From contig CM077149.1 in assembly GCA_039583875.1 (NCBI GenBank), forward strand, positions 27,293,194 to 27,357,193: DNA of 64,000 nt, in the 5' to 3' direction. Position numbers and translations under genes: made by a program. Shown here piece by piece: positions 1 to 64,000 of the stretch. Numbering within the stretch: position 1 is the stretch's first letter; each line of letters opens with the position of its first letter. The DNA is from Platanthera guangdongensis (Eukaryota > Streptophyta > Magnoliopsida > Asparagales > Orchidaceae). Under the pieces are notes generated by a model that saw only the letters and a list, made by a program, of their open reading frames with translations, was not told the origin of the DNA and searched no databases.

Positions 1-76
1 TCAGAACTATCAAGTCAGTTGCGGCAAACTCATACTTCAACATAAATAGGTCAAGGAAGGTTGTGATGTATGTTGC

Positions 77-121
77 TGACGTCATCAAATAGAATCCAGC
101 CATCTGCAAAGTATATAAATA
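77..121 (+). promoter_or_regulatory. LTR promoter: TGACGTCA box and TATA box
   Basis: A perfect TGACGTCA palindrome (77-84), the classical target of plant TGA/CREB-type bZIP factors, lies 27 bp before TATATAAATA (112-121). Spacing and position in the LTR fit the U3 promoter of Copia-1. Factor binding is inferred from the motif only. Confidence 0.6.
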
Positions 122-994
122 GGCAGTGCTGCCTTCATAAAGAGAAGACATACACGAGAGAGAGAAATCATAAAGAAGAGATGACAGATCAAATCAAGCA
201 ATCAGAATTTCTCGTTCTAATTTCTTCCAAGTCCTAACCATGCGACATATTCGAGAAAGAGGAAGAAGACGAATGTCTTCAAGAATATCCTCATATCCCT
301 TTTACTAGTTTTATCTGAAGATCTAATTGCATCTGATCCACAACTTCTTCAAGGTATTCACGCCGATCAACATCAAGAAGATTGTTGTTTTAGTGAAGGA
401 ACTTTTCAGTCTGCAGATCTATCAAGAAGATATCCAATTGAAGCTGATTTGGAGAATCTGTGTAAACAGATATATCAGATTACAGGTTTACCGTTTTCAG
501 AAGTTTATTTTACCCATTATATTGTAATATCTCCTTGAGATTTGAGTGGGTAGGAGAATCTTTTTTCTGAGATTGTAAGCCTAAATTATAAAGGCTGAGG
601 TAGGTTTTTGAGGGACCTGAGGTAGGTGGTTTAGGTAAATCACTGAGTTGTAAGACTATTCTATAAAGGCTGAGGTAGGGATCTTTAGAGGTCCTGAGGT
701 ACGAGATTGAGGGAATCTCTGAGGTAGGACCATTTGGTCTGAGTATAAGTTTCTTGACATAAACTGATCAAGAAGGATCTTTGGATTCGAGTTGAGAAGG
801 AGGAGCAATAACCTTATCTAGCACAATGCTAGTGAGGAAGAAGGGGGTAAGTGGATGTACCCTAGATAGGGAAACCACAATAAATTCATTGTGTGTGGTG
901 GACTATTCTTTACTTGTGTTATGTGTGTTATAATCTGTGATAGTATTATTTCTATTTATTAAGGAACAGGGAATTGCAGAGGAATTTTTTAAAG

Positions 995-1027
995 GTCACC
1001 TATTCACCCCCCCCCCCTATAGGTGAC
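995..1027 (+). other. U5 hairpin with C-rich loop (Copia-1)
   Basis: GTCACCTA (995-1002) pairs perfectly with TAGGTGAC (1020-1027) around a 17-nt C-rich loop, 25 bp before the LTR end. Copia-2 and Copia-3 have hairpins at the same place with different but still paired stems. Confidence 0.7.
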
Positions 1028-1054
1028 TATCTAGCCATATGCTTGACTTTCAAG

Positions 1055-1066
1055 TGGTATCAGAGG
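1055..1066 (+). other. Primer binding site, Copia-1
   Basis: TGGTATCAGAGG follows the LTR end by two bases. It matches the complement of the 3' end of plant initiator tRNA-Met (TGGTATCAGAGC) over 11 bases; this is the usual minus-strand primer of copia elements. Confidence 0.85.
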
Positions 1067-1134
1067 GAGGTTATTCATAGAAAGACCTAACAGTCTAAAA
1101 AAGATCCTAAGGGTATTTGAAGATTATTAGATCT

Positions 1135-1426
1135 ATGGCTTCTGAATCTCACAGAGAACTCGGTTATATGAAGTTGACATTGTGTACTAAGGATAACTTT
1201 GTAATATGGAAACAGAGAGTGAGACTGTTCATGGAAGCCTCATATCCAAGAATCTTTGTCACAGTTCAAGAAGGTCCATATGTGCCCATGAAAATATCAG
1301 TCTTAGGTACAAATGTTCAAACCCCCAAGAAAATGTCAGAAATGACAAAGGATGAGGTGATACTTGCTACTATGGACAAGAGAGCACAGAATATAATAGT
1401 TAGGGCAATAGACAACTCAACCTTTG
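1135..1426 (+). pseudogene. gag: Copia-1 gag, N-terminal part
   Basis: Gag forms the virus-like particle core. The start ATG at 1135 (MASESHRELG) is chosen because it aligns with Copia-2 Gag (MGSSENHKELG at 11511). The conserved FVIWKQRVRLFMEASYPRI and MDKRAQNIIVRAID stretches mark the UBN2-type Gag of SIRE-like copia elements. The frame is intact until 1426, where a solo LTR of another copia family is inserted; Gag resumes at 2957. An upstream in-frame ATG at 1117 exists but lacks a homologous counterpart. Confidence 0.8.
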
Positions 1427-2956
1427 TGAAAGAGCAGTTTGATCTGATATACTCTAGAGGGGGGGGGGTGAATAGAGTATATGGTGCTTTGAAACCTTTT
1501 TACAATAATTGTTGTAATAAGAGTGAGCAGGGAAGCAGTTAAAAATCTAATCACAGAACTAAGTTAAACAAAAGCTAATCACAGAAAAATCAAGGCCAGA
1601 AACAAACATAAAAACAAGCAAAACCAGAAGACACAAGGAAATATAGTGGTTCCCCTAAACTTGGGTACATTCACTCTTCTACCACCCTAGGTAGGAATCC
1701 ACTGCAGGATGAGTTGATCAGGTGTCCAGGGCACCAATGAGCTTTTGATAAGGTGCTCAAAAACCAAACTAGATTTTTTGATCAGGTGTCTTGCCACCAA
1801 TGAGCTTTTGACAAGGTGCTCAAAAACCAAGCTCAAACTTTTGAAGGGAGTTTGAGAAACCCTTTACAGAGAGGGGGTGAGAGAGTGATGGAAGTCTTCT
1901 CTTTCTCAAACAACTGAGAAGACTATGTGGATTGTTGATGTCAAAGCTCCCCCTGAATCCTTGAGATCTTCAGGAAGAAAAGCTTTGCTGAGGGTGATAG
2001 GCCTTCAAAGATTGAACTCCAGCAATAGATGATTTCAGCAATGACTGAAATGTTGAATGTCTGGAGTCTTGAGAAAATATGTTGGCCTTGAACACTTTGA
2101 AACTAAAGAGATCTGAAGATTTTTGAAAGCTTGATCTCCTTGGATGTGTGTGTTCTTGAGGATTCTTTGAGACAGAATAATGTTTTAATGTATCTATGTA
2201 ATTTGTGTGTCTCCCTGTGTACATCCCCTTGTGAGACTCTAAAAATTCTATCTCTTTTATTCTCTGGTACAGAATAGAGTAACATTCTCTGTCAAGTATA
2301 GCTGTTAGCCTGCATTAATTACATCCTTAATTGCAAAAACTCTTCTGGAGGGAAGTCCACAGAAATATTCCTTGAAAAATCCCTTGAAACTTGGTCCAGA
2401 AATGAATGAAAACGGCTAGGAAATCTCTGAATTAATTGCAGAATAACTCCTTAACTGATTTGAATTTGAATATAGAAACATCCTTGAAGTTAACTGAAAT
2501 CGTCGAACTGAGCTCTGCTATCGTCGAGCTGAGCTCAGCCATCTGGAAGTATACAGCAACAAAATATCGTCGATCTGAGCTCACAGATCGTCGAACTGAG
2601 CTCAGAGATAAAGACCCAAAGCAGAGTCAAAATCGTCGACCTGAGCTCACCGATCATCGAACTGAGTTCGACGATATAATGAGGTTGAGCTCAGCGATCG
2701 TCGAATGGAGTTCGACGATCTATCGAAGTTGAGCTAGACGATTGTCGATCGGAGTTCGACGAATCGTCGTGCTGAGCTCGACGATCAGACTTAGTCTCCA
2801 GACAGAAAATCCTGGTCTTCAGGGCAGCTTCCAAACCTAGACTTCTAACCCTTAGACTCAATTCTAATTGACCTATTGAGCTATAAAGGAGGTCAAGCAA
2901 AGATTTCCTAGAGACATAGTGATCCTGACCCAAATTAGTAATAGGGTGTTCCAACA
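1427..2956 (-). repeat. Solo LTR of the Copia-3 family, in Copia-1 gag
   Basis: This 1530-bp piece matches the Copia-3 LTRs (26315-27897 and 36809-38385) in reverse orientation. On the minus strand it begins TGTTGGAACACC and ends TTTCA. Flanks are CTTTG (1422-1426) and CTTTC (2957-2961), a 5-bp target duplication with one change. No internal domain remains, so it is the footprint of LTR-LTR recombination. It carries the family's GTCGAACTGAGCTC motif array (2495-2790). The short frames inside it are not genes. Confidence 0.85.
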
Positions 2957-3248
2957 CTTTCAAAATCTGGTGCATTGTAATACATCCAAGGAGATGTGGG
3001 ATACCCTCATAGTATACATGGAAGGCACAGAAGAGGTAATAGATGACAGGAAATTTCTCCTCAACCAGCAGTATGAGGCCTTTAGACAAGGAAAAATTGA
3101 TTTTATTGAACAATGTTATGAAAAGTTCTTTAGAAAAGCTAATGATTTGAGAAACTATTGCAGAGACTTCTCAAATTATGAACTAAATGATAATTTTTTG
3201 AGATCCTTGAATAAATAATGGGACATCAAAATTTGTGTCGTAAGAGAG
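2957..3248 (+). pseudogene. gag: Copia-1 gag, middle part
   Basis: Gag continues here after the solo LTR: FQNLVHCNTSKEMWDTLIVYMEG aligns with Copia-2 residues coded at 11800-11865. The frame reaches an in-frame TAA at 3216-3218 where Copia-2 has an aspartate codon (K-D-WD becomes K-stop-WD). Reading then continues in the same frame into the next segment, so this is a single point lesion, not a gene end. Confidence 0.75.
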
Positions 3249-4727
3249 ATGGGAAATCTAAGAAACATGTTGCCCCAAGACTTATTTGGGAAGTTAATGT
3301 CACATGAACTTCAGCTAAATTCTAGGAAAGCTGAAGCTGAATCAGTCAGACACTCAACTCAGCCTAAATCTGTATCCTTCAAAGTAGATACTTCTAAGAA
3401 AGCTAGAAGAGAAGTACCATCATCACCCATAAGGGATGAAGATTCATACAGTACTGCAGCATGTTCTTCTTCAGAAGAAATATCAGATGATGAACTGGAT
3501 TTGTTTACCAGGCAATTCAAGAAAATGTTAAGAAGGAGAAATCAGTGGAGCAATAGCAAACCTTCAGGATCAAGCTCTAATAAAAGCAAAGACAAGCACG
3601 GAGACAAATCTGTGGTCAAGTATGATTCACAACAGAACAAACAATTTAAGACTGACATTATTTGTTTTTGTTGTAATAGGCCTGGGCATGTCATTGCTGA
3701 CTATCCAGTAAAAAGAAAGGAGAACAGGAAATCAAAAGAAAAGAAGTTCAACAACGACAAAAAATCAGAGAATGGTCTGATGGCAAAGAAGTTAAAGACC
3801 TTATCTTATAGTGATATAGATTCAACTGAATCAGAAGAAGAAACTGTTAGAATGATCTCATATGAAGAAGAGTTTATCAGAAGGGCTATATACAAAAGGA
3901 AGTGTACCACAACTTCATCAAACTATGGTGATTATGAAGAAGACATGGAAATCAACTTGATGGCTATATCTGATATCCTAGAAACAAAAGCACGTGACTG
4001 TAAAAGTACACAGGAATGTCCAAGTTCCAGAGATAGACCAATCTGGTACTTGAATAGTGGATGTTCAAGACATATTACTGGAATAAGGGGAAATCTGAGG
4101 AAATACATCCCTTTGGAGAATGGACCAAAGGTGATCTTTCGAGGAGTTGATAAAGGCATAACCAAAGGTTATGGTAAGATCACAAATGGCATAGTCACAC
4201 TCACTAAAGTAGCATATGTGGAAGGGTTGCAACACAACCTTATAAGCATACGCCAACTTTATGATCATGGCTATGACATATCTTTCCACAAATATGAGTG
4301 TCTAATAAAAAGGTCAAGTGACCAAGAGGTCATCTTGACAGGCACTAGATGTGGGAATATGTACTCTTTGAATTTTCTATGTATAAAGTCACACTCTCCC
4401 TTATGTTTAGTTGCAAGTGAGAAAGCCTCACTTTGTGTTAAGTGGCACAAGAGGCTAGCTCATTTGAACTATAAGACTATAGGCAAACCGTACAACAAAG
4501 AGCTTGTTAGGAATGGCCCTAACCTTAAATGCTCTAAGGAAAGCATCTGCTCAGCATGCCAAAAAAGCAAGCAGATTAAAGCTTTATTCAAGAGTTATGA
4601 ATCCAAAGACTTAGTGAGGTGTTTATACCTCTTGCATATAGACTTTTTTGGTCCTATACCAGTTCATAGTTTAGGAAGGAGAGTCTACACCTTTGTAATT
4701 ATTGATGATTATTCCAGATACTCTTAG
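3249..4727 (+). pseudogene. gag-pol: Copia-1 gag zinc knuckle, protease and integrase start
   Basis: This 492-codon frame holds the Gag C-terminus and the start of Pol. The zinc knuckle near 3660-3705 reads CFCCNRPGHVIADY, with the last zinc ligand Cys changed to Tyr. The protease site near 4052 reads NSGCSRH, where the catalytic Asp of the D-S/T-G motif is Asn. The integrase HHCC zinc region follows ([13 protein letters not shown]...CSACQ, 4445-4560), then the start of the catalytic core (LLHIDFFGP). The frame ends at a TAG (4725-4727) at a site where Copia-2 has Trp. Unlike Copia-2 and Copia-3, gag and pol share one frame. The protein could not have been active in its present form. Confidence 0.8.
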
Positions 4728-5514
4728 GTTTTCTTCTTAAAAAAAAGTTTGAAACTCATGATGTCTTCAAGACTTTTGTCAAACAAATTCAGAATGAATT
4801 TAACAGTACTATGGTCAGAATTAGAAGTGATCATGGAACTGAATTTCAATCTGATTATATGAGAAAGTTTTGTGTATAACTGGAGTTTCAGCAAGAATTT
4901 TCTTCACCAAGAACACCCCAGCAAAACGGAGTTGCTGAGAGAAAGAATAGTATTCTCATTGAAGCTGGAAGAACAATGTTGAGTGATTCTTCACTCCCAG
5001 AATATTTTTGGGCAGAGGCAATTAACACTGCATATCATGTTCTTAACAGAGCTTCAATAAAACAATGACTAAATAAAAACCCTTATGAACTTATGAAGGG
5101 CAGAAAACCAAACGTAGACTATTTTAGAATATTTGGTTGTAGATGTTATGTCCTAAATAATGGGAAAACATACATAACCAAGTTTGCTGAGAAATCATAT
5201 GATGGGATATTTGTTGGTTATTATAACCACAACAAGGCCTATAGGGTCTACAACTTGAAGGATGAAGTTGTAGAGGAGTCTGTACATTTTGTATTTGATG
5301 AAAGTTCTATGTTTTATAATGATAAGTAAGGTACATCAAGCACAACATGTGTGGATTTGAAGTTAAAGGAGCTGATTATAGAAGATATAGTTAGAACAAA
5401 GCAGAATAGGTAAGATGAAATCAACATTGTGGAGGAAGTGCTTGCACAAGAAAATCCAAGAGAAGCAACTCAGCAACATGATCAAGATGGTCCAGGAGGA
5501 GAAGTCACACTGCC
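4728..5514 (+). pseudogene. pol: Copia-1 integrase remainder, broken
   Basis: Integrase continues in several frames: an SDHGTEF-like region near 4830, [18 protein letters not shown] near 4900, and MKGRKPNVDYFRIFGCRCYVLN (5093-5329), which aligns with Copia-2 at 14647 onward. Stops at 4878, 5067 and 5329 and small frameshifts break it. Sequence stops abruptly at 5514, between integrase and RT, where the Gypsy-A LTR begins. RT and RNase H of Copia-1 are not in the window. Confidence 0.75.
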
Positions 5515-7598
5515 TGTAACGCCCCGAAACTCAAAAGAGGGATGGACAGCATTTAGAGACGAGTTTGATGCATGGTAAGGGTCACACGGCCTAGGACACC
5601 GGCATGTCCCGGGCCGTATCATTCTCGAGTTCGATGAACTTTCCGAGTGGTCGACGAAATGCAGTCGACGATCGTCGAGACAGCGAACACAACCTGAGAC
5701 ACGTGCATGTCCAGGGCCGTGTCCTGCTCTAGCTATTAGTCGGGCTGTGTCGGGGGAGGAACACGGCCTGGAGCCCAGGCATGTTTTGTTTGACACGGGC
5801 ATGCCAAAACTGACAGGGGCATGTCGAGAACCGTGTCCTCTTTGGGTTTTTTTGTCCTGTGTCGATTGAGGAACACGCCCCGCAACACGGGCGTGTACTG
5901 ATTGACACGGGCATGTCAAGATTGATACGGGCTTGTCGAGAACCCGTGTTCTGGTCGTGAAGTGACAGTTTCAGCATCGATTGAGGTATATGGCCTTGGA
6001 CACGAGAGTGTCACAAGTCGTGTTCGGCCCAGAAATGTTTTTTTCAGGTCGAATCGTGGTCGTTCCTTTCCTTCAAATAGGATCCAATAGCTTAACCTTT
6101 CCCCTGCTGGTATAAGGCCGGGAATAGGGTTTGAAACCCTCATTACACTTAGGGCTTACTCTTTCTAAAGCTTTAGAGAGAGGGGAGAGCAAGGAAGAAG
6201 GATAAGGAGAGTTTTGGTTGTCGGTAGAGCTTCGGATCCCCAAATCGCAAGCTGAGTTCAGATCTACGGATGCAAGGCCATTACGGTGCTTCTCATCCGT
6301 CTAGATCTCCATGGAGCCAATGATAAATGCAAGGGTAACGATTCTCTTCTTGGATATGTGAAGTCATCTTTCCTTTTTGCATAGGAAGCCCACTCTCATG
6401 AGTATGCGGTGAGTGTGAGGTATTCCTTCGAGTAGACATGAATAGTCCCCGTTGTTTTGCATGTAGAGTCCGGAATCGAAGAACGTACATAAGCATGGTG
6501 TGTGAAGCCTACCCGGACATGTTGGTATGGATCAGTGATGTTTCATTATGCATGAAAGTCCATAGAAGACTCTGCGCCGAAGGTTGTTTTCGGATTTGCT
6601 ATGAGGTACATTGCAACAGGGAACCTTGAGTACTAACTCCAAGGTGCACTCGAAAAACTGGCCAAAAGAATGATTCTTCCATCTTGGTGGACTAGGAGCC
6701 AACTTGCACAAAACTGGGTTATGTAAAGCGTGTGATCGATTTGGGACTCGGGGAAGCTTGACCCGCGCATATGGCTTAAATTGACATTACGTTGTGAGCA
6801 ACGGGTTAGGTAGAACCGTACTCGCTCTATGTCATTCGGTTAAAGAGACCTAAGGTACATGGTACTTGTCGTTGGCATAGATGGAGGGTCTTAGGCATAG
6901 GCCAGTAAGACTACAATGCTCACAAGGTTTGTCATCCTGGAGGCGGTAGTGAGACCACGGATTTTGACCGGGTTTACTGAGAATGTGCCCTGAGTGCACG
7001 GGGTGTGTGCTCGTGCGTTCCTACGGCTATGATGAAGTGTAACTTCACTACTGTTTGGCTATGCTAATAAAGTGCAGGGAAGGAGCATTGCCTCCCCGAG
7101 TTGAGGGGCGAGATCATTATAATTTGGTCAGATTTAGCTGCCCGTTGCTTTTGTTTGCAACCACTGCAGTGGATTGTTTCATGCAGGTGTTGCAGAGCCA
7201 ATTGGCAAATAGCGTGCTGAAGACCTGGTTGCTAAGCTTGCACTTGAAGGCCAAAGCGAATATTCAGTTTTTCTGCTCATGTGTAACCGGCCTGCGTGCC
7301 GATGTATGGAAGACAATATTTGTTTAAAATAAACTCTTGTACGTCCATAAGTCCAAGTACTTTGTGTATTTGTACGCTCATTCCTATTTTTGGGTATTTT
7401 AGTGGACATTCATGTTGTGGCTTGGGTTCTTTTCTTTGCAACATTTAAAATGCTTCCACTATAATGTGCTCTGTGTAGGACGTGTGTTATTGGAAGGATG
7501 GTTTCATTTTGAAACCCTTCGGTCTGTCTGTGGTATATGGCGTCGGGTCTCGGCCGGACCTACTGCTATATGTTATGTGACGGATAGGGGGTGTTACA
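5515..7598 (+). repeat. Gypsy-A 5' LTR
   Basis: The LTR starts TGTAACGCCCCGAAAC and ends GGGGTGTTACA, giving a 6-bp terminal inverted repeat (TGTAAC/GTTACA), and is followed by a PBS. It is 2084 bp and interrupts Copia-1 pol. At 5580-5960 it has repeated GACACGGGCATGTC / CCGTGTC motifs resembling those of the Gypsy-C LTR. Open frames here (for example 5482-5919 minus, 7055-7327 plus) show no protein family features. Confidence 0.8.
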
Positions 7599-7758
7599 AT
7601 TTGGTATCAAACTACCGGTTTCGATCATGCTTAAATGAATTCGTGGGTGAATTCTTTTAAGGGGTGGTGAGCACATGTGTGTGCGTCATCGTTATAATAT
7701 AAAAAGAACCCAAGAATGTCCACTTAGGAATGAAAATACACATGTTTGAGGAACCTAC
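7599..7758 (+). other. Gypsy-A primer binding site and leader start
   Basis: TGGTATCAAA (7602-7611), four bases after the LTR end, is a tRNA-Met-type PBS. About 150 bp of leader follow, then the Gypsy-B LTR interrupts. The stretch 7705-7742 carries inverted copies of short LTR words from 7376-7440 (GAACCCAAG, AATGTCCACT, TAGGAATGA). No gene is seen; the body of Gypsy-A lies outside the window. Confidence 0.7.
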
Positions 7759-8217
7759 TGTAACGCCCCCAATATTTTCGATGATTTATTTGAGTGGGCA
7801 ACGTCAGATTTATGACGTCGTGGCGTTACTTTTAACATTGAGTTTTGGATTTAAGTAATTTTGGACTTTCTCGTCCAGTTTCGCCGCAACCCGAGCATTT
7901 TTGGAGTCTCGGCGCGCGATCGAAGTTTTGGGTTTTGTTTTTATTCGCCGTATACTTTGACGGTTAATATCTCGGAAATGGCTCGTAGGATTATAGTTTT
8001 AACTTTGATGTTGTGTTCATAGCGTCAGTGTTTGCCTACGGCGTGAGTTTCGTTTAATTCGGCGCGCTTGAGCCTTTGTTTTGATCTCATATTTCCATGT
8101 TCAACTATCTGAACATGATAATTGCTATATTAGTGACTGCTTGTTTTGATTCTCGGGAATCCCTCCTATAGGTGTGGGATTTTGTCGAACCAACCTTATT
8201 GTATTCTTTTTTTTCTG

Positions 8218-8800
8218 GGCGATGTGTCAAGTTCGACAATCATCAAGAAGAGCTCGACGATTGTATTCTTTTTTTCTGGGCGTTGTGTTGAGTTCGATGA
8301 TCGTCGAGCGGAGCTCGACGATTGTATTCTTTTTCTGGGCACTGTATCGAGGTCGACGATTGTCGAGCGGAGCTCGACGATTGTATTCTTTTTTGGGCTC
8401 TGTCTGGAGGTCGACGATCGTCGAGTAGAGGTCGACGATCGTCGAGCGGAGCTCGACGATTGTATTCTTTTCGGGGCGCTGTCTGGAGGTCGACGATCGT
8501 CGAGCGGAGCTGGACGATTGTCGTGCTGAGCTCGACGAAGAGTCAAGAGGAGCTTACTGTAGGTCTAACGGTGCTGGGTTTTGTGTTCAACGATTTTCAA
8601 ATTGAGTTCGACGATCTGTGTTCTGCGTTCGACGATCAGGCCATGTGTTCTGCGTTCGACGATTTTCGAATTGAGTTAGACGATCTGCATTCTGTGGTCG
8701 ACGATCAGGCCCTATGTTCTGCGTTCGATGATTTTTGAATTGGGATCGACGATCAGGCCTTCCGTTCGATGTTTTTCGAACAGAATTCGTCAAATGGAGT
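8218..8800 (+). repeat. TCGACGATCGTCGA palindrome array (Gypsy-B LTR)
   Basis: Imperfect units of about 55-60 bp (8218-8530) repeat a GTCGACGATCGTCGAGCGGAG core joined to GCTCGACGATTGTATTCTTTT. A second block (8585-8790) repeats GTTCGACGATC... with TTCTGCGTTCGACGA. All units centre on TCGA or CGTCGA. The array sits 280-860 bp upstream of the TATA box. Confidence 0.8.
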
Positions 8801-8868
8801 TTTCCCTTTTGTTCGATGAACGTCGAGCTGAGCTTGACCCAGAATCGAACGGAGTTGTCTTCCCCTAT

Positions 8869-9012
8869 GCTCGAGTAATCCTCGTGTATTACTCGAGTAG
8901 GTGCCTTAATGCTCGAGTAATCCCCGTGCAGTACTCGAGTAAGTGCATTAGTGCTCGAGTAATCCCCGTGCTCTACTCGTGTAATTCCCTTGGTACTCGA
9001 GAAATCCGTTCC
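8869..9012 (+). repeat. CTCGAGTAATCC array (Gypsy-B LTR)
   Basis: Four degenerate units repeat CTCGAGTAATCCYCGTG followed by an ACTCGAGTA-type site. The core CTCGAG / TACTCGAGTA is palindromic. It lies about 70-210 bp before the TATA box. Confidence 0.8.
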
Positions 9013-9080
9013 TTCTATCTCGGGAAAACCGGTTCAGCTAAACCCGAATTATTTTGTTGTTCTTCCTGTTATCACCTTAG

Positions 9081-9088
9081 TATAAATA
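9081..9088 (+). promoter_or_regulatory. TATA box of the Gypsy-B LTR
   Basis: TATAAATA lies downstream of the palindrome arrays. No ATG occurs from here to 9260, nor after Copia-2 until 22717, consistent with a long untranslated leader that Copia-2 interrupted. Confidence 0.6.
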
Positions 9089-9255
9089 CCTTCTTCATCT
9101 TCTTCATCTTCTCAGATTCTTTTTCCTCCCGAACCAGAGCGGCGTGAGCGAGAAAGAGGTTGTCCTTCCTTATTTCTTCTGGTGGCCGTCGACGGTGCTC
9201 CGGTACTCAGAATTTCAAACCGATCGTAGATCTGGAAAGCTCTCGTCGAGAGCTA

Positions 9256-9260
9256 CTCTC
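9256..9260. repeat. Target-site duplication of Copia-2 (CTCTC)
   Basis: CTCTC here and at 22513-22517 flank Copia-2 exactly. They define its ends as 9261 and 22512. Confidence 0.9.
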
Positions 9261-9405
9261 TGTTGGGTACATTGGTCAAATGTACCTGATTTGAAGAAGC
9301 CTCACCCAACACAATGATATACATCATAATGTATTTGATGTATGTTGAGTTTACTTGTGCAGGTTAAGTATTCACTGGACTGAAGCAAAAAGTTTCTAAG
9401 TCCAT

Positions 9406-10354
9406 GTGTCGACACCCAGAGGGAAAGTGTTGACACTTAAGAAGGCTTGTGTCGACACCCAGACAAGCAGTATCGACACTTGGAGTCATTGTGTCGACAC
9501 CTGGGATGCAGAGTCGACACCAGACAGAAAGTGTCGACACTTGGAGCTGTGTCGACACTCAGTGAAGAAAAGTGTAGACAGAAAGTGTCGACACAAGGAG
9601 CTGTGTCGACACCCAGTGAAGCTGAGTCTACACCAGAAAGTGTCGACACTTGGAGCTGTATTGACACTCAGCAAAAGTCTGCAGAGACTAAGTACAAGTG
9701 TCGACAATCAACACAATGTGTCGACACTAAGCAGAAGAGTCAGCACTTGAAGTAAGTGTCGACACTCAACATAATGTGTCGACACTCAACAGAAGAGTCA
9801 GCATTTGAAGTATGTGTCGACACCCAGAACAATGTGTCGACACACAGCTGAAGACTCAACACTTGAAGAAAGTGTCGACACAAGGAGCTGTGTCTACACT
9901 TAGTAAAGAACAGAATTATCAACAAAATATTCTAAGTACAAGTGTCGACACTAAGGGAATGTGTCGACACTCAGTTGAAGTCTCAACAGAAGAATCAAGT
10001 GTCGACACAAGGAGCTGTGTCGACACTTAGCAAGAAGCAACATAGAAGACTATGTGTCGACACCAAGAAGCAGTGTCGACACTTAACAGATTCAACATAA
10101 GAAGTTGTGTCGACACAAAGGAGATGTGTCGACACTTAGAAGAATTCAGCAAAAGCTAGAAGAACAAGTACTTGTGTCGACACTCAATTTCAGTGTCGAC
10201 ACTCAATTTCAGTGTCGACACATGAAGAAGAATCTGTGTCGAGACATACAAGAAGTTGTGTCGACACCTTGTAGACTTGTGTCGACACTTACACAGCATG
10301 TGTCGAGACTTGGACTATAAGTGTCGACACTTAAAGACAGAAAGTCTCGACACT
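9406..10354. repeat. GTGTCGACAC palindrome array, 5' LTR
   Basis: About two dozen exact copies of the 10-bp palindrome GTGTCGACAC plus about ten one-base variants (GTGTCGAGAC, GTGTCTACAC, GTATCGACAC) are spaced mostly 20-40 bp apart. Intervening sequence is A-rich and only loosely repeated (for example AAGGAGCT, AACACTTGAAG). The array ends about 130 bp before the TATA box. Confidence 0.92.
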
Positions 10355-10486
10355 ATCAGACAGTTAGAGATTTTCAAGAAATGACTAGATGACTTGACAG
10401 CTGCCGTTCCAGCCGGTCTACAGCACCTGTCAGAGATATCAGAAGTCAGTTATGGACCGGACCAGCCGGTTACCATGAAGAAGGCC

Positions 10487-10494
10487 TATAAATA
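10487..10494 (+). promoter_or_regulatory. TATA box, Copia-2 5' LTR
   Basis: TATAAATA within GCCTATAAATAGGC lies after the palindrome array; the same sequence is at 21594-21601 in the 3' LTR. It is the likely start region for full-length transcripts. Confidence 0.7.
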
Positions 10495-11344
10495 GGCACC
10501 TACAGTTTACAGAAACTGTTGTTCAGAGTTGATCAACTGGTTCAGATTATTGTTGAACAAGTCAATGAAGTGGTACACAAAGTATCAACACAAGAAGATC
10601 TTGCAGTCCAAGTGCAGATCTAAGAAGTTGGAGAGAGAGGGCTCCATCCAAGAAATCAGCCTCTGGAACTAGGCTGAGAAGAAGGATTCAGATTCATTCT
10701 GGATCTTAAGTGGCAGAGGTCAAGGAACTACTGCAGGAGGATTCAGTCTTATTCAGTTCTACTCAAGAAGCTTTGAAGAAAGCTAAGTTAGATTGAATCC
10801 AGCTGAGTTCTTCCAAGAACTCATCAAGAAACTCTCAACTCCCCTCTTTTATTTCTGAGTTGTTGAGTCAATATTTGTAATACATTTTTATCTTGTAGGA
10901 TCCTTTGGATCTGAGTGAATTGTAAGCCTATAATTATAAAGGCTGAGGGTAGGGCTTGAGAGCCTAAGTGTAGGAGATTGAGATCTCTGAGTGTAGGCCT
11001 TGTTGGCTGAGTGTAGGCCTTGGTTGGCTGAGTGTAGGCATTGGTTGGCTGAGTGTAGGCCTTGATTGGCTGAGTGTAGGCTTTGGTATAAAGCTGAGTT
11101 GTAAGGCTTTGGGCCTGAGGTGTAGGAACCAATTTGGGTTCTGAGACAGTGGAGGAGTTTAGCCGAATCTAGTACACTGCTAGATAGGCGAAGGGGGAAA
11201 GTGGATGTACCCATATCTTGGGGAACCACTATAAACCACTGTGTATGTTGTGCTGTGATTATTGCTGTGTTTGCTGTGATAGAATAAGTTAGAAAGCTGT
11301 GTTATAAACCGTTAGCTGCCATTAAAGTTTAAAAAGGATTAGGT

Positions 11345-11374
11345 CACCTATTCACCCCCCCCCCCCTCTAGGTG
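11345..11374 (+). other. U5 hairpin with C-rich loop (Copia-2)
   Basis: CACCTA (11345-11350) pairs with TAGGTG (11369-11374) around an 18-nt loop of TTCA, C-tract and TC. The 3' LTR has the same structure at 22461-22492, with a C-tract two bases longer. Confidence 0.7.
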
Positions 11375-11396
11375 TTTAGGTACCATATCTTTCAAG

Positions 11397-11408
11397 TGGT
11401 ATCAGAGG
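11397..11408 (+). other. Primer binding site, Copia-2
   Basis: TGGTATCAGAGG, two bases after the LTR end, is complementary to initiator tRNA-Met over 11 bases. Confidence 0.88.
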
Positions 11409-11510
11409 GAGGTTCCTCAAAACAAGGACTAACAGTCTGAGGAGATCCTGTTTGGCAGATTCAGTGTGCTGCAAAATACAGATTCAAGAAATTCAAGAAA
11501 ATCAAGAAAC

Positions 11511-12209
11511 ATGGGTTCTTCTGAGAATCACAAGGAATTGGGTTCCATGAAATTACCCATATGCAGGAAAGAGATCTTTGGGATCTGGAAGGAAAGGGTA
11601 AGGCTGTTTATGGAGGCCTCACACCCTAGAATCTACATCACAGTAAAGGAAGGGCCTTATGTGCCAATGAAGATTTCAGTTCTAGATGCAAATCAGAGAA
11701 CCCCAAAGGATTTCTCTGAGATGACTAAGGATGAGATTGTCCTAGCTACCATGGACAAGAGGGCACAAAACATAATAGTGAGTGCCATTGATGATGCAAC
11801 TTTTCAGAATCTTATACATTGTAAGACAGCCAAGGAGATGTGGGACACTCTTATAGTGTATATGGAAGGATCTGAAGAAGTCAGACAAGATAGAAAATCC
11901 TTGCTAAATCAGGAGTATGAAAACTTTAGACAAGGTAAAGGTGATTGCATAACTGAGTGCTACAAGAAGTTCTACAGAATAGTTAATGAACTCATGTCTT
12001 ATGGAAGAGAGTTCAGTAACTATGAACTAAATGATAAGTTCTTAAGGTCCCTAACCAAAGATTGGGACACAAAGATCTGTGCCATTAGAGAAATGGCTAA
12101 GTTGGGGGAAATTCCTCCTCCTACACTGTTTGGCAAGTTATTGTCATATGAGATGCAGTTGACTGTGAGAAAAGAGGAGGGGAAATCAACAAGGACTGAG
12201 CACAAATAA
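11511..12209 (+). CDS. gag: Copia-2 Gag, N-terminal part
   Basis: This is the UBN2-type Gag, the structural protein of the cytoplasmic particle. The start at 11511 (MGSSENHKELG) matches the Copia-1 start; a longer frame opens at 11466. Conserved blocks are IWKERVRLFMEAS, MDKRAQNIIVSAID, CKTAKEMWDTLIVYMEG and LFGKLLSYEMQL. The frame meets TAA at 12207-12209, but the same frame continues directly into the zinc-knuckle part, so the stop is an internal lesion (or possibly read through). Spacing from PBS to ATG is about 100 bp. Confidence 0.85.
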   Translation: MGSSENHKELGSMKLPICRKEIFGIWKERVRLFMEASHPRIYITVKEGPYVPMKISVLDANQRTPKDFSEMTKDEIVLATMDKRAQNIIVSAIDDATFQNLIHCKTAKEMWDTLIVYMEGSEEVRQDRKSLLNQEYENFRQGKGDCITECYKKFYRIVNELMSYGREFSNYELNDKFLRSLTKDWDTKICAIREMAKLGEIPPPTLFGKLLSYEMQLTVRKEEGKSTRTEHK

Positions 12210-13556
12210 AGAACTGTTGCTTTCAAGACAGAAGTTCCCAAAAAGTGCAGGAATAAGTCATCAACTCCACCTCCAGAGGTAGTTGAATCAGAATCAGATG
12301 ATTCAGTTGGCACAAAGACTGAGAGCAGTGAAAGTGATGAAGACTTTGTTGCCTTCACTAGACACTTTCAGAAATTCTTGAAGAAGAAACAATGGAGGTC
12401 AAGACCTTCTTCTTCAAAGGGAAAGGAAGTCTTTTATCAGGAGAAAAAGCCTTCAAAGAAAGACAGGAAGAGGACAAAGTCAAGCAAGGCAACTGGATCT
12501 AAGATAGTGTGCTATTGCTGCAATAGACAGGGCCATGTTATTGCAGATTGTCCAGAGAAGAGAAAGGAATCTAGTGACAGGAAAAAGACTCACTACAAAG
12601 GCAAGAAGGAAAAGTCTTTAGTAGCCAAGAAAGAGAAGACTCTATCAGACATTTCTTCTTCAGAATCTGAGTCTGATGTTGAATCCTACATAGGGCTGTT
12701 TGCTGAAGAAGAAGAAGAGGAAGAATTCATGCAGTTAATGGAGTCTATTTATGAACAAGAAGACAGTCAATGCCAAGGGCTAATGGCTTTGACAGAGAGT
12801 GCCAAAATCCTGGAGCACCCAGGACCCAGTCAGGTACAAAGTTCAAGTTTAAATTCAGTTTCTTGTTCTAGTTCAGATTCAGATTCTTCTTCATCAAGTG
12901 ATGAGAATGTATCTGAGTCTGAGGATGATATTCATCAGCTTATAGATGAATATAAGGTGCTATTGCAGGCTTACAAGAAAAGCAAATCCCTTGCCAAAAG
13001 TCAGGCAAAGGAAATTGCTGATCTTAAAGCTGCAGCAACAGATTTTGAGAAGTCTTTTGATCAAAAACTCAATGAGATAGCCAGGTTGAAGCACATAACA
13101 GTGATTCAAATGGGTACTATATCATTTAAAAATGATCAAATCAAGAGTCTGGAGAGCAATCTTCAGAAAGAGAGAGAGCTTGTTGCTAGGTTTTCTAAAC
13201 CTAAGTCAGTGCTACCTTTAATTGATGAATTTGTTCATCATAAAGGCAAGGCTGGACTGGGCTTTATAAGACCTGCAGGGACTGAACAGTCCAAGTCTAA
13301 GTCCAAGGGCAAAGCCCCAACATTCAACAAGCCTGCTGTAGACAAGACAGCCAAGGCAGTACCTAAGCAAAGGTACAACAAGTTTGAATGTTGGTGTTGT
13401 GGCAAAGTTGGCCATTTTGCAGTGGACTGTTGGCACAATGTCAGTGCCAAAGTGAGTACCAAACTACCTGTTGGAAAGCCAGAGGGTAGCTTTGTCAGAT
13501 TGCAAACTAACAAGTACCAAGGACCCAAGAATTCTTTGGGTTCTAAGGTTCATTAA
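12210..13556 (+). CDS. gag: Copia-2 Gag, C-terminal part with two zinc knuckles
   Basis: This continues in the gag frame; the first ATG is at 12378. It has a Lys/Ser-rich stretch, a CCHC zinc knuckle [14 protein letters not shown] (about 12513-12554), an acidic Ser-rich region, a predicted coiled coil (about residues 180-275 counted from 12378), and a second knuckle [14 protein letters not shown] (about 13388-13429). Zinc knuckles bind the genomic RNA during packaging. The frame ends in TAA at 13554-13556, and protease starts in the +1 frame just after. Copia-3 shows the same gag/pol frame change at the same site. Confidence 0.82.
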
Positions 13557-15732
13557 ATATGTTTTGCAGGTGAGTCCAAGTGGCCATACCCCAACATGGT
13601 ACTTGGACATTGGATGTTCCAGATATATGACTGGAACAAGGGGACTGCCAAAGGACTACATACCAATCAAAGATGGTCCAAAGGTTACCTTTGGTGGTTT
13701 TGAAAAAGGAATCATCAAAGGATTTGGTAACATTTCTACAAACTTAGTTACCATTACTCAAGTGGCTTATGTTAAAGGGTTGAAACACAACCTAATAAGT
13801 ATAAGTCAATTAAGTGATGTAGGGTATGACATCTCATTTGTTAAAAATGGTTGTCATATCATGAGGTCAAGTGATCAAGAGATCATTTTGACAGGTTATA
13901 GGAAAAGGAATGTCTACTGCCTAGACATTATGATTGAGAACAATGGTTCTCCAGTTTGTCTTGTAGCTGATGAGACAGTCTCTCATTGTGTCAAATGGCA
14001 CAAGAGGCTAGCCCATCTTAACTACAAGACTATTGGAAAACTCTTTAGCAAAGAGTTAGTGAGGAATGGTCCTCAAGTTAAGTGTGTCAAATATGGTATT
14101 TGCTCAGCTTGTCAAAAGGGCAAGCAGACTAAATCCACCTTTAGAAGCATAGAAAACAAAGATGCTGTGAGGTGTTTGTACCTCTTGCATATGGATCTCT
14201 TTGGTCCAATGCCAGTTCACAGCTTAGGTAGGAAGGTCTATACCCTTGTAGTTGTAGATGATTACTCAAGGTTTTCCTGGGTGTTCTTCTTAAGGCAGAA
14301 ATCTGAAACACCTAGTGTCTTCTATAGCTTTGTTAAGCAAATTCAGAATGAACTAAATAGTACAGTGGTCAAGATTAGAAGTGACCATGGTACTGAGTTT
14401 CAGTCTGAAAGCATGACAAAACTATGTGAAGACTTTGGGATATTTCAAGAATTCTCTTCACCTAGAACACCTCAGCAAAATGGCATTGCTGAGAGGAAAA
14501 ATAGGATCTTGATAGAGGCTGGTAGAACCCTATTAAGTGATACATCACTGCCAGAATATTTCTGGGCTGAAGCAGTTAACACTGCATGCCATGTTATAAA
14601 TAGGGCTACCATCACTAAAGGACTTAACAAGACCCCCTATGAAGTTATGAAAGGCAGGAAACCAAACCTATCATATTTCAGGATCTTTGGTTGCAAATGC
14701 TTCATACTTAACAATGGGAAGTCTTACTTAACTAAGTTTGCTGCCAAGTCCCAAGAGGGAATTTTTGTTGGGTACAACAATAATAGTAAGGCTTATAGAG
14801 TCTATAACTTGTCTACACAAGTTGTAGAAGAATCTGTGCATGTAGTTTTTGATGAGACTAAACTTATTAACAATGAGTTGTCTAGTACTGTATGCAGCCC
14901 CACAGGTTTATCAAAGAAAATGGACAAGCTTACTATAGAAGAAGTGCCTACTGCAAGACAGCAAGGAGAGGAGAGTAGCTGTTGTCCAGGGGGAGAACTA
15001 CATGTGCCAATTGCTGAAGAAATACAAGGAATACAGCATGATGGAGATGCTGAATTGGTTCAACCAGAAGTAAGAATGCCTCCAGCCAACAGGCATCTTA
15101 GAGATCATCCAGTAGAGCTGATTATTGGAGATCCAAGACAAGGAGTTCAAACCAGGAGTAGAAACATGAATGCAGCAATCTACTCCAGCTTTCTGTCACA
15201 AGTTGAACCTAAGAAATTTGAAGAAGCAATACTGGATCCACAATGGACTGAAGCAATGCAAGAAGAGCTTAATCAGTTCAAGAGGTGCAAGGTTTGGGAA
15301 CTTGTTCCTAAACCTAAAGACCACAATGTAATAGGAACTAAGTGGATCTACAGGAATAAGATGGATGAACAAGGGGTAATCATTAAGAATAAGGCTAGAC
15401 TGGTTGCTAAAGGATATAGGCAAGAAGAAGGTATTGACTTTGATCAAACCTTTGCTCCAGTAGCCAGACTGGAAGCCATAAGGATGTTCTTAGCCTATGC
15501 AACCTATCAAGGATTCAAGGTTTACCAGATGGATGTCAAGTCAGCATTCCTAAATGGTAATCTTAAAGAAGAAGTCTATGTGGAGCAGCCTGCAGGTTTT
15601 GTTGATCCAACTCTACCTCATCATGTCTATAGACTTAGGAAAGCTTTATATGGGTTAAAGCAAGCCCCAGGGCTTGGTATGAAACCCTATCTAGTTTCCT
15701 CATTGAGAACAAGTTCTCAAGGGGGAAAATAG
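13557..15732 (+). pseudogene. pol: Copia-2 Pol: protease, integrase, RT start
   Basis: The frame is open from 13471, but Pol-like sequence begins after the gag stop. Protease: [14 protein letters not shown] near 13600, where the usual D-S/T-G reads D-I-G. Integrase: [13 protein letters not shown]...CSACQ zinc region (about 13999-14115), MDLFGP, SDHGTEF and [15 protein letters not shown] (core, 14190-14520). [26 protein letters not shown] and [12 protein letters not shown] (15240-15560). A single-base deletion near 15668, within KQAP(RAWY), shifts the frame, which then stops at 15732; RT continues in the next frame. Otherwise all domains are present. Confidence 0.85.
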
Positions 15733-16732
15733 ATAAGACTCTATTCCTTAGGGAATCTAGAGGCAAAGTCATACTAGTCCAAATATATGTAGATGACATT
15801 ATATTTGGGTCTACTGAAAGCAGCCTTTGCAAAAAGTTTGCAAAACTTATGCAAGGTCAGTTTGAAATGAGTAGTATGGGGGAGCTGAAGTTTTTCTTGG
15901 GTCTCCAAGTTAAACAGACTGAGAGTGGTTTGTCCATTTGTCAGTCAAAGTTCACCCTATAACTCATGAGGAAATATGATATGGATTCATCCAGCACCAT
16001 GAAGACTCCTATGGGGTCAAGTATGTCTCTTAGCAAGGATGATGCAGGGAAACCTGTAGATGAAACCTTGTATAGAGGGATAGTTGGCTCCCTATTATAC
16101 TTGACTGCTAGTAGACCAGACATTATGTATGCTACATGTGTTTGTGCAAGGTATCAAGCCTGCCCTAAAGAGTCTCATTTGACTACAGTCAAGAGAATAT
16201 TGAGATATCTAAAGGGCACTCCCTATCTAGGCCTCTGGTACCCTAGGAATGGAGATTTTGATCTAACAGGTTATTCAGATGCAGACTTTGCAGGATGCAA
16301 AGAGGATAGAAAGAGCACTACTGGAATCTGTCAATTCCTAGGTGGGAGACTAATTTCATGGAGTAGCAAAAAGCAAACCAGTGTGGCTATCTCCACAGCT
16401 GAGTCAGAGTATGTGGCTGCAGGAAGTTGCTGTGCTCAACTTCTGTGGATTCAACATCAGCTAGAGGACTATGGATTTCAGGTAAGTAGAACTTCACTTT
16501 TATGTGATTCTACAAGTGCTATTTCAATAGCTAATAACCCTGTATCTCATAGTAGAACAAAACATATTGAGATTAAATATCATTTTCTTAGGGAGCATGT
16601 AGAAAGAGAAGATATTTTATTAGAATATGTTAAAAACAGATGAACAAGTAGCTGATATATTTACTAAGCCACTAGAAGAAGGTAAGTTCAATAGATTCAA
16701 AATTGAACTAGGAATGATAAACTTAGAGTAAG
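15733..16732 (+). pseudogene. pol: Copia-2 Pol: RT end and RNase H
   Basis: After the frameshift the RT catalytic motif YVDDIIFGS is at about 15787-15813, followed by MGELKFFLGLQVKQ. A TAA near 15960-15962 precedes the open frame 15966-16643. RNase H shows the copia signature TGYSDADFAGC, KSTTGICQFLG, STAESEYVAA, CDSTSAISIANNP and KHIEIKYHFLRE. A one-base insertion in an A-run near 16635 shifts the final part (expected VADIFTKPLEE), which ends about 16732 (IELGMINLE, then TAA). Confidence 0.85.
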
Positions 16733-16763
16733 TTTATAGATTTGAAAATGACTAAGTAAAAAG

Positions 16764-17214
16764 GTGTCGACACATAGACAAGTCTATGTCGACACAGAAT
16801 AGTGGTGTCGACACTTCAGGAAAAAGGTGTCGACACATCTAGGATGTTGGTGTCGACACTTCAGAATATTGGTGTCAACACATGTCAAGTAGGTGTCGAC
16901 ACTTCCAATGTGGTGTCGACACTTAAGTTTTACTCAGAATTTTCTAAGTAAAGTCTCGACAATGTGTCGAGATATGTTATGTCGACACATAACCAAGTGT
17001 CGACACATAAAATCTGTTGACTAAACTTATGTCGACACATATGTGTCGAGACATTATAAGTCAGTGTCAACACTTATAGCCTGTGTCGACACATTTTAAG
17101 TTAGCTGTCCCGCCTGTTCATCTTCAAAATCAGAAAGGTATAAATAGGGTTCTGTCTTTTTTTGTCGACACGCTTTCAAAGTTTCGAGACCAAAACTACT
17201 GTGTCGACACCCCT
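16764..17214. repeat. Internal GTGTCGACAC array before the extra ORF
   Basis: About nine exact GTGTCGACAC copies and a dozen variants (ATGTCGACAC, GTGTCGAGAC, GTGTCAACAC) fill the gap between pol and the extra ORF. It is the same motif family as in the LTR, in non-LTR flanking sequence. A TATA box (17139) lies inside its 3' end. Confidence 0.88.
17139..17146 (+). promoter_or_regulatory. Candidate internal promoter (TATA box) for the extra ORF
   Basis: TATAAATA within GGTATAAATAGGG lies 98 bp before the ORF ATG at 17245 and just after the internal palindrome array. The same order (array, TATAAATAGG, untranslated region) is found in the LTR promoter. Promoter function is inferred. Confidence 0.6.
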
Positions 17215-17244
17215 CTTTTCTAAAGACAAATTCTACAAAACCTA

Positions 17245-20085
17245 ATGGCACCTAAGCTTGAGGAGAACGTTAACGAAGGCTATGAGCTTGTGCGCGGCGC
17301 GTTCGACGATGCAGATCAAGAAATCAGGTTGGTAGTAATCCTAGTCGCCGATTCTGGATTAGAGTAATTAGTTTCAGAACCAACTAAGATATGGAAGAAG
17401 GAGGTGCTTGAATTCCTTAATGGAGCTGAAGTAGATGAATCTGGATACAGAATCAAATCCAGAGTTCATGGAACTAAGGTCAAGGTTTCACCTAAAAATC
17501 TGAGGAAGGTACTCCAGCTACCTAAAATTCAAGATGAAGAAGAAGTTACTGCTACCAAGACCAGGGAAGCTTTAACCTGGTGTGGACTTGATCCAAAGAT
17601 GAAGATTGGTTCTGTATTTAACAGAAAAGGCATGAATAATCAAGGAAAGTTCATGTCTGAGATTGTGGGAAAGGTCTTACTCAGCAAACCTGGAGGGCAT
17701 GACAGAGTGTCTGTCTATATGTTTGGAATCATGACAAGGATCATATTCACTCTGAAAACAGACTGGTCAATAGTGGTTTATGAGAAGATTAAGGAGAGCT
17801 TGAATAAGCCCAATCTGGGCAGGATCTTAAGTCTCTACCTAGCTGGTACCATACCAGAGGTAATGAATACTGCTGCAGGCAGCAAGATAAATCACATGAG
17901 GAAGATGGATCAAATGATCTTTTCTAGATGGGACAGGGTGTTGTCCAAGGAAATGCCAACCCCTGAGAAGGCAGTTACTGAAAAGGAGCTTCCTCCAAAG
18001 AAAAAGAGAAAAACTACTCAGGTGGCACAAGTGTCCTCCAGCAGTTCTGGGAGTGAAGAACATGTTGTTTTCACTCCTGATGATCAAGAGGAAGAGCCTG
18101 TAGTGAAGTCTCCTGCTCCTCCAGCTGATGCTGAGATCCAGGGGGAGCTGCCTCCAGCTAGCCCCATCCACAGGGATCAAAGCCAGGGGGAGCCTCCAGT
18201 TATAGAAGCACCATCTACACTGGACAGTGAGCAAGCCACAACCATCATTCAAGAGGTACTCACTGACCTAAAAACTTTAGAATATCTTATAGAAGATGCT
18301 TATTTGTCTGGTGTTCCTCAGCAAACTCAGCTGAATAGTCAAGTTCCAGATGTTGTTATAGAAGACACATCTGCTGTACAAGAAGAGATTCCTGATCCTG
18401 TGGTTGAAGAACCAAGAACTTCTTCAGCTCCTTCATCACAAGAATTCACAATGGAAGACTTGTTCCTAAATCTGGATCAAGCAGATTTTGACAAGGAAAT
18501 TGATGCTGCTGAAGGAGAGAATGCTGCTGCTAAGGGGGAGCAAATGCAAGATCTGGAAGAGCCTATAAGGCAAGAAACTGAGAAGGCACAAAATGTGCAA
18601 GCTGATAAGCCTCAAAGCCCTAAGGATAGGGTTGATATTTCCAGCACATCTGCCTCTGAAGATGAGGAGACTGCAAGGGCAAGGAAAAAGAAACTCTATG
18701 TATTCAAGAGAAGGAGCCAGAGTTACAAGAAGGCTCTGCAAACTGTAGCCCCACAGCCTATAGTTCAACAAGCTCCAACTGTTGATTATAGTGCTTTACT
18801 GATTGCATTGCAGATTAAAATGGATGAACAAAGAAAAGCCATAGAGGCTTATGTTGATGCAGGGCACAGATCATTACAGTTTGATCTTGCCCAAGATATA
18901 AAGTCTATAAGGTTTGAAATGAACCTTAACAAAAAGAAAATGACTGATTGCTTCCACAAAGGTGGAAATGCAGTGGTGTATTTGGCAACACACCAGGAGA
19001 AGATAAAGGCACAGGTAGATGATATAGCATTGAAACAAGGATATGTTCTTGAGAATCAATTAAGAATGAATGACAATTTGACTGAATCCCACAATGCTAT
19101 TGTCACTGAATTAAAGAATAAGGCTGCTGAACCTTCTACATCTACTGATGCTGCTAAAGCTGATTTTGATAAAGTATTTCAAGAGGAAATTTCTGCTGTA
19201 AAGACTGCAATCCAAGCCTCCCAGAAAGCCATCTCTAAACAACTTACAAAGCTCAAACCTTACTTTAAAGAAGGAATCAGATACTTGGATGCTCAAATTA
19301 GATTTCAAAAGGATGATGTCAGAGATCACATGGCCAGAGAAGTCATAAAGGGGGAGAGAGTGTTAGTCAAGGCAAGTTCTGATCATGCAAAATGGATCTC
19401 AAATTCAATCAGGGCTACACTTGGATACCCTCCTCTGTGTGATGACCAAGATGTTGCTGAATCAGGCATTAACCCTGCTTATTTTGGAGGTGAGCAACCA
19501 GAAGTAGCTCAGGTCATTTATCCACCTCCAGACTTTGAAATGATTCAAGCAGATGTGAGCACAATGTATAGCCCACTTGAGGGCAAGGACAATGTCCATA
19601 TTGAAAAGGTTGTTCAACCTATATCTGAAGCCATGCAAGAGGCATTACAGAAAGAAGAAGAGACAAGGTTGTCAAAGAAGAGGTTTAGGGAACAAGCAGA
19701 ACAAAGGCCAGACTTTGAACAGTGGAGCCCTACCTCTAGGAATATAATATTAACTGCCTGGAAAGCTGCCAAGGACAATACTCATGACAGGAACAAGTGG
19801 TTCTCTGAAGCTGAATGGAGAAAACATGAAATAAGACAAGAGGTCATTGTTCAATTCAGAAGGAAGGCAAAGATGGGAAAGCTACCTCCTACTGCAGTGG
19901 AGCCTAGCAAGTACTTCCCCAAGCCATATCACTATTTTGAGAGGCAGAAGATCAAGGCAGAAGAACTCAAAAAGAAAGATCTAAAAGGCAAGAAGCCTGC
20001 TGATACTGAAACTGTTGAAGCCCCTGTCAAACCTCAAGTCCAAGCTGGCAAAGGCATAGTAATTAAGGAGCCAGAGCAGAAATAG
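17245..20085 (+). CDS. Extra ORF after pol in Copia-2 (function unknown)
   Basis: The ORF lies where SIRE-like elements carry an envelope-like or other third ORF. The ATG at 17245 is followed in frame by TAA (17365-17367); the long frame continues (893 codons from 17404). N-terminal residues 1-180 (from 17404) resemble the 'putative plant transposon protein' domain of plant annotations (from memory) and match the Copia-3 extra ORF at VGKVLLSKPGGHD. Then come an acidic, Pro/Ser-rich disordered region with PKKKRK (17995-18012, residues 198-203, an SV40-type nuclear localisation motif), a basic patch (RARKKKLYVFKRR), a long coiled-coil-like region (about 480-640) and a basic C-terminus (WSPTSRNIILTAWKAAKD; many K/R). 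I see no signal peptide or membrane segment, which argues against an envelope protein. Function is not known. Confidence 0.8.
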
Positions 20086-20372
20086 ATTAAGAGTTTTCTA
20101 TAAGTTTATGTTGTAATCTTTTGGATGTAACACATTTAGTAAACTTCTGAAAATGTATAAGACAGATATTAGAACAATATATGATCAATATATTTCATGA
20201 TTGTTCTGTGAATGTGTCTATTTCTTACTTGTTCTGAAATGATGAATGTGTATACATGTGTGAATTAATACATGTTTATGTTTACCCTGCTGTACTTTAT
20301 CCTGCTTTACATCATTTTGTAATTTTTAATTATGAATGGTGTATATCATTGACTAGGGGTTATGACTTCTCC
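20086..20372 (+). other. Non-coding spacer after the extra ORF
   Basis: This AT-rich stretch between the stop codon and the polypurine tract has no gene-like features. It probably acts as 3' untranslated sequence. Confidence 0.6.
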
Positions 20373-20386
20373 AAATAGGGGGAGAT
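20373..20386 (+). other. Polypurine tract, Copia-2
   Basis: AAATAGGGGGAGAT immediately precedes the 3' LTR. It is the usual copia plus-strand primer sequence. Confidence 0.85.
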
Positions 20387-22512
20387 TATTGGGTACATTG
20401 GTCAAATGTACCTGATTTGAGGAAGCCTCACCCAACTCAATGATATACATCATAATGTATTTGATGTATGTTGAGTTTACTTGTGCAGGTTAAGTATTCA
20501 CTGGACTGAAGCAAAAAGTTTCTAAGTCCATGTGTCGACACCCAGAGGGAAAGTGTCGACACTTAAGAAGGCTTGTGTCGACACCCAGACAAGCAGTGTC
20601 GACACTTGGAGTCATTGTGTCGACACCTGGGATGCAGAGTCGACACCAGACAGAAAGTGTAGACACTTGGAGCAGTGTCGACACTCAGTGAAGAAAAGTG
20701 CAGACAGAAAGTGTCGACACAAGGAGCTGTGTCGACACCCAGTGAAGCTGAGTCTACACCAAAAAGTGTCGACACTTGGAGCTGTGTCGACACTCAGCAA
20801 AAGTCTGCAGAGACTAAGTACAAGTGTCGACACTCAACACAATGTGTCGACACTAAGCAGAAGAGTCAGCACTTGAAGTAAGTGTCGACACTCAACACAA
20901 TGTGTCGACACTCAACAGAAGAGTCATCATTTGAAGTATGTGTCGACACCCAGAACAATGTGTCGACACACAGCTGAAGACTCAACACTTGAAGAAAGTG
21001 TCGACACAAGGAGCTGTGTCGACACTTAGTAAAGAACAGAATTATCAACAAAATATTCTAAGTACAAGTGTCGACACTAAGGGAATGTGTCGACCCTCAG
21101 CTGAAGTCTCAACAGAAGAATCAAGTGTCGACACAAGGAGCTGTGTCGACACTTAGCAAGAATCAACATAGAAGACTATGTGTCGACACCAAGAAGCAGT
21201 GTCGACACTTAACAGATTCAACACAAGAAGTTGTGTCGACACAAAGGAGATGTGTCGACACTTAGAAGAATTCAGCAAAAGCTAGAAGAACAAGTACTTG
21301 TGTCGACACTCAATTTCAGTGTCGACACATGAAGAAGAATCTGTGTCGAGACATACAAGAAGTTGTGTCGACACCTTGTAGACTTGTGTCGACACTTACA
21401 CAGCATGTGTCGAGACTTGGACTATAAGTGTCGACACTTAAAGACAGAAAGTCTCGACACTATCAGACAGTTAGAGATTTTCAAGAAATGACTGGATGAC
21501 TTGACAGTTGCCGTTCCAGCCGGTCTACAGCACCTGTCAGAGATATCAGAAGTCAGTTATGGACCGGACCAGCCGGTTACCATGAAGAAGGCCTATAAAT
21601 AGGCACCTACAGTTTACAGAAACTGTTGTTCAGAGTTGATCAACTGGTTCAGATTATTGTTGAACAAGTCATTGAAGTGGTACACAAAGTATCAACACAA
21701 GAAGATCTTACAGTCCAAGTGCAGATCTAAGAAGTTGGAGAGAGAGGGCTCCATCCAAGAAATCAGCCTCTGGAACTAGGCTGAGAAGAAGGATTCAGAT
21801 TCATTCTGTATCTTAAGTGGCAGAGGTCAAGGAACTACTGCAGTAGGATTCAGTCTTATTCAGTTCTACTCAAGAAGCTTTGAAGAAAGCTAAGTCAGAT
21901 TGAATCCAGCTGAGTTCTTCCAAGAACTCATCAAGAAGCTCTCAACTCCCCTCTTTTATTTCTGAGTTGTTGAGTCAATATTTGTAATACATTTTTATCT
22001 TGTAGGATCCTTTGGATCTGAGTGAATTGTAAGCCTATAATTATAAAGGCTGAGGGTAGGGCTTGAGAGCCTGAGTGTAGGAGATTGAGATCTCTGAGTG
22101 TAGGCCTTGTTGGCTGAGTGTAGGCCTTGGTTGGCTGAGTGTAGGCTTGGTTGGCTGAGTGTAGGCCTTGATTGGCTGAGTGTAGGCTTTGGGATAAAGC
22201 TGAGTTGTAAGGCTTTGGGCCTGAGGTGTAGGAACCAATTTGGGTTCTGAGACAGTGGAGGAGTTTAGCCGAATCTAGTACACTGCTAGATAGGCGAAGG
22301 GGGAAAGTGGATGTACCCATATCTTGGGGAACCACTATAAACCACTGTGTATGTTGTGTTGTGCTGTGCTGTGATTATTGCTGTGTTTGCTGTGATAGAA
22401 TAAGTTAGAAAGCTGTGTTATAAACCGTTAGCTGCCATTAAAGTTTAAAAAGGATTAGGTCACCTATTCACCCCCCCCCCCCCCTCTAGGTGTTTCGGTA
22501 CCATATCTTTCA
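20387..22512 (+). repeat. Copia-2 3' LTR
   Basis: This 2126-bp LTR starts TATTGGGTACATTGG (first dinucleotide TG changed to TA) and ends ATCTTTCA. It has the same modules as the 5' LTR: GTGTCGACAC array (20532-21460), TATA (21594-21601), minisatellite (about 22085-22195) and C-loop hairpin (22461-22492). CTCTC target duplication follows. Overlapping small frames here are repeat artefacts. Confidence 0.92.
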
Positions 22513-24329
22513 CTCTCTCGTGGTAATTTCTTCCCCGTTTCTTGAGATTTCTCGTTAGGGTTTTTTGGCCCTAATCCCCTTTTCGACCTTTTTGTCTAGA
22601 TTTCAACTCCTCCCGCACTCGTTTGCCCCGGTCTACGACGTGGAGCGATTCAGAGGACTTTTCCGGTAAAACCAAGGCAAGTGGTGGTTTTCCCTCGTTT
22701 CTCTTTGTCCGATCCGATGGTAACGACTATACTATGATGTTCTTTAAATTTTCGGCGCTTATTCTTCAAAATCATTGTTATGATTAATCGTTTCGACAAT
22801 CCTTTGTTGTTGTAAGGTGTTGTCTTGGAAAGCCCGGTTTTGTCTGGTTTTGGTTAATCGTTCCCGATGCATCTTAGAGATGTTTATGCATGCCTTACCT
22901 TTCGTTATTAAACGCGTTATAATTTATCTAGGACTGTAAATTGCTCCTAGAGGTTGATCAACTGCGTCTTGAGTTCGGTAATGTAAAGTAGAATCTATCG
23001 TGCCAAAATCTCGAGATATTTTTGTTGTGGTTTCTTTGGGTTTCTTGAATGCGGGAGTTAGTGGACGATTCCACCTCTGCAGTGTTTGTTTCCTTCATTA
23101 GTGCCCTGTGGAAGTCTACCTAGTTTTTGGATGTCTGCGGTGTATGGTGGAGAGTATGAGACTCCCTCACAGTTAGACGGATTATATATCCGTTTGTTTT
23201 TGGGTGGTGTGTCCAAGAGTGACCACCTCGCCCATGTTTTTGGGTGGTGTGTCCAAGAGTGAACACTTCGCCCGTGTTTTTGGGTAGAGTCGACCACATG
23301 TGCCTAATAAAGGTTTTAAATTTTTCTTTCTGGTGAAATATTCATGTAGTCACCTTATAGCCTTGTGCGTCTGGTGTACCCTTGTGGAACGTGACAAGTC
23401 ACGTAGGAGTTCTTTTCCTGTTGATGCCCTATTTTCTTTTGTACTTTACTTCAGTGTTTTTGGTCTTGGGTGGGTACCCCTGTTGACCTTTACTTAGTTT
23501 GGATTATTACTTTTCGTGCCACCATTTGTACCTTCTTGCTGAGATGTTCTGTCTTTCGATGCCTCAGGTCCAGAGCAGTAGCAGTTAGCAGGGCCGATTT
23601 TGGAGTTTCTGTATGGCAGTGTTGGCCGTGGTGGTTGCCTCATCTTAGTGAGGTAGTTTGTTGTTTGTTTAGTTTTACTAGTTCAGACATACTTTTTGTT
23701 CGTGGGTTCGTGTCAGTTTGTTGCACCCACTGAATTGTTAGATATTTCATACTTGCTAGCTGCTTATTTATATTATGTGGATGTGGATCACTTGTTCTCT
23801 GGGAGGATTTATGCTAGTAATTCATGTTAGGTATTTTCAACTATAAAATCTACTACTATTACTTCATGCATTGCATAATTTGAAACTCTAACTTGTTATA
23901 TTTTGCGACCGTAAAAACTATCTTTACTACTATAATAAATTTAGAGTCTTGCATAGCATGAGTTGTCCTTTGGGGACATTTATACTCATGTAGGATGTTT
24001 GAGTCAATCTAATCAAGTATTTTTCCGCAACGTATAATATATTTTGATTCGTGGACTGGATGAGTCACTAAGCAGAGGGATACGGCTAACTACTGCACTT
24101 AACTAATTTTCCTTAAAATAACTTAAGAAGAACCTTTCTTCATGTTTAGTTTGGCGTCTGCCTGAGCGTCCGCAGTTATCCCCTGCTGACGTGGCATCAT
24201 GACGCGCATTTTCCCTTACTCTGATAAACTTTTTATGCGGTGAAAATGCGCGTTGTGACACCTGCGTATTCATATAATTGCTTTTTGCAATATTATTTGG
24301 TCACTTAATGGTGTTTTGTACGACTATAG
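22513..24329 (+). repeat. Gypsy-B 5' LTR remainder and leader
   Basis: Sequence continues the Gypsy-B LTR after Copia-2. I could not place the LTR end or a convincing PBS; TTGTGACA at 24253-24260 is one candidate end. The first ATG downstream of the LTR TATA box is at 22717-22719 and is followed directly by GTAACG. A 40-bp tandem duplication starts at 23196 and 23236. The region ends in a splice-acceptor-like ACTATAG before gag. Short frames at 23058-23733 are unsupported. Confidence 0.6.
24202..24253 (+). other. 12-bp inverted repeat near the Gypsy-B LTR end
   Basis: ACGCGCATTTTC (24202-24213) and GAAAATGCGCGT (24242-24253) are perfect inverted copies separated by 28 nt. Role unknown; it could be a transcript hairpin near the LTR end. 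Confidence 0.7.
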
Positions 24330-25340
24330 GTGACCAGGAGTGGTGTAAGGCCGTCAGAATTTTCGCTTTCTATGGAATACAGTGCTCCCAGCAACGTGCT
24401 CGAGACCCCTCCTTCGTTTGAAACCATAAGAAGGATAGTTGAAGTGGTGTTCGCTGTGACTAATGCACAACATGGAAGGAATGTGCAACCCTTTTCCCCT
24501 GATGTGGCTTCAACGCTGGGTGGCGTGATGGAGCAAATGATATTTAGTCGACCATCGGGTCAGCAGTTGAACATGCGTCTAGTTCAGGGAGCGCACTCAG
24601 TTGACGAATATTTGCAGGAGTTTCTTATGATAAGCCGCTACCCATGCTTTGAGTTGGAGAACGAGCATTCTATAGTTGATACATTTTATAATGGTCTGCG
24701 TGGCGAGTTGCGAATTATACTGCTAGGACCAAAATTATTGGGATTCCGAGCCTTGGTGGAGTCAGCTAGATTTTTGGAAGTAGATTTGGGGAATACTCAC
24801 CAGATGCTAGTGAGCAGGGTATCGAACTCCGCAAGTCCTATAAGAGCTGCTTTCCGCAGAATGCTGAAAAAGGGGGCTAGAACATCGACTATCAAAGCTA
24901 CTTACACTTGTCATACTTATGGTAAGAAAGGGCACTTTGCCCGAGATTGTCGGGATGGTGCTAAGAAGACAAAGAAAGCTATGTCAGGAGCAGTTGAGGA
25001 CTCTAGGGCAAACGAAATGGTGTTCATGGTGCCGACCACCTCAAAGTCTGCGTACCATAGGTGGAATAAGAAGGCGAGGACTTCAGGTCCAGCCCCTTAG
25101 TCTGGTGCGTCTGGGGCAACTACGGTCCGAACCCCAGGAGCATGGTATAACTGTGGAAAGCCGGGACACTTTGCCCGAGACTGTTGGAGCGAACGTCCAA
25201 AGTCCGAGAGTAAGCCTGGGGCAACGTATGAGGAGAAGGGCAAGGCGGTGGAGTCAACCGCATCCCGCTATGCTCCAGCGCAGCCTAGGGTGTATAATTT
25301 TGGCTATAGGAGGCCATAAAGCAAGCTGACGTGCTGACAG
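24330..25340 (+). pseudogene. gag: Gypsy-B Gag
   Basis: Gag of a chromovirus-type gypsy element. The reading frame begins with GTG directly at a splice-acceptor-like AG (24328-24329); the first in-frame ATG is only at 24375, so the true N-terminus is probably supplied by an upstream exon. The capsid region contains VDEYLQEFLMISRYP and FYNGLRGELR. A first zinc knuckle, CHTYGKKGHFARDC (24911-24952), has its second Cys changed to Tyr. A TAG at 25098-25100 interrupts the frame; after it a second knuckle, WYNCGKPGHFARDC, lacks its first Cys (Trp). A further small frameshift near 25318 precedes ADVLTG, which ends at the intron donor (25340). Confidence 0.75.
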
Positions 25341-25419
25341 GTATGAGTTAAATTTAAAGCAGTTTAGCTTTAAATAATTGTTGCCCTTGCGCGTGTTAGC
25401 TTAGGATTGTTTGTGTAAG
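25341..25419 (+). other. Candidate intron between gag and protease, Gypsy-B (79 nt)
   Basis: Donor ACAG|GTATGAG and acceptor TGTAAG|GC bound an AT-rich 79-nt stretch. Removing it joins the VLTG codons to the protease upstream of LFDSGSSHSF in phase. Without splicing the frame stops at TAA three codons into the intron (GT ATG AGT TAA). Gypsy-C has an intron at the equivalent position. Confidence 0.65.
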
Positions 25420-26314
25420 GCTTTGTTTCGCTTTTCGATTATCCGGCGAGAGCACTGTTCGATTCAGGATCTTCACACTCCTTTTTGTACAAAGGATTTG
25501 TATCACGTATCGGAGTACCTTCTTTGATGGCAAAGGACAAATTGGATGTGTTGTTGCCTAATGGGTGCTCAATACATGCAGATGGAGTTTGTTGTGTTTA
25601 GATATTGATTGGGAGTCAAGATTTTGACTTGTAAGCATCGCTACTACCAATAGTAGAGTTCGGTGTGATCTTTGGTATGGACTGGCTCTCGAAGCAGCGG
25701 ACATACATTGATTGCAACCGCAAGAAGGTCAAATAGAGAACTGATCGTGAGATGACTTTTTCGGGGTTGAAGGGATCAAGCAAGACTTTGATGTCTGCTC
25801 TCTAGGTGATTAAGGCATTTTGTGCTGGTGCAGAGCTGTTTCTCACTTTGGTGAAAGGTTCGAAGCCCAAGGCTGTTTTGGACAGCATCTCAGTGGTATC
25901 CGAGTACCCTGACCTGTTCCCTGACGATCTCCTTGGAGCCCCACCTCAGCGGGAGATTGACTTCACTATTGAGTTGGTGTTAGGTGCTAAACCTGTGCCA
26001 CGCTCTCTATATCGGTTAGCGCCTAAGTAGATGGTGGAACTGAAGGTTAAACTTGAAGAGATGTTGGAGTAGGGTTATGTGCATCCAAGTTCGTCGCCTT
26101 GGAGCGCATCGGTCCTTTTTGGTAAGAAGAACGATGGAAGTGTGCGACTCTGTATCTATTATCGAGAGCTGAATAAGTTAACGGGGAAGAAAGAGTACCT
26201 GATCCCAAGGATTGATGATCTATCCGATCAGTTAGTCGGGTCATCGGTGTACTCGAAATTGGATCTTAAGTCTGGATATTATCAGTTGAGGATAAGTGAA
26301 AGTGATATCCCCAT
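25420..26314 (+). pseudogene. pol: Gypsy-B protease and RT, 5' part
   Basis: The protease active site is LFDSGSSHSF (about 25447-25476), a D-S-G aspartic protease motif. RT begins with the DLFPDDLLGAPPQREIDFTIEL linker (25806 on), then [32 protein letters not shown], where the catalytic D of LCIDYRELN is Tyr, and [17 protein letters not shown]. In-frame TAGs occur at 26028-26030 and 26070-26072, and other stops lie in the linker. The frame is interrupted at 26314 by Copia-3 inside the [13 protein letters not shown] motif; the coding sequence resumes at 38391 in phase. Confidence 0.8.
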
Positions 26315-27897
26315 TAAAAGTGCAAGTTAGATCTGATATACTCCAGAGGGGGGTGAATAGAGTATGATGCTTGCTAAAAAACTTTTTACAACAGTTGTTG
26401 TATTCCTAGCTGAACAGGGAAGCAAATAACATAAAGTAAATCTAAACACAGAACAATCACAGATCAATCACAAAGCACAGCCAGAAGACAAAAGAAAAAC
26501 AAGCAACCAGAAGACACAAGGAGCTATAGTGGTTCCCTAACCAATCTGGGTACATCCACTCTTCTACCACCCTAGGTAGGAATCCACTGCAGTATGAGTT
26601 GATCAGGTGTCCTGGATACCAATGAGCTTTTGATAAGGTGCTCAAAAACCAAACCAGATTTTTTGATCAGGTGTCTTGCCACCACTGAGTTTTGATAAGG
26701 TCTCAGAAACCAATCACAAACTTTTGAAGGGAGTTTGAAAAACCCTTTACAGCAGAGAGAGAGAGATAGAGGGATGAGATGATCTTCTCTGTCAACAATC
26801 AGAGAGAAGATAGTGGATGTTGTCAAAGCTCCCCCTGAGATCTTGAGTTATTCAGGAAGTGAAGCTTTGCAGTAGGGTGATATGCCTTTGGATGACTTGA
26901 TCTCCAACAAAAGATGATTTCAGCAATAGCTAAAATGTGAGGTGTCTGGAGTCTTGAATGATGATGGCCTTTGAACACTTGAATTAAGAGAGATCTGAAA
27001 ATTTCAGTAAGTTGATCTCCTTTTGTGATGGTGTTCTTGAATGAATTTTTGAGACTGAGAATGTCTGCAACTCTCTTTCTTTCTCTTGTGTAATTATTGT
27101 TGTAAGAGTTGTAATTCTTGTTGTTGCAAAGAATTATTGTTGCATAAGTTATTGCTGTTGTTGTTAGAGTTGTTGTTGCAGAGAATAATAATATATCTTT
27201 TATTCCTTTGATCTGAATAGAAATGATCCTCTGTCCAAGAAAGCCGTTAGCCTGTCATAAATGACTTCCTCAACTGTATTTTGTCTTCTAGAGGAAAGTC
27301 CAAGAAAACATTCTTTGAAAATTCCGTGAAACCTGCTCCAGATTAATTAAAAACGGCTACAAGATCTCTGACATAAATACTGAGAATAATTCCACAACTG
27401 TCTGAATTTGAATCTTTGAAAAACGTCTAACTCTTCAGAAAAACGTCGAACTGAGCTCCACTATCGTTGAACTGAGCTCAGAGACTGGACTTGGACAGAA
27501 ACAGAGATCGTCGATCTGAGCTCAACTATCATCAAACTGAGCTCAGATATAGAGAATCAAACTGGAGTCAAGAGCGTCGATCTGAGCTCGAAGATCGTCG
27601 AATGGAGTTCGATGACTCGTTGAAGTTGAGCTCAGAGATCATCGAATGGAGTTCGACGATTCGTCGAAGTGAGCTCAGTGATCGTCGAATGGAGTTCGAC
27701 GATTCGTCGTCCTGAGCTCGATGAAATAACTTAGTCACCAAAACTGAAAAATCTGGTTTTGAGGGCAGCTTCCAAACCTAAATACTAACCCTTACACTCA
27801 ATTCTAATTGACCTTTAGATCTATACAATGAGTTCAAAACAGGTTTCCTAAGATACATAGTGATCCTTGCCCAAATCAGTAGTATGGTGTTCCAACA
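26315..27897 (-). repeat. Copia-3 3' LTR
   Basis: 1583 bp; on its strand it starts TGTTGGAACACC and ends CACTTTTA. It contains the GTCGAACTGAGCTC motif array (about 27440-27725), a TTG/GTT-rich low-complexity tract (27090-27190) and a C-loop hairpin (26338-26365, one mismatch). The frames at 26457-26826 and 27491-27715 are within the LTR and not genes. Confidence 0.9.
27440..27725. repeat. GTCGAACTGAGCTC / GTTCGACGA motif array, Copia-3 3' LTR
   Basis: Irregular repeats of ATCGTCGA(A)CTGAGCTC and GGAGTTCGACGATTCGTCG fill the U3 region. The equivalent block in the 5' LTR is at 37930-38215, and in the solo LTR at 2495-2790. Confidence 0.85.
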
Positions 27898-27914
27898 ATC
27901 TCCCCCTATTTGGG
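27898..27914 (-). other. Polypurine tract, Copia-3
   Basis: On the minus strand CCAAATAGGGGGAGAT directly precedes the 3' LTR, nearly identical to the Copia-2 tract. Confidence 0.85.
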
Positions 27915-28046
27915 TTAGGATTACTATTTACAGATATTGGAAAAATAAAAACATACAAAGCAGAAATACAACAAACAAAACTTTGCAGAATCACAGACAT
28001 TATCTCAGATAGTTCAGAAATCAAAATATACTGTCACCTTACAGAA

Positions 28047-31016
28047 TTACTCTTTTTCTTTGCTCTTTATATGGACTATTTCTCTGTTGGGATTGAGAGC
28101 TTCTTTCTTAGATCTCCTGTCATCAGCTGCACCTAGAGAAGTTTGTTGCTTTGGCCTGGGCACTACAGCTTCTGGGTGCAACTTCATGTAGCTTTCTGAA
28201 TCAAAGAATTTACTGGATGAGTATCTTTCATGTTCCTTCTTCCTTTGATATGATAAAGTAGTTATATTTGAAGTATCTTTTCCTTGTTCTCTAGCTTTCT
28301 TGATCTGATCCAAAGCAGCCAATTCTTTCATCCTAGCTGTCCATGAGGCGGGATTGTTCTTTGGATCTTCAAATGGAACAGGAGGCTCATATCTGTTTGA
28401 AGAATTGTCTGGAGGAGTTCTGAAAGAGACTAAATCTTTGAGCTTGTAAGGAAAGGGGCCAGAAGTAGTATCAGTGGATGCTTGTCCTTCCCTTTGGTAA
28501 GGATGTTGCCTGGAATGTCCTTTAGAATATACTTGGAATTCTCTTTGGTTTCCTCTGTAATTTCCTCTTCTTGACTGGTAGCCTCTAGATTGACTTCCTC
28601 TGTATTGGAATCTTACTTGAGGTTTATATGAAGATTGGCTTCTGGCAGAAGGTTGAAATGCATAACTTCCACTTACACCTGCATCAGGTGAAGGAGGAGG
28701 AGGAGGAGGATTGAACTGGGATGATCCTTTGTCATATTTTCTCTTCTTCTTCATAGCTTTCAATTGATTTCTGGAGTACTACATCCATGGTTCTGTGATA
28801 GGGCAACTATGCAGTATATAGTATGGAATGTCATTTGTTTCTTTCACTTTTCTGGAGGAACTCTCTTCATGGATTTTCTTCTGGCTTTCCTTTTCCTTGT
28901 AATTGTAGCAAAGGAATCATCTGAGTCAGTCCTGAACTGATCACTTTCTGAGCTTTGATTATCATATAATGCATCAATCCTTTTGAGATAATCTATCTGT
29001 TGTTGAGATTGAGCAGAAGTAACAGCAGAGACAGCAACAGTAGTAGAAGCAACAGCAGGAAGAGGAGTAGAAGTAGCACTGGAAGAAGAAGTTATGACAG
29101 CAGATTCAGATACAAAACTTGCAGCAGCAGGAACAACATCAGCAGTAACAGAAGACTCAAAAACAAATGCCTCTATCATATGCATATCCTTAAAAGTAGC
29201 AGCAACATCAGAACTAGCAGAAATATCAATATTAGCAGTAAGAGAAGCATCAGTAAGAGCAATAGAAACAAAAGAAGAAGCTGTATAGAGGGAATTTACA
29301 AAAGAATTTATTAAACTGGTATCACAGCTAGAAATAGGCACAATGGCCTTAGTGAGATCTTCAGATTGCTGGTCTTTAGAGTGCTGGACTGGAAGGCAGT
29401 TAAAATAAATATAATCAAAAACTGATAACAGTGACCAGAGGTCCACTGTGATAACTACAACTGGAGGTACTGGAGCTTGAGCTTGGACTAAAAATACAGC
29501 AGCAAGAGGAGCAGCAGCAGGCAATCTTTCAACTTCATGTGGCATCTCCCCCTGCCTGGATTCAGTAAGAACTGGATCAAGGCACCCATAAGAAGGGATT
29601 GCCTGAGGAGGAGGAAAGGAAGAAAGCCTGACAGACAGGTCCTGAACTATTTTGAGAAGTGGAGCCAAAGAGGTCTCCAGCAATAATGATAGCCTGGGAG
29701 CTATCAACTCATAGAGCCTGTCTGCAAGAGCTGGAAGATCTACATGCTCAAGATGGACTTGAGTAGAGGTAGGAGTTGAAGTTGGAGCAACAGGAGATGT
29801 TGGTGGAGAACTTGTGGATGGTGGAAATGAAGGTTGAGAGATGGGAATTGTGGAAATGGAAGATAATGGAATGGAAACAGAGGGGTGTGAAGGATGGTTG
29901 AGCAATTATATCTTGAAGTAGTTATTGATATGAGGTGGATGAGGATGGTGGCTCAGGAGGGGATGAAGGAGAATCATCCATATAAGAATCATCTATAAGA
30001 TTGAATGAGGGAATATGAGAGGATGAGTCAATATCTAGATGTGGGTAGTGATGTAGAGGATGGAAGATTTCTTCAGTGAGAGGAGGAGTTGGAGAATGAA
30101 TTGAAGTTGGAGATGGCGTGGAAATGGTGATTGTGGAAGAAATTGTGATTGTGGATGTGACTGGTGTAGATGAAACAAGAGGAGGAGGAGGAGGAGATGA
30201 AGCAGGCAAGTCTTCTACAGGGGCAGAAACTTGAGGGGAAGAGACTGAAACCGTCCTTGTGCCTGAAGTAGAAATTGCAGAGGGCCTGGTGGGCTTGACA
30301 ATCTGCCTATCCCATTTCCCAAACAGGGCACAGGTGAGCCTCTTGGAGGCATTGATGTGCATCCCATTTGAAACTAGCAGAGCAGGGCATCTGTTCTGAA
30401 GAAACAGCCCTAATATCCTTCCAAAATTAACAAAGTTTTTGTTAATTTTCTTCTTGATTAGGTCAAAGAAGATTTCTCCCCAGTTTAGTTGTTTCTTGTC
30501 CACAAGGGCAACCATCAAGCAGAGCTGATACCTGGAGATGGTATCATGAGCTGAGTGTTTGGCCAACAACACTTTTCCAACCACATCAGCCAGAAATCTA
30601 TACTCAACAGACAGATTTTTCTTCAGCAATTTGCTAGGGTTTGCTTCTGAGTGTCCCATCCTTTCAAGCATATTAGAAAACTCCTCTCCAAAAAGTTCAG
30701 CAGAATCCTCTCCAGAATTTAATTGAAAAATCTCTGTCAGGGCAACAGGTGTTAGATATACCTGGGTTCCTGAGATTGTTCCAACCACTGTATTCTGATC
30801 CTAATTGTGGGCAGTGTATAACCATTCCTTGATCTCATCTGCAGCGAATTTGATCATAGTAGTCATTATGGTAACTAGCTTTTGTTCCTTGAAAAGTTCC
30901 AGAATATCTTTGAAAATTTGATCGCTGTTATTGAAAGAGTCCATGTCGATATCAAAACCTGCATCAAATTTCATTGCGGCCAGGATTGCAACTGAGACTG
31001 CCATTGATTCCTGCAA
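28047..31016 (-). pseudogene. Extra ORF after pol in Copia-3 (function unknown)
   Basis: It starts at 31016 (MQESMAVSVAI), has one in-frame stop (between 30801 and 30788), continues to 29922, shifts frame for 29905-28844, then returns for 28763-28047. The N-terminal domain (WLYTAHN, TISGTQVYLTPVALTEIFQL, VGKVLLAKHSAHD, NWGEIFFDLIKKK) aligns with the Copia-2 extra ORF. The middle is Ser/Thr/Pro- and Val/Ala-rich low complexity. A KRKARRKSMKR patch (about 28850-28890) and MKKKRK (about 28735-28752) are basic, NLS-like. The C-terminal part has Gly/Arg/Ser-rich sequence and WTARMKELAALDQIKKAREQ. No membrane segment is evident. Length (about 990 codons) is like Copia-2 (about 947). Function unknown. 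Confidence 0.75.
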
Positions 31017-31118
31017 AAATGAACAAACAAACGACCAAGTGTAGAGAAATTTGGAGGGAAAGAGAAAATTTGCAGAAATAATGAAAGCGCAAAGGGAGAA
31101 CGACGACCGAAAAAAGAG

Positions 31119-31390
31119 ATTTATATTAAGGTTCGACGCAGAAAAGGAAAGATCGTTGAACTTTGTTCGACGATCTGGGCTTCTAAAGGAATCTGAAAGG
31201 TCTTTAATATCGTCGATCTCCGTTCGATGATATTGGAGAGCATCGAGCTCCGTTCGACGATCGCAGACCTGAAGAAAGATAGTCGAGCACTATCTGAGAA
31301 ATGCTGAACTCAGGTCGACGATTTCGAAAATCGTCGATCTCCGTTCGACGATCTGGGGGAAAATCGTCGAGCGCTGTTCAAAGATCAGAA
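31119..31390 (-). promoter_or_regulatory. Candidate internal promoter of the Copia-3 extra ORF
   Basis: On the minus strand, an array of GTTCGACGATC / ATCGTCGATCTCCGTTCGA motifs (31390-31130) is followed by TATAAAT (31125-31119), 102 bp before the ORF ATG at 31016. This matches the layout in Copia-2, with this family's own motif. Function is inferred. Confidence 0.55.
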
Positions 31391-31464
31391 ACACTCTATA
31401 CACTAGAAAAAGCATTTGATTTGCCTAGTCTTGGTCATTTTTCAGAGTTTTAAAATCTTGGATA

Positions 31465-32355
31465 TTATTTTAGACTTCCTCCATCTAACATTCCTAACTG
31501 ATTAAGGAAGAATGTATGTTTCTTTTCATCCAAAAGTTTGGTAAAAATATCTCCCCTTTGCAAATCAGTTGGGATATATTGAAGTTCAATTTTATTTTTC
31601 TCAACATTATCCCTTAGAAAGTGATGCCTAATTTCTATGTGTTTTGTCCTACTATGGAGGACTGGATTTTGTGCTATGGAAATAGCACTAGTATTATCAC
31701 AAAATATTTTTGACTTCTCTAAGTTGTAGCCATAGTCTAGGAGTTGGTTTTGAATACACAAGATTTGTAAACAACAACTACCTGCAGCCATATATTCAGC
31801 TTCAGCAGTTGAAGTTGACACAGATATTTATTTCTTGCAAAACCAGGAGACAAGTCTGTCACCAAGGAACTGACAAGTTCCACTGGTGCTTTTCCTGCCA
31901 ATTCTGCATCCAGCATAATCAGCATCAAAAAATCCAGTTAAGTCAAATCCTGAATCTTTTGGATACCAGAGACCTAGATTTGGACAACTTTTTACATACC
32001 TAAGAATCCTTTTTACTAAGGTTAGGTGTGACTCTCTATGGCTCACTTGGAATCTAGCACATATGCATGTAACAAACATTATGTCAGGTCTACTAGCTAT
32101 AAGATACAATAAAGAACCAATCATTGCTCTATATGTTGTCTGATCAACAGGTATCCCATATTCATCAGCATCTAACACAACATTAGTAGGCATAGGTGTT
32201 TTCATACATGATGCTTCAGACATACCAAATTTCTTAACCAATTCTTTTGCATACTTGGTTTGAGAAATAAATATGCCTTCAACATGTTTTTTGATTTGCA
32301 ATAATATAATGAAGGATAGCTCACCCATGCTACTCATTTCAAATTTAGAATGCAT
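31465..32355 (-). pseudogene. pol: Copia-3 RT end and RNase H
   Basis: The first frame (32355-31828) covers the RT tail (MGELSFIILLQIKKHVEGIFISQTKYAKELVKKFGM), the YRAMIGSLLYL connection and RNase H start (LTGFFDADYAGC, KSTSGTCQFLG); the usual FSDADYAG has F for S. A stop at about 31828 precedes the second frame (31821-31465): STAEAEYMAAGSCC, CDNTSAISIAQNP, KHIEIRHHFLRD and DIFTKLL. RNase H removes the RNA strand during reverse transcription. The lesion is a short in-frame or near-frame break. Confidence 0.82.
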
Positions 32356-32361
32356 TAGGTT

Positions 32362-33420
32362 TTAGAACCTTCTGCACAAATTTGAATCAGTAGAACCAAA
32401 TATAATATCATCTACATAGATTTGTACTAGTAGGGTATGGGACTTATGGGTTCTAATAAAAAGAGTTTGGTCTACTCTACCCCTTATAAACTCATTTATC
32501 AGAAGAAAGTATGCTAGGGTATCATAGCATGCTCTAGGAGCTTGCTTTAGACCATATAATGCTTTATGCAATTTAAAAATATAATCAGGATTAGTTGAAG
32601 AGATAAAATCTGGGGGTTGTCTGACATAGACTTTTTCTTTGATATCTCCATTGAGAAAAGCACTCTTTACATCCATCTGGTATACTTTGAAATCTTTGTG
32701 TGCTGCATATGCTAAGAAGATTCTTATGGCCTCTAACCTTGCAACTGGTGCAAAGATCTGCTCATAATCTATCCCTTCTTCTTGAGAGTACCCTTGAGCA
32801 ACTAGCCTTACCTTGTTCCTTACAATGACTCCTTGATCATCCAATTTGTTTCTGAACACCCACTTTGTTCCAACAATGGAGTGATCCTTTGGCCTTGGTA
32901 CTAGTTCCCAAACTTTGTTCCTTTCAAATTGATGCAACTCTTCTTGCATTGTAATGATCCAGTGTAGATCTTGCTCTGAATCTTGAATGGATTGAGGTTC
33001 AATTTGAGAAAGGAAGCAAGTGTGCATCAGATTTTGGTTGACCTGATTTCTGGTTTGCACACCGGCTGAGATGTCTCCAATCACTTGGGAGATTGGATGG
33101 TCTCTTGATGTTACTAAATCAACAGGAGCTGTTGATTGTTCACCAACCTGTATTGTTGTTTCCTCTTGTGGTACAACAACAGGCTCTTCAAGAAGTTTCT
33201 CTTCAGGGTGATGAATGTCTTCTTCATCTTCACTGCTTTCCTCTTTTTGAATGATGTGTAACCTATCCAAGTCTTCTGCAAGAGAGTGTACCTGCAAAGG
33301 TTCTATGGTAGAAGTATTCTTCTCCTTGAAAGACATGTTAGATTCATCAAAAGATATATGAACAGATTGTTCAATTTTGAGAGTTGATTTATTATATACC
33401 CTATAAGCCTTACTGACCAT
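32362..33420 (-). pseudogene. pol: Copia-3 integrase C-terminus and RT
   Basis: The frame covers [26 protein letters not shown] (integrase C-terminal), an acidic linker, then [80 protein letters not shown] and the catalytic [10 protein letters not shown] (about 32370-32405). Motifs are intact, and this is the best-preserved RT of the three copia elements; the frame then breaks at 32362, near the end of the RT palm. Confidence 0.85.
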
Positions 33421-34631
33421 GGAGTATCCCAGAAAAACTCCTTCATCAGCTTTAGCTTGAAATTTTACTAAGTATTTCTTGTCATTATTATGAATGTAAC
33501 AAATACAACCAAAAATTTTAAATTAATCTACTTTAGGTTTCTTCCCTTTGAGTAATTCATAGGGAGTCTTGCCCTTCAGTTTATGTATTAAACTTCTATT
33601 CAACACATAGTTGGAGGTGTTCACTGCCTCTGCCCAAAAAGATAGAGGAAGGTGAGCATCTGACAACAATGTAGTGGCAGATTCAATAAGGGTTCTATTT
33701 TTCCTTTCAGTTACCCCATTTTGTTGAGGAGTTCTAGGAGTTGAGAAAGTGTGCCTGATCCCTTCACTCTGACAGAACTCTTACATAAGAAGAGAATCAA
33801 ACTCTATCCCATGATCACTTCTGATCTGGGCAATGTGAGTATTGAACTCACTCTGTATGCATTTGAGAAACTCTATCAAACACTTAAAATTATCAGAATT
33901 CTTACTCAGAAGAACACCCATGTGAATCTAGAGAAGTCATCTACAACCACTAAAGTATAAGATTTCCCTCCTAAGCTTTGTACTGTAATGGGTCCAAAAA
34001 GATTCATGTGTAACAGATACAAAATCCTAGGTGAATCACTCTTATTAAGTGACTTGAAACTATTTTTGGTTTGCTTGCCTAATTGACAAGCCCTACAGAG
34101 TCCTTCCTTCTCGTAGGGGCCAGAAGATAGTCCTCTAACAAGGTTGTCCTTGGATAGCCTAGCAATGGTTCTAAGGTTTATATGCCCTAGTCTCTTATGC
34201 CATAAAACATTAGGTCTACATATGGAGTTAAACAGGCAAATATCTACTTCAGTTGAAATAAAGTCTACTAAATAGATGTTACCTTTCCTTTTACCTGTCA
34301 ACACAGTTGTGTTGTCCTCTGATTTGATCTTGCATAAGGATTTGCTCGAAGTCACTTGGTAGCCTTCATCACATAGTTGACTGATACTGATCAAGTTATG
34401 TTTCAGTCCTTCTACATAGGCTACTTTCTTGAATGTGACTGTGCCAATCTGGACAGCACCATATCCTTTTATTAGTCCAAAGTTTGAATCACCAAATATG
34501 ACTTTGGGTCCAAGTATGGCTTTAAAGGATGTGAAATTGTCCTTGTTTCCTGTCATGTGCTTTGAGCACCCACTATCCAGATACCATTGCTTGTTTGATG
34601 TTGGATAGGTCTTCACCTGCACATAAAGCAA
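33421..34631 (-). pseudogene. pol: Copia-3 protease and integrase
   Basis: The frame 34631-33906 holds WYLDSGCSKHMTG (about 34545-34585), an intact D-S-G protease site, then integrase zinc region HKRLGHINLRTIARL...CRACQ and the core start (LLHMNLFGP, where the usual first catalytic D is N). Beyond 33906 the core is broken: [19 protein letters not shown] and ERKNRTLIE can be read in shifted frames, with stops near 33781 and 33525. In the +1 frame relative to gag. Confidence 0.8.
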
Positions 34632-34632
34632 T

Positions 34633-35532
34633 TTACTTGTTTTTGACCCAGTTTACCTTGGGCCTAGGTTGATAACCTTTAATTTCAGAAAAAAATGACA
34701 TCCCTGGTTGACTCTTATAACCTTCAGGATGATATCTCCTTGGAGGTATTATCCATTCAGTATAAGAGTTAAATCTTTGGGATGAAGGACCCCTAGGTTT
34801 GGAATTTGATTTACCATTGAAAAAGTTTTCAAAACTCTGATCTCTGCTCGACGATCGTTGAGCTAAGTTCGATGATCTTGGGTCAGATTGTCGAGCTCCG
34901 TTCGAAGATCGACTGTGGCAAAGTTCAGGGTTTAGAGATCGTCGACCTGAGTTCGAAGATTTTGCCTGAGATCGTTGATCTCTGTTCGGCGATCGTCTAG
35001 CTCCGTTCGATGATTTCTGTTGAACTCTTGTTTTCTTAGGTAAGTCAGAGTTTTTCCTAGCTACCTCTACAACTCCCTTCCCATTATCAGAGATAAACTT
35101 GATTGGGCTTGCTAATACTATAGGTTGGCTAGATGAAGCACCCAAGCCCAGTGTACTATTAAATCTTGAGTTCACTATGCATGTGATGTCCATTAGTTTG
35201 ATACTTCTCCCATTGAGGGATTCTTCAAACTTTTTGGCCTCTAATAGTTCACTTTTTAGTGAAGTTATCTTCTCCCTACAGCATTCCAACTCCTCATTGA
35301 GATTGAGGTTTTCTGATTTTAAGGTACTGTGTTCAGATAATTGATTTCTGAGAGAAATGATTTCCTTCTCAGATTTTAATAAGTCTAAAAATAGTGCTTT
35401 AAACTCATACTTGAAGTCCTCAGAGTTGAAATCAAATGAGTCTATTACCTGGTCCTCTTCAAGTTGAGTCTCTGAGTCTGACTCTGACTCTTCTACATCA
35501 GAATTGTGTTGTGAGGCATTGATAGCCATCAT
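34633..35532 (-). pseudogene. gag: Copia-3 Gag C-terminal region
   Basis: An acidic stretch (SDVEESESDSETQLEED), a likely coiled coil (LKSEKEIISLRNQLSEHSTL...) and an Arg/Ser/Asn-rich repeat region (RSSNGARRSPNRDQRS) are coded here. The repeat region (34843-35015) is coded by the same CGATCGTTGAGCTCCGTTCGA-type motif array found in the LTR, read in frame. The frame ends with a TAA near 34633, two bases after the pol frame opens. It plausibly fuses to the zinc-knuckle part upstream through a frameshift between 35707 and 35532. Confidence 0.7.
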
Positions 35533-35706
35533 GCAGAATTCCTTTTCTTCAGCATCATCTTCATCATCACTTGAGCTGGAAGAAGCCTCAGATTCTTCTT
35601 CTGTCTCACTCCAAGTTTCAACAACAAATCCCTTCCTTATGTGTTTGTTCTTGCTGGAGGAGGGTTTGACATTGCTATTCTTCTTGAAGTCCTTGTCTTT
35701 TCTTCT

Positions 35707-36135
35707 TTATTTCTTATCCTTTCTGTCCTTGTTTTTAGATTCTGGACAGTCATGTACAATGTGGCCTGGTTTTCTGCAACCAAAACAGATAATCTCTTTG
35801 TTATTTGATTTATCATACCTTGGCTTGTCATGCTCTTTGTATGATCTTTTCCTGAAGTCCTTTCTGGCCATCTTGTAAAATCTTTTGGCCAGTAGACTAA
35901 GCAACTCATCATTGCCTGTGACTTTGTCTTCAGGCTGATCTTCAGTGGCTTTGAAAGCTATTGATTTCTCCTTTCTTATAGCTGGTGAGGCATCCTTCTG
36001 CTCTTCCTCTCTATTCTTGATGAGCAGCTCATAAGACTTGAGCTTGCCCAAGAGAGCTTCAGTGGTGATCTCATTTAGACTTCTAGCATCCTTGATTGGC
36101 CAGATCCTTGAGTCCCAAGTGCTTGGGAAGCACAT
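35707..36135 (-). pseudogene. gag: Copia-3 Gag zinc-knuckle region
   Basis: WDSRIWPIKDARSLNEITTEALLGKLKSYEL is the Gag region that follows the UBN2 domain, and CFGCRKPGHIVHDC (about 35757-35798) is an intact CCHC knuckle for RNA binding. The frame stops at 35707 (KDKK, stop). A stop just upstream (36150-36155) separates it from the N-terminal part. Confidence 0.8.
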
Positions 36136-36153
36136 TAAGATTTTATCATTTAG

Positions 36154-36687
36154 CTAAGTCAATGAGATCTCTTTGTCCAAAGTTTTTAGCTCATTGACTA
36201 TGAGACTGAGTCTATTATACATGTCTGCTTCTGACTCAGCTTCTCCTTTCTTGAAATTCATATATTGGGTTATGAGGTGAGATCTTCTGTCTTTTCTCTC
36301 ATCAGCAGATCCTGAGACTATTTCAGATAGCTTGTCCCAGATGTCCTTTGCTGAGTTGCATTCAGCTACCTTTTGGAATATCTCATCAGACATAGTCTGG
36401 GCTAGAATGTTCATAGCTTTTGCATCTGCAACTTTCCATTTCTTGATCTCTACATCTATTCCTGATGGAGGTGGAACAGCACTTGTACTTATGTTATCTG
36501 GAGGTCTTGGACACACTGTCAAAACAGAATTGAAAATGTCCTCATAAATAGAGTTCATGTACAGTCTAATCCTTGCCTTCCAAAGTGAAAACTTAGACAG
36601 ATTGCACACTGGAGGTATGGTGCTAGCATAATCTTTGTTTTGGGTCATGTTTTGTGAAGAAATAAGCCTAATAACAAACTTAAACAA
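36154..36687 (-). pseudogene. gag: Copia-3 Gag N-terminal region
   Basis: UBN2-type Gag: NLSKFSLWKARIRLYMNSIYEDIF, AKAMNILAQTMSDEIFQKVAECNSAKDIWDKLSEI, and YMNFKKGEAESEADMYNRLSLIVNEL. A likely start is the internal Met at MTQNKDYASTIPP (about 36648), as the preceding residues are leader-like. The frame ends with a stop at 36154 close to the next gag segment. Sequence is clearly different from Copia-1 and Copia-2 Gag, so Copia-3 is a distinct family. Confidence 0.8.
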
Positions 36688-36793
36688 TCAGATCTAACTA
36701 GAAGGATCTTTGGGTTCAGGTGTTAGCCTGTGCAACCACTAAGGTATGGTATTTGTAACCAACCCTGGAAGATGTGGTATGTTTAACCAACCT

Positions 36794-36808
36794 GGCTCTG
36801 ATAACAAT
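36794..36808 (-). other. Primer binding site, Copia-3
   Basis: On the minus strand ATTGTTATCAGAGCC directly follows the 5' LTR. It matches TGGTATCAGAGC with one G to T change. Confidence 0.75.
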
Positions 36809-38385
36809 TGAAAGTGCAATTTAGATCTGATATACTCTAGAGGGGGGGTGAATAGAGTATGGTGCTTGCTAAACAACTTTTTACAACTGTTGTCGTATTC
36901 CTAGGTGAACAGGGAAGCAAATAACATAAAGTAAATATAAACACAGAACAATCACAGATCAATCACAAAGCACAGCCAGAAAACAAAAGAAAAACAAGCA
37001 ACCAGAAAACACAAGGAGCTATAGTGGTTCCCCAACCAATCTATGTACATCCACTCTTCTACCACCCTAGGTAGGAATCCACTGCATGATGAGTTGATCA
37101 GGTGTCCTGGACACCAATGAGCTTTTGATAAGGTGCTCAAAAACCAAACCAGATTTTTTTATCAGGTGTCTTGCCACCACTGAGTTTTGATAAGGTCTCA
37201 GAAACCAATCACAAACTTTTGAAGGGAGTTTGAAAACCCTTTACAGCAGAGAGAGAGAGGGATGAGATGATCTTCTCTATCAACAATCAGAGAGAAGATA
37301 ATGGATGTTGTCAAAGCTCCCCCTGAGATCTTGAGTTTTTCAGGAAGTGAAGCTTTGCAGTAGGGTGATAGGACTTCAGATGATTTGATCTCCAGCAAAA
37401 GATGATTTCAGCAACATTTGATATGTGAGGTGTCTGGAGTCTTGAATGATGATGGTCTTTGAACATTTGAATCAAGAGAGATCTAAAACTTTCAGTAAGT
37501 TGATCTCCTTTTGTGATGGTGTTCTTGAATGAATTTTTGAGACTGAGAATGTCTGCAACTCTCTTTCTTTCTCTTGTGTAATCATTGTTGTAAGAGTTGT
37601 AATTCTTGTTGTTGTAGAGAATTGTTATTGCATAAGTTATTGTTGTTGTTATTAGAGTTGTTGTTGCAGAGAATAATAATATATCTTTTATTCCTTTGAT
37701 CTGAATATAAATGATCCTCTGTCCAAGATAGCCATTAGTCTGTCATAAATGATTTTCATAACTGTATTTTGTCTTCTGGAGGAAAGTCCAATAAAACATT
37801 CCTTAAAAATTCCTTGAAACTTGCTCCAGATTAATTAAAAATGGCTACAAGATCTCTGACATAAATGCTGAGAATAATTCCACAACTGTCTGAATTTGAA
37901 TCTTTGAAAAACGTCTAACTCTTCAGAAAAATGTAGAACTGAGCTCCACTATCGTTGAACTGAGCTCAGAGACTGTACTTAGACAAAAACAGAGATCGTT
38001 GATCTGAGCTCAACTATCGTCGAACTGAGCTCAGAGATAGAGAATCAAACTGGATTAAAGAGCGTCGATCTGAGCTCGAAGATCGTCGAATGGAGTTCGA
38101 CGACTCGTTGAAGTTGAGCTCAGAGATCGTCGAATGGAGTTCAACGATTCGTCGAAGTGAGCTCAGCGATCGTCGAATGGAGTTCGACGATTCGTCGTCC
38201 TGAGCTCGACGAAATGACTTGGTCTCCAAAATTGAAAAACCTGGTCTTAAGGGCAGCTTCCAAACCTAAATACTAACCCTTAGACTCAATTCTAATTGTC
38301 CTTTAGATCTATACAATGAGGTCAAAACTTGTTTCCTAAGAGACATAGTGATCCTTTCCCAAATCAGTAATATGGTGTTCCAATA
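36809..38385 (-). repeat. Copia-3 5' LTR
   Basis: 1577 bp. On its strand it starts TATTGGAACACC (TG changed to TA) and ends GCACTTTCA. It has the motif array at 37930-38215 and a perfect C-loop hairpin, ATACTCTA (36832-36839) with TAGAGTAT (36853-36860). Frames at 36952-38229 within it are not genes. Confidence 0.9.
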
Positions 38386-38390
38386 ACCAT

Positions 38391-38868
38391 GACAGCTTTC
38401 AGCACAAGATACGGGAATTATGAGTTTACCGTCATGTCGTTTGGGCTGACGAATGCGCCATCCGTGTTTATGGATTTGATGAACAGGACGTTCAAGGAGT
38501 ACATGGACAAGTTCGTGATAGTCTTTATCGATGATATATTGGTGTACTCGCAGAGCGAGGATGATCACTTCAAGCATCTACATATGGTGTTGGAGACATT
38601 AAGGAGGAATCATCTTTATGCCAAGTTCTCCGAATGCGAGTTTTGGTTGTCCTCAATAGCATTCCTTGGTCATATAGTTAGTGGAGAGAGTATTGCGGTG
38701 GATCCGGCGAAGATAGTTGCTATGCGGGAGTGGCCTGTGTTGTCTACGGTACTTGAAGTCTGGAGTTTTTTGGGGCTGGCCTGTTATTTCGTGCACTTCG
38801 TACTGAACTTATCACGGATAGTGTTACCCCTCATGACTTTGATGAGGAAAGATCAAAAGTTTGTGTAG
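38391..38868 (+). pseudogene. pol: Gypsy-B RT, 3' part
   Basis: RT resumes after Copia-3 with [31 protein letters not shown] and the catalytic [10 protein letters not shown] (about 38519-38548; F/YxDD box), then [21 protein letters not shown] and the connection domain. The frame stops at TAG 38866-38868 just after DQKFV. The join across Copia-3 keeps the reading phase, counting one copy of the target duplication. Confidence 0.85.
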
Positions 38869-39634
38869 TAGCCTGAGTGCGCGTAAGATTTCGAAGATTT
38901 TGAGAGTCAGTTGACCACGACGCTTATTCTATGTTCACTGGTTGGGACCGAAGGATTCGAGATTTACAGTGATGCTTCAGGCAGTGGTTTGGGGTTGTGT
39001 CTTACTGTAGCATTGGAAAGTGATAGCTTTTGGCTCGCGTAAGTTGAAGGTTCACGAGAGGAATTATCTGGTATATGACTTGGAGTTAACGGCCATGATA
39101 TTTCCCCTGAAGCTGTGGAGGCAATACCTATATGGTGTGAAGGTTGATATCTATACGGATCACAAGAGCTTGAAGTACTGGTCGGATCAAAAGGATCTAA
39201 ACGTTCGACAGCGGAGATGGATGGAGTTCCTGGGGGACTACCCATTCAAGATTCATTATGTGCCTGGGAAAGGCAATGCAGTTACGGATGCGTTGAGTCG
39301 CAGGGCTTCTGCGCAGGACAACTGGTTGTCGGTTCATGACGAGCGTTTGATTCGGGAGTTGGAAGCATTAGAGATCTCTTGTGTTGACAAGCATACTAGT
39401 GCCGAAGCTCAATTGAACTGGACAGAAGTTCATTATGACCTGGCTGATTGGATTCGGCAGGCTCTTGATTTGGATAACAACATGAAGCCAATCATGGTTG
39501 AGGATTTTGATGGGTCAAGTTCCCAATTTGATGTTGTGGATGGATTGTTTTGGAAAGGCAGTCGCATGTGCGTCCCAAATATAGCTAAACTACGGGTGGA
39601 ATTGATGTATGAGGCTCATCATACCAAGTACTAG
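38869..39634 (+). pseudogene. pol: Gypsy-B RNase H and integrase start
   Basis: The part before 39020 (FEDFESQLTTTLIL, FEIYSDASGSGLGLCLTVALESDSFWL) is broken by small lesions. From 39020: FGSRKLKVHERNYLVYDLELTAMIF, VDIYTDHKSLKYW, RQRRWMEFLGDYPFKIHYVPGKGNAVTDALSRR is gypsy RNase H with its tether. The frame stops at TAG 39632-39634, inside the integrase zinc region (HTKY-stop-IHPGSTKM). Confidence 0.82.
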
Positions 39635-40377
39635 ATTCACCCAGGGAGCACGAAGATGTATCGTGATCTGAAGAAGTTGTTCTGGTGCCCAGGACTTAAG
39701 AAGGACGTGGCGCTTTATGTGGCGAAGTGTCAAACGTGCGCCTTAGTGAAGGCAGAGTGCCAGAAGCCTGGAGGTTTCTTGAAGTCCATGCCTATCCCTG
39801 AGTGGAAGTTCAATGATATTTCAATGGACTTTGTGCATGGGTTGCCAAGGTCGCAGAAGAGAAACAATGCCATCTGGGTGATCATAGTCGATTGACGAAG
39901 GTGTCACACTTCATTCTGAATATGAAGTATGATTCGGTGGAAAAATTGGCAAAACTCTATATGGATTACATTATTTGACCTCATGGTGTGCCCCGCAGCA
40001 TCGTGAGTGACCGAGATGGGCTGTTCACTTCCAATGACTGGAGGTTGGTGCGACAAATGTAGTGAACCAAGTTAAGTTTCAGCACGGCCTTTCATCGGCA
40101 GACAGATGGTCAGACTGAGAGAGTCAATAGGACGTTGGAAGACATGCTTCACATGTGCGTCTTGGATTTCGGGAAATAGTGGGAAGATCACCTGTATTTG
40201 GTGGAATTTGCTTATAATAATTGCTACCTAGAAAGTATTCAAATGCCACCCTTCGAGGTACTTTATGGTAGGAGATGTCGCACGCCTTTATCATGGCTGG
40301 AAACGGGTGAGTCAAAGCTGTACAAGCGGCAAGTAGTGGAAGATGCAACTTCATTTGTACGAACTAAATGAGAACGA
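39635..40377 (+). pseudogene. pol: Gypsy-B integrase zinc finger and core
   Basis: HPGSTKMYRDLKKLFWCPGLKKDVALYVAKCQTCALVKAEC is the HHCC zinc region, and [10 protein letters not shown] holds the first core Asp. A frameshift at about 39893 (VIIVD-stop) breaks the core; the SIVSDRDGLF and [21 protein letters not shown] motifs can be read at about 40000-40145, with several stops. Confidence 0.8.
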
Positions 40378-40866
40378 TTGTTAATCGCTCAGGACCGGCA
40401 AGCTAAATACTATAATGCCAAGCATAGGAATGTTGATTTTACTGTTGGCGAATGGGTGTATTTGAAGACTAAGCCGTTCAAGGGCATCTCACAGGTACGA
40501 TGCTTGAAGAAGCTAAGCCCGAGGTACCTTGGACCGTTTGAGGTTCTGGAGCGGATTGGCGAAGCAGCATATCGATTAAAGGTATCAGTGGAACTGAGTG
40601 GTCTACACGACGTATTCCACATATTGGTGTTACGGAAGGCAGTACAAGAGCCTTCGCAGGTGATTGCGGTCAACCAAGTACCAGTTGATAATGGGTTGAC
40701 GATGAAGATCAAGCCCATTCGCATTGAGGACTCGGAAGTCAAGCGACTGCGTAACAAAGAAATCAGGATTTTCAAGGTCCGTTGGGACAACTACGGTCGG
40801 TAGGAGCTCTCTTGGGAGCCAGAGAAGACCATGCTTGAGGAGTACCCAGAGTTATTCCACTCAGGT
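40378..40866 (+). pseudogene. pol: Gypsy-B integrase C-terminus (chromodomain-type)
   Basis: DRQAKYYNAKHRNVDFTVGEWVYLKTKPF, the GPY/F-like LSPRYLGPFEVLERIGEAAYRLKV, HDVFHILVLRKA and RIEDSEVKRLRNKEIRIFKVRWDNYGR are typical of Tekay/Del chromoviruses; the last part is the chromodomain-like tail. TAG at 40801-40803 replaces a Glu-like codon, and sequence ends at YPELFHSG (40865) where the Gypsy-C LTR begins. PPT and 3' LTR of Gypsy-B lie outside the window. Confidence 0.82.
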
Positions 40867-40999
40867 TGTAACGTCCCGAATCGCTCTAGGCCCCTAGTGT
40901 GTGTGTTTTGAGTCAGGAGGGTTGACTTGAGTCCTGAGAGTGCAGGGAATTGGACTGCACTTGTGGAGAAATGGAGAATCAGTGTAAAAAGGAGGTGAC

Positions 41000-41451
41000 A
41001 CGGGTAGGGACACGGCCGTGTGCCTACCCGTGTGCGTCGAATTGAGCTCGACGAGCCGTGTCGAGATCGTCGAGCTGTGTCGACACCAAGTGACACGGAT
41101 AGGGACACGGCTGTGTGCCTACCCGTGTGCGTCGAGTTGAGCTCGACGACCCGTGTCGAGATCGTCGAGCTGTGTCGACACCAAGTGACACGGGTGGAGA
41201 CACGGTCGTGTCCCTACCCGTGTGCGTCGAGTTGAGCTCGACGAGAAGTGTCAAGAGGCAACCCGAGAAGTACACGGCCAAGGACACGGCCATGCACACG
41301 GCCGTGTCATGTGGACACGGGTCGGGACACGGGCGTGTCCCAACCCGTGTCAAGTATTGAACCGACATGGAAACTGTCGTTGCCGCTCCGCCAGGCAGGA
41401 CACGGGTAAGGACACGGCCGTGTCCCTACCCGTGTCACATTTTATATATAT
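41000..41451 (+). promoter_or_regulatory. Gypsy-C LTR promoter region with long palindromes
   Basis: Tandem 95-bp units combine GTCGAGTTGAGCTCGACGA, GAGATCGTCGAGCTGTGTCGACAC and ACACGG/CCGTGT palindromes. The last unit, about 41400-41437, is a near-perfect 36-bp palindrome centred on GACACGGCCGTGTC and ends about 5 bp before the TATA box TATATATAT (41443-41451). The same arrangement recurs at 48490-48545 (minus) and 55936-55988 (plus). Confidence 0.75.
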
Positions 41452-41580
41452 AGGGGAGAGAAAACCCTAGCCGTTTTCATCCCCATTTCTTCCCCTAAGT
41501 CCTGTGAGAGCTCTTGGTGAGAGGAAAACGGCAGGAGCAAGTTCTACCGAAGGAGATCCGCCATCGCCGTGAAAGAGAAG

Positions 41581-41640
41581 ATGCCGCCAAGGAGAACTAC
41601 GCGATCCATGGCCGGAAATGGTGGTACCGCTGGAGCCAAC
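41581..41640 (+). CDS. gag: Candidate Gypsy-C gag exon 1, inside the LTR
   Basis: A 20-codon open exon starts with the first ATG after the TATA box (MPPRRTTRSMAG) and ends exactly before GTGAGT, a good splice donor. The basic MPPRR start is typical of gypsy Gag proteins. In intact layout it would join in phase 0 to the VPLHVEPMGG exon at the acceptor before gag. This LTR fragment is cut off from a gag gene on the plus strand. Copies: 48303-48362 (minus) and 56118-56176 (plus). Confidence 0.6.
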
Positions 41641-42683
41641 GTGAGTTTCCTACCCTCTCCCTTGGTGCTAGATCTATAGTTATGCCTTAGGAGAGACATC
41701 GACTCAAGAGAGTCTTGATGGAGAGGAGAAGATCTCTAGGTTAGGCCATGTTAGAACTTGTGTTCTAGACTTTAGATCTCTTCAACCCTTCCCCTTTTCT
41801 TCAATATGACAATGGGTGGATGGTCTCGTGAGGAGTTTATGGCCTTTGAGGTTGAATAAGGGAGGAGAACATTTCTGGAAAATTTAGGAAGGATCGCTTG
41901 AGGAAGAAGACGGACCGATGCCGTCCATTTTTCTTTAAGAAGCGTGCAGAATCTGTATTCTGCGCGCAGCGGACTTCGTGGCCATTTTTATGTATGCTAT
42001 GTCCAGATCTGGGCTTTCGGCTTAACACGAAAGTTGAAGCCCTTGAAAATATCTTTCCAACGAATGGTTGCACGACTTCTGGCGAAGTCTGTAGCCACGG
42101 GAAAGTCTAAACGAAAATGGTGTTTAATAAACCTCGTATGCAGAAACTGTGTTCTGTACGCAGCGGACTTCAAGTCCGATTTCAAATAGGATAATGTCAA
42201 ATCTGGGTTGAGCTCTGAATATGAAAGATGTAGTCTATGGAAATACCTTTCCATCGAGTGGTTACACGACTTCACCGGATTCCTGTAGCCTCGGGAATCT
42301 CCGGTCGAAGTTGCTCTCCAGACTATTCCTGCACTTAAAAATCTGGGTTTATAATATTTGGATTTGGATTCGGTGAAACTAATATTACAGGTAACCTTGA
42401 GGCTTGGATAAACTCTTATGAATAATTAATTCAGTTGCATAAATGATGAAGATTATTAATCGGATTTCATGTGATAGAATTGTAAGATAGTATACTTGAA
42501 TGATTTGACTGGTTAGAAGTTAGTAGATTTTTATACATGTGCATCTTGATATATTGTGTTGAAATTACCTGATATGACATATAGAAGGATAACTCATGGC
42601 CATGTGATTGTTGAATAGTGGATTGAATTTGGTAGTCCAATACTTAGAGCGTCGCCTTCCTATGGGTAGCATTGTGTAAGTTT

Positions 42684-43693
42684 ATATGGTTCAAACACCT
42701 TGTTCATCAAACTCATGAAGGCCGAAGGGGCATTTGTGAGCCCAAACGGCATTACTGTGAACTCATACAAACCATATCTCGAACTGAATGCTGTTTTCTG
42801 AATGTCCCCCTCATGTATCCTCAACTGATAGTACCCGGAGCGCAAATCCAATTTAGAAAACCAATGTGCTCCCACTAGTTGATCGAACAACTCATCGATC
42901 CGCGGTAGTGGATAAGTGTTCCGCACCGTCAACCGATTGAGTTCCCGATAATCTATGCACAATCGCAGTGTTCCATCCTTCTTCTTCACGAACAGCACAG
43001 GGGCTCCCCATGGTGATGAACTGGGGCGAACGAACCCTGAATCCACCAGTTCATGCAATTGAACTCTAAACTCCGCGAGTTCTTTCGGAGCCATTCTGTA
43101 CGGAGCCTTGGATACAGGCTTGGCACCTGGTACTAGATTGATCTGGAAGTCAACCTCTCTATGCGGAGGAAATCCTGGTAGCTTCTCAGGAAATACCTCA
43201 GGAAAATCCCGCACTACCCGTACATCCTTTAATTCCAACGCTGCTTCCTTCAACTCGAACCAGATCATGAAGACCTCATCCCCCTTCATATGAGCCTTTA
43301 CAGCCTGAATATAAGATAATATCATACGTGGCGCGAAGCCAATACCTTGGAAGATGACGTCAGAGTCTCCATGCCTCAAATAGATCCGTTTCTCCGCGCA
43401 GTCGATCCTCGCGAAGTGCCAGTCCAGCCATGTCATGCCCAAAATGATGTCAAACTCCGGCATTCTCAGAACCGTGGCCGGCGTATCAAAGGCCTTCCCA
43501 TCAATAAATAACTCCAACTCGCACTTGGCGGTTGCGATCATCTCTGAGCCGTCCGGAAGGCGTACACGTCGGGCTATGCCAGTGAAGTACTGTACATCCC
43601 CCATGTCTTTTATGAAATCCTCGGACACAAAGGAGTGTGAGGCACCGGTATCGAACAGCGCATAGGCTGTCTTCCCGCCAATAATCACGGTGC
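42684..43693 (-). pseudogene. pol: Gypsy-C copy 2: protease and RT, truncated
   Basis: Protease begins at 43693 just after an intron acceptor; the active site is [16 protein letters not shown] (about 43614-43661). Then [70 protein letters not shown] and [21 protein letters not shown]. All RT motifs up to there are intact (LCIDYRELN). The frame is cut at the junction with the inverted LTR at 42683/42684, before the xxDD catalytic box. This is the best-preserved protease of the Gypsy-C copies. Confidence 0.85.
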
Positions 43694-43788
43694 CTAAGTA
43701 CCAACAACCAAAACTTATTGCTAGTGGCTAGTAAGTTCTAATAAATTCAAGCTAGATCATGCAAATATGTAAATTAATTAAATCATAC
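43694..43788 (-). other. Candidate intron between gag and protease, Gypsy-C copy 2 (95 nt)
   Basis: Donor GCAG|GTATGATTTAA, AT-rich body, acceptor GGTACTTAG|GC. Splicing turns DVIAG + TVIIGG into a continuous Gag-protease frame; unspliced RNA stops at TAA, three codons into the intron. CTTACTAGCC, 40-45 nt before the acceptor, could serve as branch point. Same intron at 52742-52836 and 59738-59831. Confidence 0.75.
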
Positions 43789-44914
43789 CTGCAATCACAT
43801 CTTGTGGGTTCCTTTCCTGCGCCATGTCAAGCGCGTACACCTGATCCCGGACCGGTCTGGGGTTTCCTCTTGGCGGTCCTCGTCCTCGACCGCGCATATA
43901 TCCCCGCCCTCGTGGAGCTGCTGGAGGGAGAGCAGGAGGAAGAGCAGGAGGGAGGGCAGGAGGGGCGTTCCCATATAGCTGCGGGCAAAAACGCCGGATG
44001 TGGCCCGGCTGGTTGCATTCGAAGCACACCAGACCACGACGCCCTTCAGGTTGTTGAAATCGCTGATGCTGTGGGGGTGGAGGCAACGCAGGCGGCTGCG
44101 GAACTGGATGCTCCACCCTATAGTTTCGGTGGACACGCCCGCCACCTCTTTGATAACCTCTTCCTCCTCTGAAGTCCCGTCTCCTTCTATTACTTGGGCC
44201 GGCTTCCATCACGTCCTCCGCAGGCCTCTTACTACAACCCAGGTGGTCCGCCTCCAATCTTTTCGCCATATCAATGATCTCTGCCAAGCTACCATCCGCT
44301 ATAAACAAAAGGGACTGCCTTAGGGGATCTCGCAGCCCTTTATAGAAGCGCTTGGCATAACCTCTGTCATCCAACTCATAAGAGTCTGCGAACCTTGCGA
44401 GATGCTGGAATTCCCGCTGGTATTCTGTAACCGACTTTGATCCCTGCTTTAGTAGAAGGAACCTCTGCTCAAGCTCATCTCGGGCCGATGTAGGGATAAA
44501 GTGCTCCAAGAAAACACCCGAGAATTCACTCCAACTTATCTCTGTGTAGATCCGGCCTTGGAAGGTAGAGCCCATGAGGGACTTCCAGCACCTCTTCGCA
44601 TGTAAGTCCAAGACGGACACTGCCAATGTCACTGCCATGTTGGCCGGGCAACGGATACCAGCCAGCAACTCTTCTATCGTGTCTAGTCATTCCTCTGTAC
44701 GTACGGCTGACTCAGTCCCAAGGTAGACGGGAGGGGAGAGAGCCCGGAAGGTGCTCAGCCAGTTGGAGCTCGGGGCTTGTTGTTGCACCGGAGCCTGCTG
44801 TGCCTTAAAAGCATCAAGAATGGCGGTAAGCGTTTGCCCCAACTCAGACTGTTGGAACTGAGTGGGTATGGGAGGGGTAGGAGTACCCCCCATCGGCTCA
44901 ACATGCAGTGGAAC
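43789..44914 (-). pseudogene. gag: Gypsy-C copy 2: Gag exon 2
   Basis: The exon starts at 44914, right after a CGTGTATGTGTAG acceptor; VPLHVEPMGGTPTPPIP is read in frame, with the first ATG at 44893. Capsid region: FSGVFLEHFIPTSARDELEQRFLLLKQG, VTEYQREFQHLARFA and RFYKGLRDPLRQSL. The zinc knuckle CFECNQPGHIRRFC (about 43985-44030) is intact, followed by Pro/Ala repeats (ALPPALPPALPP) and an RGRG-rich tail. One in-frame TGA (44687-44689, Trp in the other copies) is the only stop. Confidence 0.82.
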
Positions 44915-45108
44915 CTACACATACACGACAAATTTGTGGTCAGGTTGGCTAAACTTAAGGTCAAAGTTGGACAAACTTAATGTGAATTACATATGGGCAC
45001 ACCACTGCTTCCGGTAAGTCAGTTTGTCCCCAAACTGACTAACCAAACGGGGGTGGCACCATTGTTGAATGACTTCTTAGTTGAGGATCGTGGCAAACTG
45101 ATACCATT
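44915..45108 (-). other. Gypsy-C copy 2 leader: PBS and tetraloop hairpin
   Basis: On the minus strand, TGGTATCAG (45106-45098) is the primer binding site, three bases after the LTR end. About 70 nt on, AGTCAGTTTG-GGGA-CAAACTGACT forms a perfect 10-bp hairpin with a GGGA tetraloop (about 45018-45041). The leader ends in a splice acceptor at 44915. Confidence 0.75.
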
Positions 45109-45856
45109 TGTAAGACCCCCCCCCCCTCCCGGATCCCAAAACACGGCACGAAGGGGGAGTCTTATGCCCGGAACAGCCGCCTTGCGGTAGCATTAGCACA
45201 CGGGCTAACCTGTACCACAAGACGCCTATTCCGCCGGCTACAACAATATCAATATATCATGCCAACCCAACCAAATAAATAAGCAAGAGAAGTCAAAATC
45301 CACACTAAGTTATAATGTCCAAATACATCAATAAAGAGAAGCTAAACATGCTTCTACAAAATATCAGAGTACAGCTAATCATTGCCCAAACGGGCTACAT
45401 CAGAGTAAGCAAAACACTAACATCAGTGACAGACGGTATCGACGGCACCGTCACATCAGGCCCTGTCGTCCTGGCCTGGCTGTCCTGCTGCGTAGTCTGC
45501 GGCTGCTCTACCTGCGGCGTGACCTCCTAAAAAGGAAGACGTAGCAACCGTTAGTCGAAACGACTAAGTGGTTTCACATCCGCTCCCCCGGCGACTCCTC
45601 GGCACCGGGCGGAGAAAAGGAACAAGAGTATAGTATATAATAAGTATGCAAGTAAAGGAAGTACAAGCAGGTGGCAAGGTAATGTAAGAGTAACAACATC
45701 ATATTCAGCATTTAAGTAAGAGCTACACTAAACTAGCAAGTATAAGTAACAGCAGGAAAGTAACTTAACTTATACTGCACTTAAAAATCATTTGTAAGAC
45801 CCCCCCCCCTCCCGGCTGAAACCATACCATTTGTGAAACCTTGCTCTGATACCATT
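45109..45856 (-). repeat. Tandem duplication of the Gypsy-C LTR end
   Basis: 45109-45780 repeats 45857-46510 closely (same GGATCCCAAAACACGG, same 60-codon frame, same GTTAGTCGAAACGACTAAG hairpin). Between them a PBS-like GCTCTGATACCA (45843-45854, minus: TGGTATCAGAGC) is retained, along with a partial third LTR end (45790-45815). Confidence 0.8.
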
Positions 45857-46506
45857 TGTAAGACCCCCCCTCCCGGATCCCAAAACACGGCACAAAGGGG
45901 GAGTCTTATGCCCGGAATAGCCGCCTTGCGGTAGCATTAGCACACGGGCTAACCTGTACCACAAGACGCCTATTCCGCCGGCTGAAACCATATCAATATA
46001 TCATGCCAACCCAACCAAATAAATAAGCAAGAGAAGTCAAAATCCACACTAAATATATAAAGTCCAAAACATCAATAATGAGAAGCTAAAACATGCTTCT
46101 ACAAAATATCAGAGTACAGCTAATCATTGCCCAAACGGGCTACATCAGAGTAATAAAAATACTAACATCAGTAACAGACGGTATCGACGGCACCGTCACG
46201 TCAGGCCCTGTCGTCCTGGCCTGGCTGTCCTGCTGCGTAGTCTGCGGCTGCTCTACCTGCGGCGTGACCTCCTAAAAAGGAAGACGTAGCAACCGTTAGT
46301 CGAAACGACTAAGTGGTTTCACATCCGCTCCCCCGGCGACTCCTCGGCACCGGGCGGAGAAAAGAAACAAGAGTATAGTATATAACAAGTAAGCAAGTAA
46401 AGGAGGTACAAGCAAGTGGCAGTAGTGTAAGAGTAACAGTATCATAATCAGCATTTATATAAGAGCTACAAGTAAACTAGCAAGTATAAGTAAGAGCAGG
46501 AAGTAA

Positions 46507-46607
46507 CTTAACTTATAAGAATGCCCATACAAACTTATAAGTTAAGGATCGGGTTACATAAAAGTAACTCATCGTATAAGAGTGCCCATACAAACTTATA
46601 CGATGAG
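46507..46607 (-). other. Pair of 13-bp hairpins with near-identical 14-nt loops (LTR)
   Basis: CTTAACTTATAAG (46507-46519) pairs with CTTATAAGTTAAG (46534-46546) around AATGCCCATACAAA; CTCATCGTATAAG (46568-46580) pairs with CTTATACGATGAG (46595-46607) around AGTGCCCATACAAA. Both stems are perfect, although their sequences differ. The plus-strand copy is at 57675-57773. Confidence 0.85.
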
Positions 46608-48302
46608 GATCTTGTTGTGCAATGTTATGAATGCTATGAATGCTATGCAATGACTCACCCATGCACACCCATGCAACTGCTATGTCGACACAGACTATAG
46701 TTCCCACTTTCGAGCAGGTAGCTAACCTCTCAGGCATCAGCCGCCGTGGCCAGGCGGTGACAGTAGAACGGGCACTTCTACTACTAGGCGGGTATCACAC
46801 TACTTCACCTAGGCCTCCGTACGCCTCAACGCTAAGAACACAACAGCGGAGCCCATGCGTACTATGGCCCAGCGGGGTCTTGGGTAGATGTGCACCAAGA
46901 ACACAGCCCGAACTGGCCTTGCGTGACCCGGAAGGGGCCTCGGAAGAAAGCACTAGGACACAGCCCAACCGTTCACATGGTCGGAGGGGCCTCGGGACGT
47001 GAACACCGAGGACACAGCCCAAACCGACCAAGTCTAACTGCCAACTCCCGTCGGTGTGACGACTGGCGAGCCCGTAGACCTGCCACACTATCCTTAACCC
47101 GGGATTACGACACCGCGTGTCGACTCACACCACATGCAAATACCACATCAACATAACGTGGAAGGGGCCTCGGAAGCACACACGAGGGCACACCCCAACC
47201 ATCCATCCACACCTCATCTCAACACAACCAAAAAAGGTGGCGGTCAACACCGCACTTACAAACTCACACAACACTACTCATAGGAAGACGACTCTCTAAG
47301 TATTGGACTACCAAATTCAATCCACTATTCAATATTCACATGGCCATGAGTTATCCTTCTATATGTCATATCAGGTGATTTCAACACAATATATCAAGAT
47401 GCACATGTATAAAAATCTACTAACCTCTAACCAGTCAAATCATTCAAGTATACTATCTTACAATTCTATCACATGAAATCCGATTAATAATCTTCATCAT
47501 TTATGCAGCTGAATTAATTATTCATAAGAGTTTATCCAAGCCTCAAGGTTACCTGTAATATTAGTTTCACCGAATCCAAATCCAAATAATATAAACCCAG
47601 ATTTTTAAGTGCAGGAATAGTCTGGACAGCAACTTCAACTGGAGATTCCCGAGGCTACAGGAATCCGGTGAAGTCGTGTAACCCCTCGATGGAAAGATCT
47701 TTTCATGATCTACAACTTTCATATTCAGGTCATAATCCAGATCTGGCAATAACGTACTCGAAATCGGCTTCAAAGTTCGCTGCGCACAGAACACAATTTC
47801 TGTGTACAGGAATTGCCGGACAGCAAACTCGATTAGGATTTCCCGGGGCCACAGACATCACCTGAAGTCGTGCAACCACTCGTTGGAAAGGTATTTTCAA
47901 GGGCTACAACTTTCGTGTTTAGCCAGAAGCCCAGATCTGCCCATATCCTACAAGAAAATAGCCTAGAAGATCGCTGCGTGCAGATTACAGATTCTGCGCG
48001 CATCTTAAAGGAAAATGAACGGCATCGGTTCGTCTACCTCCTCAAGGCGATCCTCCCTAAATTTTCAGACATGTCCTCCTCCCTTATTCAACCTCAAAGG
48101 CCAAAACTCCTCACGAAACCATTCACCCATCGTCGTATTGAAGAAAAGGGGAAGGGTTGAGGAGATCTAAAGTCTAGGATTCAAATCCTAGCATGGCCGA
48201 ACCTAGAAATCTTCTCCTCTCCATCAAGACTCTCTTGAGCCGATGTCTCTCCTAGGAAAATAACTATAGATCTAGCACCAAGGGAGAGGGTAGGAAACTC
48301 AC

Positions 48303-48362
48303 ATTGGCTCCAGCGGTACCACCATTTCTAGCCATGGATCTCGTAGTTCTCCTTGGCGGCAT
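48303..48362 (-). CDS. gag: Candidate Gypsy-C gag exon 1 (minus LTR)
   Basis: MPPRRTTRSMARNGGTAGAN is followed by a GTGAGT donor (48302 downward). It could splice to the copy 2 acceptor at 44915. An in-frame upstream ATG at 48464 would extend the N-terminus by 34 residues; the 41581 copy lacks that ATG. Confidence 0.6.
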
Positions 48363-48489
48363 CTTCTCTTTCACGGCGATGGCGGATCTCCTTTGGTAAA
48401 ACTTGCTTCTACAGTTTTCCCTCTCACAGGAGTTCTCACAGGAATTAGGGGATGAAAAGAGCATGAAAACGGCTAGGGTTTTCTGTCCC

Positions 48490-49136
48490 CTATATATATA
48501 AAATGTGACACGGGTAGGGACACGGCCGTGTCCTTACCCGTGTCCTGCCTGGCGAAGCGGCAACGACAGTTTCCAAGTCGGTTCAATACTTGACACGGGT
48601 TGGGACACGCCCGTGTCCCGACCCGTGTCCACATGACACGGCCGTGTGCCTGGCCGTGTCCTTGGCCGTGTACTTCTCGGGTTGCATCTCGACACTTCTC
48701 GTCGAGCTCAACTCGACACCACACGGGTAGGGACACGGCCGTGTCACTACCCGTGTCACTTAGTGTCGACACAGCTCGACGATCTCGACACGGGTCGTCG
48801 AGCTCAACTCGACGCACACGGGTAGGCACACGGCCGTGTCCCTACCCGTGTCCCTTGGTGTCGACACAGCTCGACGATCTCGACACGGGTCGTCGAGCTC
48901 AACTCGACGCACACGGGTAGGCACACGGCCGTGTCCCTACCCGTGTCCCTTGGTGTCGACACAGCTCGACGGTCTCGACACGGGTCGTCGAGCTCAACTC
49001 GACGCACACGGGTAGGCACACGGCCGTGTCCCTACCCGTGTCCCTTGGTGTCGACACAGCTCGACGATCTCGACACGGGTCGTCGAGCTCAACTCGACGC
49101 ACACGGGTAGGCACACGGCCGTGTCCCTACCCGTGT
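48490..49136. repeat. 95-bp tandem palindrome array, Gypsy-C minus LTR
   Basis: About four and a half 95-bp units (48722-49136) plus two more distant long palindromes at 48504-48545 and 48592-48632. Each unit holds GTGTCGACAC, GTCGAGCTCAACTCGAC and ACACGG/CCGTGT cores. Units differ by few bases. The TATA box (48491-48500, minus) follows on the transcribed side. Confidence 0.85.
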
Positions 49137-49218
49137 CCCTCTTTACACTGATTCTCCACTTCCCCACAAGTGCAGTCCAATTCCCTGCACTCTCAGGACT
49201 CAAGTCAGCCCTCCTGAC

Positions 49219-50799
49219 TCAAAACACACACACTAGGGGCCTAGAGCGATTCGGGACGTTACAAATCCTATAAACAAAATAAAAGATTTCGTCCCCGAAA
49301 TCAGGCTTAGGCTGTGGGGAGGAAAGCATGACAGAAAATTTAACACTTGCTTTTAAATAAAATTTACCTTGAGCAAACAACTCCGGGTAGCGTTGCTGCA
49401 TTAAATCCAATGGCTCCCATGTGTACTCCTCCTTCCCATGGTTCATCCATTGCACCTTCACTAAGGGGACACTTTTGCGGCGTAATGTTCTTGTCTCGCT
49501 GTCAACAATCCGCACCGGCTCTAGTCGCACAGACCTATCTGATGCCACTGCACCATCAGTAGTGGGAATATACTGGTCGGGCCGCAACAGTGCTTTTCGA
49601 AGCGACGACACATGGAACACGTCATGGAGATTTTCTAGTTCTGGTGGTAACTCCAACCGATAGGCCAACGGGCCAATTCTTTCCAATATAGTATAAGGCC
49701 CAACATACCTTGGGCTGAGCTTTTTCACTCCCCGCACCCGTGACACTCCATGCATCGGCCGAATCTTAAGGAACACTTTTTCGCCCACCTGGAACTCCAC
49801 CATCCGGTGCTTTTTGTTGTAATATTTCGCCTGTCGACTTTGAGCCTCCAACATGCGATCCCGTATCAATCTGACCGCCGCATCAGTATCATCTATGTAT
49901 TCGTTTCCCAATGCCTTCGGATCTTCATCTTGCACCCAAGACAAGGGAGTCCTGCACCTTCTTCCGTAAAGGGCTTCATGGGGCGCCATGCCGATGCTCG
50001 CCTGATGGCTATTATTATAGGAGAATTCCACCAGGGGCAAGAGCCTTTCCCATGGCTCTCCTCTGTGCAGCACGCATAACCTCAATAAATCTTCCAGTGT
50101 CCTGATGGTCCTTTCAGACTGCCCGTCAGTCTGTGGATGAAATGCGGTACTAAAGGTTAGGCGTGAGCCCAAATACGCCTGTACTGCCTTCCACTCATTG
50201 GATGTAAACCGACCATCCCTATCCGAAACAATTGTCTTGGGCACGCCATGATACCGTACAAATTGCTCCACAAAAAGGCGTACCAAAACACCCACGTGTG
50301 CTTCCTTCTTCATTGGAATGAACCGGGCCACCTTTGTTAGTCGATCCACAATAACCCACACCGAATCATTCCCGGAGCGGGAACGAGGTAACCCATGAAC
50401 CAAGTCCATGGAGATACCCTCGAACTTCCATTCGGGGATGGGCAGCGACTGCAACAAACCACCGGGACTACTGCATTCAGCCTTCACTCTTTGGCAAGCT
50501 TCGCAATGTGTAACATAGTAGCGAACATCCTTCTTCATTCCCGGCCAACACATGGTCTTCCGCAATCCGGCGTACATCTTAGCAATACCAGGGTGCACTG
50601 AATATTGAGAGGAATGTGCCTCTCTCAAGATATCCTCCCGAATTTTGCCGCCCTTGGGAATATAAAGTCGGCCACGAAAATAAACGAGGCCGTCTTTGAG
50701 TGTGTACTCATCGGTTGGTCCTATCTTCAATTGCCTTGATTGCCGGGGCCAAGGACGCATCCATTCCTTGCTCCACCCGAATCCGGTCTCGGATATCAC
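49219..50799 (-). CDS. pol: Gypsy-C copy 1: integrase with chromodomain-type tail
   Basis: An uninterrupted frame of 526 codons, the best Gypsy-C integrase. [24 protein letters not shown]...CEACQ is the zinc region; the core shows [21 protein letters not shown] and [19 protein letters not shown] (D, D, E). [16 protein letters not shown] is the GPY/F module and LRRKSVPLVKVQWMNHGKEEYTWEP the chromodomain-like tail, which in this family directs integration to chromatin. The last 15 residues run into the LTR (stop at 49219-49221, LTR starts 49263). The first Met is not the natural start; integrase is part of the Pol polyprotein. Confidence 0.85.
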   Translation of the reverse strand: MISETGFGWSKEWMRPWPRQSRQLKIGPTDEYTLKDGLVYFRGRLYIPKGGKIREDILREAHSSQYSVHPGIAKMYAGLRKTMCWPGMKKDVRYYVTHCEACQRVKAECSSPGGLLQSLPIPEWKFEGISMDLVHGLPRSRSGNDSVWVIVDRLTKVARFIPMKKEAHVGVLVRLFVEQFVRYHGVPKTIVSDRDGRFTSNEWKAVQAYLGSRLTFSTAFHPQTDGQSERTIRTLEDLLRLCVLHRGEPWERLLPLVEFSYNNSHQASIGMAPHEALYGRRCRTPLSWVQDEDPKALGNEYIDDTDAAVRLIRDRMLEAQSRQAKYYNKKHRMVEFQVGEKVFLKIRPMHGVSRVRGVKKLSPRYVGPYTILERIGPLAYRLELPPELENLHDVFHVSSLRKALLRPDQYIPTTDGAVASDRSVRLEPVRIVDSETRTLRRKSVPLVKVQWMNHGKEEYTWEPLDLMQQRYPELFAQGKFYLKASVKFSVMLSSPQPKPDFGDEIFYFVYRICNVPNRSRPLVCVF

Positions 50800-52741
50800 A
50801 AACTATGCTCATGTTGGCCAAATACTCCGCATACTCTGCCGAAGGATCCTTGAATACTAGAGTAATTTCCATCTCCTCGATCATCCGAGCCAAATCCATA
50901 CTCATCAGCCGAGACTCTGGGCTAGAGCCTGGCACTTTTCTACTCAAGGCATCGGCTACCGAGTTCGCTTTCCGGGTGGTAGTTCATGGTGAACTCGTAG
51001 TCGCATAAAAATTCCAACCACCGCCGTTGTCTCAGGTTCAACTCCTTCTGAGTGTGAACATACTTCAAGTTTTGTGATCGGAAAAGATCTCGCAGTGCAC
51101 GCCATATAAATAATGCCTCCAGACTTTCAAGCGAACACACACTGCTCCCACTCCAAATCATGAACCGGGTAATTGATTTCATGTTTCTTTAACTGCTTGA
51201 AGCATAAGCGATCACATGCCCGTGCTGCATCAGCACCGCTCCCATCCCTTGATATGATGCGTCCGTGTAAACTTGGAATCCTTCCTTCCCAGACGGAAGT
51301 GCAAGGATGGGGGCGGAGGTAAGCCTATCTTTCAATTCTTGAAATGCCTCTTCACATTGAGGTGTCCACTCAAATGGCACACCCTTCTTCGTCAAGGAGG
51401 TAAGAGGAAGGGCAATCTTGGAAAAACCTTTCACGAACTTGCGGTAGTAGCCAGCAAGTCCAAGAAAGCTTCGTACATCAGCCGCCGACTTCAAGGGCGA
51501 CCACTCCTTCACGGCCCGCACCTTTGCTGGATCCACTGCTAACCCTGCTCCACTGATCACATGCCCCAAGAGGCAACCTCCTTAAGCCAGAATTCACACT
51601 TGCTAAACTTGGCATACAAGGCATGCTCCTTCAATTTCTTCAAAACCAAGGTCAGGTGCTCGACATGCTCCTCCTCCGTCTTTGAGTAGACCAAGATGTC
51701 GTCGATGAAAACAATGACGAAGATGTCCAAATACGGTTCAAACACCTTGTTCATCAAACTCATGAAGGCCGAAGGGGCATTTGTGAGCCCAAACGGCATT
51801 ACTGTGAACTCATACAAAACCATATCTCGAACTGAATGCTGTTTTCTGAATGTCCCCCTCATGTATCCTCAACTGATAGTACCCGGAGCGCAAATCCAAT
51901 TTAGAAAACCAATGTGCTCCCACTAGTTGATCGAACAACTCATCGATCCGCGGTAGTGGATAAGTGTTCCGCACCGTCAACCGATTGAGTTCCCGATAAT
52001 CTATGCACAATCGCAGTGTTCCATCCTTCTTCTTCACGAACAGCACAGGGGCTCCCCATGGTGATGAACTGGGGCGAACGAACCCTGAATCCACCAGTTC
52101 TTGCAATTGAACTCTAAACTCCGCGAGTTCTTTCGGAGCCATTCTGTACGGAGCCTTGGATACAGGCTTGGCACCTGGTACTAGATTGATCTGGAAGTCA
52201 ACCTCTCTATGCGGAGGTAATCCTGGTAGCTTCTCAGGAAATACCTCAGGAAAATCCCGCACTACCCGTACATCCTTTAATTCCAACGCTGCTTCCTTCA
52301 ACTCGAACCAGATCATGAAGACCTCATCCCCCTTCATATGAGCCTTTACAGCCTGAATAGAAGATAATATCATACGTGGCGCGAAGCCAATACCTTGGAA
52401 GATGACGTCAGAGTCTCCATGCCTCAAATAGATCCGTTTTCTCCGCGCAGTCGATCCTCGCGAAGTGCCAGTCCAGCCATGCCATGCCCAAAATGATGTC
52501 AAACTCCGCATTCTCAGAACCGTGGCCGGCGTATCAAAGGCCTTCCCATCAATAAATAACTCCAACTCGCACTTGGCGGTTGCGATCATCTCTGAGCCGT
52601 CCGGAAGGCGTACACGTCGGGCTATGCTAGTGAAGTACTGTACATCCCCCATGTCTTTTATGAAATCCTCGGACACAAAGGAGTGTGAGGCACCGGTATC
52701 GAACAGCGCATAGGCTGTCTTCCCGCCAATAATCACGGTGC
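50800..52741 (-). pseudogene. pol: Gypsy-C copy 1: protease, RT and RNase H
   Basis: Protease starts at 52741 after the intron acceptor, with [17 protein letters not shown] one-base deletion and a one-base insertion near 52440-52510 shift the frame for about 25 codons. [24 protein letters not shown]; a further frameshift near 51828; then [15 protein letters not shown] (about 51685-51730) and [17 protein letters not shown]. RNase [28 protein letters not shown] (51225-51310), [17 protein letters not shown]. Lesions are single-base indels; domain order is complete. Confidence 0.82.
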
Positions 52742-52836
52742 CTAAGTACCAACAACCAAAACTTATTGCTAGTGGCTAGTAAGTTCTAATCAATTCAAGC
52801 TAGATCATGCAAATATGTAAATTAATTAAATCATAC
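52742..52836 (-). other. Candidate intron between gag and protease, Gypsy-C copy 1 (95 nt)
   Basis: Same donor (GCAG|GTATGATTTAA), same acceptor (GGTACTTAG|GC) and same length as in copy 2, with one substitution in the body near the CTTGAATT stretch. Phase is preserved. Confidence 0.75.
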
Positions 52837-53958
52837 CTGCAATCACATCTTGTGGGTTCCTTTCCTGCGCCATGTCAAGCGCGTACACCTGATCCCGGAC
52901 CGGTCCGGGGTTTCCTCTTGGCGGTCCTCGTCCTCGACCGCGCATATATCCCCGCCCTCGTGGAGCGGCTGGATGGAGAGCAGGAGGGAGAGCAGGAGGG
53001 AGAGCAGGAGGGGCGTTCCCATATAGCTGCGGGCAAAAACGCCGGATGTGGCCCGGCTGGTTGCATTCGAAGCACACCAGACCACGACGCCCTTCAGGTT
53101 GTTGAAATCGCTGATGCTGTGGGGGTGGAGGCAACGCAGGCGGCTGCGGAACTGGATGCTCCACCCTATAGTTTCGGTGGACATGCCCGCCACCTCTTTG
53201 ATAACCTCTTCCTCCTCTGAAGTCCCGTCTCCTTCTATTACTTGGCCGGCTTCCATCACGTCCTCCGCAGGCCTCTTACTACATCCCAGGTGGTCCGCCT
53301 CCAATCTTTTCGCCATATCAATGATCTCTGCCAAGCTACCATCCGCTATAAACAAAAGGGACTGCCTTAGGGGATCTCGCAGCCCTTTATAGAAGCGCTT
53401 GGCATAACCTCTGTCATCCAACTCATAAGAGTCTGCGAACCTTGCGAGATGCTGGAATTCCCGCTGGTATTCTGTAACCGACTTTGATCCCTGCTTTAAT
53501 AGAAGAACCTCTGCTCAAGCTCATCTCGGGCCGATGTAGGGATAAAGTGCTCCAAGAAAACACCCGAGAATTCACTCCAACTTATCTCTGTGTAGATCCG
53601 GCCTTGGAAGGTAGAGCCCATGAGGGACTTCCACCACCTCTTCGCATGTAAGTCCAAGACGGACACTGCCAATGTCACTGCATGTTGGCCGGGCAACGGA
53701 TACCAGCCAGCACTCTTCTATCGTGTCTAGCCATTCCTCTGTATGTACGGCTGACTCCGTCCCAAGGTAGACGGGAGGGGAGAGAGCCCGGAAGGTGCTC
53801 AGCCAGTTGGAGCTCGGGGCTTGTTGTTGCACCGGAGCCTGCTGTGCCTTAAAAGCATCAAGAATGGCGGTAAGCGTTTGCCCCAACTCAGACTGTTGGA
53901 ACTGAGTGGGTATGGGAGGGGTAGGAGTACCCCCCATCGGCTCAACATGCAGTGGAAC
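52837..53958 (-). pseudogene. gag: Gypsy-C copy 1: Gag exon 2
   Basis: The exon starts at 53958 after GTATGTGTAG; the first ATG is 53937. It matches copy 2 over its length, including the intact CFECNQPGHIRRFC knuckle, Pro/Ala repeats and DVIAG end. Single-base deletions near 53510, 53680, 53712 and 53245 shift the frame, so it is read in pieces. Confidence 0.8.
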
Positions 53959-54141
53959 CTACACATACACGACAAATTTGTGGTCAGGTTGGCTAAACTT
54001 AAGGTCAAAGTTGACAAACTTAATGTGAATTACATATGGGCACACCACTGCTGCTTCCGCTAAGTCAGTTTGTCCCCAAACTGACTAACCAAACGGGGGT
54101 GGCACCATTGTTGAATGACTTCTTAGTTGAGGATCGTGGCA
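53959..54141 (-). other. Gypsy-C copy 1 leader, joined to copy 3 protease
   Basis: The leader has the GGGA tetraloop hairpin (about 54061-54084) and ends near GATCGTGGCAA, where the PBS and LTR should follow. Instead protease sequence of another copy begins at about 54142, so the 5' LTR of copy 1 is missing. Confidence 0.7.
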
Positions 54142-55619
54142 ATCTGACACAAAGGAGTGTGAGGCACCGGTATCGAACAGCGCATAGGCTGTCTTCCCGC
54201 CAATAATCACGGTGCCAAGTACCAACAACCAACACTTATTGCTAGTGGCTAGTAAGTTCTAATCAATTCAGCTAGATCATGCAAATATGTAAATTAATTA
54301 AATCATACCTACAATCACATCTTGTGGGTTCCTTTCCTGCGCCATGTCAAGCGCGTACACCTGATCCCGGACCGGTCCGGGGTTTCCTCTTGGCGGTCCT
54401 CGTCCTCGACCGCGCATATATCCCCGCCCTCGTGGAGCTGCTGGAGGGAGAGCAGGAGGGAGAGCAGGAGGGAGGCAGGAGGGGCGTTCCCATATAGCTG
54501 CGGGCAAAACGCCGGATGTGGCCCGGCTGGTTGCATTCGAAGCACACCAGACCACGACGCCCTTCAGGTTTGTTGAAATCGCTGATGCTGTGGGGGTGGA
54601 GGCAACGCAGGCGGCTGCGGAACTGGATGCTCCACCCTATAGTTTCGGTGGACACGCCCGCCACCTCTTTGATAACCTCTTCCTCCTTGAAGTCCCGTCT
54701 CCTTCTATTACTTGGGCCGGCTTCCATTACGTCCTCTGCAGGCCTCTTACTACAACCCAGGTGGTCCGCCTCCAATCTTTTTCGCCATATCAATGATCTC
54801 TGCCAAGCTACCATCCGCTATAAACAAAAGGGACTGCCTTAGGGGATCTCGCAGCCCTTTATAGAAGCGCTTGGCATAACCTCTGTCATCCAACTCATAA
54901 GAGTCTGCGAACCTTGCGAGATGCTGGAATTTCCCGCTGGTATTCTGTAACCGACTTTGATCCCTGCTTTAGTAGAAGAACCTCTGCTCAAGCTCATCTC
55001 GGGCCGATGTAGGGATAAAGTGCTCCAAGAAAACACCCGAGAATTCACTCCAACTTATCTCTGTGTAGAGATCCGGCCTTGGAAGGTAGAGCCCATGAGG
55101 GACTTCCACCACCTCTTCGCATGTAAGTCCAAGACGGACACTGCCAATGTCACTGCCATGTTGGCCGGGCAAACGGATACCAGCCAGCAACTCTTCTATC
55201 GTGTCTAGCCATTCCTCTGTACGTACGGCTGACTCCGTCCCAAGGTAGACGGGAGGGGAGAGAGCCCGGAAGGTGCTCAGCCAGTTGGAGCTCGGGGCTT
55301 GTTGTTGCACCGGAGCCTGCTGTGCCTTAAAAGCATCAAGAATGGCGGTAAGCGTTTGCCCCAACTCAGACTGTTGGAATGAGTGGGTATGGGAGGGGTA
55401 GGAGTACCCCCCCATCGGCTCAACATGTAGTGGAACCTACACATACACGACAAATTTGTGGTCAGGTTGGCTAAACTTAAGGTCAAAGTTGGACAAACTT
55501 AATGTGAATTACTATGGGCACACCACTGCTATCCGCTAAGTCAGTTTGTCCCCAAACTGACTAACCAAACGGGGGTGGCACCATTGTTGAATGACTTCTT
55601 AGTTGAGGATTGTGGCAAC
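54142..55619 (-). pseudogene. gag: Gypsy-C copy 3: leader, Gag and protease fragment
   Basis: On the minus strand: leader with hairpin (55619-55437), Gag exon 2 (about 55436-54309), intron (about 54308-54217), then the first 70 bases of protease ([16 protein letters not shown]), cut at 54142. The intron acceptor has lost a base (CTTGGCACC instead of CTTAGGCACC). Several one-base insertions and deletions break Gag. At 55620 the sequence switches to plus-strand LTR. Confidence 0.75.
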
Positions 55620-56117
55620 TGTGTGGTACAAGTTAGCCCGTGTTTTGGGCCGTGTGCCTACCCGTGTGCGTCGAATTGAGCTCGACGAGCCGTGTCGAGA
55701 TCGTCGAGCTGTGTCGACACCAAGTGACACGGGGTAGAGACACGGCCGTGTCCCTACCCGTGTGTCGAGTTGAGCTCGACGAGAAGTGTCGAGAGGCAAC
55801 CCGAGAAGTACACGGCCAAGGACACGGCCATGCACACGGCCGTGTCATGTGGACACGGGTCGGGACACGGGCGTGTCCCAACCCGTGTCAAGTATTGACC
55901 GACTTGGAAACTGCCGTTGCCGCTTCGCCAGGCAGGACACGGGTAAGGACACGGCCGTGTCCCTACCCGTGTCACATTTTATATATATAGGGGACAGAAA
56001 ACCCTAGCCGTTTTCATGCTCTTTTCATCCCCTAATTCCTGTCGAGAACTCCTGTGAGAGGGAAAACTGCAGAAGCAATTTTACCAAAGGAGATCCGCCA
56101 TCGCGTGGAAAGAGAAG

Positions 56118-56176
56118 ATGCCGCCAAGGAGAACTACGAGATCCATGGCTAGAAATGGTGTACCGCTGGAGCCAAT
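56118..56176 (+). pseudogene. gag: Candidate gag exon 1, copy 4 (one base deleted)
   Basis: MPPRRTTRSMARN then a one-base deletion (GGTGTACC for GGTGGTACC) before the GTGAGT donor at 56177. The deletion would put exon 2 out of frame. Confidence 0.55.
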
Positions 56177-57091
56177 GTGAGTTTCCTACCCTCTCCCTTG
56201 GTGCTAGATCTTAGATATTTAGGAGAGACAATCGGTTCAAGAGAGCTTGATGGAGAGGAGAAGATTTCTAGGTTAGGCCATGTTAGAACTTGTGTTCTAG
56301 ACTTTAGATCTCTTCAACCCTTCCCCTTTTTCTTCAATATGACGATGGGTTGGATGTTTTCGTGAGGAGTTTATGGCCTCTGAGGAGTTAAATAAGGGAG
56401 GAGAATATTTCTGGAAAATTTAGGAACGATCGCCTTGAGGAGAGAAGACGAACCGATGCCGTTCATTTTCCTTTAAGATGCGCGCAGAATCTGTATTCTG
56501 CGCGCAGCAATCTTCTAGGCCATTTTCCACCGTGGATACGGCCAGATCTGGGCTTTCGGCTAAACACGAAAGTTGAAGCCCTTGGAAATACCTTTCCAAC
56601 GAGTGGTTGCACGACTTCAGGTGATGTCTGTGGCCCCGGGAAAACCTAATCGAGTTGCTGTCCAGTACTAATCCTGCACTTAAAAATCTGGGTTTTATAA
56701 CATTTGGATTTGGATTCGGAGAAACTAATATCACAGGTAACTCTGAGGCTTGGAAATAATTAATTCAGTTGCATAATGATGAAGATTTATTAATCGGACT
56801 CCATGTGATCGAATCGTAAGAAGATAGTATACTTGAATGATTTGACTTGTTAAAGCTAGTAGATTTTTATACATATGCATCTTGATATATTGTGTTGAAA
56901 TCACCTGATATGACATATAGAAGGATAACTCATGGCCATGTGAATGTTGAATAGTGGATTGAACTTGGTAGTCCAATACTTAGAGCGTCGCCTTCCTATG
57001 GGTAGCATTGTGTAAGTTTGTAAGAGCGGTGTTGACCGCCACCTGTTTTGGTTGTGTCGTGATAAGGTGTGGATGGATGGTTGGACTGTGT

Positions 57092-57402
57092 CCTCGTGCT
57101 CACTCCGAGGCCCCTTCCGTGGTATGATGAGGTTGTGAATTGCATGTGGTGTGAGTCGACACCGCGGTGTCGTAATCCTGGGTTAAGGATAGTGTGGCAG
57201 GTCTACGGGCTCGCCAGTCGTCACACCGACGGGAGTTGGCAGTTAGACTTGGTCGGTTTGGGCTGTGTCCTCGGTGTTCACGTCCCGAGGCCCCTCCGGC
57301 CATGTGAACGGTTGGGCTGTGTCCTCGTGCTTTCTTCCGAGGCCCCTTCCGGGTCACGCAAGGCCAGTTTGGGCTGTGTTCTTGGTGCACATCTACCCAA
57401 GA
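57092..57402 (+). repeat. Repeated CCTCG/CGAGG hairpin units in the LTR
   Basis: Four units of GGGCTGTGTCCTCG...CGAGGCCCC type. Stems: 57092-57110, 57270-57291, 57323-57342, and 57380-57402, where TCTTGG/CCAAGA replaces CCTCGG/CCGAGG with pairing kept. Minus-strand LTR has the same repeats at about 46870-47190. Confidence 0.75.
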
Positions 57403-57674
57403 CCCCGCTGGGCCATAGTACGCAGGGGCTCCGCTGTTGTGTTCTTAGCGTTGAGGCGTACGGAGGCCTAGGTGAAGTAGTGTGATACCCGCCTAGTAGT
57501 AGAAGTGCCCGTTCTACTGTCACCCGCCTGGCCACGGCGGCTGATGCTGAGAGGTTAGCTACCTGCTCGAAAAGTGGGAACTATAGTCTGTGTCGACATA
57601 GCAATTGCATGGGTGTGCATGGGTGAGTCATTGCATAGCATTCATAGCATTTCATATCATTGCACCACAAGATC

Positions 57675-57773
57675 CTCATCGTATAAGTTTGTATGGGCAC
57701 TCTTATACGATGAGTTACTTTTATGTACCCGATTCTTAACTTATAAGTTTGTATGGGCATTCTTTAAGTTAAG
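57675..57773 (+). other. Pair of hairpins with near-identical loops, copy 4 LTR
   Basis: CTCATCGTATAAG (57675-57687) pairs with CTTATACGATGAG (57702-57714); CTTAACTTATAAG (57735-57747) pairs with CTTTAAGTTAAG (57762-57773), which has lost one base. Loops are TTTGTATGGGCACT and TTTGTATGGGCATT. Confidence 0.85.
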
Positions 57774-58419
57774 TTACTTTCCTGCTGTTACTTGTACTTG
57801 CTAGTTTAGTGTAGCTCTTACTTAAATGCTGAATATGATGTTGTTACTCTTACATTACCTTGCCACCTGCTTGTACTTCCTTTACTTGCATACTTATTAT
57901 ATACTATACTCTTGTTCCTTTTCTCCCCCGGTGCGAGGAGTCGCCGGGGAGCGGATGTGAAACCACTTAGTCGTTTCGACTAACGGTTGCTACGTCTTCC
58001 TTTTTAGGAGGTCACGCCGCAGGTAGAGCAGCCGCAGACTACGCAGCAGGACAGCCAGGCCAGGACGACAGGGCCTGATGTGACGGTGCCGTCGATACCG
58101 TCTGTTACTGATGTTAGTGTTTTGCTTACTCTGATGTAGCCCGTTTGGGCAATGATTAGCTGTACTCTGATATTTTGTAGAAGCATGTTTAGCTTCTCCT
58201 TATTGATGTTTTGGACTTTATATACTTAGTGTGGATTTTGACTTCTCTTGCTTATTTATTTGGTTGGGTTGGCATGATATATTGATATGGTTTCAGCCGG
58301 CGGAATAGGCGTCTTGTGGTACAGGTTAGCCCGTGTGCTAATGCTACCGCAAGGCGGCTGTTCGGGCATAAGACTCCCCCTTCGTGCCGTGTTTTGGATC
58401 CGGGAGGGGGGGTCTCACA

Positions 58420-58613
58420 AATGGTATCAGTTTGCCACGATCCTCAACTAAAGAAGTCATTCAACAATGGTGCCACCCCCGTTTGGTTAGTCAGTTTGGG
58501 GACAAACTGACTTAGCGGAAGCAGTGGTGTGCCCATATGTAATTCACATTAAGTTTGTCCAACTTGACCTTAAGTTTAGCCAACCTGACCACAAATTTGT
58601 CGTGTATGTGTAG
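58420..58613 (+). other. Copy 4 leader: PBS, tetraloop hairpin, splice acceptor
   Basis: TGGTATCAG (58422-58430) is the primer binding site. AGTCAGTTTG (58489-58498), GGGA, CAAACTGACT (58503-58512) form a 10-bp hairpin with a GNRA-type tetraloop. The leader ends CGTGTATGTGTAG (58613), a pyrimidine-poor but consistent 3' splice site before gag exon 2. Confidence 0.75.
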
Positions 58614-59737
58614 GTTCCACTGCATGTTGAGCCGATGGGGGGTACTCCTACCCCTCCCATACCCACTCAGTTCCAACAGTCTGAGTTGGGGCAAACGCTT
58701 ACCGCCATTCTTGATGCTTTTAAGGCATAGCAGGCTCCGGTTGCAACAACAAGCCCCGAGCTCCAACTGGCTGAGCACCTTCCGGGCTCTCTCCCCTCCC
58801 GTCTACCTTGGACGGAGTCAGCCGTACGTACAGAGGAATGGCTAGACACGATAGAAGAGTTGCTGGCTGGTATCCGTTGCCCGGCCAACATGGCAGTGAC
58901 ATTGGCAGTGTCCGTCTTGGACTTACATGCGAAGAGGTGGTGGAAGTCCCTCATGGGCTCTACCTTCCAAGGCCGGATCTACACAGAGATAAGTTGGAGT
59001 GAATTCTTGGGTGTTTTCTTGGAGCACTTTATCCTACATCGGCCCGAGATGAGCTTGAGCAGAGGTTCCTTCTACTAAAGCAGGGATCAAAGTCGGTTAC
59101 AGAATACCAGCGGGAATTCCAGCATCTCGCAAGGTTCGCAGACTCTTATGAGTTGGATGACAGAGGTTATGCCAAGCGCTTCTATAAAGGGCTGCGAGAT
59201 CCCTAAGGCAGTCCCTTTTGTTTTATAGCGGATGGTAGCTTGGCAGAGATCATTGATATGGCGAAAAGATTGGAGGCGGACCACCTGGGTTGTAGTAAGA
59301 GGCCTGCGGAGTACGTGATGGAAGCCGGCCCAAGTAATAGAAGGAGACGGGACTTCAGAGGAGGAAGAGGTTATCAAAGAGGTGGCGGGCGTGTCCACCG
59401 AAACTATAGGGTGGAGCATCCAGTTCCGCAGCCGCCTGCGTTGCCTCCACCCCCACAGCATCAGCGATTTCAACAACCTGAAGGGCGTCGTGGTCTGTGT
59501 GTGCTTCGAATGCAACCAGCCGGGCCACATCCGGCGTTTTTGCCCGCAGCTATATGGGAACGCCCCTCCTGCCCTCCCTCCTGCTCTCCCTCCTGCTCTC
59601 CCTCCAGCAGCTCCACGAGGGCGGGGATATATGCGCGGTCGAGGACGAGGACCGCCAAGAGGAAACCCCGGACCGGTCGGGATCAGTGTACGCGCTTGAC
59701 ATGGCGCAGGAAAGGAACCCACAAGATGTGATTGCAG
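58614..59737 (+). pseudogene. gag: Gypsy-C copy 4: Gag exon 2
   Basis: VPLHVEPMGGTPTPPIP opens the exon; the first ATG is at 58635. The content matches copies 1-3: capsid region, zinc knuckle CFECNQPGHIRRFC (near 59505-59546), Pro/Ala and RGRG repeats, DVIAG end at the donor (59737). TAG at 58728-58730 and single-base indels at about 58740, 58810, 59030, 59200, 59490 and 59685 break the frame. Confidence 0.8.
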
Positions 59738-59831
59738 GTATGATTTAATTAATTTACATATTTGCATGATCTAGCTTGAATTTATTAGAACTTACTAGCC
59801 ACTAGCAATAAGTTTGGTTGTTGGTACTTAG
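59738..59831 (+). other. Candidate intron between gag and protease, copy 4 (94 nt)
   Basis: Donor GCAG|GTATGATTTAA and acceptor GGTACTTAG|GC as in the minus copies; one T is missing in the AAGTTTGG stretch. Splicing restores the Gag-protease phase. Confidence 0.75.
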
Positions 59832-62800
59832 GCACCGTGATTATTGGCGGGAAGACAGCCTATGCGCTGTTCGATACCGGTGCCTCACACTCCTTTGTGT
59901 CCGAGGATTTCATAAAAGACATGGGGGATGTACAGTACTTCACTGGCATAGCCCGACGTGTACGCCTTCCGGACGGCTCAGAGATGATCGCAACCGCCAA
60001 GTGCGAGTTGGAGTTATTTATTGATGGGAAGGCCTTTGATACGCCGGCCACGGTTCTTGAGAATGCCGGAGTTTGACATCATTTTGGGCATGGCATGGCT
60101 GGACTGGCACTTCGCGAGGATCGACTGCGCGGAGAAACGGATCTATTTGAGGCATGGAGACTCTGACGTCATCTTCCAAGGTATTGGCTTCGCGCCACGT
60201 ATGATATTATCTTCTATTCAGGCTGTAAAGGCTCATATGAAGGGGGATGAGGTCTTCATGATCTGGTTCGAGTTGAAGGAAGCAGCGTTGGAATTAAAGG
60301 ATGTACGGGTAGTGCGGGATTTTCCTGAGGTATTTCCTGAGAAGCTACCAGGATTACCTCCGCATAGAGAGGTTGACTTACAGATCAATCTAATACCAGG
60401 TGCCAAGCCTGTATCCAAGGCTCCGTACAGAATGGCTCCGAAAGAACTCGCGGAGTTTAGAGTTCAATTGCAAGAACTGGTGGATTCAGGGTTCGTTCGC
60501 CCCAGTTCATCACCATGGGAGCCCCTGTGCTGTTCGTGAAGAAGAAGGATGGAACACTGCGATTGTGCATAGATTATCGGGAACTCAATCGGTTGACGGT
60601 GCGGAACACTTATCCACTACCGCGGATCGATGAGTTGTTCGATCAACTAGTTGGGAGCACATTGGTTTTCTAAATTGGATTTGCGCTCCGGGTACTATCA
60701 GTTGAGGATACATGAGGGGGACATTCAGAAAACAGCATTCAGTTCGAGATAATGGTTTGTATGAGTTCACAGTAATGCCGTTTGGGCTCACAAATGCCCC
60801 TTCGGCCTTCATGAGTTTGATGAACAAGGTGTTTGAACCGTATTTGGACATCTTCGTCATTGTTTTCATCATCGACGACCATCTTGGTCTAACTCAAAGA
60901 CGGAGGAGGAGCATGTCGAGCACCCTGACCTTGGTTTTGAAGAAATTGAAGGAGCATGCCTGTATGCCAAGTTTAGCAAGTGTGAATTCTGGCTTAAGGA
61001 GGTTGCCTTCTTGCTTGGGCATGTGATCAGTGGAGCAGGGTTAGCAGTGGATCCAGCAAAGGTGCGGGCCGTGAAGGAGTGGTCGCCATTGAAGTCGGCG
61101 GCTGATGTACGAAGCTTTCTTGGACTTGCTGGCTACTACCCGCAAGTTCGTGAAAGGTTTTTCCAAGATTTCCCTTCCTCTTACCTCCTTGACGAAGAAG
61201 GGTGTGCCATTTGATGTGGACACCTCAATGTGAAGAGGCATTTCAAAGAATTGAAAGATAGGCTTACCTCCGCCACCCATCCTTGCACTTCCGTCTGGGA
61301 AGGAAGGATTCCAAGTTTACACGGACGCATCATATCAAGGGATAGGAGCGGTGCTGATGCAGCACGGGCATGTGATCGCTTATGCTTCAAGGCAGTTAAA
61401 GAAACATGAAATCAATTACCCGGTTCATGATTTGGAGTTGGGGAGCAGTGGTGTTCGCTTTGAAAGTCTGGAGGCATTATTTATATGGCGTGCACTGCGA
61501 GATCTTTTCCGATCACAAAAACTTGAAGTATGTTCACACTCAGAAGGAGTTGAACCTGAGACAACGGCGGTGGTTGGAATTTTTTATTGCGACTACGAGT
61601 TCACACATGAACTACCACCCCCGGGAAAGCGAACTCGGTAGCCGATGCCTTGAGTAGAAAAGTGCCAGGCTCTAGCCCAGAGTCTCGGCTGATGAGTATG
61701 GAGTTGGCTCGGATGATCGAGGAGATGGAAATTACTCTAGTATTCAAGATCCTTCGGCAGAGTATGCGGAGTATTTTGGCAACATGAGCATAGTTTGTGA
61801 TATCCGAGACCGGATTCGGGTGGAGCAAGGAATGGATGCGTCCTTGGCCCCGGCAATCAAGGCAATTGAAGATAGGGACCACCGATGAGTACACACTCAA
61901 AGACGGCCTCGTTTATTTTCGTGGCCGACTTTATATTCCCAGGGCGGCAAAATTCGGGAGGATATCTTGAGAGAGGCACATTCCTCTCAATATTCAGTGC
62001 ACCCTGGTATTGCTAAGATGTACGCCGGATTGCGGAAGACCATGTGTTGGCCGGGAATGAAAGAAGGATGTTCGCTACTATGTTACACATTGCGAAGCTT
62101 GCCAAAGAGTGAAGGCTGAATGCAGGAGTCCCGGTGGTTTGTTGCAGTCGCTGCCCATCCCCGAATGGAAGTTCGAGGATATCTCCATGGACTTTGTTCA
62201 TGGGTTACCTCGTTCCCCGCTCCGGAATGATTCGGTGTGGGTTATTGTGGATCGACTAACAAAGGTGGCCCCGGTTCATTCCAATGAAGAAGGAAGCACA
62301 CGTGGGTGTTTTGGTACGGCCTTTTTGTGGAGTAATTTGTACGGTATCATGGCGTGCCCAAGACAATTGTTTCGGATAGGGATGGTCGGTTTACATCCAA
62401 TGAGTGGAAGGCGTACAGGCGTATTTGGGTCTCACGCCTAACCTTTAGTACCGCATTTCATCCACAGACTGACGACGGCAGTCTGAAAGGACCATCAGGA
62501 CACTGAAGATTTATTGAGGTTATGCGTGCTGAACAGAGGAGAGCCATGGGAAAGGCTCTTGCCCCTGGTGGAATTCTCCTATAATAAGCCATCAGGCGAG
62601 CTTCGGCATGGCGCCCCATGAAGCCCTTTACGGAAGAAGGTGCAGACTCCCTTGTCTTGGGTGCAAGATGAAGATCCGAAGGCATTGGGAAACGAATACA
62701 TAGATGATACTGATGCGCGGTCAGATTGATACGGGATCGCATGTTGGAGGCTCAAAGTCGACAGGCGAAATATTACAACAAAAAGCACCGGATGGTGGAG

Positions 62801-63290
62801 TTCCAGGTGGGCGAAAAAGTGTTCCTTAAGATTCGGGCGATGCATGGAGTGTCACGGGTGCGGGGAGTGAAAAAGCTCAGCCCAAGGTATGTTGGGCCTT
62901 ATACTATATTGGAAAGAATTGGCCCGTTGGCCTATCGGTTGGAGTTACCCACCAGAACTAGAAAATCTCCATGACGTGTTCCATGTGTCGTCGCTCGCTC
63001 GAAAAGCACTGTTGCGGCCCGACCAGTATATTCCCACTACTGATGGTGCAGTGGCATCAGATAGGTCTGTGCGACTAGAGCCTGTGCGGATTGTTGACAG
63101 CGAGACAAGACATTACGCCGCAAAAGTGTCCCCTTATGAAGGTGCAATGGATGAACCATGGGAAGGAGGAGTACACATGGGAGCCATTGGATTTAATGCA
63201 GCAACGCTACCCGGAGTTGTTTGCTCAAGGTAAATTTTATTTAAAAGCAAGTGTTTAATTTTCTCTGTCATGCTTTCCTCCCCACAGCCT
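59832..63290 (+). pseudogene. pol: Gypsy-C copy 4: Pol (protease, RT, RNase H, integrase)
   Basis: All Pol domains are present in order: protease [11 protein letters not shown] (59866 on), LCIDYRELN (about 60565), [24 protein letters not shown] (60781), a damaged FIDD box (about 60868-60880), [17 protein letters not shown] (61014), RNase H (61310-61640), integrase zinc region (about 61995-62110), [10 protein letters not shown] (62180), FHPQTD near 62456, and GPY/F and chromodomain-type tail (62740-63235). About thirty one-base indels against copy 1 scatter it over all three frames, while substitutions are few. It is non-functional as sequenced. Confidence 0.82.
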
Positions 63291-63334
63291 AAGCTGATTT
63301 CGGGGACGAAATCTTTTATTTTGTTTATAGGATT

Positions 63335-64000
63335 TGTAACGTCCCGAATCGCTCTAGGCCCCTATGGTGTGTGTGTTTTCAGTCAGGAGGGCTGACTTGA
63401 GTCCTGAGAGTGCAGGGAATTGGACTGCACTTGTGGGGAAGTGGAGAATCAGTGTAAAGAGGGACACGGGTAGGGACACGGCCGTGTGCCTACCCGTGTG
63501 CGTCGAGTTGAGCTCGACGACCCGTGTCGAGATCGTCGAGCTGTGTCGACACCAAGGGACAACGGGTAGGGACACGGCCGTGTGCCTCCCGTGTGCGTCG
63601 AGTTGAGCTCGACGACCCGTGTCGAGACCGTCGAGCTGTGTCGACACCAAGGGACACGGGTAGGGACAACGGCCGTGTGCCTACCCGTGTGCGTCGAGTT
63701 GAGCTCGACGACCCGTGTCGAGATCGTCGAGCTGTGTCGACACCAAGGGACACGGGTAGGGACAACGGTCGTGTGCCTACCCGTGTGCGTCAAGTTGAGC
63801 TCGACGACCCGTGTCGAGATCGTCGAGCTGTGTCGACACTAAGTGACACGGGTTATGACACGGCCGTGTCCCTACCCGTGTGTGTCGAGTTGAGCTCGAC
63901 GAGAAGTGTCGAGATGCAACCCGAGAAGTACAGGCCAAGGACACGCCAGGCACACGGCCGTGTCATGTGGACACGGGTCGGGACACTGGGCGTGTCCCAA
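63335..64000 (+). repeat. Gypsy-C copy 4: 3' LTR, start only
   Basis: It starts TGTAACGTCCCGAATCGC and runs to the window end. It has about four 95-bp palindrome units (63465-63850) with one-base indels (GACAACGG for GACACGG). The pol region before it ends with GATTTCGGGGACGAAATC, and no classic polypurine tract is visible. Confidence 0.88.

What the first reader, a model, noticed from the sequence alone, without database searches (positions are those of the whole stretch)
59738..59831. Conserved gag-protease intron in two gypsy families, with a stop codon built into the donor
Gypsy-C (43694-43788, 52742-52836, 59738-59831; 94-95 nt) and Gypsy-B (25341-25419; 79 nt) both have a GT-AG stretch at the same codon: after DV(I/L)xG and before the protease LFD(T/S)G motif. 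Both donors read CAG|GTATGA-T/G-TTAA, so unspliced RNA ends Gag after three intron codons, while splicing gives one Gag-Pol frame. The family's usual protein is continuous here. Splicing efficiency could thus set the Gag:Pol ratio. Ogre elements of the Tat lineage are known to have an intron in pol, but I know of none at this site in Tekay/Del-like chromoviruses.
Basis: partly seen in the sequence, partly recalled or inferred. Interest (0 to 1): 0.92.

Follow-up and report, generated by a model that had tools for sequence, protein, structure and literature searches.

The report
Spliced gag-pol intron in plant retrotransposons
Two large families of plant jumping genes carry a short intron exactly between their structural and enzyme genes, and the genome holds rare copies from which it was cleanly spliced out, so splicing probably decides which of the two proteins is made.

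Summary
The four listed GT-AG stretches are there, plus a damaged fourth Gypsy-C copy (54308-54217, minus). The window's own genome (unnamed 4.25 Gb plant) decides most of it. With fixed exon flanks, 1629 Gypsy-C and 1500 Gypsy-B copies keep the intron; 24 and 51 lack it, cut exactly at the predicted GT-AG in 24 of 24 and 48 of 51. One control gap range gave no other deletions; a second did not complete. Intronless Gypsy-C copies are scattered among intron-bearing ones; the three examined of 24 have paired LTRs 99.2-99.9% alike. So the intron is spliced, and spliced RNA is sometimes reverse-transcribed. Exons evolve as coding sequence while the intron takes indels of any length. Four outside relatives (three distinct) read through the site. 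An in-frame stop at the fourth codon is kept in 90 of 100 (C) and 99 of 100 (B) listed copies, but one C sublineage lacks it. Likely mode: unspliced RNA for Gag, spliced RNA for Gag-Pol. Control of the ratio is inferred; no RNA was seen. My literature searches showed no such intron in chromoviruses; Ogre is the nearest precedent.

The parts
59738..59831 (+). Gypsy-C copy 3: 94-nt gag-PR intron (GT-AG, stop TAA at fourth codon)
43694..43788 (-). Gypsy-C copy 1: 95-nt intron
52742..52836 (-). Gypsy-C copy 2: 95-nt intron
54217..54308 (-). Gypsy-C copy 4, damaged: acceptor AG lost, TAG before the donor
25341..25419 (+). Gypsy-B copy: 79-nt intron, same codon and same donor core
43778..44686 (-). 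Gypsy-C copy 1 Gag exon: Retrotrans_gag and zinc knuckle, open until the stop just inside the intron
42660..43727 (-). Gypsy-C copy 1 PR-RT exon: RVP_2 and RVT_1; its frame opens only inside the intron
51810..52775 (-). Gypsy-C copy 2 PR-RT exon
59832..60061 (+). Gypsy-C copy 3: start of the PR exon (the match changes frame near 60061)
   Evidence: tblastn pieces
49219..50802 (-). Integrase end, taken to belong to Gypsy-C copy 2: H2C2, weak rve and chromodomain matches
   Evidence: the assignment to copy 2 is by position and strand only
24330..25100 (+). Gypsy-B Gag piece
   Evidence: PF03732 at 20.5 bits, below its cut-off of 24.1
25422..25721 (+). Gypsy-B PR exon, degraded in this copy

Best explanation
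It is a short spliceosomal intron that belongs to these chromovirus-like gypsy elements and sits at the Gag-protease boundary. SHOWN by DNA: copies exist from which it was removed exactly at the predicted GT-AG, on several independent occasions in Gypsy-C, and three such copies examined are LTR-paired insertions; splicing followed by reverse transcription is by far the simplest cause. It is shared at the same codon by Gypsy-B and Gypsy-C, and copies with long open frames on both sides keep it. INFERRED: unspliced RNA is the main template for new copies and, because a stop follows three codons past the junction in most copies, makes Gag alone; spliced RNA makes Gag-Pol. Partial splicing would then set the Gag:Pol ratio and separate template RNA from Pol mRNA. 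My own split: spliced intron 0.95; Gag versus Gag-Pol products 0.7; ratio control as the reason it is kept 0.5.
For: Empty sites: 24 for C, all with exactly the spliced junction, against 1629 intron-bearing. 51 for B, 48 exact and 3 one base shorter, against 1500. Control: gap 36-66 with C flanks gave 0 places, and reversed patterns gave 0. Empty C copies are not one clade (20 of the 24 on an exon-2 tree: 10 changes, at least 5 forced, p-AU 0.00026; with two odd rows dropped, 9 changes on each flank). Three of 24 were checked for LTRs: pairs 99.9, 99.2 and 99.5% alike over about 3.2 kb. Of 68 sampled copies, 64 have a recognisable exon 2: acceptor AG in 60; lengths 75-97 in those 60, in all three classes mod 3; split codon Gly in 62 of 64; mean G+C 0.55 exon 1, 0.30 intron, 0.47 exon 2. 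In 37 B copies exon 1 differs 0.081/0.055/0.340 by codon position; gapped columns are 0 of 61, 35 of 103 and 2 of 90 in exon 1, intron and exon 2. Continuous in the 4 of 9 outside loci in which the junction could be compared (L070-L073), which fall on the other side of a 99/95 branch.
Against: No RNA or protein data. In 20 of 64 copies the exon-2 frame is open through the intron, so frame alone does not exclude recoding in those. The intron's substitution divergence is only a little above the exons' (B 0.216 against 0.157 and 0.204; C 0.090 against 0.068 and 0.049). One C sublineage has no stop at the fourth codon, so a Gag-only product from unspliced RNA is not assured there. Intronless copies exist with long Gag and Pol frames (10 of 20), and empty copies cluster on the tree more than shuffled labels do, with shared variants on different chromosomes, so intronless copies may spread and the intron may not be needed for that. 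The intron ends share AGG, so a microhomology deletion would leave the same junction; the control gap 67-97 did not complete, and no control gap was run for B.
Confidence: 0.72

Rival explanations
1. The intron is real but spliced by default and has no part in Gag:Pol control. It may be kept for RNA export or stability, or because template RNA is packaged before splicing.
For: No splicing ratio is known here. One Gypsy-C sublineage lacks the fourth-codon stop. Intronless copies with long open frames exist.
Against: The stop is kept in 90 of 100 and 99 of 100 listed copies, including copies in which TAA has become TAG, against about 0.07 expected per codon in shuffled introns. Copies are related, so this is only suggestive.
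Confidence: 0.3
2. It is a non-spliced spacer crossed by translational recoding (frameshift, readthrough or reinitiation).
For: The exon-2 frame is open through the intron in 20 of 64 copies. Recoding between gag and pol is known in LTR elements (general knowledge).
Against: Lengths of all three classes mod 3, exon-2 frame closed inside the intron in 44 of 64, in-frame ATG before exon 2 in only 9 of 64, and precise empty sites.
Confidence: 0.03
3. The empty sites are DNA deletions between the AGG repeats at the intron ends, not products of splicing.
For: The two ends share AGG, so such a deletion gives the same junction (sequence). Only one of two planned control gap ranges was answered.
Against: No place with a gap of 36-66; exact removal in B copies whose exon 2 differs from copy to copy; several independent losses in C.
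Confidence: 0.04
4. The stretch is an insertion in dead copies, fixed by chance and amplified.
For: Several of the window's copies are broken.
Against: 3129 copies with exact flanks; codon-position constraint next to it; 10 of 64 copies open on both sides to the ends of the stretch.
Confidence: 0.01

Closest known systems
Ogre (Tat lineage, plant Ty3/gypsy), pea and Medicago
   [quoted passage not shown] review PMC12786077 passages; the Ogre splicing paper itself is not held).
   [quoted passage not shown] Here it lies between Gag and PR, 75-97 nt, in elements with a weak-scoring chromodomain match.
Bianca (Ty1/copia)
   Same: Two ORFs separated by a short region, mean 172 bp (PMC6317226 passage).
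   Different: A different superfamily. Splicing there is not described in the passage I saw.
EVADE/ATCOPIA93 and BARE1 shGAG
   Same: Splicing used to separate Gag from Gag-Pol output (PMC12786077 and PMC8892269 passages).
   Different: Reversed logic: there the spliced RNA makes Gag only and the unspliced RNA makes Gag-Pol. Here the unspliced frame stops just after Gag.
Intronless gypsy-like contigs L070-L073 (records labelled as bacteria, probably contamination)
   Same: Same Gag-PR junction; 40-47% identical in the best PR-RT segment.
   Different: Continuous reading across the site, in frames of 1504, 1505, 1522 and 258 codons.

Membership tests
Spliceosomal (GT-AG) intron | GT and AG ends at a constant codon phase | tested here: met
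   AG in 60 of 64; GTATG in 97 of 100 listed C copies (my reading)
Spliceosomal (GT-AG) intron | Precise removal in vivo | tested here: met
   24 of 24 C and 48 of 51 B empty sites exact, through DNA copies, not RNA
Spliceosomal (GT-AG) intron | AU-rich with a branch-point-like motif | tested here: inconclusive
   G+C 0.30; yUnAy in 61 of 64, but no chance control was run for it
Chromovirus (Ty3/gypsy) | Gag-PR-RT then integrase with chromodomain | tested here: inconclusive
   Gag, RVP_2, RVT_1 and Integrase_H2C2 above cut-off; rve 29.1 bits (cut-off 32.6) and chromodomain PF00385 20.9 bits (cut-off 25.1) below it
Tekay/Del lineage | RT/INT phylogeny with reference elements | not testable with these tools
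   No plant reference set was at hand; the protein database is switched off
Ogre | Intron between PR and RT | tested here: not met
   PR and RT lie in one open exon-2 frame
Ogre | Dual RNase H, tRNA-Arg primer site, extra 5' ORF | not tested
   -
Copia shGAG system | Spliced RNA encodes Gag only | tested here: not met
   In the 20 intronless C loci read, Gag runs straight into PR

The most novel reading that the evidence does not exclude
A whole chromovirus-like lineage expresses Gag and Gag-Pol through a retained intron with a built-in stop at its fourth codon. The unspliced RNA is both Gag mRNA and preferred template, so that 98.5% (C) and 96.7% (B) of exact-flank copies keep the intron, while the genome's empty sites give a built-in count of how often spliced RNA is copied.
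Probability: 0.5. Interest if true: 0.82.

Novelty: new variant of a known kind. Interest (0 to 1): 0.74.

Why it matters
A 2025 review (passage) says that Gag and Pol are often in one ORF although much more Gag is needed; how plant gypsy elements manage this is largely open (my view). Here a candidate regulated step (splicing) can be measured directly in RNA. The genome also records how often spliced RNA becomes DNA: 24 of 1653 (C) and 51 of 1551 (B) copies with exact flanks. That makes selection of unspliced RNA as template testable.

Tried and rejected
Recoding across a spacer, dead-copy insertion, microhomology deletion and a single intronless ancestor were tested and found poor (see rivals). 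Relatives in viral contigs: none by tblastn. The protein database was switched off, and the family search for other RVP_2 lineages in the same genome did not complete, so I cannot say which other gypsy lineages of this plant have or lack the intron. No RNA reads were available. A branch-point claim was dropped for want of a control. Stop conservation by chance is about 0.068 per codon in shuffled introns, but relatedness of copies spoils a p-value. Literature: ten searches showed no gag-PR intron in a chromovirus. Of the papers I saw search listings, plus found passages of PMC6317226, PMC3059260, PMC3605345, PMC2832683, PMC12786077, PMC1142308, PMC9289625, PMC2533021, PMC8892269 and PMC2864245; no whole text. 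PMC2596294 (Ogre splicing) is not held. The library lacks most subscription journals.

Full report
What is there. A fourth, damaged Gypsy-C copy lies at 54308-54217 (-); it has lost the acceptor AG and has TAG before the donor. In copy 1, Gag and a zinc knuckle lie upstream, the aspartic protease and RT downstream. Exon 2's first residue falls at about position 25 of Pfam RVP_2, so the normal profile continues upstream of the break. The best solved relatives of this PR-RT piece are reverse transcriptases, among them that of Ty3 (7q5b).

Whole-genome view. The window lies in a 4.25 Gb genome that the tools hold without a name; that it is a plant is my inference from size and element types. The donor string CAGGTATGAKTTAA occurs 6206 times, against 36 for the reversed control. 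I read 68 of the first 100 listed places; 48 are consecutive and 20 were picked by me, 17 of them with the GTATGATTTAA form. In 64 of 68 an exon 2 could be found without requiring AG. AG stands at the predicted place in 60 of these 64 (AA in 3, AT in 1). Intron length is 75-97 nt in the 60 (73 in the AT copy). Among the 60, length mod 3 is 0 in 16, 1 in 5 and 2 in 39. The split codon is GGC in 53, GGA in 9 and GAC in 2 of the 64. Mean G+C is 0.55, 0.30 and 0.47 in exon 1, intron and exon 2. Thus the exons join in the same frame whatever the intron's length.

Constraint. In 37 Gypsy-B copies exon 1 differs pairwise by 0.081, 0.055 and 0.340 at codon positions 1, 2 and 3. Gapped columns are 0 of 61 in exon 1, 35 of 103 in the intron and 2 of 90 in exon 2. 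In 22 Gypsy-C copies the figures are 0.086, 0.009, 0.108 and 0 of 61, 2 of 97, 0 of 89. Plain substitution divergence separates intron and exons less well: B 0.157, 0.216, 0.204 and C 0.068, 0.090, 0.049 for exon 1, intron, exon 2. In 10 of 64 copies both frames are open to the ends of the fetched stretch. The stops inside the introns are what shuffling gives (all three frames closed in 43 of 64, shuffled mean 41.8), as for non-coding sequence.

DNA evidence for splicing. With fixed Gypsy-C exon ends and a free gap of 5-35, the genome gives 24 places, and all 24 have the exact spliced junction. With a gap of 36-66 it gives 0. With a gap of 100-130 it gives 1629. The 67-97 gap did not complete (last try). 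For Gypsy-B the same test gives 51 empty places (48 exact, 3 one base shorter) against 1500 with intron; no in-between gap was run for B. Reversed patterns gave 0 each time. Intronless shares are therefore 24 of 1653 and 51 of 1551 among exact-flank copies. Some of these are close neighbours (three on C8, four on C3, two on C16), so the numbers of events are lower.

Independent losses. On a tree of the exon-2 flank (20 of the 24 empty copies, 26 intron-bearing Gypsy-C copies including three from the window) the trait needs 10 changes, at least 5 forced by well-supported branches; one clade is rejected (p-AU 0.00026). Leaving out two odd rows (L095, L053) gives 9 changes on the exon-2 flank (p-AU 0.0008) and 9 on the exon-1 flank, where one clade is rejected too but three long branches make the tree less safe. 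Empty copies are still more clustered than shuffled labels (10 changes against a mean of about 15; 2-3 of 500 shuffles as low). Together with variants shared by empty copies on different chromosomes, this suggests that some intronless copies have themselves spread, alone or with help. Window copies are 99-100% identical to an empty copy over the exon-2 flank. Three of 24 empty copies were tested for LTRs: their 5' and 3' pieces match over about 3.2 kb at 99.9, 99.2 and 99.5%. So these look like recent insertions with paired LTRs, not LINE-type processed copies. Ten of the 20 empty loci read have at least 371 open Gag codons and stay open to the end of the stretch.

Age and polarity. Gypsy-B and Gypsy-C are 52% identical over PR-RT, yet share codon, phase and donor core. 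A scan of bacterial genome records found nine relatives, several of them probably contamination by eukaryotes. In four of the nine the junction can be compared, and all four read through it (L070-L073; L070 and L071 are near-identical). The other five start too late, lack the motif or are too diverged. On a PR-RT tree of 27 intron rows (those of the 64 with long enough frames) and 4 intronless rows, the two sets are separated by one branch (99/95). A single gain before the B/C split is the simplest reading. Loss in the others is not excluded, because the tree has no outside root.

The built-in stop. My donor search demanded TTAA and so could not test it. The gap searches could. By my reading of the 100 places listed in each (of 1629 and 1500), an in-frame stop is the fourth codon in 90 of 100 Gypsy-C and 99 of 100 Gypsy-B copies. 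These include copies in which the letters changed but a stop remained (TAA to TAG, two in C and two in B; a third divergent B copy keeps TAA in changed surroundings). A shuffled codon is a stop in about 0.068 of cases. Copies are related, so this is suggestive only. Five of the 100 Gypsy-C copies form a sublineage beginning GTATGTTG that lacks this stop; four of those five have no other stop in the first 67 nt and one has a later one.

Mechanism. Shown: copies lacking exactly the intron exist and arose more than once, which splicing and reverse transcription explain best. Inferred: new copies come mostly from unspliced RNA, since 98.5% and 96.7% keep the intron; unspliced RNA makes Gag plus three residues; spliced RNA makes Gag-Pol. 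This is the reverse of the copia shGAG scheme (PMC12786077, PMC8892269 passages) and parallels Ogre (PMC6317226 passage), with the intron one domain earlier. I have no RNA, so the ratio and its control remain untested.

Novelty. In the passages I saw, a 2019 survey of 8453 plant Ty3/gypsy elements says that most groups have one ORF and some have two, the first with GAG or GAG-PROT, and names only Ogre and Bianca as having a region between them. A 2025 review says that plant LTR elements generally lack introns, naming Ogre and EVADE. My ten searches of the held library showed no chromovirus gag-PR intron. Subscription papers and species-specific annotations could hold one.

Noticed in passing
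L069-L073: Gypsy-like contigs sit in records labelled as bacteria (e.g. Geminicoccus, Solirubrobacter), two of them near-identical in unrelated genera: probably contamination by a eukaryote.
   Followed up: partly
G000 C8:109491599-109506654, C3:26067849-26088289, C16:97278099-97284944: Intronless copies stand one after another at 6.8-7.5 kb spacing, perhaps LTR-internal tandem arrays.
   Followed up: no
40963-41274, 48720-49194, 63429-63932: Tandem repeats of about 95 nt rich in ACACGGG near the 3' end of Gypsy-C; the period equals the intron length, I think by coincidence.
   Followed up: no
L050, L051: A third, more diverged type with a 92-nt intron at the same codon.
   Followed up: partly
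26348-38158: A copia-like stretch flanked by repeats seems nested inside the Gypsy-B copy, with gypsy RT resuming at 38371.
   Followed up: no
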